This document shows positions 1 through 64,000 of a DNA stretch of 64,000 bases, in pieces. Position 1 is the first letter of the stretch, and every line of letters begins with the position of its first letter. The notes under the pieces are model-generated. The model made no database searches. It was not told the origin of the DNA and saw only the letters and a list, made by a program, of their open reading frames with translations. Origin of the DNA: an uncultured bacterium (GTDB lineage: Bacteria > Bipolaricaulota > Bipolaricaulia > UBA7950 > UBA9294); NCBI GenBank assembly GCA_903857865.1, contig CAIOGO010000017.1:32302-96301 (forward strand), written 5' to 3'. Both the position numbers and the translations under genes were made by a program.

Positions 1-325
1 AGCGACCGAGTTCACTCGCTTGAGCGCCGTGCCACTCGGCATCAGCGTTGACCCGGTGCCGTGCAAGAAGGCGTGGGCCGAGGCAATCGGAATCGAGAAA
101 ACCCGTCTCCTATCAGATTTCTGGCCGCACGGTAGAGCGGCCGCCGCGCTCGGCCTTTTCCGCGAGAAGCAAGGCTTCTCCGAACGGGCCGGCGTGATCT
201 TCGACGAGAAGGGGATCGTTCGCTTCGTCAAGGTCTATCCGCTCAAGGAGCTTCCCGACCTCGACGAGCAGATCGAGGTCCTACAGGACCTCGCCCTGAA
301 GGACCTCGCCCTGAAGAAGACGTAG
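1..325 (+). CDS. Peroxiredoxin (AhpC/TSA family), C-terminal part
   Basis: The gene is cut by the left edge; the reading frame is open from base 2. The visible 107 residues match the second half of AhpC/TSA peroxiredoxins, with the strand containing GISVDPVPCKKAW, a helix, and the strand VIFDEKGIVRFVKVYP. The family reduces peroxides with a peroxidatic cysteine that lies upstream of the window, so activity cannot be judged here. It is followed after 11 bases by rubrerythrin and then superoxide reductase, which fits an oxidative-stress operon of an anaerobe. The last residues hold a small tandem duplication (DLALKDLALK). Confidence 0.85.
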   Translation, partial: ATEFTRLSAVPLGISVDPVPCKKAWAEAIGIEKTRLLSDFWPHGRAAAALGLFREKQGFSERAGVIFDEKGIVRFVKVYPLKELPDLDEQIEVLQDLALKDLALKKT

Positions 326-336
326 AGGAGGAATCG

Positions 337-840
337 ATGCAAGCGATGACGAAGGAATTCCTGCAGGCGGCATTCGCCGGCGAGAGTCAGGCCCACCTGA
401 AGTACCTCATCTTCTCCGACGACGCGGAGAAGAAGGGGCTTCCTCAGCTCGGGCGCCTCTTCCGCGCGATTGCCTACGCCGAGCAGGTCCACGCCACGAA
501 CCACTTCCGTGAGCTCGGCCACATCCAGGACACAGCCGCCAACGTGCAGTCGTGCATGGATGGCGAGAACTTCGAGGTCACGGAGATGTACCCCGTGTAC
601 AAGCTCGCAGCCGGGTTCCAGGGGGAGAAGGGCGCCGTCCGCTCGACGCACTACGCACTCGAGGCGGAGAAGATCCACGAGAAGATGTACGCATCCGCCA
701 AGGCCGTGGTCGCGAACGGCAAGGATTTGGCGCTCGGGCCGGTATCGATCTGCCCGATCTGCGGCTACACGGTCGAGGGCCCGGCACCCGACTTGTGTCC
801 GGTGTGCGGTGCCAAGCGCGAGACCTTCAAGGTCTTCTGA
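337..840 (+). CDS. rbr: Rubrerythrin
   Basis: This 167-residue protein reduces hydrogen peroxide in the cytoplasm of anaerobes. The N-terminal part is a four-helix ferritin-like diiron domain with ExxH motifs (E16/H20 region and E49-x-x-H52). The C-terminal part is a rubredoxin-like domain with CPIC at 139-142 and CPVC at 154-157 that holds one iron and passes electrons to the diiron site. Length and domain order match classical rubrerythrins. A strong AGGAGG site lies 7 bases before the ATG; a second in-frame ATG nine bases later is less well spaced. It sits between a peroxiredoxin and superoxide reductase and is probably co-transcribed with both. Confidence 0.96.
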   Translation: MQAMTKEFLQAAFAGESQAHLKYLIFSDDAEKKGLPQLGRLFRAIAYAEQVHATNHFRELGHIQDTAANVQSCMDGENFEVTEMYPVYKLAAGFQGEKGAVRSTHYALEAEKIHEKMYASAKAVVANGKDLALGPVSICPICGYTVEGPAPDLCPVCGAKRETFKVF

Positions 841-871
841 CCTTCAAGGTGTCCTAGAAGAGGAGAAAACG

Positions 872-1213
872 ATGAAGCTGGGAGATCTGATCAAGGGCGG
901 GGCACAAGAGGGGAAGGAGAAGCACGTTCCGACGATCGAACTCGTCGAGTGCAAGGAGTGCGGCGGGCGCGGGGTGAAGGTCACGGTAGGGAAGGAAGTC
1001 GCTCACCCGAACACGGTCGAGCACCACATCAAGTGGATCGCGCTCTTCGGGGTGAAGAACGGCGTTGCCGTCCACATCGCGACGTTCGACCTCGGGCCCA
1101 CGTACGGGATCCCGAAGGCGGTCACGCACGCGAACCTTGATGGCCTGAGCGAGCTCGTCGCGGTCGAGTACTGCAACCTCCACGGCCTGTGGGAAGGCTC
1201 GATCAAGCTGTAG
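872..1213 (+). CDS. Superoxide reductase (neelaredoxin/desulfoferrodoxin iron domain)
   Basis: This 113-residue protein matches the catalytic domain of superoxide reductase, which reduces superoxide to peroxide without releasing oxygen. The Fe(His)4Cys ligands are visible: H18 in EKHVP, H45 and H51 in HPNTVEHH, and C101 with H104 in CNLHGLWE. The N-terminal desulforedoxin domain of desulfoferrodoxin is absent, although a CKEC pair at residues 27-30 is an unusual extra near the active-site loop. AGGAG precedes the ATG. Rubrerythrin, which removes the peroxide product, is directly upstream, so the two probably act in sequence. Confidence 0.92.
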
Positions 1214-1233
1214 ACGGGAATGGAGGAGGTAGG

Positions 1234-1812
1234 ATGACGAACGTGCTTCCGTCAATCGAGGAGCGGCGCGCGCGACGGGCCCTGTCGCCTGAGCCGATCT
1301 CTCGGGAAGTCCTTGGGACCTTGCTGCGGGCCGCCCACCTTGCGCCGTCGTGTAACAACAGCCAGCCGTGGCGTCTGATTGTCGTCGACGAGCCCGAGGC
1401 TCTGGCGCAAGTCAAGGAGGCCCTGTCTGGCGGCAACTATTGGGCGAAGCAAGCGCCCGTCATCATCGCCGTAGCGTCGCGTCAGGATCTCGATTGCGCG
1501 CTTGGCGATCGCCGCGACTACTTCCTCTTCGGTTGCGGGATGGCGGTGGGGAACCTGATGATCCAGGCGACCGAGCTCGGGCTGGTGGCCCACCCGATCG
1601 CCGGCTACAAACCTGAGCAGGTCAAGGCCGCTCTCGGGGTTCCCGAGGACTACGTCCTCATCACGCTCGTCATCGTCGGGCGACCGGGAGACCCGGCCAC
1701 GCTGTCGGACAAGCATCGTGAGATCGAGCAGGGGCCGAGGGTGCGCCGCCCGCTCGAGACGGTCGCCGCCTGGAATCGCTTCGCGTTCGATGATCTGAAG
1801 ACGGAGGGGTAA
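1234..1812 (+). CDS. Nitroreductase family flavoprotein
   Basis: A 192-residue protein of the FMN-dependent nitroreductase fold. It opens with the family pattern [15 protein letters not shown], where the two arginines usually contact the FMN phosphate, followed by [29 protein letters not shown] helix lies in the middle. The substrate cannot be told; members reduce nitro groups, quinones or other acceptors with NAD(P)H. The ATG at 1234 is chosen over an upstream in-frame start because GGAGGAGG lies just before it. It is 20 bases after the superoxide reductase gene and probably belongs to the same redox operon. Confidence 0.88.
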
Positions 1813-1843
1813 GTACACGAGGTTCGGATTCTTGGGAGGCTTC

Positions 1844-2731
1844 ATGGTTCAGAAGAAGACATGCGCCGTCGTGTGCTTGCTGGCTGCGGCCTGCGCGCTG
1901 GTTCTTGGAGTCGTCGCGATGGGAGCGGCCGTGACGCTCACGTTCGAGTTCACGGACTTGGATCCGCACGCCGGCCAGACGATGTTCCTTCGCGTCGTGG
2001 ATGCGGCGACGTTCGCCGAGGTCGCGCGGCTCCGCGTGCCCGAGATCCCGGCCGGCGCGTTCCAGATCGACATCTCGCCGCTCGAGACCGGGGCGTCATA
2101 CCAAGTCGACTACTTCATCGACGGGAACGGAAACGGGGCGTACGACGCGCCGCCGACCGACGAGGCGCGGCGCTTCTTCCTCTCGGACGTGCAGGCGAGC
2201 GGCGCAATCAACGTCGTGCACGACGCGACGCTGACCGACATCGATTGGCCGCCGTTCATCGATGGTGTCGTCAGCCCGGGCGAGTACCGGCACACGATGA
2301 CCGACCCCGTGACCGGGATCAGCGTGTTCTGGCAGAATGGCGCGACCGTCCTTCACGTCGGTCTGGTTTCCCCTGGCACGGGCTGGGTCGGCATCGGCTT
2401 TGACCCCGATGTGCGCATGCAGGGCGCCGACATCCTCATCGCCGCCGTTGTGGACGGCGTCCTCACCATTCAGGATCAATTCGGAGTCGCTCAGACGTTC
2501 CACAGTCCCGACGCTCAGCAAAACGTCATCCAGGCTGCGGGGACGGAGACGGGCGGGGCGACGACCGTCGAGTTCTCCCTCTTCCTCGCCTCGGGCGATC
2601 CATCGGACAAGCCGCTTCTCCCGGGGCAGACGGTGGCCGTGATCCTCGCCATGCAGCAGAGCGACGACAGCTTGACCGTTCGTCACACGGCCCGCACGAC
2701 GACCAGCATCACGCTCGATGGAGGGACGTAG
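1844..2731 (+). CDS. Secreted protein with DOMON domain
   Basis: This 295-residue protein starts with a signal peptide (K-K, then a hydrophobic core to about residue 29). The middle resembles a calcium-type or Ig-like segment (DGNGNGAYD). The C-terminal half is a DOMON fold, shown by VLHVGLVSPGTGWVGIGFDP and the following strands. DOMON domains bind haem or sugar outside the membrane and often work with b-type cytochromes. The next gene encodes a small membrane protein with two spaced histidines, which supports a haem-linked pair. GGGAGG precedes the ATG at 1844; an ATG 12 bases upstream is less well placed. The electron donor and acceptor are unknown. Confidence 0.75.
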   Translation: MVQKKTCAVVCLLAAACALVLGVVAMGAAVTLTFEFTDLDPHAGQTMFLRVVDAATFAEVARLRVPEIPAGAFQIDISPLETGASYQVDYFIDGNGNGAYDAPPTDEARRFFLSDVQASGAINVVHDATLTDIDWPPFIDGVVSPGEYRHTMTDPVTGISVFWQNGATVLHVGLVSPGTGWVGIGFDPDVRMQGADILIAAVVDGVLTIQDQFGVAQTFHSPDAQQNVIQAAGTETGGATTVEFSLFLASGDPSDKPLLPGQTVAVILAMQQSDDSLTVRHTARTTTSITLDGGT

Positions 2732-2732
2732 C

Positions 2733-2966
2733 GTGGAAGCCCTACGATCGTTCGGCTATGGCACGTCGCTCGGGCCGTTTCCGGTTGTCGTGTGGTTCGG
2801 GCTCGCCACGCTCGTGCTGCTCATCGTGACGGCCGGGATCGCCAGCCTAAAGAAACAGATCCCCGCGCTGCGGCGTGTCTCCGTCCGAGTGCATCGGGGG
2901 CTGGCCATCGCTGCCCTGACGCTCGCTCTGTTCCACCTCGTGCTCGGGCTGTCCGCCTACGTGTAG
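2733..2966 (+). CDS. Small two-helix membrane protein, possible b-haem partner of the DOMON protein
   Basis: A 77-residue protein with two membrane helices (about 17-38 and 54-76). The second helix carries H54 and H68, 14 residues apart, the spacing by which one helix of b-type cytochromes contacts two haems. The first helix has no histidine, so a full haem site would need a dimer or another subunit. The GTG start at 2733 is chosen because GGAGGG lies 8 bases before it, inside the end of the DOMON gene; the two genes are one base apart and surely co-expressed. A cytochrome b561-like role is inferred, not shown. Confidence 0.6.
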   Translation: MEALRSFGYGTSLGPFPVVVWFGLATLVLLIVTAGIASLKKQIPALRRVSVRVHRGLAIAALTLALFHLVLGLSAYV

Positions 2967-2986
2967 GCACGGCGAGGGCGAGCCCT

Positions 2987-3469
2987 CTAGTAGTCGGGCC
3001 GAAGGCCGAACTCGGCCGACTCGACCCACTCGTTCGGGCGGTTGTAGTACTCGACGAGCGAGCTCACGAGGGCGTAGTGGCTTTGCTCGACTTGCATGAG
3101 TTCGCCGAGGAGGCGGGCGACTCGAGCATCGTCCGCTCCCTCGGCGTGCTCGCGGTAGAAGGCCTCCGTCTGGCGTTCGAGGTCCATGGCGCGGCGGAGG
3201 AGATCGAGAAGACCCCCGTCACGCGAGAGGGTGTTCGCGCCTCCTTCCACAACGCCGCGGACCCAAGCTGACGCGGCCGCCACAAGATCGGGACCCTTCA
3301 GGTCCTTGGCAGCATCAAGGTGCCGAAGCGCTATCGCGTGGCTGGCCTCGGCGTCGGCGAGCAGGACGAGGAGCTTCGTCGCACTTTGGTTCTGCGCGCG
3401 ATCTGCGGCCTGCCGGTAGTTCTTCTCCGCCTTCTCCTCAAGGCGCACGGCATCGTCGATCACTCCCAT
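2987..3469 (-). CDS. Ferritin-like/rubrerythrin-type diiron protein
   Basis: A 160-residue all-helical protein. Two ExxH motifs (EASH near residue 42 and EQSH near residue 130) and spaced glutamates mark a ferritin-like diiron four-helix bundle. It lacks the rubredoxin tail of rubrerythrin. Members of this group act in iron handling or peroxide removal; the exact role is unknown. It is convergent with the DOMON gene pair and separated from birA by about 80 bases. GGGAGG precedes the ATG on the minus strand. Confidence 0.75.
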   Translation of the reverse strand: MGVIDDAVRLEEKAEKNYRQAADRAQNQSATKLLVLLADAEASHAIALRHLDAAKDLKGPDLVAAASAWVRGVVEGGANTLSRDGGLLDLLRRAMDLERQTEAFYREHAEGADDARVARLLGELMQVEQSHYALVSSLVEYYNRPNEWVESAEFGLRPDY

Positions 3470-3548
3470 GGCTCTCCTCCCTTCCTAGGTTCAGGCTGTG
3501 GCGTCGACAAGAAGAGTAGGAGGGGCGCGCCCTCTTCGTCAATTCCCG

Positions 3549-4232
3549 TCAGTCGGCGACGGGGGCGTGGAGACAGTCGCCGCACGAGACGACCTCTACG
3601 CCATCTTGCGTCTCGACCAGGAGACGGCCGAGCGCGTCGATCCCGACGGCGCGGCCGGCAACCGTCCGGCCGGCCGTGACGTCGATGCGCACGCGGCAGC
3701 CGAGAGTGGCCGAACGGGTACGGTAGCTTTCGAGGATGCCGGCCTCCGACTCTCGCGTCACGAGCCCGCTGTAGATCTCGCGGACGAGGGCGTCGCGATC
3801 GCCGCGCACGTCGAGATCGAGCAAGCACGTCGCGTCCCCGAGCGGGCTCATCGTGAGGTTGATGCCCACGCCGACCCGTGCAACGTCTGCGTTCGCCTCA
3901 ATGAGAATCCCGCCAAGCTTCCGTTCGCCGACGACGAGGTCGTTCGGCCACTTGAGCCGCACGGCCACGCCAAGGGCCTCGAGGACCCGAGCCGCCGCTA
4001 GGCCGGCACGCAGGGCGAGAAGTCGATCGCTTGGCACGATGAACGTCGCGTAGAGGCCACCGGGCGGAGAAGTCCAGACTCGTCCGAGTCGGCCGCGGCC
4101 GGCCGTTTGCTGGTCCGACACGACGATGTGGCCGACGCGCGCTCGTCCGCTCTCAAGGAGATCGCGCGCCGCGCGTTGCGTCGACGAAACGCTGTCGAAC
4201 GAGTGAACGACCGCTTCTTCGTCACGCGGCAT
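3549..4232 (-). CDS. birA: Biotin--[acetyl-CoA-carboxylase] ligase
   Basis: A 227-residue biotin protein ligase. It joins biotin to AMP and transfers it to the lysine of biotin carboxyl carrier domains. The catalytic GRGRLGR motif and KWPNDL are present, followed by the small C-terminal domain. There is no N-terminal helix-turn-helix, so it is the non-regulatory (monofunctional) type. Its start overlaps the end of the LarA-like gene by 11 bases, so the two are co-transcribed; a functional link between them is not obvious. Confidence 0.93.
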   Translation of the reverse strand: MPRDEEAVVHSFDSVSSTQRAARDLLESGRARVGHIVVSDQQTAGRGRLGRVWTSPPGGLYATFIVPSDRLLALRAGLAAARVLEALGVAVRLKWPNDLVVGERKLGGILIEANADVARVGVGINLTMSPLGDATCLLDLDVRGDRDALVREIYSGLVTRESEAGILESYRTRSATLGCRVRIDVTAGRTVAGRAVGIDALGRLLVETQDGVEVVSCGDCLHAPVAD

Positions 4233-5475
4233 CGGAGATGGGGAAGGTCTCCCCGGCGTGCGGCATCACGAGGACGCGATACGTCTTCCCGAAACGCTTC
4301 TCCGCTTCGGCCAGGGCAGCGCGGGGATCGGTCGCCGGCCGAAGGAAGAAGCGGCGAACCGTGTCCTCGGGAAGTTCGGACTGCAGGTACACGAGAACGC
4401 GCGCGAGGTCCTGCGCGAGGTACACGGCCTTGTGGCCGCCGAGTTTGAATCCCTCGCACTCGAAGATCGAGAGCACGTCGGCCGGGCACGCGCTGCGTTC
4501 GATCCAGTCTTGGAAGACGCCATGCCCGATACCGTCCGGGCAAGCGGCGAGGAGATAGATGATCCCGCCGTCGCGGACGGCGCGCGCGGCCGTGTATTGC
4601 GCCTTGTACGCCTGGTACAGGTCGATGTCCTTCGGGTGCCCGCCGGCCGACGCGATGACCACGTCGGCTCGCTCGGGCAAGCGCACGACGCAATGCTCGT
4701 CCCAGAACCGCCGTGCCTCCGCGTGCGCCCCCTCCGGGTCGCCGATGATCAGCTTCGCGATCTCGCCGCGTCCGTTCATCACCACATCGACAACGAAGTC
4801 CACGCCGACGAGTCGAGCGGCCTCGACCATCTCCTCGCTGATCGGGTTCCCCTCGTAGACGCAGGCCTGACTCTGCGGGTGCGACATCTGCGCGTGGTTC
4901 GCCTCGATCGTGGCGCGCCCGGCGACGCCGGGCAGGATGTTCTTCCGTCCTCCTGAGTAGCCGGCGTAGTAGTGCATCCCGACGTGGCCGATCGTGACGA
5001 CGTGGTCCGCCTCCGCCACGAGCCGGTTGACGAAGATCGGCGTGCCGCGGGAGCTCTTGCCGATCTCGACGACATCGCGATCGCAGTTGTGGATCGCCAC
5101 GGTGAAGCTGCGCCGCAGGTCGCCGAGCATGCGTTCGAGTTCGTCCTCTGTTGGCGCGCGGTGAGTTCCGGTCGCGACGAGAAGGGTGACATCGGCTGGA
5201 GACACCAGGCCGCAGATTCGCTCCCAGATCAGAGGGAAGAGGAGGCGAGTCGGCGTCTTGCGCGTGTGATCGGTGATCACGAACACCGTCTTCCCCCCGC
5301 CGCGCAAGGCCGCCGCGGGATCGGCCATCCCGATCGGGGAGTTCCACGCGCTAGCGAAGACACTCGGGAGATCGACCGCGGGCATGTCGCGCGGCTTGAG
5401 CGTGCCGAGCAGATTCGCGTCCGGGACGTTGACCGAGACCGTCGCGCGCCCGTAGGCGAGATCGAACCGAGCCAC
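4222..5475 (-). CDS. LarA-like nickel-pincer racemase/epimerase (DUF2088)
   Basis: A 417-residue member of the lactate racemase (LarA) family, which uses a nickel-pincer nucleotide cofactor to racemise or epimerise 2-hydroxy acids. The N-terminal TDHTRKTP and the central GHVGMHYYAGYSGGRK block carry conserved histidines and the lysine that anchors the cofactor in known members. The substrate cannot be told; many homologues do not act on lactate. The cofactor genes larB, larC and larE are not in this window. The GTG start at 5475 is chosen because GGGAGG lies upstream and homology begins there; an upstream extension has no site. birA follows with an 11-base overlap. Confidence 0.85.
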   Translation of the reverse strand: MARFDLAYGRATVSVNVPDANLLGTLKPRDMPAVDLPSVFASAWNSPIGMADPAAALRGGGKTVFVITDHTRKTPTRLLFPLIWERICGLVSPADVTLLVATGTHRAPTEDELERMLGDLRRSFTVAIHNCDRDVVEIGKSSRGTPIFVNRLVAEADHVVTIGHVGMHYYAGYSGGRKNILPGVAGRATIEANHAQMSHPQSQACVYEGNPISEEMVEAARLVGVDFVVDVVMNGRGEIAKLIIGDPEGAHAEARRFWDEHCVVRLPERADVVIASAGGHPKDIDLYQAYKAQYTAARAVRDGGIIYLLAACPDGIGHGVFQDWIERSACPADVLSIFECEGFKLGGHKAVYLAQDLARVLVYLQSELPEDTVRRFFLRPATDPRAALAEAEKRFGKTYRVLVMPHAGETFPISDAA

Positions 5476-5687
5476 AGGCCACCTCCCTTTCCTCTTCTTG
5501 ACTCCCGTGCCGGGGGATCGTAGCGCCTGGGTCCACGAGCGACAACCGTTGCGCAGGGGCCGCGCGCTACGCACTCAGGGGCACATGTGCAGGTGCCTGT
5601 ATCGGGGCCGAACGCAACACGTCATGCTGTCCGACGTCCCGACCCCGCGCTACCCACCCGAGGGCCATCGGCGTTCCGGGCGCCGGC

Positions 5688-8846
<3,159 letters not shown>

Positions 8847-9431
8847 TGCTCCTCCCCTCGAACATCTGGCGGCCCGCGCCGATCCCGCTGGGGTTCCCGC
8901 TTTGGCCCTTCCTTGCTGCCGCATGCCTTGGCTCACGACGGGTGGAGTCTGAGATTGCGGAATTGGGCCACAATGGCCCGATGGATGGCCCGATGATGGG
9001 TCGGCCCGCCGACACTCCCGAGAATCGGGCCATCTCGACCCGATTCCTGGCCCGATCCTCGCTGTGAGATCTTGCGCATTGAAGACCCGTCCCGGGGGCG
9101 GCGGCCCAATCCCGACAGTCTGTCGGGAGCAGTGTCGGGACTCGCCGTGGGACGCCCTCCATGGCACCGATCCCATGGCCGGATTGCAGGGTGCCGCAAC
9201 CTCTCCGTGTCCTATCCGGACACGATGTCCGGTTCCATGTCCGGCTGATCACGCAGGTTTCGGCACCATCAAGCTCCGGCAGGCTAACAGGCAGCTGACA
9301 GAGCCACGCGTGCCCGTCCGCCGAGCCCCAGTTCTCTACTGTCGACAGCAAGCTCTTAAATGAGGAACCGACCATGCAATGAGGTGTCTGGCTTTCGACG
9401 TGCCAGCGCCGAGGTTCATCCTTGAGGAAGC
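8847..9431. other. Degenerate intergenic stretch with repeats
   Basis: No protein with recognisable homology is seen here. The 200-codon open frame on the minus strand does not resemble any known protein. The stretch contains several copies of GGCCCGAT-like words (8968-9060), a perfect 19-base palindrome (9109-9127) and clustered TCCGGACA words (9205-9243). It lies between hsdR and remnants of other defence genes and looks like decayed island DNA. Confidence 0.5.
9109..9127. repeat. 19-bp perfect palindrome, copy 1
   Basis: TCCCGACAGTCTGTCGGGA has 9-base arms around one central base. A second copy lies at 11655-11673. Each copy lies upstream of an hsdR 5' end, full-length or truncated. It could be an operator or a mobile palindrome. 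Confidence 0.6.
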
Positions 9432-9578
9432 TCATGCCCACGTACCGTCCGGCTTCCAGAGCACGGCTCCGACGCGAGGGCTCGCCTTGCCATCCGCGCG
9501 CAGTTCGGCAATCGACTGACGCATCACGTCGACGGCCAGTCCCATCAGATTTCGCGCATCAACTCTGGCCTTGGCCAT
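9432..9578 (-). pseudogene. Truncated N-terminus of a deaminase-type protein
   Basis: The ATG overlaps the stop of the upstream hsdR fragment (TGATG). The 48 residues contain VMRQSIAELRADGKASPRVGAVL-like sequence, which recalls the start of RibD/cytidine-deaminase-like domains found in some ATP-binding defence or regulatory proteins. The frame stops just after the PDGT segment, before the zinc-binding HAE motif, and no continuation is seen in another frame. It is therefore a broken remnant. The family assignment rests on memory of the N-terminal pattern. Confidence 0.5.
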
Positions 9579-9715
9579 CAACTCCCCTTCCCGATGAACC
9601 GCTCTGTGAGCAGCTCGCCCGACGCGATCTCGGGGCCATGCTTGACAGAGTAGCCAAGGCTTGCGAGCCAGCCTAGGGCGGCTTCGACGATGGATTCGGT
9701 GAATGAGGAGTTCAT
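9578..9715 (-). pseudogene. hsdR 5'-end fragment, 45 codons
   Basis: This short frame encodes an HsdR N-terminus: [19 protein letters not shown], then GPEIASGEL, then a divergent tail and stop. Its ATG overlaps the stop of the Mrr-like gene (ATGA). It is a diverged copy of the start of the full hsdR gene, not an identical duplication, so it probably came from a related locus. No endonuclease or helicase part remains. Confidence 0.75.
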
Positions 9716-10680
9716 GCGCGCACAAGTCCTGGCTTCAGGTCGAGCCGCTCTCGAAATTCCGGCGGAATGTCATCCCAGTGCTCGACCAGCAGGTCCACGA
9801 GCTGGCGCCCGTTGATCAGACCGATCCGCGGGAAACCCACCTCCAGCGCCACCTCTGCAGCGGTCCCCTGGAAGTCCGCCGTGGTGATAAACGCACCCTG
9901 ACCGCCGAAGGGGATCGCCTGCCGGAGCTGCTTGACGACACTGGCCGCAATCTTCGAGCCAAGCTTGTAGCGCTTGGCTTGGACGAAGACCTTCACTTTC
10001 GCCAAATTGGCCACGTTGAGTTCCCCGGTTGCGTCCACGCCCCCGTCGCCTGTTCTGCCCGTTACCTCGGAACCCTCGAAGCCGAGAGCCGTGAGCAAGT
10101 GGCCCACCAGGATCTCGAACTCCTTGTCGTCCAACTCGAGAACCTGCTCCAGCACGACGCGATACGGGTCGTAGTGTGCAGTCGCGGTCACTGGATCTGC
10201 CTTCCCAATGGCAGCCAGGAACTCCTCCCGCTGCGAGACCGCGAACACCGTGAGCGAGGACCGAATCGTGTTCTGGAACGGGACCGAGAAGTCGCCACGC
10301 TTCAGTCTCCCCTTCGCCCACGACACTCGCCGACGCTGCCCGTACGGGCAGCCGTCGTTGCCCACAGCGAAGAAGTAAGACGGATCCGAAGCGACTTGCC
10401 CGTAGTGCAGCCACTCGGTGTCGGCGGCCGGCGTGATCACGTAGTCGCCCGCCTGGATCTCGAACAAGAACCGCGCGATCTGCCCGACATAGTTGCCGAT
10501 GACGATGGCACTTCGTTGGTCGGGGTACGCAGCCTGCACCACGGGATAGAGTTCGTCTCTGCTCCGGATGCCGCTCAGATCCCGTGCGATCTCGCCCCAG
10601 CCGATCCCCGCATAGCCACCACGTAGGAAGTGTTCCGCGAACTGCCCGCCGTTTGCTCGGACGCACCAGACGTTGGTCAT
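9712..10680 (-). CDS. Mrr-like restriction endonuclease
   Basis: A 322-residue protein with a C-terminal Mrr-type nuclease domain (about 175-300). The PD-(D/E)xK core is visible as GDGGVD (D216) and Q234-A-K236, the QxK variant common in Mrr enzymes. The N-terminal 150 residues resemble the domain often fused to such nucleases in restriction-system proteins and may sense modified DNA. Mrr enzymes cut DNA with foreign methylation. GGAGG lies 8 bases before the ATG. It sits within the type I operon, followed by an hsdR fragment through an ATGA overlap. Confidence 0.85.
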   Translation of the reverse strand: MTNVWCVRANGGQFAEHFLRGGYAGIGWGEIARDLSGIRSRDELYPVVQAAYPDQRSAIVIGNYVGQIARFLFEIQAGDYVITPAADTEWLHYGQVASDPSYFFAVGNDGCPYGQRRRVSWAKGRLKRGDFSVPFQNTIRSSLTVFAVSQREEFLAAIGKADPVTATAHYDPYRVVLEQVLELDDKEFEILVGHLLTALGFEGSEVTGRTGDGGVDATGELNVANLAKVKVFVQAKRYKLGSKIAASVVKQLRQAIPFGGQGAFITTADFQGTAAEVALEVGFPRIGLINGRQLVDLLVEHWDDIPPEFRERLDLKPGLVRA

Positions 10681-10792
10681 GATGTCGCCTCCGCCGCCCT
10701 AGATCGGGTCACGCGCTTCACATCGCCCTCCCGACGAACTGTTCGGCGCTTTCCAGTTGTGGATCGCCGTCATCGTCGTCATCTCTCGGCAC

Positions 10793-11275
10793 CTAGTCAT
10801 TCCAGTGTGCCGCGATGTATCCGGCAATCCCAGGACCTGGATGGAACGCCGGATAGATCCTCTGGTACACGCCCAACGCATCGACAAGCGAGGTCTTGGG
10901 CAAGACAGCGGTGTGGCGAAGAAGGTACAGAAACGCAATCCCTGGCCCTCGGGACTCTCCTTGGTTGCAGTGGACGAGGACCTTCTTCCCGCTCGTCAGC
11001 TTCTCGTGGATGAACGCGATCGCCGCCTCGACCAGCTCTTCGTGGATGTAGCTGGGATCGGGGACATCGACGAGGTTCAGGTACAGGCGGTCTCCGCGCA
11101 CGGCAAGGAAGTACTCGGGATGACCCTTGGGAGCGCCCTGTGTCGTGTACCCGAGAAGTTTCCGGTGGTACGGGTCCTTGCACGCGTGGACAACGGCCCA
11201 GCCTTCTCTGCCATCAACCTGATACTCGAAGTCGCCCTGATGGCCTACGAAGAGGTTGGGGAAGATCTCAGTCAT
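10793..11275 (-). CDS. Dual-specificity protein phosphatase
   Basis: A 160-residue cysteine phosphatase. The catalytic loop VHCNQGESR gives C103 and R109 of the HCx5R signature, and D70 or D73 in NLVDVPD is a likely general acid. The fold matches small dual-specificity phosphatases. The target is unknown; it could be a protein, an RNA end or a nucleotide. The ATG overlaps the end of an hsdR fragment, and GGAGG lies inside that fragment, so translation is coupled. Its presence within a restriction locus is unusual. About 110 bases without a gene follow before the Mrr-like gene. Confidence 0.82.
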   Translation of the reverse strand: MTEIFPNLFVGHQGDFEYQVDGREGWAVVHACKDPYHRKLLGYTTQGAPKGHPEYFLAVRGDRLYLNLVDVPDPSYIHEELVEAAIAFIHEKLTSGKKVLVHCNQGESRGPGIAFLYLLRHTAVLPKTSLVDALGVYQRIYPAFHPGPGIAGYIAAHWND

Positions 11276-11579
11276 GGCTCCTCCGTGCAGCGACGAGCAT
11301 GCGATGTATAGCGTGGTCGCGTTCGATCACCGACGGCGGGTCCGCGCGCATCAGCTTGCGGAAGGCGTCCTCTGGAGCCTCGGCAGGGAGTCCCGGGTTG
11401 AGTCCAGCAGGCGCGTTCTGCAGCCGGTTCTCTAGACCTACGTCGCGGAAGTCTGCGTCGTTCCGCTCAGCGCCGAGCTCGCCGGCCGCGATCTCGGGGC
11501 CGTAGGGCACGGCATGGCCAAGATCTGTCAACCAGGCGAGGGCGGCCTCTTCGACTATGGACTCGGTGAATGGCGTCAT
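11268..11579 (-). pseudogene. hsdR 5'-end fragment, 103 codons
   Basis: The frame encodes the first ~95 residues of an HsdR: FTESIVEEAALAWLTDLGH, YGPEIAAGEL, then ENRLQNAPAGLNP and AFRKLMRADPPSVIERD, and stops shortly after HRMLV. It aligns to the full HsdR start but is clearly diverged and lacks the palindromic insertion. It may be translated, because the phosphatase start is coupled to its end. No nuclease or motor motifs remain. Confidence 0.8.
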
Positions 11580-11652
11580 TGAGCTGACCCTACCCCTCCA
11601 AAGCACTGCGAGATCTGACGAAGCGAGAGCTTGCCTTGGGTGACAGCCGCCG

Positions 11653-11675
11653 AATCCCGACAGTCTGTCGGGATT
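11653..11675. repeat. Perfect palindrome, copy 2
   Basis: The same 19-base dyad as at 9109-9127, here extended to 11-base arms (AATCCCGACAG around a central T). It lies about 75 bases upstream of the hsdR fragment start on the minus strand. The stretch 11580-11743 holds no other feature. Confidence 0.6.
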
Positions 11676-11743
11676 CCCAGTGGACAGCCCTTCTCGACCC
11701 GCCTCTTTCAGTCGTCCTCCCTCGCAGGTCACTCTGGCTGGTG

Positions 11744-12880
11744 TCAATCATCTAGTTCCAGATCGAGTGAACAGGGATCCCTCAGCATAAAGGCTCTGCC
11801 CTCACGAATGAGTGAACCTCGACACGACACAGTCTGCTGATTGTCATGAGCTTGGACGGCCTTGTGGTATTCTGCAGCGGGCAACTCAAGAAACACTTTC
11901 CGGGGCTGCCCGTCAATGAAGCCAAGCACGGTCACGCGCCCAATTGCCGCTCCCTCCGCACGTTCAAGCTTCACGACTGGGCCTCGCAACTCGAAATCCT
12001 CCTGTGGCGAGGTCTCACGGAAGAGCCTCGCTGCCTCCTCAATCACCGGGATCATGTCCCGTGGAAACACGATGCGCTTCGCGTCTCTACTCTGGAGCGG
12101 GCGGCTTTGCGCCCAGGAGAACCCTATCTCAACACTCCGCTCTGACTCATGGCCACCAGCAAGACCGAAAATCGCGTCACAAAGGTTTGCGCTCACCCCC
12201 TTTGGAACAGCGGCCTGGAACTCCTCAAACCGCCCTGTCGAAGCGGCCAGCTCAGCAGCTCTGCGCACAGCTGATACGGCTATCGACAGGGTAGTCGTCA
12301 CCCGACGCTCGAACGGCTCCTCAATCTCGAACAGCACACCTGTCGGCGATATCTCCAGGCCTGGAGGCACGCGGGAAATGACTGTGACTGTGTAACTTCC
12401 GAGTTCGGTTTGCCCCAGCCGGACTTGCCGCAGATATGCCATGGCTTGCTGCGGCTTGCGCGTTTGGTAGATGGCCCTTGGGGCAATGGCAGCACAGGCG
12501 CCCGCCATCATGAGATCGCGAGCGTTCGCGACAAGCTGGGCGCCGTGTTCGAGAGGCAGGGTCCCATCAGACGCATCCCCGTCTGCAACGCGAAGCCTTA
12601 GCACATCTGCCGATGCAGTCAGCAAGTCGCTCAGGATCTCGATTTGGGAGCGGTCCTCGACGATTTCCAGCGTCCTAAGAGCATCAGCCATCCGCAACGC
12701 GAAGTCCCCCAGACTGCGCTCCAGGGGGAGGGTGAGTTCGAAATCGCCCTCTCGGATCCACGTGGACCACAGAGATGAACTCGGTGGCACCTGGTGCCAG
12801 CCCTTTGCGCGAAGGTATGCAACGAACTCCAGGGGACGAATGGCAGCAAGGACATGGGCATCCCGAATCGATGCTCTCAC
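11744..12880 (-). CDS. Unrecognised 378-residue protein paired with DUF4365
   Basis: I do not recognise this family. The protein has no signal peptide or membrane segment and looks cytoplasmic and mixed alpha/beta. A long helical region (about 40-150) includes LPLERSLGDFALRMADALRTL; the C-terminal part has strands such as GRVTVLGFIDGQPRKVFLEL. No nuclease, ATPase or zinc motif is visible. The GTG start at 12880 overlaps the DUF4365 stop (GTGA) and has GGAGG upstream, so the two proteins are translationally coupled and likely partners. It lies downstream of hsdS in the type I operon, suggesting a defence role by context only. Confidence 0.7.
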   Translation of the reverse strand: MRASIRDAHVLAAIRPLEFVAYLRAKGWHQVPPSSSLWSTWIREGDFELTLPLERSLGDFALRMADALRTLEIVEDRSQIEILSDLLTASADVLRLRVADGDASDGTLPLEHGAQLVANARDLMMAGACAAIAPRAIYQTRKPQQAMAYLRQVRLGQTELGSYTVTVISRVPPGLEISPTGVLFEIEEPFERRVTTTLSIAVSAVRRAAELAASTGRFEEFQAAVPKGVSANLCDAIFGLAGGHESERSVEIGFSWAQSRPLQSRDAKRIVFPRDMIPVIEEAARLFRETSPQEDFELRGPVVKLERAEGAAIGRVTVLGFIDGQPRKVFLELPAAEYHKAVQAHDNQQTVSCRGSLIREGRAFMLRDPCSLDLELDD

Positions 12881-13374
12881 GGCTGACCTCCTTCTGCTAT
12901 TCGCCGCATCATCTCCTGAAGAGCCCCTGGCGTAAAGAGCTGCGCCCGGGGGACGCTCACGGTGACACTCGCCAGGTTCCCTCTCGAATTCAGGCCGCGG
13001 AGGGAGGTCCAGTAAGCGCAGTGGCGCATCACAAGTTCCTCTTCCGATTGGGTAAGCCAATCGGGAACTTTCTCTGGCACGACCAGAACCACAAGTATCC
13101 GTGGCACCAGGAAGTTCCCAGCCCGGAGTTCCTCGTAGTTCTTGACCTTTAGGGGATATCTGAGCTCGTGCTCGTCCATGACTTCGCGCGACGTGCACTT
13201 CAGCTGCAATTCCAGCCTCGGCGATCTCGTCGTGCCGCCGCCCCCGGCAGCCGCTATGCCCCAGTCTACGCTGTCGCTGTCAACCTCTGGCTTGTAGCAT
13301 GTGTACCCAGCAGCTGCAGCGACGGCGCGCACGTACGCATTGCTGAACTGCTCTTTCATTTGCGCTACATCCAT
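12877..13374 (-). CDS. DUF4365 domain protein, possible PD-(D/E)xK nuclease
   Basis: A 165-residue protein that matches DUF4365: it begins MDVAQMKEQFSNAYVRAVAA, followed by SDSVDWGI and RLELQLKCT. D37 and the E55-x-Q57-x-K59 strand look like a PD-(D/E)xK nuclease core. Such domains occur in defence islands; the substrate is unknown. The ATG at 13374 overlaps the hsdS stop by 10 bases and has GGAGG upstream, and its stop overlaps the start of the 378-residue gene. The three genes are therefore tightly coupled. Confidence 0.75.
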   Translation of the reverse strand: MDVAQMKEQFSNAYVRAVAAAAGYTCYKPEVDSDSVDWGIAAAGGGGTTRSPRLELQLKCTSREVMDEHELRYPLKVKNYEELRAGNFLVPRILVVLVVPEKVPDWLTQSEEELVMRHCAYWTSLRGLNSRGNLASVTVSVPRAQLFTPGALQEMMRRIAEGGQP

Positions 13375-14648
13375 TGCGCCGCCTCCACTGGCACACACGC
13401 CAGCGTTTTCGTATCGAACGCGCCGGACAGCAGTCTCGGCAGGAGCGCGTCGCGCAAAGCGGCGAGTACGCGGACTTCACACTTGCCGGAGAGGATGCGA
13501 TCGTACAATGGCTCGCACAAACCGTTGAAAGCGGCGAGGGCCGATGCCGCTGGGACCACAACCGAGAAATTGTCTATGTCGTTCTTCCCGAGGTGAATGA
13601 CGGTCGTCGCGGTCTCAGTGGCTTCAACTTGGGCGAGCAGCGCAACAATGCTGTTGCGGACAAAGGCCGCTGAGCAGTTGCCCGTAGGAATGAACACGCA
13701 TACTCGCTGGTTGAGCCAAGCCTCGACGCCACCCCATAGGTAGGCACGGAACTCACCATCCATACCCACGACGATGTCACCCGGCCGCACCTTGTAGCCC
13801 TTTGGATGCACCTCCGACGTCCAGACACCGGGGCTCTCGTTCGGAAGGTCGCGAATGCGAATGAGCGGTGACCCGACCTGTTCGGTGTTGAACTCGCGCG
13901 ATGCGTAAGGTGCGCCGTAGGCGACATCTGCGATGGCATAAACAGAACGCACCGGCCACCCCTTCGGGATCTTCCCTAACTCCGAATCCTCGAACGAATC
14001 GGGGAAGAGATCGGCGATGTGGGGCGGGAGGCCAGTGTCGCGGCCTTCGGCCTTGGCGCGGACGGGATCGAAGTCGACGAACCACGACTTGAAGAGCGCT
14101 CGCGCCATGGCCTCCAGCATCTCGCTCACTCGCCGGTTCAGCTCGATCTTGTCGTCTAGCGTGCCGAGGATGTGGGCGATGGCGCGCTGTTCCGCGAGGG
14201 GACGAATCGGGATCGGCAACGCCTCAAGAAGCGGGATGCGCAGGTTGCTCACCGTCGACCCGGTACCCTCGTTCACGCCGATCTCGTGCTGAACGGCCTC
14301 AGATTGTAGGGCGTAGAGGAGGTACCGCGGCTCGGCGCGGCTTCGGTCAGGGCGCAGAAGCACCATTCTCTGGCCGAGGCAACACCGAAGACCGGACGGG
14401 ATCATACACACTTGGCCCATGGGCGCTTCGCGAGTGATGACAAGGTCTCCTTCCGTAGGCGTGGCGCGCCTTGTGCGCTCTGCAAAGTAGGTCTCATCTG
14501 TGTAGCTGGGTTCTGAGAGATCGAGCCTGCCGTTGCGAATGTTCTGGCTGCGGAGAACGACTGCGCCGCCAGCTGTCCAAACGGGCGTCGAATGAGGGCA
14601 GTCGACGATCGCTTCGCAGAGTTCTGCCAGTCGAGCGTCACCCGCCAT
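13365..14648 (-). CDS. hsdS: Type I restriction-modification specificity subunit S
   Basis: A 427-residue HsdS, which recognises the two halves of the target site and recruits HsdM and HsdR. Two target-recognition domains are seen (about 1-150 and 215-385), each followed by the conserved helical spacer; the first ends with IPIRPLAEQRAIAHILGTLDDKIELN. The product of the second spacer, LRDALLPRLLSG, is also present. The start at 14648 lies in the motif shared with the hsdM 3' end (GAGCTTGGGTATGGCGGG), which is the usual hsdM-hsdS overlap. Here that overlap is to a partial hsdM copy, not the full gene. Confidence 0.92.
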   Translation of the reverse strand: MAGDARLAELCEAIVDCPHSTPVWTAGGAVVLRSQNIRNGRLDLSEPSYTDETYFAERTRRATPTEGDLVITREAPMGQVCMIPSGLRCCLGQRMVLLRPDRSRAEPRYLLYALQSEAVQHEIGVNEGTGSTVSNLRIPLLEALPIPIRPLAEQRAIAHILGTLDDKIELNRRVSEMLEAMARALFKSWFVDFDPVRAKAEGRDTGLPPHIADLFPDSFEDSELGKIPKGWPVRSVYAIADVAYGAPYASREFNTEQVGSPLIRIRDLPNESPGVWTSEVHPKGYKVRPGDIVVGMDGEFRAYLWGGVEAWLNQRVCVFIPTGNCSAAFVRNSIVALLAQVEATETATTVIHLGKNDIDNFSVVVPAASALAAFNGLCEPLYDRILSGKCEVRVLAALRDALLPRLLSGAFDTKTLACVPVEAAQWM

Positions 14649-14781
14649 ACCCAAGCTCCTTCCTGCCTTCACCAAAGTCCCGGCAGGCGGACAGGTTGGC
14701 TGCCACCTGTCTGCCGTAGCCTCGGCACAGGCAGGCGGCTTCGGCCTGCCGCTCGCGCAGCGTCGCGGTGAGTCGCTTCAT
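14638..14781 (-). pseudogene. Partial copy of the hsdM 3' end, with repeat inserted
   Basis: This 47-codon frame starts [16 protein letters not shown] and ends KELGYGG, matching the last ~33 residues of the full HsdM ([16 protein letters not shown] ... RELGYGG). The middle is replaced by a palindromic repeat (14660-14740). The start overlaps the DUF1016 stop (ATGA) and the end overlaps the hsdS start by 11 bases. Together with the intact end at 15904-16007 it forms a direct repeat flanking the DUF1016 gene, which marks how that gene was inserted. Confidence 0.85.
14660..14740. repeat. Palindromic repeat inside the hsdM fragment
   Basis: The stretch is rich in inverted GCCTGCC / GGCAGGC and CAGGTGGC / GCCACCTG words (for example GGCAGGCGGACAGG and CCTGTCTGCC). 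It replaces about 30 bases of the hsdM 3' end and keeps the frame open. It resembles small palindromic elements that spread in bacterial genomes. Confidence 0.55.
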
Positions 14782-15903
14782 CGTTCATTCTCCTCGCGAC
14801 TGAGCTCCGCCTCGATCTCCTCAATCGTTGGTAGGCTGGCCTGGAGCTCCTCTGGCAGGGCATGGGTGAGCCGCGTATCCCATTCAGCTACGCTGATGGG
14901 TCTGGTGCTGCCACCGAGGGCATACTCGACCAGCACGCGGTTCTTCTCGTGCACGAGCAGCAGACCCAGGGTTGGCTTGTCGTTGGGGTGGCAGAGCAGC
15001 CGGTCTACCGCCGTCATGTACATACCCAGTTGTGCGCCATCGCCGGGCTGGAACTTGCGGGCCTTGAGCTCGATCACTACATACCGGCGCAGTTTAAGGT
15101 GGTAGAAGAGCAGGTCGAGATAGAAGTCGTCGTCGCCAATTTCCAGATGCACCTGCCGGCCGACGAAGGCGAAGCCCTGACCGAGTTCTAGGAGGAACTT
15201 CTGCATGTGCGCGACCAGGCCCTGCTCCAGTTCAGCCTCGCGACGCGGTGCGTCGGTACCCAGGAAGTCGAAGAGGTAGGGGTCCTTGAAGACCTGCACT
15301 GCCATATCGGAATCCGGCGGCGGCAACGTGGCTGGGAAGTTGGTCTGCGCTTTGCCCTGCCGACGGTGGGCCTGAGCCTCGATCTGGAGAACCAGGATGT
15401 TGCTGGACCAGCCGTACTCCAGAGTTTTCGCAGCATACCAGAGTCGGTCGTCGGGGCTGCGGAGCTTCTCGAGCAACGCAAGATTGTGCCGCCAACTCAA
15501 TTGTGCAACGCTCTGTTGCACAATTTCGGGATCAGGCCATGCCGCCGCAAACGCCCGCATGTACTTCAGGTTGCGCGGCGAGAACCCCTTCATCTCGGGG
15601 AAGGCCTCGCGCAGATCAGCGGCAAGGCGATCAATGACCCGGCTGCCCCAGCCCTGAACGTCCTGCTTGTCCAGAATGCTGCGCCCGATGTCCCAGTATA
15701 GAAGCACCATCACGGCATTGCTGGCGAGCACCACGCGCAGGCGTTGCTGCTGGATGCGCGCCTTGAGGTCCGCGAGCCAGGCCGCGTAGTCCGGCGGCGC
15801 GTCGCTAGTGGGCGGCGGCACGGGGAACATGACGCTGCGGTCGACGCGGCCACGCTGCTTGCGGTCCGGCACTGGATCCGATTTAGCGACCGCGCGTTCT
15901 TTC

Positions 15904-15914
<11 letters not shown>
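14778..15914 (-). CDS. DUF1016 (YhcG-type) PD-(D/E)xK nuclease
   Basis: A 378-residue protein of the YhcG/DUF1016 family. The N-terminal helical domain includes [12 protein letters not shown] and [14 protein letters not shown]. The C-terminal nuclease shows [21 protein letters not shown], with D267 and E282-L-K284 as likely catalytic residues. These nucleases are common in defence islands and in type I loci, though their target is not well known. The ATG overlaps the end of hsdM by 11 bases, exactly where hsdS normally starts, and its stop overlaps a partial hsdM copy. The gene is therefore an insertion between hsdM and hsdS. Confidence 0.9.
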
Positions 15915-17511
<1,597 letters not shown>

Positions 17512-17676
17512 GGGATGCAGAACTCGGAGCCGCCTCCTCCAAACGGATCTACGTGAGTCTAACGAAGCCGATGCGTCGCAACAACACCAGGGGGGATGGC
17601 ACGACACCGGAGCGGATGGAAGCGAAGCCTTGAACCTTTGCCACAGCAGGGACGACACACCGGAGAGGAGGCCCGG

Positions 17677-18294
17677 ATGGGGATGCCGGCTTGGCGAATT
17701 CTGTGGCTCTGGGGAAGACTCGGGAGGCGGATGCACGTCGTCCATCAGCAGGTGGTTCGCGTTGAGGATGTGTTTGGGGACAAGGATCGGATCCTCGATC
17801 TGGGCGGCGGTGGCGCCGGCGTGATCGGGCAGCTGCGCGGGCAACAGGTCACTGCCGTCGATATCCGACAGGATGAACTCGACGAGTCGCCGCCGGGGCC
17901 GATCAAGGTGGTGGCAGACGCCAAAGCGCTCCCGTTTCCTGATGGGTCTTTCGATACAGTGACCGCGTTCTTCTTCCTGATGTACGTTCCGGCGGCGGAT
18001 CGCGCGGCGGTTCTCAGAGAGGCCCATCGCGTGCTCTGCCCTGGAGGGACACTCCACGTCTGGGACGCGGTCATTCCTGCTCGTGGCGAACGAACCCAAG
18101 AGCTGTTCGTGGTTCCTGTGCGGGCGGAGCTCCCTGATCAGACCATCACGACAGCCTACGGCGTTCCGTGGAAGGGTCGAGAGATGTCTGGCGATAGCAT
18201 CGCGCGGATGGCACGGGACGTCGGCTTCGCTGTAACCGCCATAGCGCAAGAAGGTGAGACGTTCCGCCTGACCCTGACACGACCGACGGGGTAG
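17677..18294 (+). CDS. Class I SAM-dependent methyltransferase
   Basis: A 205-residue methyltransferase of the Methyltransf_11 type. The SAM motif I is [15 protein letters not shown], the acidic end of strand 2 is in VTAVDI, and motif II/III is [20 protein letters not shown]. The substrate cannot be told. GGAGAGGAG precedes the ATG at 17677; an earlier in-frame start has no site. It faces away from hsdM across about 165 bases and is not clearly part of either neighbour. Confidence 0.82.
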
Positions 18295-18519
18295 AGCGTC
18301 CCGTCTCCAGCAACTTGCGGTCGGAGCCGACATAGCGACGTAGGTCGGAGTCGGCACGGGCGCGAGCACCTGTCGCCACGATGGCCTTCACCTCGAAATC
18401 CGGTCCAGCTCCAGTGCCGGCACACATCCGTTTGAACATGCCCCCCCGAAGAAAGCCGTTCGATGGAACGGCGACTGGAAAGAAAACTGGGAACTTGTAC
18501 GCTTGAGGAAAGGAGCGAC

Positions 18520-19704
18520 ATGACGATCTCGAGGAGCTACCGAACGTCGGAGTCGGTCACGGAAGGCCACCCGGACAAGGTGGCGGACAGAATCTCGGAC
18601 GCGGTCCTTGACGCGGTGCTGCGCGACGACCCATCGTCCCACGTCGCGTGCGAGACGTTCCTCACGACCGGACTCGTCGTCGTGGGCGGGGAGATCACGA
18701 CCAAGACCTACGTCGACATCCCGTCGCTCGTTCGCCGCGTCCTGTCCGACATCGGCTACGACCGGCCGGAGTTGGGGTTCCACTTTCAGGATTGCGCGGT
18801 CCTCTCAGCCATCAAGGAACAGTCGAAGGACATCGCGGATGCCGTGGGGAATCCCTCTGAGAAGCGCGAAGGCTCGAAGGATCCGCTCAACGAACTTGGA
18901 GCCGGCGACCAGGGCATCACGTTCGGCTACGCGAGGTCGGACACCGAGACCCTGATGCCTCTCACGATTCACCTCGCCCATCGCCTGGCGCAGCGCATGG
19001 CCGCCGTGCGGAAGGATAAGACCGTTCCCTTCCTTCGCCCCGACGGCAAGACGCAGGTAACCGTCGAGTACGAGGGCGATCGGCCGATTCGCGTCGACAC
19101 GGTGCTCCTCGCGGCCCAGCACGGACCTGACGTCGCGCGAGAGGAGATCGAGCGCGAGCTTCTTCGCCACGTCGTGGAACCCGTGCTCGGCCGCTGGCTC
19201 GATGAGAAGACGCTGGTGCTCATCAATACGTCCGGCCAGTTCGTCATCGGCGGCCCGGCGTCGGACTCGGGCGTGACCGGGCGGAAGATCATTGTCGACA
19301 CGTACGGCGGGTTCTCTTCGCACGGGGGCGGCGCGTTCTCTGGCAAGGATCCGACGAAGGTCGACCGCACCGGCGCCTACATGGCCCGTTACGTGGCGAA
19401 GAACCTCGTGGCTGCGGGGCTCGCACGCGAAGTCGAGGTCGAGATTGCCTACGCCATCGGCCGGGCTGCGCCGCTGGCCGTCAACGTTCAGAGCTACGGA
19501 ACCGGAACGGTGTCCGACGAGCGCCTGCGCGACGTCGTGCTCAAGACCTTCGACCTGCGCCCCAAGGCGATCATCGACGCGTTCGATCTCCTGCGGCCGA
19601 TCTACGAGCCGTTGTCCGCCTACGGCCACTTCGGCCGCACGGACCTCGCCCTGCCTTGGGAGCAAACCGACGCGGCCGATCGTCTGGCGCGCGCGATTCG
19701 CTAG
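18520..19704 (+). CDS. metK: S-adenosylmethionine synthetase
   Basis: A 394-residue enzyme that makes S-adenosylmethionine from ATP and methionine. The N-terminal [20 protein letters not shown], the [12 protein letters not shown] loop and the [15 protein letters not shown] phosphate-binding segment are all present, and the length is normal. AAAGGAG precedes the ATG. The 225-base upstream stretch shows no SAM riboswitch that I can recognise. The product feeds the methylases nearby, but proximity is probably chance. Confidence 0.96.
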
Positions 19705-19833
19705 TCCAAGCGGGCCTTGGCTGTCCAGTTTCACAGCAGTGTTTGCAGTCGGCGGCAGTTGAGATAAGGGAGGGCGGCGAACGCGCGTAGCGGGCTCTCA
19801 CGCCAAGAGCGCAAGAGACGGCAGGGTCACTGT

Positions 19834-19920
19834 AGCGTCGCACGCGTTCGGTTCTAACGAGAGAACGCGCTAATGCGCTCGGTTCTGCCGAGAGAGCGCA
19901 CCACCTTTGTGTGCGACGTT
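19834..19920. ncRNA. Candidate structured element with two matched hairpins
   Basis: A 10-bp outer stem (19834-19843 with 19911-19920, one G-T pair) encloses two hairpins of one design. Hairpin 1 (19844-19868) has stem GCGTTC/GAACGC; hairpin 2 (19875-19899) has GCGCTC/GAGCGC, a compensatory change. Both share GGTTCT and AGA around a four-base loop (AACG or GCCG). The strand is not known. It may be RNA or a DNA palindrome pair of a repetitive family. Confidence 0.35.
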
Positions 19921-20123
19921 CATGTGTCGGCAGACGATCGTCGCGAACGTCGTCGCGGAGACGGTAACGTCGGAGGCAAGCTCCGACGCTACAGTGGAGC
20001 TGTTCACTCCGTACGGCGCCGACGGGCTGCGTCCCCGTCAGCCGACGTGGCGCAGATCTTCTTGGGCGCGATCCACCACGAAGTCCGGCAGGAGGTCTGA
20101 AGTGTCAACACCATTCCGAAATT

Positions 20124-20147
20124 GGACAGGCTAGGCTTAGCCTGTCC
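20124..20147 (-). terminator. Hairpin downstream of thrS
   Basis: GGACAGGCTA and TAGCCTGTCC form a perfect 10-bp stem with a four-base loop, starting five bases after the thrS stop. On the minus strand it is followed by AATTTC, a weak U-run. It may end transcripts from both sides. Confidence 0.55.
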
Positions 20148-20152
20148 CAGGC

Positions 20153-22093
20153 CTATGCCTGCCAGTTCTCCGCCGACTTCGAGCGGACGATGCTGTTCGC
20201 CGTATCGATGAACGCCTTCACCGGAACGGCGCCGGCATCCTCTCCGTTGCGGAGCCGCAGCGCGACCGCGCCCGCCTCGGCCTCGCGGTCGCCGACGACG
20301 AGCATGTACGGGATCTTGTCGAGCTGCGCGGCGCGGATCTTCGAGTTCATCCGCTCCGAGGTGTCGTCCACGACCGCCCGCAGTCCTGCGTTCCGCAGCC
20401 GCTGCGCCACGTCGGCCGCGTAGGCGTTGTGGCGGTCGGCGATGGGAATCACAACGGCCTGAACCGGAGCAAGCCAAACGGGGAAGGCTCCGCCGTAGTG
20501 CTCGATGAGGCACCCGATGAAGCGCTCGAGGCTTCCGAGAAGGGCGCGATGCACCATGTACGGGCGATGCTCGGCTCCATCCTCCCCGATGTACGTCATG
20601 TCGAAGCGCTCGGGCAGGTTGAAGTCGAACTGGATCGTCGAGCACTGCCACGCTCGGCCGAGCGTGTCGCGCACTTTGATGTCGATCTTCGGTCCGTAGA
20701 ACGCGCCGCCGCCGTCGTCCACCTTGTACGGCAGCCCGTGGGCATCGAGCGCGGCGCGCAAGGCGGCGGTGGCTTGCTCCCAGCGCTCCGGCTCGCCGAC
20801 GGCCTTGCCGGCGTGGGGCCGCGTCGCGAGGTAGATGTCGAAGTCGCGGAATCCAAAGGCCGAAAGCATGTTCACGCTGAACTCGTAGACCCCGCGAATC
20901 TCCGCGTCGACCTGGTCGGGACGGCAGATGATGTGCCCGTCGTCGATCGTGAATCCCCGCACGCGGAGGAGTCCATGCAGGACGCCCGACCGCTCGTACC
21001 GATACACGGTGCCGAGTTCGGCCATGCGGATCGGAAGCTCGCGATAGGAATGGCCGCGCGTCTTGTAGATCAGGATCTGATACGGGCAGTTCATCGGCTT
21101 CACGTAGTAGTCGGCCCCGTCGATGTCCATCGGCGAGTACATGTTCTCGCGGTAGAAATCGAGGTGGCCGCTCGTCGCCCACAGCTGGGACTTGCCGATG
21201 TGCGGCGTGGCCACGATGTCGTAGCCCTGGCGATCGTGCTCCGCGTACCAGAATTCCTCGATCGTGCGGCGCAGCCGCGCGCCCTTGGGGTGCCAGCAGA
21301 TGAGGCCGGCTCCACCCTCTTCGTGAATGCTGAACAGGTCGAGATCCTTGCCAAGCTTGCGGTGGTCGCGCTTCGCCGCCTCCTCGAGCCGCCAGAGGTA
21401 CTGCTCGAGATCCTTCGCCCTCTCCCACGCCGTGCCGTAGATCCGCTGGAGCATCGGGCGAGCCTCGTCGCCGCGCCAGTAGGCGCCGGCCACAGAGAGG
21501 AGCTTCACGGCATCGGGCCGCAGCCCGCCAGTCGAGCGAAGGTGCGGGCCGCGGCACAGGTCGACGAACTCGCCCTGCTCAAAGATGCTGACGACGTCAT
21601 CCTCGATGTCCGCGAGAAGCTCGAGCTTGTAGGTTTCCCCCCGTCCTTCGAACAGGGTTCGCGCCTCGGCCTTGGTCATCTCCCGGCGGACGATGGGCAG
21701 ATCCGCGGCGATGATTCCGCGCATTTCCTCCGCGATCTGCGCGAGATCCTCCTCGGCGAGCGGCGTCGGGAGATCAAGGTCATAGTAGAAGCCTTCCTCG
21801 ATCGCCGGACCGATGCCGAGTTGCACACCCGGGAATCTTCGCTTTACGGCCTGCGCCATGACGTGGGACGCTGTGTGACGCAGCGTTTGCAGGGCCTCCG
21901 GCCCGCCGGGGCCGATCACCGCGAGGTCCCCGTCGACCAGGGCAGCCTCTCGCAGGTCGTGCAGCTCCCCGTTGAAGCGGACGCAGACGGCCGCCTTCGC
22001 CAGTCTCGGGCCGATGCCCTCGGCCACCTCGAGAAAGGAGGCTCCTCTCTTCACTTCACGCACGGAGCCGTCGGGCAGCGTGATCCGAATCAT
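20153..22093 (-). CDS. thrS: Threonyl-tRNA synthetase
   Basis: A 646-residue class II synthetase that charges tRNA-Thr. Domains in order are TGS (1-60), the editing domain with HTASHVMAQAV, the catalytic core with KPMNCP (zinc-binding Cys) and the RVRGFTIDDGH motif 2 region, and the C-terminal anticodon-binding domain. Length is normal. GGAGGAGG lies before the ATG at 22093; a longer in-frame start is less likely. It is 83 bases downstream of hslU. There is no T-box leader in that gap. Confidence 0.97.
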   Translation of the reverse strand: MIRITLPDGSVREVKRGASFLEVAEGIGPRLAKAAVCVRFNGELHDLREAALVDGDLAVIGPGGPEALQTLRHTASHVMAQAVKRRFPGVQLGIGPAIEEGFYYDLDLPTPLAEEDLAQIAEEMRGIIAADLPIVRREMTKAEARTLFEGRGETYKLELLADIEDDVVSIFEQGEFVDLCRGPHLRSTGGLRPDAVKLLSVAGAYWRGDEARPMLQRIYGTAWERAKDLEQYLWRLEEAAKRDHRKLGKDLDLFSIHEEGGAGLICWHPKGARLRRTIEEFWYAEHDRQGYDIVATPHIGKSQLWATSGHLDFYRENMYSPMDIDGADYYVKPMNCPYQILIYKTRGHSYRELPIRMAELGTVYRYERSGVLHGLLRVRGFTIDDGHIICRPDQVDAEIRGVYEFSVNMLSAFGFRDFDIYLATRPHAGKAVGEPERWEQATAALRAALDAHGLPYKVDDGGGAFYGPKIDIKVRDTLGRAWQCSTIQFDFNLPERFDMTYIGEDGAEHRPYMVHRALLGSLERFIGCLIEHYGGAFPVWLAPVQAVVIPIADRHNAYAADVAQRLRNAGLRAVVDDTSERMNSKIRAAQLDKIPYMLVVGDREAEAGAVALRLRNGEDAGAVPVKAFIDTANSIVRSKSAENWQA

Positions 22094-22176
22094 CCTTGCC
22101 TCCTCCACAGCGCAGCCATCATCGGGACCGCAGTTCAGCGCCACGTCGTACGTAACGCGAACGCCGCGTTGGCGCT

Positions 22177-23556
<1,380 letters not shown>

Positions 23557-23563
23557 GTTCTCC

Positions 23564-24109
23564 TCACCACGCAAGCTCTTCGAGAACGATCTGATCATTC
23601 GTGTAGATGTCGATCTCCGCCGCGATCAGAAGCGAGCGGCGAGCGATATCGGCCATGGGCAGCGGCCCACATGACAGGAAGGCCTTGGCCGCCGCCAGGG
23701 CGTACGGGCCTCCGGAACCGATCGCCATCACGCGGCCGTCGGGCTCGAGGACATCCCCGGTTCCGGAGATCATGAGCAAGGCTTCCTCGCTCGTTACGAG
23801 CATGATGGCCTCAAGGTGGCGTAGAATACGGTCAGTTCGCCACTCTTTGGTCAACTCGACCGCCGCCCGCCGGAGTTTCCCATCGTACTTCTTCAGCTTT
23901 CCCTCAAACTTGTCGAGCAACGCCAGGCAGTCGGCCGTGGCGCCGGCGAAACCGACGAGGACGTGGTCATCATGCAAGCGGTAGACTTTCCGCGTGGTCT
24001 TCTTGATGATCGTCGTCTCGAACGTGGCCTGCCCGTCGCTGGCAATGACGGCTCTTCGTTCCTCCGGCGAGTGAAGCGCGAGAATGGTTGTGTTCCGGAC
24101 GCGTTCCAT
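23564..24109 (-). CDS. hslV: ATP-dependent protease peptidase subunit HslV
   Basis: A 181-residue threonine protease of the proteasome-beta fold, which forms the chamber of the HslUV protease. The active Thr is expected in NTTILAL, so a six-residue propeptide (MERVRN) would be removed. ASDGQATFETTIIKKTTRKV and GFAGATADCLALLDKFE match the family. No strong ribosome-binding site is visible before the ATG. It is the first gene of hslV-hslU-thrS. Confidence 0.95.
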   Translation of the reverse strand: MERVRNTTILALHSPEERRAVIASDGQATFETTIIKKTTRKVYRLHDDHVLVGFAGATADCLALLDKFEGKLKKYDGKLRRAAVELTKEWRTDRILRHLEAIMLVTSEEALLMISGTGDVLEPDGRVMAIGSGGPYALAAAKAFLSCGPLPMADIARRSLLIAAEIDIYTNDQIVLEELAW

Positions 24110-24467
24110 AGGCGCCCATTCTAGATCTCTTGCGCTCTTCCTTCAACGAAGCTAAAGACACCCTGGGATGGAGCTCCGCCCGACACAACAACAAGCGCAT
24201 TCTCCTCTCCATAGAGTGTTGTTGTAGTAGTAGTGCCGTTCGGAAGAGGGGAAAACTGCCCACGTGGCGCTGGAATCAGATCTTACGCCTTCAGGTGACT
24301 GCCGAAAGCTTGGGGACACCGCCCACCAGCCTGTAGATAACTCTACTGCGTCGCCAGACGTCCCCGTCTTCTCCCCCGCTCCTCCCCAGGATGCGTGCCT
24401 TCAGGGCCTCTGTCTATTCACAAGATCGGGCGGCGTTCTCTCTCGTCGCGCGATAGCGAGAGAACCT
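24110..24467. other. Intergenic region between hslV and dnaA
   Basis: No gene is seen. It holds an inverted repeat (ACAACAACA at 24185-24193 with TGTTGTTGT at 24217-24225) in the likely hslV promoter area. Two words near the end of dnaA resemble DnaA boxes: TGTAGATAA at 24332-24340 and CTATTCACA at 24414-24422. These could extend the origin region to the other side of dnaA. Confidence 0.45.
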
Positions 24468-25829
24468 CTACCGGATGAGGGAGTAGCGGGACTCCAGCGC
24501 CTCCTGGAGGTCCGTGATGTCCGCGTTGAGAAGAGGAGTGTCAGCAAGAAGAAGCTTGATCTTGGAGTAGGCGTGCATGATCGTCGTATGGTCGCGATCG
24601 CCGAACTCCCGGCCGATCGACGGGAACGACAGCTCGGTCAATTCGCGCGCGAGATAGATGGCGACTTGGCGAGCCTGGGCGATCTCTTTTTTCCGGCTCG
24701 CTCCGTCGAGTTCAGGAAGCGGAATCTGATAGTGCAGCGCCACTTCTTCCTTGATGTGGGAGACGGTCAGTCTCGGACGGCGTCCCTCTTTCGGGAGGAT
24801 CCCTTCGATGCTTCTCGGTGTCAGGGGTTGTCCTTGCAGCTCGGCGTACGCAATTGCCTTGACGAGCGCGCCCTCGAGAGCGCGAACGTTGGACGAAATG
24901 CGCTTCGCAATGAGCTCGAGGACATCGTGATCGACGTCGAGTCCGCGGGTCACGGCTTTCTCACGAAGAATGGCCATTCGCGTCTCGAAGTCGGGGGGCT
25001 GGATATCGGCCTCGAGGCCCCACTTGAACCGTGACACCAAGCGATCCTGAAGGCCCGCCAAATCTTCGGGGGGGCGATCGCTCGACAGCACAATCTGCTT
25101 TCGACTGCCGTGGAGCTCGTTGAAGGTATGGAAGAGCTCCTCCTGCGTCGCCTCTTTGCCCTTGAGGAATTGCACGTCGTCGATGAGAAGGAGGTCCACC
25201 TGGCGATACTTCTCGCGGAACGCGGCCGTCCCATTCTTGCGAATCGCGTGGATGAGCTCAATCGCGAAGCGCTCCGACGTCGTGTACACGACGGACCGTG
25301 TCGGATCCGCGGCCGTCACGGAGTTGCCGATCGCCTGGAGAAGATGCGTCTTCCCCAAGCCCACGCTCCCGTAGACAAAGAGGGGGTTGTAGGGCTTCTT
25401 GAGATTGCGGGCGACGGCATCGGCCGTAGCTTCCGAAGCGGCGACGGCGAGGCGATTGTTCTCCCCGCGCACGAACGCGGCGAACGTGTAGTCCGGGTTC
25501 AAGGGCAGTGTTCCGCCGACCGTGACGGTCACTGCAGCTTCGTCTTCTTGAGGGCGCGGCGACGCATCCTCCGAATTGGGTGCAAGCACGCGGACTTCGA
25601 GAGAGACCGGTTGCCTACATACCGAAGCCGCAATCCCTTCGATCGTCTCGCGATAGCGGCGCTCGATTCCCCCCTTCTTGAAGGAGTCGGGGACGCCGAT
25701 CACGAGAGCGCCGTTTGCGTAATCCAGCGGCTGCGCCTCGGAGAACCACGTCTCGAAGCTTGTGGAAGGAATCTGCGTTCGAAGGTCCGAGAGAACGGAG
25801 TCCCAGACCATGATTGGCGAATCGCCCAC
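24468..25829 (-). CDS. dnaA: Chromosomal replication initiator protein DnaA
   Basis: A 453-residue initiator. Domain I (1-~85) contains FETWFSEAQPL; domain II is a short linker; domain III has YNPLFVYGSVGLGKTHL (Walker A), LLLIDDVQFL (Walker B) and the SSNVRALEGAL sensor region; domain IV ends in the DnaA-box-binding FGDRDHTTIMHA. The GTG at 25829 is preferred because GGGAGGAGG lies 8 bases upstream; the ATG at 25811 has no site. A cluster of DnaA boxes lies just upstream, as expected for oriC. Confidence 0.96.
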   Translation of the reverse strand: MGDSPIMVWDSVLSDLRTQIPSTSFETWFSEAQPLDYANGALVIGVPDSFKKGGIERRYRETIEGIAASVCRQPVSLEVRVLAPNSEDASPRPQEDEAAVTVTVGGTLPLNPDYTFAAFVRGENNRLAVAASEATADAVARNLKKPYNPLFVYGSVGLGKTHLLQAIGNSVTAADPTRSVVYTTSERFAIELIHAIRKNGTAAFREKYRQVDLLLIDDVQFLKGKEATQEELFHTFNELHGSRKQIVLSSDRPPEDLAGLQDRLVSRFKWGLEADIQPPDFETRMAILREKAVTRGLDVDHDVLELIAKRISSNVRALEGALVKAIAYAELQGQPLTPRSIEGILPKEGRRPRLTVSHIKEEVALHYQIPLPELDGASRKKEIAQARQVAIYLARELTELSFPSIGREFGDRDHTTIMHAYSKIKLLLADTPLLNADITDLQEALESRYSLIR

Positions 25830-25977
25830 CGCACCCTCCTCCCTTTCAGCCAACCTGAGCGTATCGAAGAGCGTGCGCCGGGGTCAAGCGTGCGCCGGCC
25901 GCTCACGCTTGCTGGCTGCGGGCGGTAAGTCCCGCGCGAAGCATGTCCTGCCGCGAAGCGACTCCTTGACCCTGCTG

Positions 25978-25999
25978 GGCGGGGACACCTGTCCCCGCC
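25978..25999. repeat. Perfect hairpin upstream of dnaA
   Basis: GGCGGGGACA and TGTCCCCGCC form a 10-bp stem with a two-base loop. It lies between the dnaA start and the DnaA-box cluster and looks like a repetitive palindrome rather than a terminator, as no T-run follows. Confidence 0.5.
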
Positions 26000-26061
26000 G
26001 GCTGGCCTCGCCTTGCTGGGCCGGCGGGCGTAAGAGACTCCTGTGATGTGTCGCCCGCCCC

Positions 26062-26258
26062 TGTGGATAATCAAGGAAACGCTTAGCCCTAGATACTTAT
26101 CTGCAACAACCTGCTTGTGGACAACATGGGGATCCAGAAGGTCTCGCGGTCTGTTCGTCGTTTCCTCCATGCGCCCCGCGGAACGCACCACGGACTTATC
26201 CACAGCGAAGTGGCCTTTTGGAGCCTTTTCCAGGCAGTTCTCCACAGGGTTATCCCCA
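26062..26258. other. oriC: Probable replication origin (DnaA-box cluster)
   Basis: Within 200 bases there are five DnaA-box-like words: TGTGGATAA (26062-26070), TGTGGACAA (26116-26124), TTATCCACA (26196-26204), TTCTCCACA (26238-26246) and TTATCCCCA (26250-26258). Two match the TTATCCACA consensus exactly. A relatively AT-rich stretch lies at 26066-26110. The position just upstream of dnaA is typical for oriC. The rest of 25830-26406 holds no gene. Confidence 0.75.
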
Positions 26259-26406
26259 CGCACTCCGGGCTCCGCGAGCGATGAAAGATGCTTACGTACG
26301 CTTCTCTGCCGCGCGAACGAGAGAACGCAGTGCCGATGCTGTGCGCAGTGCGAAGAGGCTAGATATCGCATGTTGCTGGATTTGCCGGACAACTTCGGGG
26401 AAGAGA

Positions 26407-26482
26407 TGGTGCCGAGGCCCAGACTCGAACTGGGGACACCGGCCTTTTCAGGGCCGTGCTCTACCAACTGAGCTACCTCGGC
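26407..26482 (-). tRNA. tRNA-Phe (GAA)
   Basis: A complete cloverleaf is seen: acceptor GCCGAGG/CCTCGGC, anticodon loop CTGAAAA with anticodon GAA, and T-loop TTCGAGT. The 3' CCA is encoded. Confidence 0.95.
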
Positions 26483-26491
26483 ACGAACGAG

Positions 26492-26567
26492 CGGGGACGA
26501 CCGGATTTGAACCGGCGATCTCTGGAGTGACAATCCAGCGTCTTAGGCCTGACTGGACCACGTCCCC
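26492..26567 (-). tRNA. tRNA-Asp (GTC)
   Basis: Acceptor GGGGACG/CGTCCCC, anticodon loop TTGTCAC with anticodon GTC, T-loop TTCAAAT, discriminator G as expected for tRNA-Asp. No encoded CCA. Confidence 0.93.
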
Positions 26568-26585
26568 GTAGCAAAAAAACTCACT

Positions 26586-26658
26586 TGGGCAAGACAGGAC
26601 TCGAACCTGCGACCTTCCGGATGTAAGCCGGATGCTCTCCCAACTGAGCTACTCGCCC
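26586..26658 (-). tRNA. tRNA-Val (TAC)
   Basis: Acceptor GGGCGAG/CTTGCCC with one G-T pair, anticodon loop CTTACAT with anticodon TAC, T-loop TTCGAGT, discriminator A. No encoded CCA. Confidence 0.93.
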
Positions 26659-26697
26659 ATTATAGCGGACCCCTATCGATGCGCAAGAGAGGCCCGC

Positions 26698-26773
26698 TGG
26701 CGTCCCCAAGGGGATTTGAACCCCTGCCGCCGGGATGAAAGCCCGGTATCCTAGGCCGCTAGATGATGGGGAC
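26698..26773 (-). tRNA. tRNA-Glu (TTC)
   Basis: Acceptor GTCCCCA/TGGGGAC, anticodon loop CTTTCAT with anticodon TTC, T-loop TTCAAAT, discriminator G followed by encoded CCA. Confidence 0.94.
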
Positions 26774-26866
26774 CTGTGGGTGGGATTATAGGTCAGCTGC
26801 GAAGATCCATCCAATCCGAAGGATGGTCCTCTCATCAGACTGGCCGCCGAGATCCATCCAATGCGG

Positions 26867-26940
26867 TGGGTCGTGCTGGACTCGAACCAGCGACCCCCTG
26901 ATTAAAAGTCAGGTGCTCTAACCGCCTGAGCTAACGACCC
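26867..26940 (-). tRNA. tRNA-Lys (TTT)
   Basis: Acceptor GGGTCGT/ACGACCC, anticodon loop CTTTTAA with anticodon TTT, T-loop TTCGAGT, discriminator A. No encoded CCA. A short direct repeat (AGATCCATCCAAT) lies on both sides of the gap between tRNA-Glu and this gene. Confidence 0.93.
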
Positions 26941-26957
26941 GTAGGTGATCGCGACTA

Positions 26958-27029
26958 TGGGCCGTAGAGGGCTCGAACCTCCAACCAACGGATTAAGAGT
27001 CCGCTGCTCTACCATTGAGCTAACGACCC
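26958..27029 (-). tRNA. tRNA-Arg (TCT)
   Basis: Acceptor GGGTCGT/ACGGCCC with one T-G pair, anticodon loop CTCTTAA with anticodon TCT, T-loop TTCGAGC, discriminator A. It is the first of the six-tRNA run on the minus strand. Confidence 0.93.
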
Positions 27030-27113
27030 GGGCGCCGAATGGTATGGGAGACTCCGTCGTGCTGTCAAGGCCTGAGTTTGCGATTGACGCCTTCCTCTCC
27101 GCGGTGTCCGGTT

Positions 27114-27262
27114 GCCGGCTCAAGGCCGGCACTAGACGGCCGAGTCCGCGCCCAGCCGACAGCTCCTGAGACTCAGGGCTGTCGGCCCTAGCTGCACCGG
27201 CAGCGGGCTTGCGATGGCCAGCCAGCCCGCAGGCTGGCACTAGCCGCTGGCCCGGCCAGCGG
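27114..27262. repeat. Cluster of four hairpins
   Basis: The stretch between the tRNA run and dedA (27030-27349) has no gene. It contains GCCGGC hairpin 27114-27130, a 14-bp stem with one bulge at 27155-27186 (GCCGACAGC / GCTGTCGGC outer arms), GCCAGCC/GGCTGGC at 27221-27238 and CCGCTGGC/GCCAGCGG at 27244-27262. GGC-ACTAG follows two of them. This is typical of clustered repetitive extragenic palindromes. Confidence 0.6.
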
Positions 27263-27349
27263 CCCTTGACAACCGCGATGTGTTCGGGTGAAGTGACGCA
27301 AATACTGCGGCGCTCGCGCGGTGCGCGAACGATCTCGTTGGAGGGATGC

Positions 27350-27967
27350 GTGGGGATCACGGAGTTCCTGGCAGCCGTCGGCACGCGGATGATGGAGGCG
27401 ACCGGCTATGCCGGCGTCTTCCTTCTCATGGTGGCCGAGAGCATGGTCCTGCCGGTGCCCAGCGAAGCCGTGATGCCGTTCGCGGGATTCCTCGTGGCGG
27501 AGGGTTCCATGTCGGCTGTCGGGGCGGTGGGGTTTGCCACCCTGGGCAGCCTCGTCGGGTCGCTCCTGTCCTACGCGATCGGGCGGTTCGGCGGCCGGCC
27601 GTTCATCACGAAGTACGGGAAGGTTCTTCTCCTCGACGCGAGCGACCTCGAGCGCACGGACGGTTTCTTCTGCCGGCGCGGGGCGATCACGATCTTCGTC
27701 AGCCGCTTCATCCCCGTCATTCGCCACCTCATCTCCATCCCGGCGGGCATGGGCAGAATGAGACTCCTCCCGTTCTGCCTGTTCACCGTCGTCGGGGCGG
27801 CACTTTGGAACAGCTTCCTCACGTGGTGCGGATTCGCTCTTCGCGCGAACTGGGACGCCGTGCTGCGCTACGCCCGCCTGGTCGACGTCGGCGTCCTCGT
27901 CGTTCTCGCGGGCCTCGTGGCGCTATTCATGCTTCGCCACCTTCGAGTCCGCCGCCGGTTGGAGTAG
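27350..27967 (+). CDS. DedA family membrane protein
   Basis: A 205-residue DedA/SNARE-associated-type membrane protein, thought to move lipid carriers across the membrane. The re-entrant loop motif near residue 30 (ESMVLPVPSEAVMPFAGFL) and the conserved SRFIPVIRHLISIPAGMGRM segment with the key arginines are present, plus four to five membrane helices. GTG at 27350 is chosen because TTGGAGGG lies five bases upstream. Its 3' end overlaps the convergent hydrogenase protease gene by 41 bases. Confidence 0.88.
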   Translation: MGITEFLAAVGTRMMEATGYAGVFLLMVAESMVLPVPSEAVMPFAGFLVAEGSMSAVGAVGFATLGSLVGSLLSYAIGRFGGRPFITKYGKVLLLDASDLERTDGFFCRRGAITIFVSRFIPVIRHLISIPAGMGRMRLLPFCLFTVVGAALWNSFLTWCGFALRANWDAVLRYARLVDVGVLVVLAGLVALFMLRHLRVRRRLE

Positions 27968-28511
27968 AGGGGCAAGTCCTTCGCTGAGTCCCGCTACTCT
28001 CGCAGAGGGCCCGCGCTAGGGTGGCCACCGTCTCGGTCACGGCGGCAGCGACTTCCTCGGAGAGGCCTTCACCGAACGCGACGACTCTGGGTTGCAGTCC
28101 GAGGAAGAGGACTCGACAGCCCAGTTCTTGCTTGAGGTAGTCGGCGATTACGGCCAACGGGAGCGTGTGCGTGCTCGACGACATTCCGCCGATCTCCACG
28201 GAATCGACGAGGCGGACGGCGCCCGGTGTCTCTCCGAATTCGGCGGCATCGACGAAGATCACGTGGGACGGGAGAGCCCGGCGGATCTCTCCGGTGACGT
28301 TCTCCGGTGCCGTATCCCCTAGAAGGACGAGCACGCTCGGAAGGTCGAGCTTGCGGAGCTCCTCGGCAATGCGGAGCCCCGCTGCATCATCCGAACGAAG
28401 ACTGGATCCGACTCCGACGACGACGACGCGGTTAGGCGTTCGCGGTGTCGGAGTCTCCGGATTCGGGCGCAGGGCCTCCCTCAGGGCCTGCGACAGGCTT
28501 TGGAGCGGCAT
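27927..28511 (-). CDS. [NiFe]-hydrogenase maturation protease (HycI family)
   Basis: A 194-residue peptidase that trims the C-terminal tail of the hydrogenase large subunit after nickel insertion. VVVGVGSSLRSDDAAG carries the first metal-binding Asp, FVDAAEFG the second, and SSTHTLPL the histidine. It is the last gene of the hydrogenase operon. The ATG at 28511 gives an 80-base overlap with the ferredoxin gene; no later ATG, GTG or TTG lies before the conserved part. Its presence agrees with the cleavable tail on the large subunit at 29814-31040. Confidence 0.9.
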   Translation of the reverse strand: MPLQSLSQALREALRPNPETPTPRTPNRVVVVGVGSSLRSDDAAGLRIAEELRKLDLPSVLVLLGDTAPENVTGEIRRALPSHVIFVDAAEFGETPGAVRLVDSVEIGGMSSSTHTLPLAVIADYLKQELGCRVLFLGLQPRVVAFGEGLSEEVAAAVTETVATLARALCESSGTQRRTCPSTPTGGGLEGGEA

Positions 28512-28872
28512 GGTAGACGACCTTCAGGGCCTTCCGATCGAACGCGGCGAGCTCGAAGTCCTTGGTCAGTTCGATCGTCTTCTTCGGACAGATGTCGGCG
28601 CATTGGCCGCAGTAGACGCATCGACCGAGGTCGATCGTGGCTTCGAATTCCTTCTCCCCGATCTTGTCGATCTCGATCGCGCCGGACGGACAATTGCGCA
28701 CGCACATCTTGCAGCCGATGCAGTTCTCCGAGTGGACGACGGGCCGGCCGCGGAAACGGTCGGGCATGACCCACTTCACGAACGGATAGCGGGTCGTTGC
28801 CGGGTGCCGGAAAAGGGACCGCAAGAGAGAGGGGAGCATTCTTCCCGGGCGTCTCCAGGGTGTCCTCGCCAT
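28432..28872 (-). CDS. Hydrogenase ferredoxin-like subunit (NuoI/EchF type)
   Basis: A 146-residue protein with two [4Fe-4S] motifs, CIGCKMCVRNCP (C51, C54, C57, C61) and CVYCGQCADICP (C85, C88, C91, C95). In complex I and group 4 hydrogenases this subunit wires the electron donor to the small subunit. The N-terminal amphipathic segment likely lies along the membrane. The tail after residue 110 is proline-rich and poorly conserved. It starts three bases after the NuoH-like gene. Confidence 0.92.
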   Translation of the reverse strand: MARTPWRRPGRMLPSLLRSLFRHPATTRYPFVKWVMPDRFRGRPVVHSENCIGCKMCVRNCPSGAIEIDKIGEKEFEATIDLGRCVYCGQCADICPKKTIELTKDFELAAFDRKALKVVYHAAPKPVAGPEGGPAPESGDSDTANA

Positions 28873-28875
28873 GGC

Positions 28876-29817
28876 CTAGATCAGCTCCCTGACGACGAGG
28901 TTGATGAGCACTTGGAGGAAGGCGATCGGCGCGACGACCTTCCAACAGAAGTCGATCATCTGATCGATGCGCAAGCGGGCGAACAGGGTTCGCAGGAGCG
29001 CGAGGATTCCGAGGATGAGGAGCACCTTCCCGAGATAGACGAGGAAGCCGAGCCATGGAGCGAGTCCAAGCCCAAACGGGAGGAACACGGCCGCGATGAG
29101 CGAGGCGCCGACGATGGCCTCGCAATTGATGGCCAGCCGGAAGAACGCCAATCGCCGCCCGCTGTACTCGGTAAAACTCCCGGCGACGATTTCAGTCTCC
29201 GCCTCGGGCGTGTCGAACGGTACCCGTTCGAGCTTTCCTAAGAGCGAAACGAGCGCCACGCCGAAGCCGATGAGGTTCACCAGCCACAGCCACGGGTGGG
29301 CGGCGTAGTACGCCGCGATCTTGGAAATCGACCACGAGTTGGCGAGGAGCGACGGTGCCAGCAACGCGACGAAGAGCGGGATCTCGTACGCGAACACCTG
29401 GGTGATCGCGCGAACCGCGCCGAGCGTGGCGAACACGGAGCGCGAGTACCAGCCGCCGAGGAAGAAGCAGACCGTCGGGATGAGGAGAAGGTACAGGACA
29501 ACGATCAGGTCGCCGTCAAACGGGAAGAGGGACGTCGCGCTCCAAAGAGGAATGTAGAGCGACGCCGCGACCACGGCGGCAAGCGCGAAAACGGGCGCCA
29601 GGTTGAACGTGGTGCGGTCGGCCTCCTCGGGGATCACGTCTTCTTTGCCGAAGAGCTTGAGCACGTCGGCCACCGGCTGGAACCACGGCGGACCTTGGCG
29701 ATTCTGGAAACGCGCGTAGAGCTTGCGGTCCACGAACTCGCCGGCAAGTCCGAGGGCGACGAGAAACAGGAATCCGGGGAAGACCAGGATGTTCACCACC
29801 GCAGTTCCGACCGTCAT
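28876..29817 (-). CDS. Hydrogenase membrane subunit (NuoH/EchB type)
   Basis: A 313-residue protein with about eight membrane helices. ARFQNRQGPPWFQPVADVLKL is the typical start loop of NuoH; the FDTPEAETEIVAGSFTEYSG loop and acidic residues that form the entry of the proton path are kept. It anchors the peripheral hydrogenase arm. The ATG overlaps the large-subunit stop (ATGA). It is the universal membrane subunit of complex I and group 4 hydrogenases. Confidence 0.93.
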   Translation of the reverse strand: MTVGTAVVNILVFPGFLFLVALGLAGEFVDRKLYARFQNRQGPPWFQPVADVLKLFGKEDVIPEEADRTTFNLAPVFALAAVVAASLYIPLWSATSLFPFDGDLIVVLYLLLIPTVCFFLGGWYSRSVFATLGAVRAITQVFAYEIPLFVALLAPSLLANSWSISKIAAYYAAHPWLWLVNLIGFGVALVSLLGKLERVPFDTPEAETEIVAGSFTEYSGRRLAFFRLAINCEAIVGASLIAAVFLPFGLGLAPWLGFLVYLGKVLLILGILALLRTLFARLRIDQMIDFCWKVVAPIAFLQVLINLVVRELI

Positions 29818-31040
29818 GCCGTAGAGTCTCCTCGCATCTTGATCTTCGACACATCCACGCCGCGCTCGCGGTACCAGCGAACGCCGTACTGGACAAGCTC
29901 TTCCCAACCCATCGTCCTTGCATCCTCGCGAGTCTTCACGGCGATCATGCGGTCCGTGCACGAGAAGCACGGATCGATCGCCGCGACGACGATCGGCAGA
30001 TCGGCGAGGTAGCCGTCCTCCAGCATCTTGGCCACCGACTGCGTGTTGGCCAGTGTGGGTGCCCGAATCTTCACGCGTTCCGGCTTGTCGGTCCCGTTGG
30101 CCTTCACGTAATGCACATCCTCGCCGCGTGGCGCCTCGTAGCGGCTCACGGCCTCGCCGGCCGGGATCCGAAGCGGCGCCTTCACCGTGATGGGGCCCTC
30201 GGGCATCTGCCTCACCAGCTGTCGGATCATCGAGTAGGTCTGCATGAGCTCGCCAAGGCGAACGACCGCGCGACCGAACACATCGCAGCGATCGTCGGTG
30301 ACAACCTGGAATTCCAGCTCGCCGTACGCGGCGTACGGATCGTCCCGCCGAGTGTCCCGATCGACGCCCGATGCCCGAGCCGTCGGTCCGACGGCTCCGA
30401 GCAGGACCGCGTCCTCCTTGGACAGCTTCCCGACGCCCGACAAGCGCTGGGCCAACGTCTCTTCGGTCATGGCCAGTTCGATGTAGTACTTCGTTCGCTC
30501 TTCCAGAGCATCCACAACCTTGAGAATACGCGGGAGCTGTTCCGGGGAGATGTCCCGACGCACCCCGCCGACGGTGTTGATCCCGTAGTTGACCCGATTC
30601 CCGGTGAGCTCCGCGAACAGATCCATGACCTGTTCGCGATCGCGCCACGTGTACATGAGCAGCGTGTCGAATCCGATCTCGTGCCCGGCCACGCCGAGCC
30701 ACAAGAGGTGGCTGTGGACGCGCTCGAGTTCGGCGATCAGCGTGCGGATGTACGCCGCGCGGTGGGGCAGCTCAAGCCCGGCGATCTCCTCCACCGCCTG
30801 AACGAACGCCGTGGAGTGCGAGTGCGAGCAAATGCCGCACACGCGTTCGACGAGGTAGACGTCCTGAACGTACGTGCGTTCTTCGCACCCCTTCTCAATC
30901 CCTCGATGGTTGTAGCCCAACCGCAGGGTGACGGCGCTGATCTTCTCTCCCTGCAGATCGACCATGAAGCTCTCCGGCTCCTTGAGAGCCGGGTGTTGGG
31001 GGCCAATAGGGACGCGAACGATCCTCTCTTTGTCAGGCAT
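29814..31040 (-). CDS. Group 4 [NiFe]-hydrogenase large subunit (NuoD-like)
   Basis: A 408-residue catalytic subunit. Unlike NuoD of complex I, it keeps both nickel-binding pairs: RVCGICSHSH near the N-terminus (C68, C71) and DPCFSCTDR near the C-terminus (C358, C361). A 44-residue tail follows R364, the expected cleavage point for the HycI-type protease encoded in the same operon. This supports a working [NiFe] site that makes or uses H2. The electron partner is probably ferredoxin, as no NADH-binding NuoEFG genes are present. Confidence 0.94.
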   Translation of the reverse strand: MPDKERIVRVPIGPQHPALKEPESFMVDLQGEKISAVTLRLGYNHRGIEKGCEERTYVQDVYLVERVCGICSHSHSTAFVQAVEEIAGLELPHRAAYIRTLIAELERVHSHLLWLGVAGHEIGFDTLLMYTWRDREQVMDLFAELTGNRVNYGINTVGGVRRDISPEQLPRILKVVDALEERTKYYIELAMTEETLAQRLSGVGKLSKEDAVLLGAVGPTARASGVDRDTRRDDPYAAYGELEFQVVTDDRCDVFGRAVVRLGELMQTYSMIRQLVRQMPEGPITVKAPLRIPAGEAVSRYEAPRGEDVHYVKANGTDKPERVKIRAPTLANTQSVAKMLEDGYLADLPIVVAAIDPCFSCTDRMIAVKTREDARTMGWEELVQYGVRWYRERGVDVSKIKMRGDSTA

Positions 31041-31497
31041 CCTGAGCTCCCTTCTCCCTTGGTCTCCAATCCTTCAACAGGGGATGCTCGCCCTTCGGCC
31101 AGTTGTCGGGAAGCGGATAGCGCCTTCCCTCAGGCAGTCCCGCGATTCGCGCACCGAACAGGTCCATCAGTTCCCGTTCGTAGATGCCCCCTCCGAGGAA
31201 GGTCGGCGTGATCGTCTGCATCGACTCTCCCTTCGTGCACCGCGTCTTGACGTTCGCCATCAGGCCGCCGTTGCGAGCCAGATGGTAGATGAATCCCAGG
31301 TCGGCTCCTTCGTCGAGCCCGGTGATCATGCAGAGGTTGGAGAACTCCAAGTCCTTGACGAGAAAGTGGAAGACTCCGGCGAACGCCTGGCGATCCACCT
31401 CAACCCACACGCGCGTCGCACGCTGAACGTTCACCCGGCCGGTGAGGGACGGGAACTTGGCTACCAGCTTCGCAACGACCGTTTCAGCGTCGCTCAT
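31033..31497 (-). CDS. Hydrogenase subunit, NuoC-like
   Basis: A 154-residue protein of the 30-kDa (NuoC/EchD) type. The conserved ERELMDLFGARIAGLPEGRRYPLPDNWP segment near the C-terminus is recognisable in part. It packs against the large subunit and has no cofactor. The ATG at 31497 overlaps the small-subunit stop (ATGA), and its end overlaps the large-subunit start by 8 bases. A longer in-frame start is not supported. Confidence 0.88.
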   Translation of the reverse strand: MSDAETVVAKLVAKFPSLTGRVNVQRATRVWVEVDRQAFAGVFHFLVKDLEFSNLCMITGLDEGADLGFIYHLARNGGLMANVKTRCTKGESMQTITPTFLGGGIYERELMDLFGARIAGLPEGRRYPLPDNWPKGEHPLLKDWRPREKGAQDA

Positions 31498-31931
31498 TTT
31501 CCCACCTCCAGCGTCTTCAGGAGCTTCGCGAACCCATCGATGATCGCTTGAGGGCTCGCCGGGCACCCGGGAATGTAGGCCGCAACAGGAATCACCTGAT
31601 CGATCCCGCTCTTCACATTGTAGAGTCCATTGAAGACACCGCCGCTCGTCGCGCAGGAGCCCACGGCCACCACGAGCTTCGGCTCAGGGACTTGCTCGTA
31701 GATTCGGACGAGGCGAGATTCGATCTGCCGCGTCACCGGCCCAGAGCACGCCATGATGTCGCAGTGTCGAGGAGTCCCTTTGAGGAGCACGCCGAAGCGC
31801 TCCAGGTCAAAGCGAGGCGTCAGGGTGGCGATAATCTCGATGTCGCACGCGTTGCACGCGCCGGTGTTGAAGTGCAGAATCCACGGCGACTTCCTCTGTC
31901 CCCAACGGACCATTCGACGAGCGACATTCAT
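31494..31931 (-). CDS. Hydrogenase small subunit (NuoB-like)
   Basis: A 145-residue subunit that holds the proximal [4Fe-4S] cluster next to the nickel site. The ligands are C26 and C29 in GACNACDIE, C93 in GSCATSGG and C123 in PGCPASP. GGAGG lies 11 bases before the ATG at 31931; a GTG four codons earlier overlaps the site and is less likely. Length is typical for group 4 small subunits and NuoB. Confidence 0.92.
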   Translation of the reverse strand: MNVARRMVRWGQRKSPWILHFNTGACNACDIEIIATLTPRFDLERFGVLLKGTPRHCDIMACSGPVTRQIESRLVRIYEQVPEPKLVVAVGSCATSGGVFNGLYNVKSGIDQVIPVAAYIPGCPASPQAIIDGFAKLLKTLEVGK

Positions 31932-31939
31932 GCGGGGAG

Positions 31940-32278
31940 TCACCTCCGGAAGAGAATATAGAGAGCCAAGAGTGCTCCAAGCACGTAGAGGACGGCGAAT
32001 GCAGCGCTCCCCGCAATACGAGCCGGCGACGTGGCGACGATCAGCGTGACGACGTGCAAGATGGTGAAGAAGAAGGCGAACGGGAAGAACTGGCTGTAGT
32101 CCGGCTGGACGCGGTGGTTCTCGATGTCTTCGCCGCCGGCGTACGGCTTGTCGAGCGCGCCCCGCGGACCCTTCCTGCGAAATCCGAGGGGGCTCGCGGC
32201 GCTCGACAGCGCCCAGACGAGGAAGACGAGAAGCGTGAGGGCGACGGGTGGAACTAAGAGAAGAGCCGCTACCGACAT
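31940..32278 (-). CDS. NuoA-like membrane subunit
   Basis: A 112-residue protein with three membrane helices. Between helices 1 and 2 it has KPYAGGEDIENHRVQPDYS, followed by FFPFAFFFTILHVVTLIV, the pattern of the NuoA loop and second helix, though the cysteine of NuoA PYECG is alanine-glycine here. Finding a NuoA-like subunit next to a true hydrogenase large subunit is noteworthy. It lies between the NuoK-like and small-subunit genes with gaps of a few bases. Confidence 0.75.
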   Translation of the reverse strand: MSVAALLLVPPVALTLLVFLVWALSSAASPLGFRRKGPRGALDKPYAGGEDIENHRVQPDYSQFFPFAFFFTILHVVTLIVATSPARIAGSAAFAVLYVLGALLALYILFRR

Positions 32279-32281
32279 CGC

Positions 32282-32602
32282 CTACCCCTTCATGCTCCGC
32301 GTGTTTTCAACGTCCAAGGAGTCGTGCTTTCGGAAGAACCCGAGAATGACTCCCGCGACGACCACGACGACGACGACCTCAATGACGATCACCGTGATGA
32401 CCAGGGCTTGGGCAAGCGCCATCCTTCCGCTCAGGTAGCCGGCCACGATCAGGAAGAACGTCACTGACTTCATCAGGATCTCGAGGCCGATGAGAATCCG
32501 GACGAGGTTGTGGGTGGCCAGCATGCACCAGAGCCCGTCGACGAGCAGGAGAGCGAAGAAGGTGAAGTAGAGCCAGAACGACTGCGGGATCTCAATCGTC
32601 AT
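32282..32602 (-). CDS. NuoK/MrpC-like membrane subunit
   Basis: A 106-residue protein with three membrane helices. NLVRILIGLEILMKS carries the conserved glutamate of NuoK helix 2 and VITVIVIEVVV the glutamate of helix 3, both part of the proton path. It overlaps the end of the NuoJ-like gene by 11 bases. Confidence 0.88.
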   Translation of the reverse strand: MTIEIPQSFWLYFTFFALLLVDGLWCMLATHNLVRILIGLEILMKSVTFFLIVAGYLSGRMALAQALVITVIVIEVVVVVVVAGVILGFFRKHDSLDVENTRSMKG

Positions 32603-33086
32603 GCTTTGCCTCCTTCCTGAACAGGACCAGCACGCCGAACACGCCGGCGAGGAGGATGAGGATCTGCCCGAACAGATCGAGCTGCCGCAGACTCCACAGC
32701 ACCGTGCGGACGTCGCCGTCTCCCGCGGGCACGCGGAGGGCGATCTCGACCGGCGCGTGAACGAAGGAGAGAGCCACCCCGACCGCGATGAGGACGAGAG
32801 GAAGCGGCCAGTAGCGCCGCAGGCGGCTCCGGCGGTTGGCGAGCGCCTCCTTGAGCGGCCGCCGCTGGGTGAGGCTTGTGACGCTCACCAGGACGACCGA
32901 AATCAAGCCGGCGCACACCGAGAGCTCCATCACGGCCGCCAACGTAGCGCCCATGCTGAACATCACGACGGCGAGCAGGGCGCTCGTGAGCGCCAAGCCG
33001 AGAGCCGCTCGCAAGAGGGCCGTCGTCATCGACGCCCACAGCGCAGCGAGAACGAGCACCACGAGAAGGAGAGTCATCCAGATCAT
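32592..33086 (-). CDS. NuoJ-like membrane subunit
   Basis: A 164-residue protein with about five membrane helices. AVMELSVCAGLISVVLVSVTSL resembles the conserved helix of NuoJ and of the related subunits of group 4 hydrogenases. The last helix (about 140-160) follows a periplasmic-type loop with VHAPVEIALRVPAG. The ATG at 33086 overlaps the previous stop (ATGA); the longer open frame upstream is the shadow of the antiporter gene. Confidence 0.75.
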   Translation of the reverse strand: MIWMTLLLVVLVLAALWASMTTALLRAALGLALTSALLAVVMFSMGATLAAVMELSVCAGLISVVLVSVTSLTQRRPLKEALANRRSRLRRYWPLPLVLIAVGVALSFVHAPVEIALRVPAGDGDVRTVLWSLRQLDLFGQILILLAGVFGVLVLFRKEAKHDD

Positions 33087-34513
33087 GCTCCGCCTCCCAA
33101 GAGAACCCGCAGCGCGAAGGGGAACCCAACCCCGAGCGCGATGGTGATCAACGCGAGCGCCACGACCGGGACGAGGAGCCCCGGCGCCGCTTCCTTTACG
33201 TGGGCCCACTTCGGATGGGTCTTCCCGAAGAACACCCGCCGCTGGAGCGAGAGGAAGTAGGCGAGGGTGACGAGACTCGCCAAGATGGCGACAGCGGCAA
33301 ACCCGTACTCCTTTGCGTTCCACAGGGCGAGGACGATCAGGAGCTTGCTCCAGAAGCCGGCAAGCGGGGGAAGTCCGGCGATCGACAGCGTCGCCACGGC
33401 GGTCGTTCCAGCCGTCACCGGCATGCGCGCTCCGATTCCGCCCATCTCATCCATGTTCAGAGTCCCGAGCTGTTCCTCGATGGCGGCCGCGTTCGCGAAG
33501 AGCTGGGACTTGGAGATCGCGTGATTGAAGAAGTGAAGGCCCGCCGCCAGGATTCCGAGGTTCAGGTCTCCTCCCAGGGCGAGGACGATGTAGCCCATCT
33601 GACTTACGCTCGAATAAGCGAGCATTCGCTTCATGTTGGACTGACCCAGTGCGAGGAAGGCGCCGACCACGATCGTAAGGGCGCCGACGACGAGGAGAAT
33701 CTCGCGCCCCGGCAGCGCGCTCCCCATCGTCGACGACACGATTCGAAGGAGCGCGAAGATGCCCGATGCCTTCGTGACAATCCCCGCCATGAACACCGAT
33801 ACCGGCGCCGGGGCCGCCGTATAGGCGTCCGCCAGCCAGCCGTGGAAGGGAACCAAGCCCCCCTTGACGAACAGCCCGCACAGGAAGAGAGCCATGGCGA
33901 CCCAGGTCAGTGAGCCCGGCGCCCCGAGCGCAGTCTTCACCGCATCGAACGTGATGTCGCCGGCCGAGAGAAGGAAGAACCCGATCGACGTGAGCATCAG
34001 CACGCTGGCGACAACCGACAGGATGATGTACTTCCACGCGCCCTCGAAGACCTGCTCGCCGCGGCTGGCCGCACCGCTGCGGCTCGCCGTGATGAGGATG
34101 AACGTCGCGATGGCGGTCACTTCGACGAACACGTAGAGGGAGAACAGGTCGCGCACCATGGCAATCCCGTTGATCCCGACGAGCGCCACGAGGACGAGAT
34201 TGGCGAAGAAGAACTTCTCGCCGGCGTCCTTCAGCGTTCGGCGTGCAACGAGGAGGGCGACCATTCCGACGATTCCCGCGCACAGCATGGCCAGGCCGCT
34301 CAAGTGATCGGCGGCGAGGCGAAAGCCGAAGACGCTCTCGAGCCATGTGAAGGCCGAGCTGTCGATGGAGGAGAACCGCTCGACGAACGCGGCCGCAGCT
34401 TCCAGGCCAAGGACTCCGAAGGACACCCACAAGGCCGCGCCGCGAGCGCGCTTCGGGAGAAGATTCAGGACGACGACGGCCAGGAACGGAACGAGGAGAA
34501 GGAGATGACTCAT
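33083..34513 (-). CDS. Antiporter-like hydrogenase subunit (NuoN/MrpD type)
   Basis: A 476-residue protein with about 14 membrane helices of the proton-conducting antiporter family. The helix with SLYVFVEVTAIATFIL holds the key glutamate; GLVPFHGWLADAYTAAPAPV and QSNMKRMLAYSSVSQMGYI hold the lysines and the broken helix. It is one of three such subunits, which in complex I would each move an ion. The start is in an ATGA overlap with the NuoL-like gene. Confidence 0.9.
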   Translation of the reverse strand: MSHLLLLVPFLAVVVLNLLPKRARGAALWVSFGVLGLEAAAAFVERFSSIDSSAFTWLESVFGFRLAADHLSGLAMLCAGIVGMVALLVARRTLKDAGEKFFFANLVLVALVGINGIAMVRDLFSLYVFVEVTAIATFILITASRSGAASRGEQVFEGAWKYIILSVVASVLMLTSIGFFLLSAGDITFDAVKTALGAPGSLTWVAMALFLCGLFVKGGLVPFHGWLADAYTAAPAPVSVFMAGIVTKASGIFALLRIVSSTMGSALPGREILLVVGALTIVVGAFLALGQSNMKRMLAYSSVSQMGYIVLALGGDLNLGILAAGLHFFNHAISKSQLFANAAAIEEQLGTLNMDEMGGIGARMPVTAGTTAVATLSIAGLPPLAGFWSKLLIVLALWNAKEYGFAAVAILASLVTLAYFLSLQRRVFFGKTHPKWAHVKEAAPGLLVPVVALALITIALGVGFPFALRVLLGGGA

Positions 34514-36366
34514 CGTCCGCCCCCCACCATAGCGAGCACCGCGAGGAGCACGGCGACGGCACCGGCAAGCGCCCACCAGACGTACCGGTTGACATTCCCA
34601 TTGTGGACTCGCCGCAAGACGCTGGAGGTGACGAGTGCCGTCTTCGACGCGAGCGTGCTGTAGATCCAATCGATCGCCCGATCGATGCCGTAGAGGGTTC
34701 TAGCAGCAGCTTTTGCCATCCAGTTGAGCATTCGATACGGATCGAGCGCGCCCGTCGCTTGGAACGCGTACGCCGAAGACAGGCCGGGAGCGTGATGGAT
34801 GTGATCGACGGCTCCGATGCCCTTGCCCGATCGGCGTACGCCGAACGCATGGTTGAGCACGGCGAGCGCGAGCACGCCAATCGTCAAGCCGACGAGCATC
34901 ATGTTCGTCGGGAAGCCGGCGAATGTCTCGTGCCCATGCTTCATGACCGCGCCGACGGCCGGTTGAATGAGTCGCTCAAGCGGCAGGCTGTTGGCGACGC
35001 CGAACAGGACGCACAGCCCAGCGAGAAGAATCATCGGGACGAGCATCGGCCAAGGCGCTTCCTTCACCTTGCGCTTTGCGTTCGACGGCTTGCCGAAGAA
35101 GGCGGCGTGACCCAGCTTCAGGAAGGAGGCCGCGGTGAAGAACGAGCCGACGAGGGCGACGGCGTAGAAGATCCAGCCCCGTTCAAGGGCCCCGTCGTAG
35201 ATGAGTTCCTTGGAGAAGAACCCGTTGAACGGCGGCACTCCCGAGATCGACGCGGCCGCCACGAGGAAGCAGATCATCGTGACGGGCATGCTGCGCCCCA
35301 GTCCGCCAAGCTGGTGAAGATCCGTCGTGCCCGTCTCCTTCTCGACCGCGCCGCCGGTCAAGAAGAGCGATGACTTGTAGATCGCGTTGTTCACCATGTG
35401 GAAGAGGCCGCCGACAATGCCGACCGGCAGAGCCGTCCCAATTCCGAGAATCATGTAGCCGACCTGGCTGATCGCGTGGTACGCCAAGAGGCGCTTGTAG
35501 TCCTTCTGGACGAGGGCCATCATGACCGCAAGCAGGATCGTGGCGGCTCCGATCGACATGAGGACGGGCGAGACCCACGACTCCGGCGTGAGGACGAAGA
35601 AGTCAAGCGACACCCGCGCCAGGAAGTAGATGCCGAGGAGCTTTTCCAGGCTCCCTGGCAGGAGCGCCATGAACGGCGTGGGCGCATCGATTGCCGCGTC
35701 CGGGATCCAGCTGTGGAACGGCATCGCTCCCGACTTCCCCATTGCCCCGATCATGAGGAGGAGGAAGGCGACGGCGCCGAGGCCGTCGAGAGGGAGACGG
35801 ATGGCCGACATCGACAGCGTCCCCGCAAGATGACCCGTGAGCATCACGCCGAGCATCAACGCGAGGTCCGTCAACCCGACGATGACGAACGCCTTAATGG
35901 CCGTCGCGAACGGTTTCGTCTTGCCCGCGACGATCATCGCGAACAGCGTCAGCAACAAACCTTCCCAGAACACGAGGAAGAGGACGAGATTGTCCGCAAG
36001 GACCGCGCCGGCCGACAGAGCCACCGTGAACAAGACCCACGCGTGGAATCGGCGCGACGACGGCGCCTTGGCCATCGAGACGACCAAGTACATCGACACG
36101 AGGAACCCGAAGCTGGCGATGGCGAGGAGAATGAACGCGCTGAACCGTGACAGCTTGAACGCGAACTCGATCCCAAACCCTATCCAGGGCCAGGCAAAGG
36201 CGAAGTCGCTCGGGAAGATGTAGATCGCGAGCCCAAGCTCAAACGCGCACGCAAGCACGGCGAGCGCGCTCGTTGCCCACGGCGTTCGACGGCTTGGCAA
36301 GAGCAGCGCCAGGAGGCCGGCGGCCGCGGGGACGGCGATGGCAAGAAGGAGCACGGTCGGCGTCAT
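34510..36366 (-). CDS. Antiporter-like hydrogenase subunit (NuoL type)
   Basis: A 618-residue protein, the longest of the three antiporter-like subunits. FWEGLLLTLFAMI carries the key glutamate, MPFHSWIPDAAIDAPTPFMALL and QKDYKRLLAYHAISQVGYM follow. After the 14-helix core it has a C-terminal extension (from about residue 480) with a helical stretch ending in a final membrane helix, which recalls the lateral helix of NuoL. That helix would run along the membrane arm. ATGA overlaps link it to both neighbours. Confidence 0.9.
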   Translation of the reverse strand: MTPTVLLLAIAVPAAAGLLALLLPSRRTPWATSALAVLACAFELGLAIYIFPSDFAFAWPWIGFGIEFAFKLSRFSAFILLAIASFGFLVSMYLVVSMAKAPSSRRFHAWVLFTVALSAGAVLADNLVLFLVFWEGLLLTLFAMIVAGKTKPFATAIKAFVIVGLTDLALMLGVMLTGHLAGTLSMSAIRLPLDGLGAVAFLLLMIGAMGKSGAMPFHSWIPDAAIDAPTPFMALLPGSLEKLLGIYFLARVSLDFFVLTPESWVSPVLMSIGAATILLAVMMALVQKDYKRLLAYHAISQVGYMILGIGTALPVGIVGGLFHMVNNAIYKSSLFLTGGAVEKETGTTDLHQLGGLGRSMPVTMICFLVAAASISGVPPFNGFFSKELIYDGALERGWIFYAVALVGSFFTAASFLKLGHAAFFGKPSNAKRKVKEAPWPMLVPMILLAGLCVLFGVANSLPLERLIQPAVGAVMKHGHETFAGFPTNMMLVGLTIGVLALAVLNHAFGVRRSGKGIGAVDHIHHAPGLSSAYAFQATGALDPYRMLNWMAKAAARTLYGIDRAIDWIYSTLASKTALVTSSVLRRVHNGNVNRYVWWALAGAVAVLLAVLAMVGGGR

Positions 36367-37796
36367 CCCGTCACCCCCAGCATCTGGGAAATGGCCACCC
36401 GCGCCAGCTCAGACGGCCAACCGACGGCAAGGCCCCCGATGAGAGAAAGCGCCGCGAGAAGCACCACGCAGGCCACCATGAGCCGCGATTTTTCAGCGGC
36501 CGGCGTCCCCTTCGGCTCGCCGAGGAAGACCTTGGTGAACAGGCGGAAGAGGTAAAGGATCGTCAACAGGGCACCGACGAAGAAGACGGTAGCGAGGACG
36601 ATCTCGTTCGCTGACACCGCGGCCGAGAGCACCATGTACTTCCCGAAGAAGCCGCCGAACGGCGGAATGCCCATGACCGAGAACGAGCACAGGAGAAACG
36701 CTGCCGCCGTCCACGGCATGGTACGGATCAGGCCGCCAAGCTTCGTGATGTCCTTCGTGCCGGCGTTTTGCTCGACGATGCCGGCGGACAAGAAGAGGCC
36801 GGCCTTGGCGAGGCCGTGCATCAGGATGTAGAGGAGCGCTCCGGCCGCGCCGAGCGGGTTCCCCATGGCGAGCCCCAGGAAGATGAAGCCGATCTGGCTC
36901 ACCGTCGAATAGGCAACGATTCGCTTGAAGTCCGTCTCGACGAGAGCGGCTCCCGCGCTGACGAGCGCGCTTGCGCCGGCGAGCGAGGCAACGATCGTCC
37001 GTAGGGCCTCGACGAACGCGAACGTCGCGAGGAACAGCCTCGCGAACACGTACACACCGATCTTGACCAGGACGGCCGCGTGCAGCAGGGCCGTGACCGG
37101 CGCCGGAGCGACGCCCGCGTCAGGCAACCACGTCTGGAACGGCAGCGTGGCGGACTTGGACAACAGCCCGATGAGCAGGAGCGCGGAGATGCCGAGCGGA
37201 AGAGCCGTGCCCTTCATGGCCGTGAGGTCGAACGTGCCCGTCAGCCCATACACGGCGAGGATTCCGACCAGCATAACGAGAGCGCCGAGCGCCGTGATGA
37301 GGAAAGCCTTGTCCGCTTTGAGCACGTCGGCCTTCCCGCGATAGAACCCGATCAAGCGCCAGCTCGCGATCCCCGTGATCTCCCAGAAGACGAAGAGGTA
37401 GATGAGGTTCGTCGAGAAGACGAGGCCCATCATCGCGCCGAGGAAGACCACGGCCATCACGTAGTACTCGTTCTGGTTCTCGTAGTGGCTGATGTAGTCG
37501 AACGAGAAGAGCATGATGACGGCGCCAACGAGGGACGAGACGATGGCCATGAACACGGCGAGCGCGTCGGCGGTGAGGATGAGCGAAAGCCCCAAGGGTC
37601 CGATGATGCTGAACGAGACGATGTCTCCCCGCAAGGCGCCCGACACCAGCGCGAGCGAGCAGCCGAGAGACACAAGCACCATCGCCAAAGCAGACACGTC
37701 GCGCAAACGCCTCGACACGCTTCCGAGAAGTGGAAGTAGGAACGCCCCCGCTAGGGGGGCAAACACCGCGACGAGAAGCACGACTCCTTCTCTCAT
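36363..37796 (-). CDS. Antiporter-like hydrogenase subunit (NuoM/MrpD type)
   Basis: A 477-residue antiporter-family protein and the first gene of the hydrogenase operon. FVFWEITGIASWRLIGFYRG carries the key glutamate, and LPFQTWLPDAGVAPAPVTALL and ETDFKRIVAYSTVSQIGFI give the lysine-bearing helices. Its end overlaps the NuoL-like gene (ATGA). A promoter-like sequence lies about 75 bases upstream. Whether the ion pumped is H+ or Na+ cannot be told. Confidence 0.9.
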   Translation of the reverse strand: MREGVVLLVAVFAPLAGAFLLPLLGSVSRRLRDVSALAMVLVSLGCSLALVSGALRGDIVSFSIIGPLGLSLILTADALAVFMAIVSSLVGAVIMLFSFDYISHYENQNEYYVMAVVFLGAMMGLVFSTNLIYLFVFWEITGIASWRLIGFYRGKADVLKADKAFLITALGALVMLVGILAVYGLTGTFDLTAMKGTALPLGISALLLIGLLSKSATLPFQTWLPDAGVAPAPVTALLHAAVLVKIGVYVFARLFLATFAFVEALRTIVASLAGASALVSAGAALVETDFKRIVAYSTVSQIGFIFLGLAMGNPLGAAGALLYILMHGLAKAGLFLSAGIVEQNAGTKDITKLGGLIRTMPWTAAAFLLCSFSVMGIPPFGGFFGKYMVLSAAVSANEIVLATVFFVGALLTILYLFRLFTKVFLGEPKGTPAAEKSRLMVACVVLLAALSLIGGLAVGWPSELARVAISQMLGVTG

Positions 37797-37873
37797 GTCT
37801 ATCTCATACCCCGTCTACTGCGTTCTCTGACTGACGCACACCGGAGGATGGATACCCCGCGTCGCGCCGGCGG

Positions 37874-37902
37874 ATGATAGCGAGCCCTCTGGCAAAACGC
37901 AA
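37874..37902 (-). promoter_or_regulatory. Candidate promoter of the hydrogenase operon
   Basis: On the minus strand TTGCGT and TATCAT are separated by 17 bases, close to sigma-70 consensus. Transcription would start near 37867, about 70 bases before the first antiporter-like gene. No other promoter-like pair is better placed. Confidence 0.45.
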
Positions 37903-38039
37903 TCGCGTGGGCAGATCCAGCCGGTCCAGTCGTCGCTCTACAGGAGGCTAGGGCTCTCGCACGGGGCAGGTAGTCCAAGTAGACTGAGCAAATCGGGCCT
38001 GTCCAATGCGTGACTCTGTCGGGCCTTGCGGAGGCGACC

Positions 38040-38633
38040 ATGATGGATGCCGTAGGAATCTCAGTCCTCGACCGGCCGCCCCGTGGCGTCGATCGAGCCG
38101 CTGCGCCGAGCAAGCACTGCACGCTCGTGGGGCAGGCGCGCCAGGGCAAGACCCTGTGGGCGGGCCGAGACGACATCAACTGCCCGCTCGCCCGGTTCGC
38201 GCTTGGGATGGACGCGCCCGACGCCCGCACGCTGGACGCCCTCGCGGCCACGCTCCTCGAGTGGAAGGCGGCCAGGGACCGAGACGCGGCGCTCGCTTTC
38301 CTCTCTCGTCTCGCGCGACTTTCGTTCCAGGAGCGCGTCTTCGTGTACACGCCCCTCAGTGCTGCGACCGCCGAGGTCGATCTCGTGGTTCGCATCGTGC
38401 AGCCTGAGGAAGCCATGCGACGCCTGCGGACGCTGTGCGCAGCGACCGGCGAGGGAGCTGAGGGCCGGTCGGCCGGCGTCGGCGCCCTGTGCTCCGACTG
38501 CACGGCGTTTCCCCTCGTGTCCGGCAGCGGGGCCGTGTCACCTGGATGCCCCGGCAGCCGGCGGGAAGCGTTCTTGCAGGCCGACCAGATGTTCCTTGCG
38601 TTGCCCGCGTCGCTCGATCGTGCCATCGCGTAG
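38040..38633 (+). CDS. DUF169 family protein
   Basis: A 197-residue protein that resembles DUF169, a family of unknown function with conserved cysteines and glycine-rich turns. Visible cysteines are in KHCTLVGQA, DDINCPLARFALG, GALCSDCTAF and SPGCPGSR. Related proteins in anaerobes are often near redox genes; a metal or cluster site is possible but not shown. GGAGG lies seven bases before the ATG at 38040. It is divergent from the hydrogenase operon. Confidence 0.65.
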   Translation: MMDAVGISVLDRPPRGVDRAAAPSKHCTLVGQARQGKTLWAGRDDINCPLARFALGMDAPDARTLDALAATLLEWKAARDRDAALAFLSRLARLSFQERVFVYTPLSAATAEVDLVVRIVQPEEAMRRLRTLCAATGEGAEGRSAGVGALCSDCTAFPLVSGSGAVSPGCPGSRREAFLQADQMFLALPASLDRAIA

Positions 38634-38676
38634 GCTGCGTTGCGAGCTTCGCGCGGCGCCGAGCCAGCAGTGCCAC

Positions 38677-39054
38677 CTACCCCGGACGATTGAGAGCCTC
38701 GCGGGCCTGCTCAAGCTTGTCAACGGCTAGGACGAGTTTGTTCCGTCCCACGGCGGCGTACACTGACTCAACGTTGACGTCTGCCGCGGCCAGTCGGTCG
38801 AGCACATCGGCAAGTTCCCGCGGGGTGCTTCCGACATCCACGACGAGGACGTCCTTTTCCTCGAACGACACCCCGAGGGAACGGAGCACCCGGCGCGCCT
38901 TCTCCGGGTCGTCGGCGACGAGGCGAATGAGTCCCTCCCCGCGGCGCCCCATCCCGGCGGCCACCTCGATTCCGACCCCCACGTCAGCGAGCGCTGCAGC
39001 CACTCTCGCGAAGCTGCCGGGCTGATTGCGCACGGTGAGTTGGAACTCCCTCAT
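38677..39054 (-). CDS. Tandem ACT-domain protein
   Basis: A 125-residue protein made of two ACT-like modules. Module one is FQLTVRNQPGSFARVAAALADVG, module two starts at VLVVDVGSTPRELADVLDRLA. ACT domains bind amino acids and regulate enzymes; stand-alone pairs are usually small regulators. The ligand and target are unknown. It is convergent with the DUF169 gene and divergent from kdp. Confidence 0.8.
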   Translation of the reverse strand: MREFQLTVRNQPGSFARVAAALADVGVGIEVAAGMGRRGEGLIRLVADDPEKARRVLRSLGVSFEEKDVLVVDVGSTPRELADVLDRLAAADVNVESVYAAVGRNKLVLAVDKLEQAREALNRPG

Positions 39055-39162
39055 GGCATCGCCTCCGAAGACATCGTAGCGCGGCGGCGAACGCCCCGGC
39101 CAACATCAGCCATCCCCGGAGGAGGGACAAGTGCCGGTGCGTCGCCTGCCTGGGAGACTCCA

Positions 39163-39191
39163 TTGACAGCTGTGGCCCCCCGAACTAGACT
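39163..39191 (+). promoter_or_regulatory. Promoter of the kdp operon
   Basis: TTGACA and TAGACT are separated by exactly 17 bases, a near-consensus sigma-70 promoter. It lies about 175 bases before kdpA, leaving a long leader. Confidence 0.65.
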
Positions 39192-39197
39192 GGCCGT

Positions 39198-39366
39198 CTT
39201 GTCGCGGCGGCCGCGAGGCGCAGCCACGGCGCAGGAGGTGCGTCTCCGGATGGCCGGGGAGATCTCGGGCGCGTGTCCCTAGGGGCCGCGACCCGTGTGT
39301 AGAGAGCCCCGAAGCTGGCACCCGAACTTCCATGTTCGGCAGAACCTTCACCACCCTCGAGAAGCT
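39198..39366 (+). other. kdp leader region
   Basis: About 170 bases lie between the likely transcription start and kdpA. They contain several inverted words, including CCGAAC-TTCCAT-GTTCGG at 39324-39341 and GC-rich pairs near 39255-39292. I do not recognise a known riboswitch, although potassium-uptake genes in other bacteria are often under c-di-AMP riboswitches. No open reading frame with a site is seen. Confidence 0.35.
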
Positions 39367-41070
39367 ATGACGAAGGCCGTTCTTTCCACGCTTGAACTTC
39401 TTCTTCTCCTCTTTCCGGTCGCCCTGCTCCTCGGGGGCTACATGGCGCGTGTCTTCCGGGGAGAACGCACGTTCCTCTCCTCAGGTCTTCGACCGATGGA
39501 GAAGCTCGTCTATCGTCTCTGTCGGGTCGATGAAGCCCGGGAGATGTCGGGCCGTTCGTACGCCCTCTGCGTCGTCGCTACCACGCTCGGCGGTTGTCTC
39601 GTTCTCCTCCTGATTCAGCTACTTCAGGGAATCCTCCCACTTAATCCTCAAGGGCTGCGCGGCGTTCGCTGGGACACGGCGCTGAACACGGCCATCTCGT
39701 TCGGCACGAACACCAACTGGCAGGCCTATGCCGGCGAGACCACGATGAGCCCGCTCACGCAGATGCTGGGGCTCGCAGTTCAGAATTTCCTCTCGGCCGC
39801 GGTCGGCATCGCCGTTGCCGTAGCCATGATCCGCGGTTTCGCTCGGAAAGAAGCCAAGACAGTCGGTAACTTTTGGGTCGACCTCGTGCGCTCTGTGATC
39901 TACATCCTCCTGCCGCTTGCGCTCGTTCTCGCCGTGGTCCTGGTATCTCAGGGCGTCGTGCAGACACTGCGCGCTCCTGTCGAGGCCCGGACGCTTGAGA
40001 GTGCAAGGCAAGTCATCCCGATGGGTCCCGTTGCCTCTCAGGAAGCCATCAAGGAGCTCGGGACGAACGGCGGCGGCTACTACAACGCGAACTCTGCGCA
40101 CCCGTTCGAGAACCCCAATGGTCTCACGAACCTGCTCGAGAACTTCGCTCTGCTCTTGATTCCGACCGCGCTTGTCTTCTCGTTCGGGATCATGGTTGGA
40201 AACCGCCGGCAAGGGCGGGCGCTCCTCGCGGCCATGCTCGCCTTGTTCGCGCTCGGGCTGGGGTTGTCCTTCTGGGCCGAGCTCTCCGGGAATCCGCTGC
40301 TCGCAGACGCGGGGGTTTTGGCAGGAGCGAACTTCGAGGGAAAAGAGGTGCGATTAGGGATTCCAGCGTCGGCGTTGTGGGCAGAGTCGACGACCGCCAC
40401 GTCTACGGGTGCCGTCAACTCCGCCCACGACAGCGACCTTCCGCTCGTCGGGCTCGTGCAGCTCTTCAACATGGGAATCGGCGAAGTGGTATTCGGCGGC
40501 GTCGGCGTCGGCCTCATCGGGATGCTCTTCTATGTCGTCCTCGCGATGTTCGTCGCGGGGCTGATGATCGGGCGCACGCCGGAGTTCCTGGGCAAGAAGC
40601 TCGGCGCTCGCGAGATGATCATGGCTGTGATCGGGATCCTGCTTCCTCCCGTCATCCTCCTCTCGGGCGCCGCGATCGCTCTGCTGCTTCCCGCCGGACT
40701 AGCCGGGCTTGGCAATCCCTCCGCTCATGGCCTCTCGGAGATCCTCTACGCGTACACGTCCGCGGTGGGCAACAACGGGTCCGCGATGGCCGGCCTCTCG
40801 GCGAACACCCCGTTCTACAACCTCACCTTAGGCCTTGTCATGCTGATCGGCCGATTCGCTACGCTCCTGCCAGGTCTCGCGATAGGCGCCGCCGTCGCGC
40901 GCAAGCGGACGGTGCCGTCGAGCATTGCAACATTCCCGACAACGGGGCCGCTGTTCGTTGTCGTGCTCGTCGGAGTCATTCTCCTTGTTGGTGCCCTGAC
41001 CTACTTCCCGGCGTTCTCGCTCGGTCCGATTCTCGAGCACCTGTTTCTCGGGGCGGGGAGGCTGGCATGA
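39367..41070 (+). CDS. kdpA: Potassium-transporting ATPase, K+-binding subunit KdpA
   Basis: A 567-residue channel-like subunit of the high-affinity Kdp pump. The four selectivity-filter loops are visible: [27 protein letters not shown] (the longest), [11 protein letters not shown] and AVGNNGSA. About ten membrane helices are present. The ribosome-binding site before the ATG is weak (GAGAAG). Its stop overlaps the kdpB start (ATGA). Confidence 0.97.
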
Positions 41071-43121
41071 CGCGACGGAGTACAGGCGCGGCGGAGCGCC
41101 GGTCGATGTTCGATCGGGCCCTCGTGATCCAGGCTGTGCGGGGCTCGTTTCGAAAGTTGGATCCGCGACAGCTTCTGCGCAGCCCCGTCATGCTGGTCAC
41201 CGAGGCCGGGGCGGCACTCACGACGATCTTGACCGTCGTCTCAATCGTCCAAGCACGACCTTTCTCGTTCGAGCTGCAAGTGAGCCTGTGGCTCTGGTTC
41301 ACCGTCTTGTTTGCGAACTTCGCTGAGGCGCTGGCCGAGGCGCAGGGTTCGGCGCGCGCCGAGTCCCTGAGGCGATCGCGCAAGGACCTCGCCGCGCGGC
41401 GACAACTCGCCGACGGCCGGACAGAGCAAGTATCGGCCGCCACATTGCGAAAAGGCGACGCCGTCGTGGTTGGCGATGGAGAAACTATCCCCGGCGACGG
41501 AGAGATCGTCGAGGGGACGGCTCTCGTGGACGAGTCGGCGATCACCGGCGAGTCAGCGCCCGTCGTGCGCGAGGCGGGCGGCGACCGTAGCGGAGTGACG
41601 GGAGGCTCGCGGGTTCTCTCCGGCCAAATCAAGGTGCGGATCACCGCCAACCCTGGCGAAACCTTCCTCGACCACATGATCGCCATGGTCGAGGGAGCCC
41701 GTCGACAGATGACGCCGAACGAGATTGCGCTTCAGATCCTGCTTGTGGGACTGACCGTGCTATTCGTCGTGGTCGTCTTGAGCGTCCCGGCGATGGCACA
41801 CTACATGGGAGTGGCGACCACCGTTCCCGTCCTTGTATCGCTTCTCGTGTGCCTCATGCCGACGACGATCGGCGGGCTTCTCCCCGCGATTGGCATAGCC
41901 GGGATGGATCGGCTCGTGCAGCGTAACGTCATCGCGCTGAGCGGCCGGGCGGTCGAGGCTTCGGGCGACGTGGACATCGTCGTGCTTGACAAGACAGGGA
42001 CGATCACGCTCGGAAACCGTATGGCGACCGAACTCCTGCCTGCCCCCGGCGTCTCCCGTGAGGAGCTGATCGACGCCGCCCTGTTGTCCTCGCTTCCCGA
42101 CGAGACCCCGGAAGGTCGAAGCATCGTTGTCCTCTGCAAGAATGAGCTCGGCATCAGGGGCGGAGACATCCGTGCTCCCGGCGACGCTGTCTTCATTCCG
42201 TTCTCCGCGATGACGCGAATGAGCGGAGTGGATGTCGGCATGCGACGGATACGCAAGGGAGCCATCGACGCCATGGAGGGACTCGTTCGCCTGTTGGGCG
42301 GCTACTTCCCCGAGCCGGTAAAGGCGCAAGTTGAGGCCGTCGCGCGCAACGGCGACACGCCGATGGTGGTGACCGACGGTTCGCGCGTGCTCGGCGTCGT
42401 CCGCCTGAAGGACGTCCTTAAGCAGGGAATCAAGGCTCGACTTGCGGAACTTCGACACATGGGCATTCGCTCCGTCATGATCACCGGCGACAACCCGCTT
42501 ACCGCCGCCTCGATTGCCGCTGAAGCGGGGCTCGACGACTTCATCGCCCAAGCGAAGCCGGACGCCAAACTCAGCCTCATTCGCAAGTACCAAAGTGACG
42601 GCCACTTGGTGGCTATGATCGGCGATGGAACGAACGACGCCCCCGCGCTCGCGCAGGCAGATGTTGCGGTGGCAATGAACGCCGGGACCCAGGCGGCGCG
42701 TGAGGCGGCGAACATGATCGACCTCGACTCGAACCCCACGAAGCTTCTCGACATCGTGGAAGTGGGGAAGGAAATCCTCATCACGCGCGGGGCACTGACG
42801 ACGTTCAGCGTGGCCAACGACATGGCGAAGTACTTCGCTATTGTTCCCGCGATCTTCGCGGCGGCCTACCCGGAGCTCGGAGTGCTGAACGTCATGCGGC
42901 TCTCGACGCCTGCAAGCGCCATCCTTGCTGCCGTGGTCTTCAATGCGCTCATCATCCCGGCGCTGATTCCGCTCGCGCTCCGCGGCGTACGCTTCCGGGC
43001 ACGCTCGGCCTCGGCCGTCTTGCGCTGGAACCTCCTCGTCTACGGAATGGGAGGACTCCTCCTCCCGTTCCTCGGCATCAAGTTGTTGGACATGTTCCTC
43101 GTCGCGTTGCGCCTCGTGTGA
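41067..43121 (+). CDS. kdpB: Potassium-transporting ATPase, ATP-binding subunit KdpB
   Basis: A 684-residue P-type ATPase. The phosphorylation motif [11 protein letters not shown], the actuator TGES in [12 protein letters not shown], and the hinge [15 protein letters not shown] are all present. It energises K+ uptake through KdpA. The start overlaps kdpA by four bases, and kdpC follows ten bases after its stop. Confidence 0.97.
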
Positions 43122-43131
43122 GGGGAGGACT

Positions 43132-43695
43132 ATGAAAGAGATTCGGACTGCGTTTCTCGTCATCCTCGTCTTCTCCCTTCTGCTCGGTGTCGTCTATCCC
43201 CTCCTTTTGACGGGCATCGGGCAGCTCGTCTTCCCTTGGCGCGCGAACGGAAGCCTGGTGTCGGTCGGCGGACGCGTCGTCGGATCGGAACTGCTCGGGC
43301 AGTCGTTCTCATCCGCGCGCTACTTCCACGGGCGACCTTCGCCATCGGACTACGATGCGATGGCGTCGGGCGCGTCAAATCTCGGTCCCTCGAATCGCGC
43401 CCTCCTCCTGGTGGTGCAAGAGAGGGTGGACCGAATCCGTTCTAAGAACGGTCTCCCGTCCGGGACGCCGATTCCTGCAGATCTCGTCCTGTCATCCGCG
43501 AGCGGCCTCGATCCGGAGATCAGTATCGAGAGCGCGTTGCTGCAGGTCGACCGAGTCGCCACCGCGCGCGGGCTGGATGTCGCCGTCGTCCGCAGCCTGG
43601 TGGAGAGAATGGTGGTCGGCCCTTTCCTCGCTGCGTTCGGCGACCGCCGCGTGAACGTGCTCCGGCTCAATCTTGCCTTGGATGGGTTGACCTGA
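43132..43695 (+). CDS. kdpC: Potassium-transporting ATPase subunit KdpC
   Basis: A 187-residue subunit with one N-terminal membrane helix (about 9-30) and an outside domain. YFHGRPSPSDYDAMASGASNLGP and LTSASGLDPEISIESALLQ-type sequence are typical of the family. It stabilises the KdpAB complex. A GGGGAGG site precedes the ATG. Confidence 0.95.
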   Translation: MKEIRTAFLVILVFSLLLGVVYPLLLTGIGQLVFPWRANGSLVSVGGRVVGSELLGQSFSSARYFHGRPSPSDYDAMASGASNLGPSNRALLLVVQERVDRIRSKNGLPSGTPIPADLVLSSASGLDPEISIESALLQVDRVATARGLDVAVVRSLVERMVVGPFLAAFGDRRVNVLRLNLALDGLT

Positions 43696-43757
43696 GATGC
43701 TGTCGCGGCGCGCCTTACGCGCGGACAGGGTGGGGCAGGCCGTAGGCGAGGGAGACC

Positions 43758-45776
43758 ATGCAGCGTGATGAGGGGGAGAGCGGGCGACCTGATCCCGATG
43801 CCCTCTTGCGAGAGGTCGAGAAGGCGGAGTCGCTCCAGGGCAAGCTGAAAGTCTTCTTGGGCTACTCCCCCGGCGTCGGCAAGACGTACTCCATGCTCAT
43901 GGAGGCCCGCATCCGACGGCGGCGCGGCGACGACATCGTCGTGGGAGTCGTAGAGACCCACGGGCGTGCAGAGACCGCCCTCCTGGTCGAAGGCTTTGAA
44001 GTCATTCCTCGCTTGACCGGCGACTACAAAGGGATTGCTCTCGACGAGATGGACCTCGACGCGATCCTCGCCCGCAAGCCCGACGTCGTCCTTGTCGACG
44101 AACTCCCCCACTCGAACGCCCCATGGTGCAGGCACCCAAAGCGTTACCAAGATGTCGTGGAGCTTCTCAAGGCGGGAATCGACGTCTACACCACGCTGAA
44201 CGTCCAGCACCTCGAGAGCCAGAACGATGTCATCACCCGCATCACGGGCGTGCGCATGAAGGAGACACTGCCCGACTGGATCATCGACGAGGCCGAAGAG
44301 ATCCAGATCATCGACGTTCCCCTCGAGACGCTGTTCGAGCGGCTGCGGGAGGGGAAGGTCTACATCCCCGAAGAAGCGCAGCGCGCCGTGGAAGCATTCT
44401 TCCAGCGAGGGCATCTCGTCGCGCTGCGGGAGATCGCGCTCAACATCGTGGCCCGGAAGATGGACACGGAGCTTCTGAACTATCGGCGCGCACGAGCCAT
44501 CAGCGTGCCATGGCCGGCCGCCGAGAAACTCATGGTCTGCCTGGGTGCAACAACCAGCGCCCCTGAGATCGTTCGCAAGGCGTACCGCATGGCCAGAGAC
44601 CGCAACGCCGAATGGTACGCCGTGCACGTCTCCGTGCCGGTCCTGGGGCCGCAGTCGGCGTCCCGTCAAGCGTACCTGGCCGAAGCCCTGAACCTGGCCG
44701 AGAGGTTCGGCGCGCGAACGATCACTCTCTCCGGACCGGATGTGGTTCCCACGCTGCTGCAGTTCGCCCGCGAAAACAACGTCAGCCAGATTGTGGTCGG
44801 AAGACCTCGCCAAACGACGCTTCTCGGAACACTTCGTGGGTATCCGGTCTACTGGCTTCTGCGGAAGCAAAGCGAGTTCGATCTCGTGCTGATTGCGCCG
44901 ACTGTCGCCAAACAACGAGCCGGGCCACCGATCCAGCGGCGTCGCAAGAACGTGCGTGGCTACGTCACGGCTCCGTTCGTTCTGGGCGTGGCAAGCGGCC
45001 TGAACCTTCTCATCGAGCCGTACGCCAACCCGACTTCTCTCTATGCGATCTATCTTCTCTCGACGCTCGTGATCGCCCTGTCCTTCGGACTGGGTCCGTC
45101 AATCTGGACCGCGGTCCTCAGCTTCCTGGCGTTCGACTTTCTGTTCATCGAGCCGAAGTACGCTCTGGCCATCAAGCATGCGAGTGACCTCGTGGGGGCT
45201 GTCGTCTTCCTGGTCACGTCGATCGTCGTAGGCCAGCTGATCCAAGTCTCGCGACGCCAGTCGTCGGCCCTTCGCATGCGCGCAAACCGCAGTTCGCTGC
45301 TCGAGGACATGGCGAAAGACTTGCTCTCCGTCGCGCTTCCTGGGAACGGCGCACGAACGCCGGGTCGGCAGGCTCTGGACGAGCGGGAGGCGGCGCTCGA
45401 CGAAATCGCGCGCACGACGATTCGCTACATCGCCCAGGCCGCCCCGAACCCGGTCATTCTCCTCTTTGGTGCCGCCGGGGGACGCCTCGAGCTCTGGGCG
45501 CAAACCGACGAAAGCATGAATCTGACCGTCAAAGAGATGGCCGTTGCAGAGTGGGCGCTCGGGCATGGCGAAGAGGCCGGTGCGGGCACCGAGACCCTGG
45601 CGAGCACCGAGTTCTTCTTCGTGCCGATGATGCTTGAGGAGCGGTCCCTCGGCGTCATCGGACTCAAGGGAAGCGCCGACGCGCTGCTCCCCGAGCAGCG
45701 GCGCCTGCTCAGGGCTATCGCCAACCTCGCAGCACTGTCGGCGATTCGGTGGGTTGGCAAGGACGCTTCGGAGTAG
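43758..45776 (+). CDS. kdpD: KdpD sensor protein lacking the histidine kinase domain
   Basis: A 672-residue protein with the input half of KdpD only. Domains in order are the KdpD domain with Walker A GYSPGVGKT (residues 35-43) and DELPHSNAP, a universal stress domain (about 255-385), four membrane helices (DUF4118, about 395-500) and a GAF-like domain to the end. The H-box and ATP-binding kinase domains found after this point in E. coli KdpD (894 residues) are absent, and no kdpE follows. The gene therefore cannot act as a classical kinase. It may sense c-di-AMP or K+ and regulate the pump directly. Confidence 0.92.
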   Translation: MQRDEGESGRPDPDALLREVEKAESLQGKLKVFLGYSPGVGKTYSMLMEARIRRRRGDDIVVGVVETHGRAETALLVEGFEVIPRLTGDYKGIALDEMDLDAILARKPDVVLVDELPHSNAPWCRHPKRYQDVVELLKAGIDVYTTLNVQHLESQNDVITRITGVRMKETLPDWIIDEAEEIQIIDVPLETLFERLREGKVYIPEEAQRAVEAFFQRGHLVALREIALNIVARKMDTELLNYRRARAISVPWPAAEKLMVCLGATTSAPEIVRKAYRMARDRNAEWYAVHVSVPVLGPQSASRQAYLAEALNLAERFGARTITLSGPDVVPTLLQFARENNVSQIVVGRPRQTTLLGTLRGYPVYWLLRKQSEFDLVLIAPTVAKQRAGPPIQRRRKNVRGYVTAPFVLGVASGLNLLIEPYANPTSLYAIYLLSTLVIALSFGLGPSIWTAVLSFLAFDFLFIEPKYALAIKHASDLVGAVVFLVTSIVVGQLIQVSRRQSSALRMRANRSSLLEDMAKDLLSVALPGNGARTPGRQALDEREAALDEIARTTIRYIAQAAPNPVILLFGAAGGRLELWAQTDESMNLTVKEMAVAEWALGHGEEAGAGTETLASTEFFFVPMMLEERSLGVIGLKGSADALLPEQRRLLRAIANLAALSAIRWVGKDASE

Positions 45777-45877
45777 CAGGACCGGCATACCGTTTGGGTT
45801 GTCCGTACCCGGCCTCGCCGATGGGCGCTCGCGGGACGTCCTCGCCACGGCAAGAATTCCGCCTCGAGGAGGGTCCC

Positions 45878-46153
45878 ATGCTCAAGGTTGCCCTGTCGAC
45901 GTTCGCCCTCGTCTTTCTCGCCGAGCTTGGAGACAAGACTCAGCTTGCCGTGTTCACGCTCGCCGCGGAGACCACGACCCCGTGGAGCGTGTTGATCGGA
46001 GCCAGCGCAGCCCTTCTCTTCTCGACGGTTCTCGCTGTGCTCCTTGCTGTCGCCGTCCGCCACATGATTTTCGAAGCGTGGACGAAGTGGATCCGTGTCG
46101 CGGCAGGCGGGCTCTTCATCCTCGTTGGGATCTGGACGATCTGGCTGGCTTAG
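45878..46153 (+). CDS. Half-size GDT1/TMEM165 (UPF0016) family protein
   Basis: A 91-residue protein with three membrane helices and one copy of the family motif E-x-G-D-K/R-T/S (ELGDKTQLAV). Full-size members have two such repeats and export manganese or calcium. A half-size protein would need to pair with itself. GAGGAGGG precedes the ATG at 45878; longer in-frame starts lack a site. Confidence 0.8.
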   Translation: MLKVALSTFALVFLAELGDKTQLAVFTLAAETTTPWSVLIGASAALLFSTVLAVLLAVAVRHMIFEAWTKWIRVAAGGLFILVGIWTIWLA

Positions 46154-46399
46154 CCAGCCTTGCCTACAGAAGGTGGGGCACGCCCGTTTCGTGGGCCATC
46201 GAGGCGGTACGTCCAAATTCCTCTCTTGCTCTGGTCTGATGCGCGTCTGTCGTCGAAGGGGTTCTCAGCAGCTTGTGCCTGACTATAATGTCCCATCCCG
46301 CGGGACGCGGGTGAGGCCGCATCACGGCTCAGGATCGACCGATCCTGGAAACGGGCAGGGTCTCTTGTCCTGTGAGGCACGACACAAGGGGGAGATGAG

Positions 46400-47611
46400 A
46401 TGTTCGACACGGGCAGCACGGCGTTCATGCTGGTTGCGACGAGCCTTGTCATGTTGATGACCCCGGGGCTCGCGTTCTTCTACGGGGGGCTGGTCGGGAG
46501 GAAGAACGTCCTGACCATCATGACGCAGAGCTTCTTCTCGATGGGCTGGACCACCCTCATCTGGGTCGCCGTCGGATATTCGCTCTGCTTCAGCGGGGAT
46601 GTGGGTGGCATCACCGGAGACCTAAGGCATGCTTTCCTGACCGGCATCACGGCGGCTACGCCCTCGCCGCTCAACCCGGGGATCCCGCTCTTCGTCTTCA
46701 TCGCCTACCAGATGATGTTCGCCATCATCACTCCCGCTCTCATCACGGGCGCCTTCGCCAACCGCGTGAACTTCAAGGCGTACATCCTCTTCCTCACGTT
46801 CTGGCTCCTCTGCGTCTACTTCCCCCTGACGCACATGATTTGGGGCGGCGGCATGTTGCAGCAGTGGGGAGTCCTCGACTTCGCTGGCGGGATGGTCGTC
46901 CACGCCAGCGCGGGTTTTGGAGCGCTGGCCTCAGTTCTGTTCATTGGTCGACGGAGGGTCGGGGATCGTGGGCCGCACAGCATCCCGCTCGTCGCTCTGG
47001 GGACAGGGCTACTCTGGTTCGGGTGGTACGGGTTCAACGCCGGGAGCGAGTTCGCTGCGGACAAGATCACGGCGCTTGCTTTCCTCAACACCGACATCGC
47101 GGCCTCCATTGCCGCAGTGACGTGGATCACCATTGCCTGGGTCGTGGAGAAGAAGCCGAAGTTCGTCGGCCTCCTCACGGGATCCGTCGCTGGACTTGCG
47201 ACCATCACGCCCTGTGCCGGGTACGTGACGCCTCAGATCGCCGTCCTCATCGGCGCCATCGCCGCCAGCCTCTGCTACGTTGCTGTGTACCTGAAGAACA
47301 GGCTGCATCTGGATGACGCCCTTGACGTATTCGGCGTCCACGGAGTCGGCGGCGTCGTAGGATGCCTGTGCCTGGGGCTCTTCGCGAGCCTCGGAGTCAA
47401 TCCCGCTGGCGTCAACGGTCTGATTCACAGCGGGAACGCCACGTTCTTCCTGAAACAGCTCTCGGCGACCGCCGGCGTGGCCGTCTATGCCTTCCTCTTC
47501 AGTTACGCCATGCTCTGGCTGATCAATCGGGTCACCCCGGTCCGCGTGAGCGAGGAGGTTGAGAACGGCGGTCTGGATGCGGACCTTCACGGAGAGGAGG
47601 CGTACATCTGA
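46400..47611 (+). CDS. amtB: Ammonium transporter
   Basis: A 403-residue Amt/Mep/Rh transporter with 11 helices. The twin histidines are in VVHASAGF and FGVHGVGG, and the phenylalanine gate is in QMMFAIITPALITGAFANR. No signal peptide extension is obvious. AAGGGGGAGATGAG precedes the ATG. No glnK gene is adjacent. A TATAAT word at 46284-46289 may be its -10 box, without a clear -35; the rest of 46154-46399 shows only a small inverted repeat (CAGGATCG/CGATCCTG). Confidence 0.95.
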   Translation: MFDTGSTAFMLVATSLVMLMTPGLAFFYGGLVGRKNVLTIMTQSFFSMGWTTLIWVAVGYSLCFSGDVGGITGDLRHAFLTGITAATPSPLNPGIPLFVFIAYQMMFAIITPALITGAFANRVNFKAYILFLTFWLLCVYFPLTHMIWGGGMLQQWGVLDFAGGMVVHASAGFGALASVLFIGRRRVGDRGPHSIPLVALGTGLLWFGWYGFNAGSEFAADKITALAFLNTDIAASIAAVTWITIAWVVEKKPKFVGLLTGSVAGLATITPCAGYVTPQIAVLIGAIAASLCYVAVYLKNRLHLDDALDVFGVHGVGGVVGCLCLGLFASLGVNPAGVNGLIHSGNATFFLKQLSATAGVAVYAFLFSYAMLWLINRVTPVRVSEEVENGGLDADLHGEEAYI

Positions 47612-47694
47612 GAGCGAACGCACGGTAGGGCAGATCTATCGAGGGATGGATCTGGGCAGCACGTCGGCAGAGTCTTCGGACGGGATGCCTTGAC

Positions 47695-47728
47695 GCGGGC
47701 GCGCTGGATTGCGCGCCCGCCTGCTTTT
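47695..47728 (+). terminator. Rho-independent terminator of amtB
   Basis: GCGGGCGCGC and GCGCGCCCGC form a perfect 10-bp stem with a six-base loop, followed after four bases by TTTT. Confidence 0.8.
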
Positions 47729-47746
47729 CGCTAGTGTTCCGGCGTT

Positions 47747-49081
47747 ATGGAATCCGTACGGATTGTGCCCGTCGTCGTCGCGTCGGTCATCTTCCTCGTC
47801 ACCTATGTCGGCATTCTCTCAGAGAAGATCCACCGCTCGATCGTCAGCATCGTTGGTGCGGCGGTCATGGTGGCGGCCGGAACGTGGCTCGGCTTCTACA
47901 GCGACACTGCGGCCTTCGGCTGGATCGACTTCAACACGATCGCGCTTCTCTTCGGGATGATGATCCTCGTCGGCATCATCCAGTCGACGGGCCTGTTCGC
48001 GTACCTGGCGGTTGGTGTGGCGCGGCTGACGCGAGGGAACCCGATCCTTCTCGTCTTCACTCTCGGCATTCTCACCGCTCTCCTCTCGTCGATGCTCGAC
48101 AACGTCACGACGATCATCGTCGTCGCGCCGGTGACGATCTCGATCGCCGGGCTTGTCGGCGTGAGCCCGATTCCGCTTCTCATGAGTGAGGTCTTGCTTT
48201 CGAACATCGGCGGCGTGGCAACCCTGGTCGGCGATCCTCCGAACATCCTCATCGCGTCGGCGGCCAAGTTCTCGTTCAACGACATGCTTGTTCATCTGGC
48301 GCCGATCGCGCTGGTCGCTGCCGTCGTCACGCAGCTTGTCCTCCTCTTCTTCTTCCGGCGCGAGCTGCGCGGAGGAGGCAGGGCGCAGGACGCCGGGCGC
48401 AGCGGCAGCTGGACGCCGGGCGTCCTCGAAACGTTGGACGCCAGGGCCAGTCTCGTTCACCCGCGCCAAGCGATACAGGTCACGATCGTCTTTGTCGGCA
48501 CCGTCGTCCTCTACCTTCTCCACAGCCAACTGGGCATCGGCCCGGGGTTGGTGGCGCTGATCGGCGCGTCGGTTGCCCTCCTATGGGTGCGGCCGTCGAT
48601 CGACGAGGTGGTGAAGAGCGTCGAGTGGGATGTCCTCGTCTTCTTCATCGGGCTGTTCGTCATCGTCGGCGGGCTGAGCGCTGCGGGCGTCCTCGACTTC
48701 GCCGCGCGCGCGATCGCCGCGCTCACGGCGCAAGGCGCCCTCGTGGCCGGCGTCGTCCTCCTCTGGGGGAGCGCCTTGCTTTCGGGCGTCGTCGGCAGCA
48801 TTCCGATCACGATGGTCATGATCCCCGTCCTGCTCGCGTTCGGCGCCCAAGGCGGCGCGATCGGCCCCCTGTGGTGGGCGCTGGCGATCGGCGCCGGATT
48901 CGGCGGCAACCTGACGCCCATCGGCTCCGCCGCCGGCGTGCTCATGCTCTCCCTCGGACGCCGATGGGGCACGCCGATCACCGTGCGCCGCTGGTTCGAG
49001 AGCGCGCTTCCGGCGACGCTCGTGAGCTGCGTCGTCGGTACGCTCGGCCTGATCGTCATTGTCCTCTTGCGCCTCTGGTAG
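47747..49081 (+). CDS. ArsB/NhaD-type ion transporter family protein
   Basis: A 444-residue protein with about eleven membrane helices of the IT superfamily (ArsB/NhaD/CitM). SSMLDNVTTIIVVAPVTI and GGVATLVGDPPNILIA form the first conserved half; GFGGNLTPIGSAAGVLM the second. NhaD-type members exchange Na+ for H+; others move arsenite or anions, so the substrate is open. The ATG lies only 19 bases after the amtB terminator and has no clear ribosome-binding site. Confidence 0.85.
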   Translation: MESVRIVPVVVASVIFLVTYVGILSEKIHRSIVSIVGAAVMVAAGTWLGFYSDTAAFGWIDFNTIALLFGMMILVGIIQSTGLFAYLAVGVARLTRGNPILLVFTLGILTALLSSMLDNVTTIIVVAPVTISIAGLVGVSPIPLLMSEVLLSNIGGVATLVGDPPNILIASAAKFSFNDMLVHLAPIALVAAVVTQLVLLFFFRRELRGGGRAQDAGRSGSWTPGVLETLDARASLVHPRQAIQVTIVFVGTVVLYLLHSQLGIGPGLVALIGASVALLWVRPSIDEVVKSVEWDVLVFFIGLFVIVGGLSAAGVLDFAARAIAALTAQGALVAGVVLLWGSALLSGVVGSIPITMVMIPVLLAFGAQGGAIGPLWWALAIGAGFGGNLTPIGSAAGVLMLSLGRRWGTPITVRRWFESALPATLVSCVVGTLGLIVIVLLRLW

Positions 49082-49082
49082 G

Positions 49083-49157
49083 GACCCGCAGGGTCGAGAC
49101 CCCCAGGGGCGAGACCCCCAGGGGCGAGACCCTCAGGGTCCAAGCTCTCAGAGCCCC
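49083..49157. repeat. Tandem 15-bp palindromic repeats
   Basis: Four to five units follow the transporter stop codon directly: GACCCGCAGGGTCGA, GACCCCCAGGGGCGA twice, GACCCTCAGGGTCCA and a degenerate AGCTCTCAGAGCC. Each unit is a small inverted repeat, and arm changes are mostly compensated. The array may fold as a row of hairpins and end transcription. The rest up to 49363 holds no gene. Confidence 0.75.
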
Positions 49158-49363
49158 GCGCCCTCATGGCTTTCCGTTCCTTTTGGAACCCATCCTGACG
49201 TACGAGATGTGCGCGTATCGCTGATGTCTTCGTCGATCCGCCCTCTTGGCCCATCGCTTCCCTCGTTGCTGTGCGACAAAGGAGCGTGAGCCGAGCGCCG
49301 TGATCTCTGCGCGTTCGTTGAGCGTGTCCAAGTGACGGGCTCAAACGAAGGGAGGGGAGTCCA

Positions 49364-49963
49364 GTGAATCGAGACGCATTGCGGGCAAATGCCCACAACG
49401 GCTGCATCCAGCCGGTGCGCGGGTCGTACGGAGCGATTCGCATCGCCTCGCGGCGAAGGCGCCATCCCGCCGTCCGCCCGTGGAGTCTCCTCATCGTCCT
49501 TCTTCTCGTCGGCGCCGGCGTGGCCGCCTACTTCTTCCTTGCTGGAGCGCTCTCCCCGCAACCGGCTCTTCGGATCATCTCTCCGACGACCGATGCCGCG
49601 ATTTCCGGTGGCAAGACGACGGTTGCAGTCGAGGTGCGCAACGCAGAGCTGGGCGCCGCCGCGCGAGGAAAGAACTTCCACCTTCACTACTACCTCGACG
49701 CCACGATTCCCACCGCGCACGACGGGTCGGCGATCCCCGTGACCGGCGCCTGGGCGAGCAGTGCGAAGACGACGCACGAGTGGAGCATCGGGAGCGTCGG
49801 CTTGCACGTTCTCGCCGTTCAGCTCGTGACCCAGGACGATCGACCGCTCAACCCGCCCGTGGTCGCGGCCGTCGTCGTGCAGGTTCCGAAGGCGCCCTCG
49901 ACGACTCCCTCGCCAAGCACTCCGTCGAAAGCGCCCCCCGCGAGCTCCGTGGGCGGGTCCTAG
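49364..49963 (+). CDS. Membrane-anchored secreted protein of unknown function
   Basis: A 199-residue protein with a basic N-terminal region, one membrane helix (about 41-62) and an outside beta-rich domain containing NFHLHYYLDATIP. The tail is rich in Pro, Ser and Thr, as in a flexible surface linker. The HLHYYLD pattern recalls small periplasmic DUF4399-like domains, but the match is weak. GTG at 49364 is supported by GGGAGGGGAG upstream. No partner is evident. Confidence 0.6.
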   Translation: MNRDALRANAHNGCIQPVRGSYGAIRIASRRRRHPAVRPWSLLIVLLLVGAGVAAYFFLAGALSPQPALRIISPTTDAAISGGKTTVAVEVRNAELGAAARGKNFHLHYYLDATIPTAHDGSAIPVTGAWASSAKTTHEWSIGSVGLHVLAVQLVTQDDRPLNPPVVAAVVVQVPKAPSTTPSPSTPSKAPPASSVGGS

Positions 49964-50133
49964 GGTGCCTTCCCGGGCTGATCCCAGCTAGGTCCGCCGC
50001 GCGGGGGGAGCTCTTGCCGAAGCAGCGCGGCGCAGCTACTGTAGAGGTAATCCAGGTTCCTGGAGGAGGATCACCCGTGTAGGGTGAGCGTGAGGAGGCC
50101 CGAGAGAGCCTTTTCATTTGCTCTTGGGAGTGC

Positions 50134-50916
50134 TTACTCCTCTGCCTGCATGGCCTCGGCCAGGAATCGAGTTCCGTGCTGCTTCGCAGCCGCCAGACTA
50201 GAGAACTGCCGCTCGCAGACATCAGTGAATCGCGCTAAGGGCTTGCGGCCGATCTCCTCCTGATCTTCGAAGATCCCGAGTGAGCGGAAGGGCAGGCCCC
50301 ACTTCTCGAACTGAAGAAGAGAGATCGTGGCCACCATCATCTTCGCGTCACTCGGCAGGGCGAATACGAACAGCGGGCTCTTCATACCGTTCACGCGACA
50401 GTCCACCGCGTAGTTTCCCTGCGGGTCGTGGCGTGGGTCGTGCCAGTCAAAAGTGCGCCGCTCCTCGGGCACGGTCTCGCTCATGAACGCTCGGAAGTCA
50501 TCCATGAACGTCGAGCGAACCAGCCCACGCCTCAGGAATGTGACATCGCTGATCTTCAGGATGGCCTGCACGAACGAGTAGAGCGAGTTCCCGTACTCTG
50601 CAGCCTCGACGGGAAGAATGAGCTCTCCATCTCGATCCTGAATCCCGAACTGCAACAGTGCGTTTGCGATGACCTTCTGACGGTTGTCTTTGTGGAGATC
50701 CGCTTCGTCGATGGAGTAGGTGAGGTGCATGTACGTGTGCCCTTCGTCGGCGAACACCCAACGCTCCCCTTCGCGGCGCAGGACGATGGAGAGATGATCG
50801 CCATCGTCGAGGACGAAGGGAGAGAGCACGCGGAAGCGGCCGATGCCCTCCTCTCGCAGAGCCACGCTCTCGCTGACCTTCTCCTGGAGATCCCTCTCGA
50901 TGTCCGACGATGCCAC
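50134..50916 (-). CDS. DUF1828/DUF1829 domain protein
   Basis: A 260-residue protein whose N-terminal part ([20 protein letters not shown], then [12 protein letters not shown]) matches DUF1828; the C-terminal part is DUF1829-like. Members are found in phage- and restriction-associated loci, and their function is unknown. It is the last minus-strand gene of the right-hand island and is separated from the protease gene by a 240-base gap. Confidence 0.7.
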
Positions 50917-51104
50917 GCTACCCCCTCATCCTCGCTAGGGCGGAGTCGCCCCCAATGTCCAGCAACCCGAAATGCCGTTCTAATGCTTGCCGCCACCAAT
51001 GGGCGAGTGTATTGTAGAGTGCCCAGGGACGAAACTCGGCTCCATGCCGTGTGAATCCCCGGTTGAGGCTGGGGGCTCCTATATCCCTGGATGACCGACA
51101 AGAG

Positions 51105-51127
51105 ACGCCGCGCTGAGCGGCGTTTTC
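51105..51127 (+). terminator. Orphan rho-independent terminator
   Basis: ACGCCGC and GCGGCGT form a 7-bp stem with a five-base loop, followed by TTTTCTTCT on the plus strand. No plus-strand gene is seen between 49963 and here, so it may end an unrecognised small RNA. The rest of 50917-51158 shows nothing else. Confidence 0.6.
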
Positions 51128-51158
51128 TTCTGGTAGTACACGCCGCCGCCTTTGTCGG

Positions 51159-51662
51159 CTAGTCCTCAAAGTGGAGGAGTACAGCGGGCGCCGAGAAGTC
51201 GATACGGCACTGTTGCAGGAATGACCTGCCAAGCAGCGACGGCATGCCGCTGTATGATTGCGCCGAGTGACCGCGCCTACTATCTCGCGACGGGAAAAGG
51301 ACGGCCAGTTGCTTGAACTTGATCGGTGGCGCGGTCACGTTCCCTTCTGCTTGAAACTCGAATGTGACATCACGCAGGTACTTTATTGGCACACCAACTC
51401 CGCCCACACCGCGAGTCTGTGAAGGGCACCCCGCAACGAGGTGGTTGTTTGTGATGCCGATCCTCTCAGCATCGTCAGGCATGAGTACAGTCTGATCCGC
51501 CCCTGTATCGATCAGAAAATCCACTACCCCTCTGAGGCCGCTATTCTCGCATGAGAAGATTGCCGCTAGACGAGGCCAAGGAGCGGTCTTCGCGACGAGG
51601 CCATTTGGACATCTTCTCTCAGGTATTTCTTCCCAACGCCCCACAAGGTGATGGGTAGGCAT
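51159..51662 (-). CDS. Retropepsin-like aspartic protease
   Basis: A 167-residue protein with VDFLIDTGADQTVL, the D-T-G-A active-site loop of single-domain (clan AA) aspartic proteases, and LLGRSFLQQC near the end, which matches the flap-side ILG motif. It would act as a homodimer. The substrate is unknown. It starts three bases after the DUF5678 gene, so the two form a unit. Confidence 0.82.
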   Translation of the reverse strand: MPTHHLVGRWEEIPERRCPNGLVAKTAPWPRLAAIFSCENSGLRGVVDFLIDTGADQTVLMPDDAERIGITNNHLVAGCPSQTRGVGGVGVPIKYLRDVTFEFQAEGNVTAPPIKFKQLAVLFPSRDSRRGHSAQSYSGMPSLLGRSFLQQCRIDFSAPAVLLHFED

Positions 51663-51665
51663 GGG

Positions 51666-51908
51666 CTAGAGGAGCATTGATGCAGTGTCACTAGTGATGA
51701 AGGCGACAGCTGTTTCTTCGTCCAGTGGGGTTATAGATGCTCGTGCGAACTCGGTCCGCAATGCTTCAATGGTTGGAGCGGCCGCTACCACACGTCCATC
51801 TCGCACGGCGATGTACTTCCCATCGTAGCGGGGAAGAAGATGAGTGTATCGCTCATCGATGTACTTCTTGTTCTTCAGATAGGCCACGAGAACCGTCGCC
51901 GGCAGCAT
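51666..51908 (-). CDS. DUF5678 domain protein
   Basis: An 80-residue cytoplasmic protein. LPRYDGKYIAVRDGRVVAAAP is the DUF5678 signature; function unknown. Small proteins of this type are commonly encoded before clan AA proteases, as here. GGGGGAGG precedes the ATG at 51908; the longer open frame upstream is not supported. It could be a partner or substrate of the protease. Confidence 0.75.
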   Translation of the reverse strand: MLPATVLVAYLKNKKYIDERYTHLLPRYDGKYIAVRDGRVVAAAPTIEALRTEFARASITPLDEETAVAFITSDTASMLL

Positions 51909-52234
51909 CTTGGTCGCCTCCCCCGTGCGTGCCGGATTGTAGCACGGGCACTGTGAAGATTCCGAGAACGGCAGGAGTACCCTTCGCGAACTTGATAGTC
52001 GCCAATGGAAGACACCAAGAGTGAAGATGTGACCCCTCCGCCCCGTCAACCACCGCTCCGACGAACACGCCGGCGAAGACATCGTCCGCGAAGGCTGAGG
52101 GCGGCTGCTAGCCTAATTCCACTGAAGCTCTCCGGACTGCTAGTCCGCGGCCTCGCCTGCGGCATTCGTGCGCCGGGCGGACCGGATGGTCGTCGAAGTC
52201 GATCAGCGCCCGCGCCCTTGGCGACGCGAGTCCT
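51909..52234. other. Gene-free stretch with one copy of a direct repeat
   Basis: No gene is supported. It holds the left copy of a 23-base direct repeat (52013-52035). The minus-strand open frame after vapC has no recognisable homology. Confidence 0.5.
52013..52035 (+). repeat. Direct repeat, left copy
   Basis: A 23-base word containing AAGAGTGAAGATGTGACCC is found here and at 53767-53789 in the same orientation. Similarity continues into a CCGCCCCG word after both copies. The two copies bracket vapBC and hicBA. Confidence 0.75.
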
Positions 52235-52648
52235 CTACGCCTCCATCGTTGCGAGGAACTCCGCTGGGTCGAGTGCCTTGACGATCGAGCTGCGGAAGTC
52301 CTTGACGTTGCGCGTGATGATGGCCTCCGCGCCCGACAAGCGTCCTGCCTGTTCGACAACGGCATCCTCGAAGTCGGCGATCTTGCTTTGGAAAGCCTCT
52401 TCCATCACGGAACGATTGACCGGCGCGATTTCGAAGAGGCGGAGCAATGCGCGAAGAGCACGGCGCGCGTCGTCACGCGGGAGCGATTGTGTGAGGAGGT
52501 AGTGGATTGTGGTGACTGTGGTTGCGCACAGGGAGGCCTCGATCTTCGACTGCTCCGCTAGGGCGAAGATCCTCGAGGCCGGCTCCGCAAACCGCTCGCG
52601 GGCCAGAAGGACGTCCAAGACGACGTTCGTGTCGACGATCACTCGCAC
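52235..52648 (-). CDS. vapC: PIN-domain toxin (VapC type)
   Basis: A 137-residue PIN ribonuclease. VIVDTNVVLDVLL gives the first catalytic aspartate, and AEAIITRNVKDF the C-terminal acidic region. VapC toxins cut tRNA or rRNA. The GTG start overlaps the antitoxin gene by ten bases, the usual arrangement. Confidence 0.85.
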   Translation of the reverse strand: MRVIVDTNVVLDVLLARERFAEPASRIFALAEQSKIEASLCATTVTTIHYLLTQSLPRDDARRALRALLRLFEIAPVNRSVMEEAFQSKIADFEDAVVEQAGRLSGAEAIITRNVKDFRSSIVKALDPAEFLATMEA

Positions 52649-52893
52649 GAGTGCTTCTCCCGAAGATACTGCTTGTAGTTCGCCTCGGTGATCTCTAGTC
52701 CCTTCAGCACGCCGACGAGCGAAGCCGTTATGGGCGGGAGTGCTGACGCGGCTCGTTTCGATGCGTCCAAACCATCCACGAACTCGCTGACCATCTGGGA
52801 AACCGACTTGCCGCGGCGAGACGCCTCCTCTTTGGCCTGCCGCACTCGGTCCTCATCCATTCGCAGCGTCAGCTTCGTGTTCATGACGTACAT
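52639..52893 (-). CDS. vapB: Antitoxin of the VapBC pair
   Basis: An 84-residue protein with an N-terminal ribbon-helix-helix-like segment (KLTLRMDEDRVRQAKEEASR) and a C-terminal toxin-binding tail. It resembles DUF6364-type antitoxins. The start could be at 52893 or at an in-frame ATG at 52884; neither has a clear ribosome-binding site. A perfect inverted repeat overlaps the start and is a likely operator for self-repression. Confidence 0.78.
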   Translation of the reverse strand: MYVMNTKLTLRMDEDRVRQAKEEASRRGKSVSQMVSEFVDGLDASKRAASALPPITASLVGVLKGLEITEANYKQYLREKHSCE

Positions 52894-52914
52894 AGTAGCA
52901 GTTGCTGTACGTCA
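52884..52914. promoter_or_regulatory. Inverted-repeat operator of vapBC
   Basis: TGACGTACA (52884-52892) and TGTACGTCA (52906-52914) are perfect 9-base inverted arms separated by 13 bases. They cover the antitoxin start and likely promoter, as expected for a site bound by the VapB dimer. Confidence 0.6.
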
Positions 52915-52966
52915 TATCAAGCCCGTCTCTTTCAGAGAGCGTGTTCGGTGGCCGAAAGGAAGCGAG

Positions 52967-53233
52967 CTATCTGATGAGGCCCACGCGCTTGAAATCCTCT
53001 CGTGACGCCCAGCCGACGGCATCCACCATTTTCTTCAGTTGCTCGCGACCGAAGCCAGCCTTGGGGTGATAGTGCACGGTGACTCGTCTTCCATCGGAGT
53101 GCCGGTAGACGAGAATCGCGCCTTGTTTGCTCTCGACATCCCTTAGGAATCCATCCCTCTCCAATGCCTTGATGAAGTCGTGTTTAGTGATGTTCTTGAG
53201 GCGATCGAAGATGTCCTTCGGGAGCGTGACCAC
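52967..53233 (-). CDS. hicA: HicA-type toxin
   Basis: An 88-residue double-stranded-RNA-binding-fold mRNA interferase. The RHSDGRRVTVHYHPK stretch matches the HicA pattern in which a histidine is catalytic. It is a little longer than typical HicA. It lies eight bases after the antitoxin-like gene. Confidence 0.8.
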   Translation of the reverse strand: MVTLPKDIFDRLKNITKHDFIKALERDGFLRDVESKQGAILVYRHSDGRRVTVHYHPKAGFGREQLKKMVDAVGWASREDFKRVGLIR

Positions 53234-53241
53234 AAGAGGAC

Positions 53242-53571
53242 CTACACCGTGACGAGAAGCTCGCTACGCTCACAGCCAGAGTGCGCTTCGGATACACCGA
53301 GCAGTGGCTCCATATGCGCGCTACGGCTCACGGCATCGGAGACAGGAATGCCGCAACTGACTCGGCACCCAGGAGGCAACGGATCGCCATGCTTCACGTA
53401 GGAAGAAAGGTTGAGGCGTACGGCCTCTTCGAGGTGCTGCCGGGCTTCCTCGCGCGTTTCCCCGCCGACAACGCATCCACTCAGCGCCGGCGAGTAGCCG
53501 ACGAACCCCGTCTCGTCAGGCTCGATACAGATGGGGACTACGATCATTGAGCGCGGCAACGTCTCAGTCAC
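53242..53571 (-). CDS. hicB: HicB-type antitoxin
   Basis: A 109-residue protein with the partially degraded RNase H fold of HicB: FVGYSPALSGCVVGGETREEA. No C-terminal DNA-binding domain is evident. The second GTG (53571) is favoured since GGAGG is eight bases upstream; the first overlaps the site. The antitoxin gene precedes the toxin, the reverse of the classical hicAB order. Confidence 0.8.
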   Translation of the reverse strand: MTETLPRSMIVVPICIEPDETGFVGYSPALSGCVVGGETREEARQHLEEAVRLNLSSYVKHGDPLPPGCRVSCGIPVSDAVSRSAHMEPLLGVSEAHSGCERSELLVTV

Positions 53572-53926
53572 CTGACTCACCTCCGATGTCTGAATCGATT
53601 ATACGTAGACGCGGCGACGATGCCAGGCTCGCCAAGAACGGCGCTGTCAGTGGGCGTGCCCCAAGAAGCAAGACGCGACCCTGCGCCCCACAGAGCTGGC
53701 GAGTGGCCCGTGCTCTCGGGGATACCGAAGGGCGGAGACTTCACGTCCTGTCGAGATGTCGTGAGGCACCAAGAGTGAAGATGTGACCCGCCGCCCCGCG
53801 GCCCCTGGGAATCGCGGTACACGCCCCGTGAACTCCGCCAGATCAGTGCGCCAGATCCCAGTGCTGGATTGCAGGCTCAGACGCCATCCAGACGCAGCCC
53901 ACAAGCTAGTCGCGGCTCCCGTACCT
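53572..53926. other. Gene-free stretch with the right direct repeat
   Basis: No gene is supported. The right copy of the 23-base direct repeat lies at 53767-53789. A short open frame on the minus strand has no recognisable homology. Confidence 0.5.
53767..53789 (+). repeat. Direct repeat, right copy
   Basis: Second copy of the word at 52013-52035, identical over 23 bases and in the same orientation. Confidence 0.75.
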
Positions 53927-54571
53927 TCATCTCCTCCAGCGGTCGAACACATCATCTGGCATCAGTCTTGCCCAACGGCGCACGCGAAGAAGAAGTCTCC
54001 CCATGCGCGTCCGCGGATAGGTGAAGCTGTATGCGGGAGTGTATGCGAGATCTGGGCCAGGATGGAACACGAGCTCGCGCACCTGTTGCGTTGAACGGGT
54101 CACGCCAAGATCTTCAAGCATGACGACTGATGGGGCTCGCATTCCGCGGAAGATCAGAACACCAGTTCTCTCGCCCGTCCTGTACGAAAGCCTCATGAAG
54201 ACTTCTCGCGCCTCTCTTAGCGACTCGTAAGGCCACGCCAGCTTCACTGGAATCTCGGCTTGCCCTCCAGGATGGACTAGCCCCGGGCCGGCCAGAAGCT
54301 TCCGAATCGGCGCAGGTTCGAGGCGGGAAAGGCCAATCCGGACGGCCTCAATCATGACAGGCATGACACTCGGATTCCATAAGGTCACAGTGAATCCTAC
54401 AAGGGCCTCTTCCTTGTCATCAGACCGGCTCAGGTGAATGTCGGTGTTGACCAAGACGGGAGATGGCGAGTGCCGGCACTTCGTCCATCTATGGAATGAA
54501 ACCGTAGAGGCCACAAGCACGATTGTTGCCAAGACAGTTGCAGCTGCTAGGACTGCCTGAAGGTAGTTCAT
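53927..54571 (-). CDS. Membrane-anchored protein of unknown function
   Basis: A 214-residue protein with one N-terminal membrane helix (about 5-25) and a mostly beta-rich domain facing the cytoplasm or outside. The C-terminal 25 residues are very basic ([14 protein letters not shown]). I do not recognise the family. GAGGGA precedes the ATG. It overlaps the tail of the upstream methylase fragment by 83 bases, so it belongs to the MmeI-like gene cluster. Confidence 0.55.
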
Positions 54572-55076
54572 ACCACTCCCTCATGTGACTAAGGAGAGAC
54601 ATCTCTCGACCCCGTCCTGCTGGGAATCCAGCGTCTCCAGTTCGCCAACATTGCACCTCGGCGGATTGCGTAGCCCTCGCGAGAGGGATTGAGCAAGAAC
54701 GTCGCGGGGTCGTCATCACACGCTCTTGATCCACGATCTGCCACAGGTATCCCTCCGTCTGAACGCTCTCAGTTGGCTGCTTTGAAGAACACGTCCGTTC
54801 GAGATTCAGCGCGAGGAGGCGTTCGAGGATCTGGTCGTCGGTGAGGTCGTGGGGCCAGGCGTAGGCGTCGAGAACGGCGTCGTCGAGTCTCTTGTGGGCG
54901 AGGTCGAGCCAGGTGGGCCGTGCGTTGTAGAAGTTCGTGAGCGCCTGCTTCTTCAGCTCGGCCTCGCGGGCACCCTCGGGATCGAGCCACCGGTAGCGCT
55001 TCTCGACGAGGTCCTTCGCGGCGGCGGCGCTGGCTTGAACGCGGGGATCGTCGAATGGTTCCTCTACCTTCGCCAC
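54489..55076 (-). pseudogene. Partial copy of the MmeI-like gene 3' end
   Basis: Residues 8-94 (from DDPRVQ to [11 protein letters not shown]) closely resemble the last part of the full MmeI-like protein at 55879-58689, at roughly 75-80% identity by eye. The remaining ~100 codons are unrelated. The GTG start overlaps the end of the HEPN-like gene by 13 bases. Like the hsdM fragment at 14638-14781, it is a partial methylase end placed after an inserted gene. It has no catalytic part. Confidence 0.8.
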
Positions 55077-55882
55077 GTCGTGATCTCACCATCTTGCCCG
55101 ACAAGTCTCGCGGGAAGATCCCGAGCCTCTGAGACGAACTTGTAGATCGCAACGCCATACTCGCGCAACGTTCGAATCGTCTTCTTCGCAACCTCCGGCG
55201 TCGGCTTTAGGACGTAGCCGGTGTGCGCCTCCACTTCTCCTGGGAAGTGCTCCTCAAGTCCTAGGTTGCGATACTTCTCGTAGTCGACATCTCTCAGAAC
55301 GCCTTCGCTGTGTGCCACGGCATGGCGGACGGCGGCTACCACGCAAATCCATTGAGAGAGACAGATCCCTCGGACGTTGCTGTTCTCGCATTCGACAAGG
55401 TGCGGCGCGGCTCTCCGGACGGCACACAACACCTCCGCAAAGCGCTTGCGCCCCTTCTGCTCAGTGCCAGACACGAGGCCCTTGACCGTACCCGCGTCCG
55501 CAGTGTCTGGCAGCTCCTTTTCGATCGCCTCAATGAACTCACGAAATGCCTCAAAGGCTCGGGCGATGGCCCAGAGGTAGGACTGGGCCCTGAAGTCGCG
55601 AAAAGCGCGAAGAAGGCAGTCGGTCTCCTGGTCAGGGATGCGGAGCGAAGGGATGTGCTTCACGAAGCCGGGGATGCTGTCATCGCAGATGTCAGCCAGC
55701 GTGCCGAGCATCTCTCCGTTCGGGATCCGCTCGAGCCACTCTTGCGGCGAGTCAGTCGCATGTCCAAACGCAGCTTCGGACACGTTCAGCGCTTGTTCCG
55801 CTGCCAGCAGCTTGGCCAAGAGGAGGTCGAATGCCGGGTAGTACGGGTTCCTCCGGCTCATCCCTGACTTCGGTTGGTTCAT
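55064..55882 (-). CDS. HEPN-like protein behind the MmeI-like enzyme
   Basis: A 272-residue helical protein that I do not recognise as a named family. Near the C-terminal half it contains VRHAVAH: R186-H187-x3-H191 matches the R-[NHD]-x3-H signature of HEPN ribonucleases, on a helix as in that fold. HEPN proteins in defence loci cut RNA after activation. The ATG at 55882 overlaps the methylase stop (ATGA), with GGAGG upstream, so it is co-translated with the restriction enzyme. The assignment rests on the motif and context. Confidence 0.6.
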
Positions 55883-58689
55883 GCACCCTCCTGCGTAGCC
55901 GCTCGTTCGAGGTTTAGCGCAAGCAGCCGTTCGAGGATCTGGTCGTCGGTGAGGTCGTGGGGCCAGGTGTAGGCATCCAGGACGGCTTGGTCGAGCTTCT
56001 TGTGGGCGAGGTCGAGCCAGGTGGGGCGCTGGTTGTAGAGGTTGGTTAGCGTGCGCTTCTTGAGCTCGACTTCGCTCGCGCCTTCGGGGTTGAGCCAGCG
56101 GTCGCGTTTCTCGACGAGATCCTTCGCGGCGGCGGCGATGACCTGGACGCGCGGATCGTTCGCAGGCTCCTTCCCCGGCGGCCACGGGAACGGGAAGGTC
56201 TCGAAACAGGTTGTGGAGTTGTAAGTAGGGTCATCGCCGACGCCGTGGCGAGATGACGTCGCAAGTGCCCACACCTCGTGGATTCGCGAATGCAGGACGC
56301 CGAAGAAGTAGTCATCTTCGCGGGCGATCGCGGCAACTCGGCTGTCCGGCAGGGTTGTTGCGTCCAGGAACACAAAAACACGATGCTTCGCGACGCGAGG
56401 CGTCGCGATGAACCGGCTCAGTTCCGCTACCGCTCTTCGCATATCAGGGGCAGGGCGCCTGTGAAGCCACCAGAGAGCTCGCTCCTTTTGGCTTCGCGAG
56501 GTCTCCCGGACGGGCTTCACGGTCTCACGCACGTACTCAAATGGGAGTTCGTACATTGCCGCTTCCGCGCAGGGCACGTCCGGCCCGAAGTCGATCACCC
56601 AATCGGACCCCGGACGCTGCATGATGTCTCTTGCGTTGACGAACGGTCGCACGACATCCAGGTTGCGCCGCCCATTCGCGTTTGTGGGAGCAGCAAGCAT
56701 CCGTCTCGCTGTTGCGTCGTCGATCTCGAATGGGCCACCTTTCTCATCGCACCGGAAGCACAGGTCCATGTTCTCCGTCAGGGCGAGCGCCGTGCTTACG
56801 GCGGCCGCGCCTGTCAGATCCGCATTGATCGCATCCACGTGGACCTCGTTTAGAGTCCGGGTGGGTTCCAGCCCCTGATCGAAGCCCACAATAGACACGC
56901 GGACGTCCGCGCCATCAAGGACCCACGGGCGGTCGTCCCAAGCCATGAAGATGGCCCCGCTCTTCTTGATTCGCTCTAGGGTGAGGCGGCTTCTCCCGGA
57001 TCGAATCGCCTGCGTTGCGAGCAGCCCAGCACGCTGAAGTCGCCCTCCCGCAATCAATGCGCGGGCCTTCTCGAACCAGTAGCAGCACAGGTCCGCTGCC
57101 CCCGCCACGCGGCCTTCGTACAGCTTGAACAGCGCATCGACATAGCGATCCCCGAGTTCGCGGCGCATTCTCTGGGAACCGAGGAACGGCGGGTTCCCAA
57201 TGACGACCGTCGCCTGCGGCCACTCGGGCTCGACGGGGTTCCCGTCCTCGTCAAACGCGAGGATGGCATCCTTGTGCTCGATGTTGTCGAGCTTCTTGAG
57301 AAGCGGCTCGGCCGGCCAACCGAAGCCGTTCTCGTGCAGCCACTGGATGTAGCCGATCCACACCGTTGCTTGCGCCAGCTCGTGCGCGTACTCGTTGATC
57401 TCGATCCCGTAGAGCTGTCGCGGGTCCGCTGTGGGGATCGAGAGAGGGAAGCCGAGGCTTGTCGAGAGTGCAATGACTTCCTTCTCGAGGTTCAAGAGCT
57501 CGCGCAACGCGACGTAGAGGAAGTTGCCGCTGCCGCAGGCGGGGTCGAGGACCTTCGTGTCGGCGATCTCGTCGGCGAAGCCGTGCAGCAGCTTCTGGAG
57601 ACGGGTCCTCAGTCTGGCCTTGACGCCACCGGCCGACGGCGCGGCGCGCCACTCGGCGGCGACCTTGTCGACTTCCTTCCTGACTTCTTCCCAGCGCCGG
57701 CGCAGCGGGCGCATGAGGACGGGTTCGACGATGAGGAGGATGTCTTCACGGCTCGTGTAGTGGGCGCCGATCTGCGACCGCTTGCCGGGGTCGAGGCCGC
57801 GTTCAAACAGCGTCCCGAGGATCGACGGCTCGATGCTCGACCAGTCGAGCTGCGAGACGCGATGCAGAATCCGCAGGTCGTCGCGTGTCAGTTCCAAGAC
57901 GGTGTCGTCGTCGAACAGGCCGCCGTTGAAGTGCGGGATGCGATCGAGGCCGAAGTAGCCGCCTTTCGCCATGTGGCCGAACAGCGTCTTGAGCTGGCGA
58001 CCGAACGCGGCCGGATCTTCCCTCGTGTCGGCGACGAGGCGCGACACGAGCTTGTCGGGCAGGAGCTTGATGTCTTCGGCGAAGAGAGAGAAGAGGATGC
58101 GGATGAGGAAGTGGGCCGCCACTTCGGAATCGACGCCGCGATCCCGCAATGACTCTGCAAGCTTCGCGAAGTCGGCCGCAGCCTTCTTCGTGACGCCCTC
58201 GGGTGTCTCGTCGGCCCGCAACCTCTCCGGTTCGGTGAAGACCGCTCGCAGAGTGGCTTGACCCGCCTCGGTCGTGAGATCGTCGAGCGTTAGGCGGATG
58301 TCGCGCCTAACGGTGTTGTTGAAGTTCGTGTGAATCACGATCGTCTCCATGTCGGAGACGACGAGAAGCGGCGGGTTCAGCAGGGCATCGCAGTATCGGA
58401 GGAGCTGGGCGTAGGCGGCGTCGAGGTCCTTGTGCTTGCCCTTGTATTCCCAGGCGAAGAAGCCCTTCTTCCAGACATCGGCCCAGCCTTGGCCGCCCGT
58501 CGACTTGTCGGCGCCCCGCTCGAACGTGAACCACGTGCCTTCGCTGTCCGCCTGAGCCGGGGTCTCGTGCCCCAGCATGCGGCAGAGATCGATGAAGTGC
58601 TCCTGAGAGGCCGAGCTCTCCTTGAGCGTGGAGGCGCGCCACTTGGCGACGAACTCCTGCGGCGTCATCGTCGGATTGCGCGATGCCAT
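55879..58689 (-). CDS. MmeI-like (type IIL) restriction-modification enzyme
   Basis: A 936-residue single-chain enzyme that both cuts and methylates. The N-terminal nuclease has D71-x9-E81-Y-K83, the spacing seen in MmeI. A helical spacer follows, then a methylase domain with DPACGSGNFLYVAL (SAM motif) and GNPPFLGSQRMR (catalytic NPPF), then a target-recognition domain (about 640-830) and a C-terminal helical part. Length is close to MmeI (919). All motifs look intact, so it may be active. GAGGGGG precedes the ATG. It heads the right-hand island operon. Confidence 0.9.
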   Translation of the reverse strand: MASRNPTMTPQEFVAKWRASTLKESSASQEHFIDLCRMLGHETPAQADSEGTWFTFERGADKSTGGQGWADVWKKGFFAWEYKGKHKDLDAAYAQLLRYCDALLNPPLLVVSDMETIVIHTNFNNTVRRDIRLTLDDLTTEAGQATLRAVFTEPERLRADETPEGVTKKAAADFAKLAESLRDRGVDSEVAAHFLIRILFSLFAEDIKLLPDKLVSRLVADTREDPAAFGRQLKTLFGHMAKGGYFGLDRIPHFNGGLFDDDTVLELTRDDLRILHRVSQLDWSSIEPSILGTLFERGLDPGKRSQIGAHYTSREDILLIVEPVLMRPLRRRWEEVRKEVDKVAAEWRAAPSAGGVKARLRTRLQKLLHGFADEIADTKVLDPACGSGNFLYVALRELLNLEKEVIALSTSLGFPLSIPTADPRQLYGIEINEYAHELAQATVWIGYIQWLHENGFGWPAEPLLKKLDNIEHKDAILAFDEDGNPVEPEWPQATVVIGNPPFLGSQRMRRELGDRYVDALFKLYEGRVAGAADLCCYWFEKARALIAGGRLQRAGLLATQAIRSGRSRLTLERIKKSGAIFMAWDDRPWVLDGADVRVSIVGFDQGLEPTRTLNEVHVDAINADLTGAAAVSTALALTENMDLCFRCDEKGGPFEIDDATARRMLAAPTNANGRRNLDVVRPFVNARDIMQRPGSDWVIDFGPDVPCAEAAMYELPFEYVRETVKPVRETSRSQKERALWWLHRRPAPDMRRAVAELSRFIATPRVAKHRVFVFLDATTLPDSRVAAIAREDDYFFGVLHSRIHEVWALATSSRHGVGDDPTYNSTTCFETFPFPWPPGKEPANDPRVQVIAAAAKDLVEKRDRWLNPEGASEVELKKRTLTNLYNQRPTWLDLAHKKLDQAVLDAYTWPHDLTDDQILERLLALNLERAATQEGA

Positions 58690-58779
58690 GTCCCCCTCTG
58701 CGACCGTTGGTTGGCGTTGAGGCAGTCTAGATCCATTCTAGGGACACGCGCAGGACTCAACAACCTTCGCGCGATCGGT

Positions 58780-58838
58780 GGGGACACATACCTCAAATTC
58801 CCGGCAGCTCCGGACCAGGAATTGAGGGTTGTGTCCCC
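58780..58838. repeat. Long inverted repeat upstream of rarA
   Basis: The left arm (58780-58801) starts GGGGACACATACCTCAAATT and the right arm (58818-58838) ends GGGTTGTGTCCCC. They pair over about 20 bases with few mismatches around a 16-base loop. The element ends 19 bases before the rarA ATG and resembles small mobile palindromes. Confidence 0.65.
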
Positions 58839-58857
58839 GTTCGACTACGATCGTTGC

Positions 58858-60213
58858 ATGGCCAGCCTGTTCGAGCCCGAAGCGCGCGCATCGGAACCGA
58901 CGAGCGAGAGCCCGCTTGCGGAGCGCATGCGGCCGCGGACGCTCGACGAGGTGGTCGGGCAGACGCGGCTTCTCGGCAAGGACGGGCCCTTGCGCGCGGC
59001 GATCGAGAAAGGCATGTGCCGATCGTTCCTGTTCTGGGGACCGCCGGGCACGGGCAAGACCACGGTGGGTCGCATCCTCGCCGAGCGGACGGGCGCGCGG
59101 TTCGTCCATCTCTCTGCCGCGCTGGCCGGCGTGAAGGACGTGCGCGCCGTGCTCGAGGCGTCGCGGTTCCGCTGGCGCGCAGACGGCAAGCGGGACCTCC
59201 TCTTCCTCGACGAGATTCACCGCTTCAATCGTGCGCAGCAGGACGTTCTCCTTTCGTACCTCGAGGAGGGCAGCGTCATGTTCGTCGGGGCGACGACCGA
59301 GAACCCGTCGTTCGCTCTCACCTCGGCTCTCCTGTCGCGCAGCCAACTCCTCCCGTTCGATCCTCTGGAGGAGGCGGATCTCGAACGGCTGATCGATCGC
59401 GCACTCGTCGACGTCCGCGGTCTCGCGGGCGCGTTCGAGCTCACCGACCGGGCGCGTCAGCTCCTGCTCGTCGTGTCGGACGGCGACGCGCGACGGGCCC
59501 TGACGGCCCTCGACCTGGCCAGTTCGATCGCCGGGGGTGCGACGATCGACGAGGACACGGTGTCTCGCGCCGTGCAGCGCAAGGGCTTCCGTTACGACCG
59601 CGCCGGCGACGAGCACTACAACATCATTTCGGCGTTGCACAAGTCGATCCGCAACTCCGATCCCGACGCGGCCCTGTATTGGCTCGCCCGCATGCTCGAA
59701 GGGGGCGAGGATCCGCGGTTCATTGCGCGCCGGCTCCTGCGGATTGCCTCGGAAGATGTCGGCCTGGCCGATCCCCGCGGCATCGAGCAGGCCGTCGCGG
59801 CGTGGAAGGCCGTCGAAGTCATGGGGACGCCGGAGTGCGACCTTGCGCTCGCCCAGGCCGCCGTCTACCTCGCCGTGACCCCGAAGAGCAACGCGCTCTA
59901 CACGGGGCTCGCGGCCGCGAAACAGGACGTGGTGGAGCGGCCCGTCGAGGAAGTTCCGATCCATCTGCGCAATGCTCCCACGGCGATGATGAAGGGTCTA
60001 GGGTACTCCGATGGGTACCAGTACGCGCACGACTTCGAGGACGGCATCGCCCCGATGACGTGCCTGCCCGACGCACTTCTGGGTCGCACCTACTACCATC
60101 CCACCTCACGCGGCAGCGAGCAGGCGATCGGCGAGCGCCTGCGCCGTCTGAGAGCGCTTGCGCACGGCGACGCGAAGCGGGATGCACCTACCGAGGAGAG
60201 AGCCCCAACCTAG
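58858..60213 (+). CDS. rarA: Replication-associated recombination protein RarA (MgsA)
   Basis: A 451-residue AAA+ ATPase that acts at stalled replication forks. PLAERMRPRTLDEVVGQ opens the protein, followed by Walker A FWGPPGTGKTT, Walker B LLFLDEIHRFN, sensor 1 GATTENPSF and the C-terminal tetramerisation part. The ATG at 58858 is where homology begins; no ribosome-binding site is obvious. The gene is divergent from the MmeI-like gene. Confidence 0.95.
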   Translation: MASLFEPEARASEPTSESPLAERMRPRTLDEVVGQTRLLGKDGPLRAAIEKGMCRSFLFWGPPGTGKTTVGRILAERTGARFVHLSAALAGVKDVRAVLEASRFRWRADGKRDLLFLDEIHRFNRAQQDVLLSYLEEGSVMFVGATTENPSFALTSALLSRSQLLPFDPLEEADLERLIDRALVDVRGLAGAFELTDRARQLLLVVSDGDARRALTALDLASSIAGGATIDEDTVSRAVQRKGFRYDRAGDEHYNIISALHKSIRNSDPDAALYWLARMLEGGEDPRFIARRLLRIASEDVGLADPRGIEQAVAAWKAVEVMGTPECDLALAQAAVYLAVTPKSNALYTGLAAAKQDVVERPVEEVPIHLRNAPTAMMKGLGYSDGYQYAHDFEDGIAPMTCLPDALLGRTYYHPTSRGSEQAIGERLRRLRALAHGDAKRDAPTEERAPT

Positions 60214-60225
60214 GCGTTGCACAAG

Positions 60226-60256
60226 AAAAAGCCGCAGCCCACGGGCCGCAGCCTTC
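60226..60256. terminator. Bidirectional terminator between rarA and the acyl-CoA synthetase
   Basis: GCCGCAGCCC (60231-60240) and GGGCCGCAGC (60243-60252) pair at 8 of 10 positions with a two-base loop. TTCTT follows on the plus strand and TTTTTCTT on the minus strand, so both convergent genes may end here. Confidence 0.6.
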
Positions 60257-60282
60257 TTACCCCTAGATGGAGTCCTTGTCTC

Positions 60283-61929
60283 CTAGCTCTCCGGCTTGTA
60301 GAGGTGGCGTTTGATGTCGAGCTTGACGCTCTTCTGGAACGGTTCCTCGACGAGCGTCAGGGCCTCCTTGTACTTGATGCGCTTGAACATGGCCAGGTTC
60401 TCGCACTTTTCCTTGACCGCCTCCCAGATGATCTCCAACGCTGCGGCCGGGTCCTTGACGCCCTGCGCCTTGAGGAACGTCCAGTTCGGGTAGATCTTGG
60501 CGTAAACCGACGGGACTCCCTGGCGCTCGCCTTCGTAGACCATGACTTCCTCGATCGACGGGATGATGGCGAGTTCCCACTCGATCTCCTCCGGGTACAC
60601 GTTCTTGCCCGTGTCGAGGACGATCACATTCTTGGCGCGGCCGCACAGGACGAGGCGACCGTTCTTGTAGGAGCCCAGGTCGCCGGTGTGGAACCACCCG
60701 TCCGCTTCGAGCACTTCGGCCGTCGCCGCGGGGTTGTTGTAGTAGCCGGCCATGACGCCTGGACCGCGGGCCACGACCTCACCGACGCCCGTGTCGTCGG
60801 GATGATCGATGCGGATCTCGACGTCCTCGATCGTCTTCATGCCGGGCTGGTCGTTGAAGGCCTCGCACATCGTGAGGAGCGGCGACGTCTCGGTCAGCCC
60901 GTACCCCTCGAGGATGCCCAGCCCGAGGTGGCGGAAGCCGGCGGCCGTCGTGGGGTTCAACGGAGCGCCGCCCGAGGCGAAGAAGCGAAACTGGTTGCCG
61001 AACAGCTTGTGGCGGATGAGACGTCCCATCAGAGTGGGCGAGAGATGGAAGATCACGTGCTTGATCGCGCTCTTCTCGATCGACTCCGTGATTCTCCCGT
61101 AGAGGACGTTGAACAGCTTGGGCACGCCGAGAAGAATCGTGGGCTTCGCCCGGCGCATGACCTCGGTAAGGTTGCGGTCCACGGGCGTATACGTCGCCGC
61201 GGCGCCGGTGACCAGCGGGCACACGAGCGTCATGGTGAGTCCGTAGATGTGGTTCCACGGAACGATGGAGAGGAAGCGATCGTCCGACCGCAGTTCGACG
61301 ACCTTCTGGGCCGCCAGCGTGTTGGACGCGATGTTCGCGTGCGTCAGCATGGCTCCCTTCGCATTGCCCGTCGTGCCCGATGTGTACATCAGGACGGCCA
61401 GGTCGGACGGCGCCACGTCGATGAGAGGAAGCGGGTTCTTGCCCAGGAGGAGCGCGTCGAGGAAGTGGACGTTCTCGTCCTTCGATCGATCCATCGAGAC
61501 GAGGAATGCGTCGCCAAGAGAGCCTGCTTCTCGGATCGCGACGAGATCGTCCATCTTGCTGCCGGAGGCAATGACGCCCTTCACCTGGGCTTCGACCAGG
61601 ATGCGTTCGATTTCCCCCTTCAGCAGCTCGGGGTCAAGCGGAACGACGGTTGCCCCGCAGCGGAGGATGGCGAAGAAGCTCGTCGCCCACGCCGTTCTCG
61701 GCTTTGACGCGAGAGCCACGCGGTCGCCTCGCCCCACGCCGAGCTCCTTGAGCGCGGCCGCCAAGCGTCCGACCATCTCGGCGAGTCGTACGTAGGACAC
61801 CTCGTTCAACACGAACTGCGCGCCGCGTTCGCTGCGTCGCTCCTTTGGCACCGGCATGCGCAGCGCGATGCGATCCTTGTGGGTCTGGACCGCATCCTCA
61901 AACAACCGGGAAACGGTTGGATACATCAT
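60283..61929 (-). CDS. Long-chain acyl-CoA synthetase (AMP-forming)
   Basis: A 548-residue ANL-superfamily enzyme that activates a carboxylic acid through an acyl-AMP to an acyl-CoA. The P-loop VLMYTSGTTGNAKGAMLTH, the A5-type GYGLTETSPLL, and the hinge GWFHTGDLGSYKNGRLVLCG are present. Chain length is not predictable; the closest type is FadD-like. Two ATG codons start the gene. It may be co-transcribed with trxB, 54 bases upstream. Confidence 0.88.
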   Translation of the reverse strand: MMYPTVSRLFEDAVQTHKDRIALRMPVPKERRSERGAQFVLNEVSYVRLAEMVGRLAAALKELGVGRGDRVALASKPRTAWATSFFAILRCGATVVPLDPELLKGEIERILVEAQVKGVIASGSKMDDLVAIREAGSLGDAFLVSMDRSKDENVHFLDALLLGKNPLPLIDVAPSDLAVLMYTSGTTGNAKGAMLTHANIASNTLAAQKVVELRSDDRFLSIVPWNHIYGLTMTLVCPLVTGAAATYTPVDRNLTEVMRRAKPTILLGVPKLFNVLYGRITESIEKSAIKHVIFHLSPTLMGRLIRHKLFGNQFRFFASGGAPLNPTTAAGFRHLGLGILEGYGLTETSPLLTMCEAFNDQPGMKTIEDVEIRIDHPDDTGVGEVVARGPGVMAGYYNNPAATAEVLEADGWFHTGDLGSYKNGRLVLCGRAKNVIVLDTGKNVYPEEIEWELAIIPSIEEVMVYEGERQGVPSVYAKIYPNWTFLKAQGVKDPAAALEIIWEAVKEKCENLAMFKRIKYKEALTLVEEPFQKSVKLDIKRHLYKPES

Positions 61930-61983
61930 ATGCCTCCTTCATCCTTCCTTGCTCCCCATGCGTGCGACGGGTCTCGATCTGCA

Positions 61984-62946
61984 TTAGGGGATGCTGACCA
62001 GCTCGTGGGAAAGGTAGTTCTCCGCCTCGAGCGCCGCCATCGCGCCCTCTCCGGCCGCCACGATGGCCTGAGAGTACCGATGAGCACCACGCCGCGCGTC
62101 TCCCGCGGCGAAGATTCCTACCACACTCGTTCGCAGGCGTTCGTCCGTGACGACGTAACCGCCGTCCAGGTCCACCGATCCGCGAAGGAAGTCCGTCTGG
62201 GGAATCCTTCCGATGTTGACGAACACGGCGTCTGCGGGCATTTCCTCGATGACTCCGCTGCCAAGGTGTCGCAGGCGGACGGAGGTCACGAACTTGTCCC
62301 CCACGACTTCCTCCACGTCACGGTTCCACAGGAATTCGATCTTCGGGTGCTCCTCGGCGCGGCGACGGAGCGACGCGGAGGCCCGAATCGCCCGTGGATC
62401 CTCTTGGGGATGCCGCACCACGATCGAGACCCGCGCTGCGAAGCGCGTCAAGAAAAGAGCCTCCATCAGGCCGGAGTCGCCGGCCCCCACTTCAACGATG
62501 CGTCGATCGCGGAAGAAGTAGCCGTCGCACGTTGCGCAGTACGAGACTCCTCTCCCCTTCCATCGCGCCGCTCCCTCGGCGGAGAGTTCCTTGGGGCGCG
62601 ATCCAGGGCAGACGATGACCGTACGGGCCTCGATCGTGCCTTGCGAGATGACCACGCGATGCGTCGAAGTCCCCGGTTCTACGCGGACCACCTCGTCCTG
62701 GACGATGTCCGCCCCCAGCCGCTCTGCCTGTTCTCGAAGTTGGACCATCAACCCCTGCGCAGAGACAGCCTCTCCCGTTCCCGGCCAGTTGTCGATGAGG
62801 TCGGTCTCGTTCAGTTGTCCGCCCGGGATCGCCTTCTCGATGACGAGAGGGGACAAGAGCGCACGTCCGGCGTACACGGCGGCCGTCAATCCGGCCGGGC
62901 CTGCGCCGACGATGACCACGTCACGAACCGAGGGAGTCCCACTCAT
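61984..62946 (-). CDS. trxB: Thioredoxin reductase-like flavoprotein
   Basis: A 320-residue FAD enzyme. FAD-binding GAGPAGLTAAVYAGR and GIFAAGDARRG flank the NAD(P)H-binding half with GAGDSG (residues 154-159) and the redox pair C137-A-T-C140. The Ala-to-Gly change at the end of GGGDSA and the GAG in place of GGG depart slightly from E. coli TrxB, and cofactor preference is open. The start at 62946 is where homology begins. It lies 22 bases after xseB. Confidence 0.88.
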   Translation of the reverse strand: MSGTPSVRDVVIVGAGPAGLTAAVYAGRALLSPLVIEKAIPGGQLNETDLIDNWPGTGEAVSAQGLMVQLREQAERLGADIVQDEVVRVEPGTSTHRVVISQGTIEARTVIVCPGSRPKELSAEGAARWKGRGVSYCATCDGYFFRDRRIVEVGAGDSGLMEALFLTRFAARVSIVVRHPQEDPRAIRASASLRRRAEEHPKIEFLWNRDVEEVVGDKFVTSVRLRHLGSGVIEEMPADAVFVNIGRIPQTDFLRGSVDLDGGYVVTDERLRTSVVGIFAAGDARRGAHRYSQAIVAAGEGAMAALEAENYLSHELVSIP

Positions 62947-62968
62947 GGTCGCGATTATCGGGAAAGCC

Positions 62969-63184
62969 CTACGAAACGTCAAAAGGCTCGACGGCCAACG
63001 TGTCCCTCGCCTGTTCGACGATCTGGTCGACGCGAAGCCGGGCCGCATCGAGTTGTCGCTTCGTATCCGCCGCCAACGCGAGGCCTTCTTCGAACAAACC
63101 GATTGCGTCATCGAGTGGGAGCTCGCCTCGCTCGAGCGTGGCCGTGATCTCTTCCAGCTTTGCGAGAGCCTGTTCGATCTTCAT
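62969..63184 (-). CDS. xseB: Exodeoxyribonuclease VII small subunit
   Basis: A 71-residue helical protein matching XseB: ALAKLEEITATLERGELPLDDAIGLFEEG. It assembles with XseA to form exonuclease VII. Its ATG overlaps the xseA stop (ATGA). Confidence 0.93.
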   Translation of the reverse strand: MKIEQALAKLEEITATLERGELPLDDAIGLFEEGLALAADTKRQLDAARLRVDQIVEQARDTLAVEPFDVS

Positions 63185-64000
63185 TCCTCTCTTACTCCTT
63201 CGACGCGCGATTGGATGCGTCCCTTGGCAAGCACGGTCTCTACCCGTTGGCCGGGAGCCACGTCGACGGCGAGGCGCAGGGGCGTCGTCTTGCCCTCGAC
63301 GAACGTGATCGAGTATCCCCGTTCGAGCGGCCGCCGCGGGTCGGTCAATCGGAGGAGATCCTCCGCATGGCGAAGCCGGTCCACCTGGGGCGTCAGGGCG
63401 TCGCGGGGCACGCGCAAGAGCTGGGACACAAGGAAATCGAGCCTCTGTTCGCGCGTCTCGACGAGGCGGCGTGGCTCACGTACAAGCGAAGCGCGGAGGG
63501 CCGAACGAAAAGCCCGATCGACCGACGACAGCTGCGTCCCCACCGCGACGCGCAGGCGTTCGGCCAGCCGGCGAATGGACTCTGCAATCTCGGCGCGATC
63601 CGGCGTCGTCAGTTCCGCCGCAGCGGACGGCGTCGGCGCGCGGAGGTCGGCGACGAAGTCAGTGATCGAGACGTCGACGTCGTGGCCGACGGCCGATACC
63701 ACGGGGATCGGGCACGCATACACGGCTCTTGCGACGCGTTCGTCGTTGAACGCCGCGAGGTCCTCGGCGGCACCGCCGCCGCGGCCGAGGATGACCAGAT
63801 CGAGCGGCGTCCCTTCGAGCGTGAACCGGCCAGCTCGTTCGAGCGCGGCCACAAGCTCGCCCGGCGCGGCATCGCCCTGGACGGACGACGGGAAAAGAAC
63901 GACGCGCGCCAGCGGCCAGCGGCGGCCAAACACGGCCGCGATGTCGTGCATCGCGGCGCCGGCGGGCGACGTGACGACGCCGACGAGACGAGGAAAGGCG
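63181..64000 (-). CDS. xseA: Exodeoxyribonuclease VII large subunit, C-terminal part
   Basis: The gene is cut by the right edge of the window; the visible frame continues to base 63999. The 273 visible residues start in the conserved GVVTSPAGAAMHDI segment and contain VILGRGGGAAEDLAAFNDE and PVVSAVGHDVDVSITDFVAD, the catalytic-domain signature, then a long coiled coil and the C-terminal ERGYSI segment. It cuts single-stranded DNA together with XseB, encoded just downstream. Confidence 0.94.
   Translation of the reverse strand, partial: AFPRLVGVVTSPAGAAMHDIAAVFGRRWPLARVVLFPSSVQGDAAPGELVAALERAGRFTLEGTPLDLVILGRGGGAAEDLAAFNDERVARAVYACPIPVVSAVGHDVDVSITDFVADLRAPTPSAAAELTTPDRAEIAESIRRLAERLRVAVGTQLSSVDRAFRSALRASLVREPRRLVETREQRLDFLVSQLLRVPRDALTPQVDRLRHAEDLLRLTDPRRPLERGYSITFVEGKTTPLRLAVDVAPGQRVETVLAKGRIQSRVEGVREE

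Follow-up and report, generated by a model that had tools for sequence, protein, structure and literature searches.

A group 4 [NiFe] hydrogenase operon encoding a predicted complex I-type membrane arm with a NuoA-like subunit in an uncultured Bipolaricaulota bacterium

Results

A twelve-gene operon with counterparts of complex I subunits

A locus in an uncultured Bipolaricaulota (MAG of 2.24 Mb, 91% complete) combines genes for complex I-like subunits with those for a [NiFe] catalytic site, and raises the question of whether it encodes a hydrogenase or a complex I, and how such an enzyme would work. The stretch of DNA analysed (64,000 nucleotides, hereafter the window) contained twelve genes in the order L1-L2-L3-J-K-A-B-C-D-H-I-protease, running on the minus strand from 37796 to 27927 (all coordinates below are on this strand), with neighbours overlapping or nearly touching; the span and strand given in the initial annotation were correct. 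Starts were corrected for J (33086), L3 (34513), H (29817) and C (31497). Pfam named all proteins of the window operon except A, including the NuoC / 30 kDa-like protein C (154 aa, 31033..31497; Complex1_30kDa, E 3.1e-18). That the operon carries counterparts of the membrane and Q-module subunits of complex I without NuoEFG was confirmed by these Pfam matches and by a family-level match of A. No NuoEFG genes were found in the operon, and the sole NuoF-family gene of the genome adjoined a gene for a soluble [NiFe] hydrogenase large subunit. One D homologue was detected in the genome, and a hypD gene was present.

The catalytic site and its maturation

The catalytic large subunit D (408 aa, 29814..31040; Pfam 49kDa, E 2e-70) had been said to retain both nickel-binding cysteine pairs, and these were found as RVCGIC and DPCFSC; RxCGIC and DPCFSC occurred together in 87 of 87 D ORFs of its clade. 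In all 86 clade D sequences compared (86/86), DPCFSCTDR was followed by an extension with a median of 47 aa, and the PDB sequence of MbhL stops at the R of the matching CTDR. The last gene of the operon encoded a HycI-type maturation protease (194 aa, 27927..28511; Pfam HycI, E 4.1e-15), as had been annotated. Such a protease, together with an extension of D after CTDR, is as in processed hydrogenases. The equivalent of MbhL Glu21, a key residue for proton reduction in MBH that is missing from MBS (PMC7684303), was conserved in clade D within GPQHPALKEP. The [4Fe-4S] small subunit B (149 aa, 31494..31943; Pfam Oxidored_q6, E 2.2e-29) had an ACNACD motif of the hydrogenase type, found also in B of 70 relatives. 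NuoI-like I (146 aa, 28432..28872), a 2x[4Fe-4S] protein with Fer4 domains, bore two Fer4 motifs and is the probable entry point of ferredoxin. Among PDB sequences D matched MbhL first (6cfw, E 2e-101), HycE second and complex I third. Judged by these sequence features, the operon is that of a Ni-site group 4 [NiFe] hydrogenase.

It is extremely improbable that the operon encodes an 11-subunit, quinone-reducing complex I with relic cysteines. Such a reading would account for the ranking of D in NCBIfam, where NuoD/FpoD models came first, and for a subunit list equal to nuoABCDHIJKLMN of Desulfitobacterium (PMC11238625). Against it, dozens of divergent genomes all retained the four Ni ligands together with the cleavage site and protease; GPQHPALKEP stands in place of the GPQHPSTHG of complex I; and B has the hydrogenase CxxC, where complex I has a tandem CC.

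Subunit A resembles NuoA at the family level

A (112 aa, 31940..32278) lay between K and B, as it did at every one of the 70 loci having both. Taken alone, A of the window gave no Pfam or NCBIfam match at E<=1, and searches of the genome with PF00507 (NuoA/ND3) and NF053600 (MbhI) gave none either. An AlphaFold model of A alone was mediocre (pLDDT 74, pTM 0.42) and no fold match to it was found with Foldseek. Absence of a NuoA, as read from the single-sequence profile search, was dropped once a family alignment of 25 members (window A and 24 relatives) matched NuoA. PF00507 matched 20 of the 25 members (best 8.3e-7), and the top six matches of the A-family profile among all PDB chains were ND3/NuoA chains, if weakly (best E 0.0098). 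Aligned by hhalign, the family matched NuoA at 95.9% (E 6e-9) over 103 columns and all three helices; in profile-profile comparison with MbhI the value was 66% over 47 columns, covering TM1 and the loop only, and controls (J, K, NuoJ and NuoK) gave 0.2-9%. In the profile searches called for by the initial annotation, window A alone thus gave no match, and its family matched NuoA.

Hydropathy plots indicated three helices in 71 of 73 A members, as in NuoA, and two in MbhI. In most members the ND3 loop of A read YACGE or YSCGE; YAGGE was found in the Bipolaricaulota clade, the ND3-loop Cys being lost in window A. Identity of A with MbhI was considered and rejected: the NCBIfam MbhI model matched 12 of the 25 members (best 0.0022), only in TM1 and the loop, and MbhI has two TM helices. 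By these alignments, A is at family level a NuoA/ND3 homologue, of NuoA-like rather than MbhI-like build.

Most group 4 hydrogenases had been stated to lack a NuoA-like subunit. This holds for a stand-alone three-helix NuoA only, since MBH has the ND3 loop in the form of MbhI, and HycC and MbsH' carry it fused at the C-terminus (PMC7684303, PMC9474812). A 2026 survey with COG profiles reported no proteins related to NuoA (PMC13399641), and in the open-access literature we found no account of a NuoA-like or ND3-like subunit in a hydrogenase, which is weak evidence of absence.

The membrane arm

J (NuoJ-like, 164 aa, 32592..33086; Pfam Oxidored_q3, E 2.4e-6, under its cut-off) had five helices, as E. 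coli NuoJ. K (NuoK-like, 106 aa, 32282..32602; Pfam Oxidored_q2, E 7.3e-17) had three, as NuoK, and on alignment its TM2 Glu was kept and its TM3 Glu lay one turn earlier than in NuoK. The NuoH-like membrane anchor H (313 aa, 28876..29817; Pfam NADHdh, E 1.9e-77) retained an acidic FDTPEAETEI region (E-channel) in alignment.

Proton_antipo_M was detected by Pfam in three proteins of the operon: L1 (477 aa, 36363..37796; E 4.8e-69), L2 (618 aa, 34510..36366; E 2.5e-56) and L3 (476 aa, 33083..34513; E 3.9e-58). All three retained the TM5 Glu, TM7 Lys, TM8 His/Lys and TM12 Lys of the pumps (E139, K214, H239 and K386 in L1; E135, K211, K242 and K386 in L2; E131, K217, K248 and K390 in L3). In the antiporter tree, L1 joined the NuoL/HyfD group (97/90) and L2 adjoined it; L3 was placed elsewhere. 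Of the L, M and N subunits claimed, three antiporter-like proteins are therefore present, but their one-to-one orthology with NuoL, NuoM and NuoN was unsupported by this tree. L1 and L2 were fused in a single 1030-aa ORF in one Margulisiibacteriota genome, which fits their adjacency.

The NCBIfam NuoL model aligned to residues 5-613 of the 618 of L2. An AlphaFold model of L2 (pLDDT 81) had a 45-residue helix (543-587, pLDDT about 64) followed by the last TM (592-615); its best structural match was NuoL (8e9g_L, Z 43.3), in an alignment reaching residue 590. L2 is thus predicted from the model to carry a NuoL-type C-terminal lateral helix (HL) and TM16. With the 11-subunit complex I the operon shares counterparts of A, B, C, D, H, I, J and K, three antiporter-like subunits, the HL and the pump residues; unlike complex I, it keeps the [NiFe] site, the protease and Glu21, and is without the quinone-site motif.

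Phylogenetic placement

The D sequences of the window clade formed a group (100/99) apart from MBH (100/99), FHL and a fourth type, D lying outside both the MBH and the Hyc/Hyf clades. When the tree was rooted on complex I, the window clade was sister to the other hydrogenases (their union 86/84), in a deep order that is provisional, as the tree was built without Ech, Coo, Eha, Ehb and HydDB 4g references. A tree of B agreed with that of D (98/94 and 95/90), one row (L145, wrong frame and a huge branch) being disregarded. Against Thermus and mycobacterial NuoD, D of the clade scored 205-252 bits, exceeding the D subunits of MBH (117-182) and FHL (112-166), which supports the suggestion of a close hydrogenase relative of complex I; another Bipolaricaulota D type (L005) was equally close to NuoD.

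FHL/Hyf (4a) has in common with the window operon a [NiFe] site, a processed DPCxSCTDR and antiporter subunits, but its ND3 region is fused to HycC, NuoA and NuoJ are missing, and it forms a separate clade. MBH (4d, Pyrococcus 6cfw) shares ferredoxin coupling, Glu21 and NuoH-, B-, C- and I-like subunits. It differs in having MbhI (two TM and HL) in place of NuoA, one pump with an Mrp module, and a D less similar to complex I.

An MBH-type (4d) enzyme with an Mrp-like antiporter module would explain why MbhL was the best PDB match of D and why Mrp-type models also matched J and K, and an Mrp linkage has been assumed for 4g in Antarctic Omnitrophota (PMC8542988). The window operon, however, had no MbhI, A aligned with that protein in TM1 and the loop only, and MrpE-, F- and G-like genes were absent from the operon. 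Genuine MBH operons with MbhI occurred in sister Bipolaricaulota and fell in the separate clade. We regard an Mrp-linked MBH here as quite improbable.

Class assignment and nearest precedents

A 4g membrane hydrogenase was reported in Velamenicoccus archaeovorus (PMC10066038), and a 4g enzyme in Endomicrobium, where the group was called uncharacterised and presumably ferredoxin-dependent (PMC11257099). The operons of both were identical in make-up to that of the window, with D 66-72% identical. In neither of these genomes did any D homologue other than that of the operon have Ni ligands, so the published 4g label applies to the operon. By the published label of the orthologues, the catalytic class is therefore probably HydDB 4g, and is not new. 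HydDB describes 4g as a loose cluster whose function is unknown (PMC5037454), and it has been called polyphyletic (PMC11291895). No published assignment of the orthologues to groups 4b, 4c, 4e, 4f, 4h or 4i was found. The passages on these enzymes in the two papers state the class and do not discuss NuoA or the subunit composition (PMC10066038, PMC11257099).

In this respect the initial interpretation needed correction. What appears to be new is a full complex I-type membrane arm with a stand-alone three-helix NuoA, for which no earlier description was found in the open-access literature. The nearest precedent is the Asgard 'complex I-like' hydrogenase described in 2024 (PMC11291895). It is likewise of group 4, with a full-length HL on an L-like subunit, several antiporter subunits and adjacent ATP synthase genes, but it is archaeal, has two antiporters plus the HL, is co-encoded with Hdr, and was described with no mention of NuoA or NuoJ (PMC11291895).

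Distribution of the cassette

A scan of GTDB genomes yielded 80 loci with D 66-88% identical (about 80 genomes of many phyla). By record name the hosts included Omnitrophota, Bipolaricaulota, Margulisiibacteriota/Saganbacteria, Elusimicrobia (Endomicrobium), Spirochaetes, Riflebacteria, Phycisphaerales and other planctomycetes, Kiritimatiellae/Lentisphaerae/Verrucomicrobia and others; the nearest named relatives were Candidatus Bipolaricaulis STA_74 and another Bipolaricaulota MAG (D 86-88% identical). The gene order of the window was the rule among the relatives, and all twelve genes were on the fetched stretch at 48 loci. With the whole cassette conserved across about 80 genomes, chance is excluded. 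One carrier, V. archaeovorus (NZ_CP019384), has a closed genome, the only such among them, so the pattern is not explained by binning error.

The A gene was patchy within Bipolaricaulota (6 of 100 genomes, in three genera of one family). Many other Bipolaricaulota had an ordinary MBH with MbhI, and one genome (G014) had both. This distribution suggests horizontal gain.

In Omnitrophota, F-type ATP synthase genes followed the operon at 9-14 loci, and a membrane pyrophosphatase gene was near the operon at 22 loci; these neighbours support a role in ion-motive energy conservation. The c-subunits of the Omnitrophota neighbours had the H+-like motif EALTIY without a Na+ signature, which favours protons as the probable ion in those Omnitrophota. 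The c-subunit encoded in the genome of the window had ETTAIY, in which the Gln of Na+ rings is missing.

Discussion

The operon probably encodes a membrane-bound, ferredoxin-dependent [NiFe] hydrogenase (4g) built on a complete complex I-type arm and pumping ions. From the sequences we infer ferredoxin as the likely donor, H2 evolution as the likely main direction and protons as the putative ion. The peripheral arm is predicted from A to sit as in complex I, and the order of the pumps given here is a putative one.

Electrons would pass from reduced ferredoxin through the two clusters of I and the cluster of B, and on to D, whose [NiFe] site would reduce protons to H2. The redox change would be sensed at the beta1-beta2 loop of D (Glu21) and relayed to the loops of A (the ND3 loop), B and H. 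From these loops the signal would travel along a charged axis H-A-J-K to the ion pumps L3, L1 and L2, the lateral helix of L2 tying the three together, and the resulting ion gradient could drive ATP synthase.

How a small redox span could drive three large pumps is an energetic puzzle. From textbook potentials, the transfer of electrons from ferredoxin (about -500 mV) to H2 is estimated to release roughly 20-40 kJ per mol H2. This is too little to move four protons against the full proton-motive force, which implies fewer ions, very low H2 or operation in reverse. Also weighing against our reading are the loss of the ND3-loop Cys from window A and the mediocre model of A alone.

Ferredoxin reduction by H2, driven by a gradient, is known from Eha/Ehb in methanogens. 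The main rival to our reading is that the present enzyme likewise works mainly in reverse, an ion gradient driving the reduction of ferredoxin by H2 for carbon fixation and the arm serving as an energy-input lever. By our own estimate H2 evolution is a poorer fit to several pump units than endergonic ferredoxin reduction is, and the pyrophosphatase genes near the operon point the same way, as do the parts of the Wood-Ljungdahl pathway reported in V. archaeovorus and its relatives (PMC10066038). Endomicrobium, however, has the same operon and is described as an obligate sugar fermenter, which must dispose of reduced ferredoxin (PMC11257099). We consider reverse operation as the main mode unlikely, and keep ferredoxin-dependent H2 evolution coupled to ion pumping as the preferred reading.

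A further proposal, which we put forward tentatively and hold to be less likely true than false, is that the arm is attached via NuoA as in complex I, unlike in MBH and MBS, and that this architecture predates quinone reduction, having arisen at an H2-making site. If this were true, hydrogenases and complex I would be linked by this lineage as the missing step. A hydrogenase that is widespread and combines a three-helix NuoA with NuoJ, NuoK, a lateral helix and three pumps makes the architectural origin of complex I directly testable. The distribution of the cassette suggests that many anaerobic candidate phyla run their H2 metabolism on a larger ion pump than the Mrp-linked MBH usually assumed, and the enzyme may reveal how complex I came by its shape.

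Gene neighbourhood and subunits of the hydrogenase operon

The hydrogenase operon was adjoined by kdp genes (window 39295-45776: KdpA at 39295-41070 and the sensor KdpD at 43758-45776), with a gene for an ACT-domain-pair protein (38677-39054) lying between these and the operon. Beyond KdpD were AmtB (46400-47611) and a CitMHS/ArsB-type transporter (47747-49081).

In a Margulisiibacteriota genome, the antiporter-like subunits L1 and L2 were fused in a single ORF of 1030 aa (L072:3442-6531), residues 24-471 matching L1 and residues 446-1025 matching L2. The TM3 Glu of the NuoK-like subunit K (window 32282-32602) was located about one helical turn before NuoK E72, in an MrpC-like context (ALVIT.IVIE) that was also found at loci L077, L087 and L103.

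Other group 4 homologues

Another type of group 4 hydrogenase with a Ni site, in the gene order FeS-H-B-C-D-antiporter(s), was detected in other Bipolaricaulota and one Margulisiibacteriota genome (L144, L146 and L148); its catalytic subunit D, with scores of up to 263 bits, was likewise close to complex I. The same or related genomes also contained Ehr-like D homologues that lack the Ni ligands and are encoded in Hyf-like operons (L116/L151, L118 and L030).

Ion-linked genes and a second hydrogenase

In Omnitrophota, F-type ATP synthase genes were located downstream of the hydrogenase operon (L034, L043, L049, L054, L055, L059, L062, L064, L070, L073, L085, L092, L097 and L105). The c-subunit they encode carries EALTIY, a motif that looks to be of the proton type. 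At 22 loci a gene for a membrane pyrophosphatase lay near the operon, and at 13-14 it was flanked by ExbB/ExbD-like genes. The c-subunit of the window genome's own ATP synthase (G000:C10:271788-271979, L157) read FVETTAIYALL, with a Na+-like ETT..Y but without Gln at the usual position.

On contig C22 of the window's genome (about 72.8-76.5 kb; L162:6763-10489), a NuoF-like protein (Complex1_51K and NADH_4Fe-4S domains) was encoded near a NiFeSe_Hases large subunit. These proteins belong to a second, soluble [NiFe] hydrogenase of the organism, probably an NAD(P)-linked enzyme of group 3.
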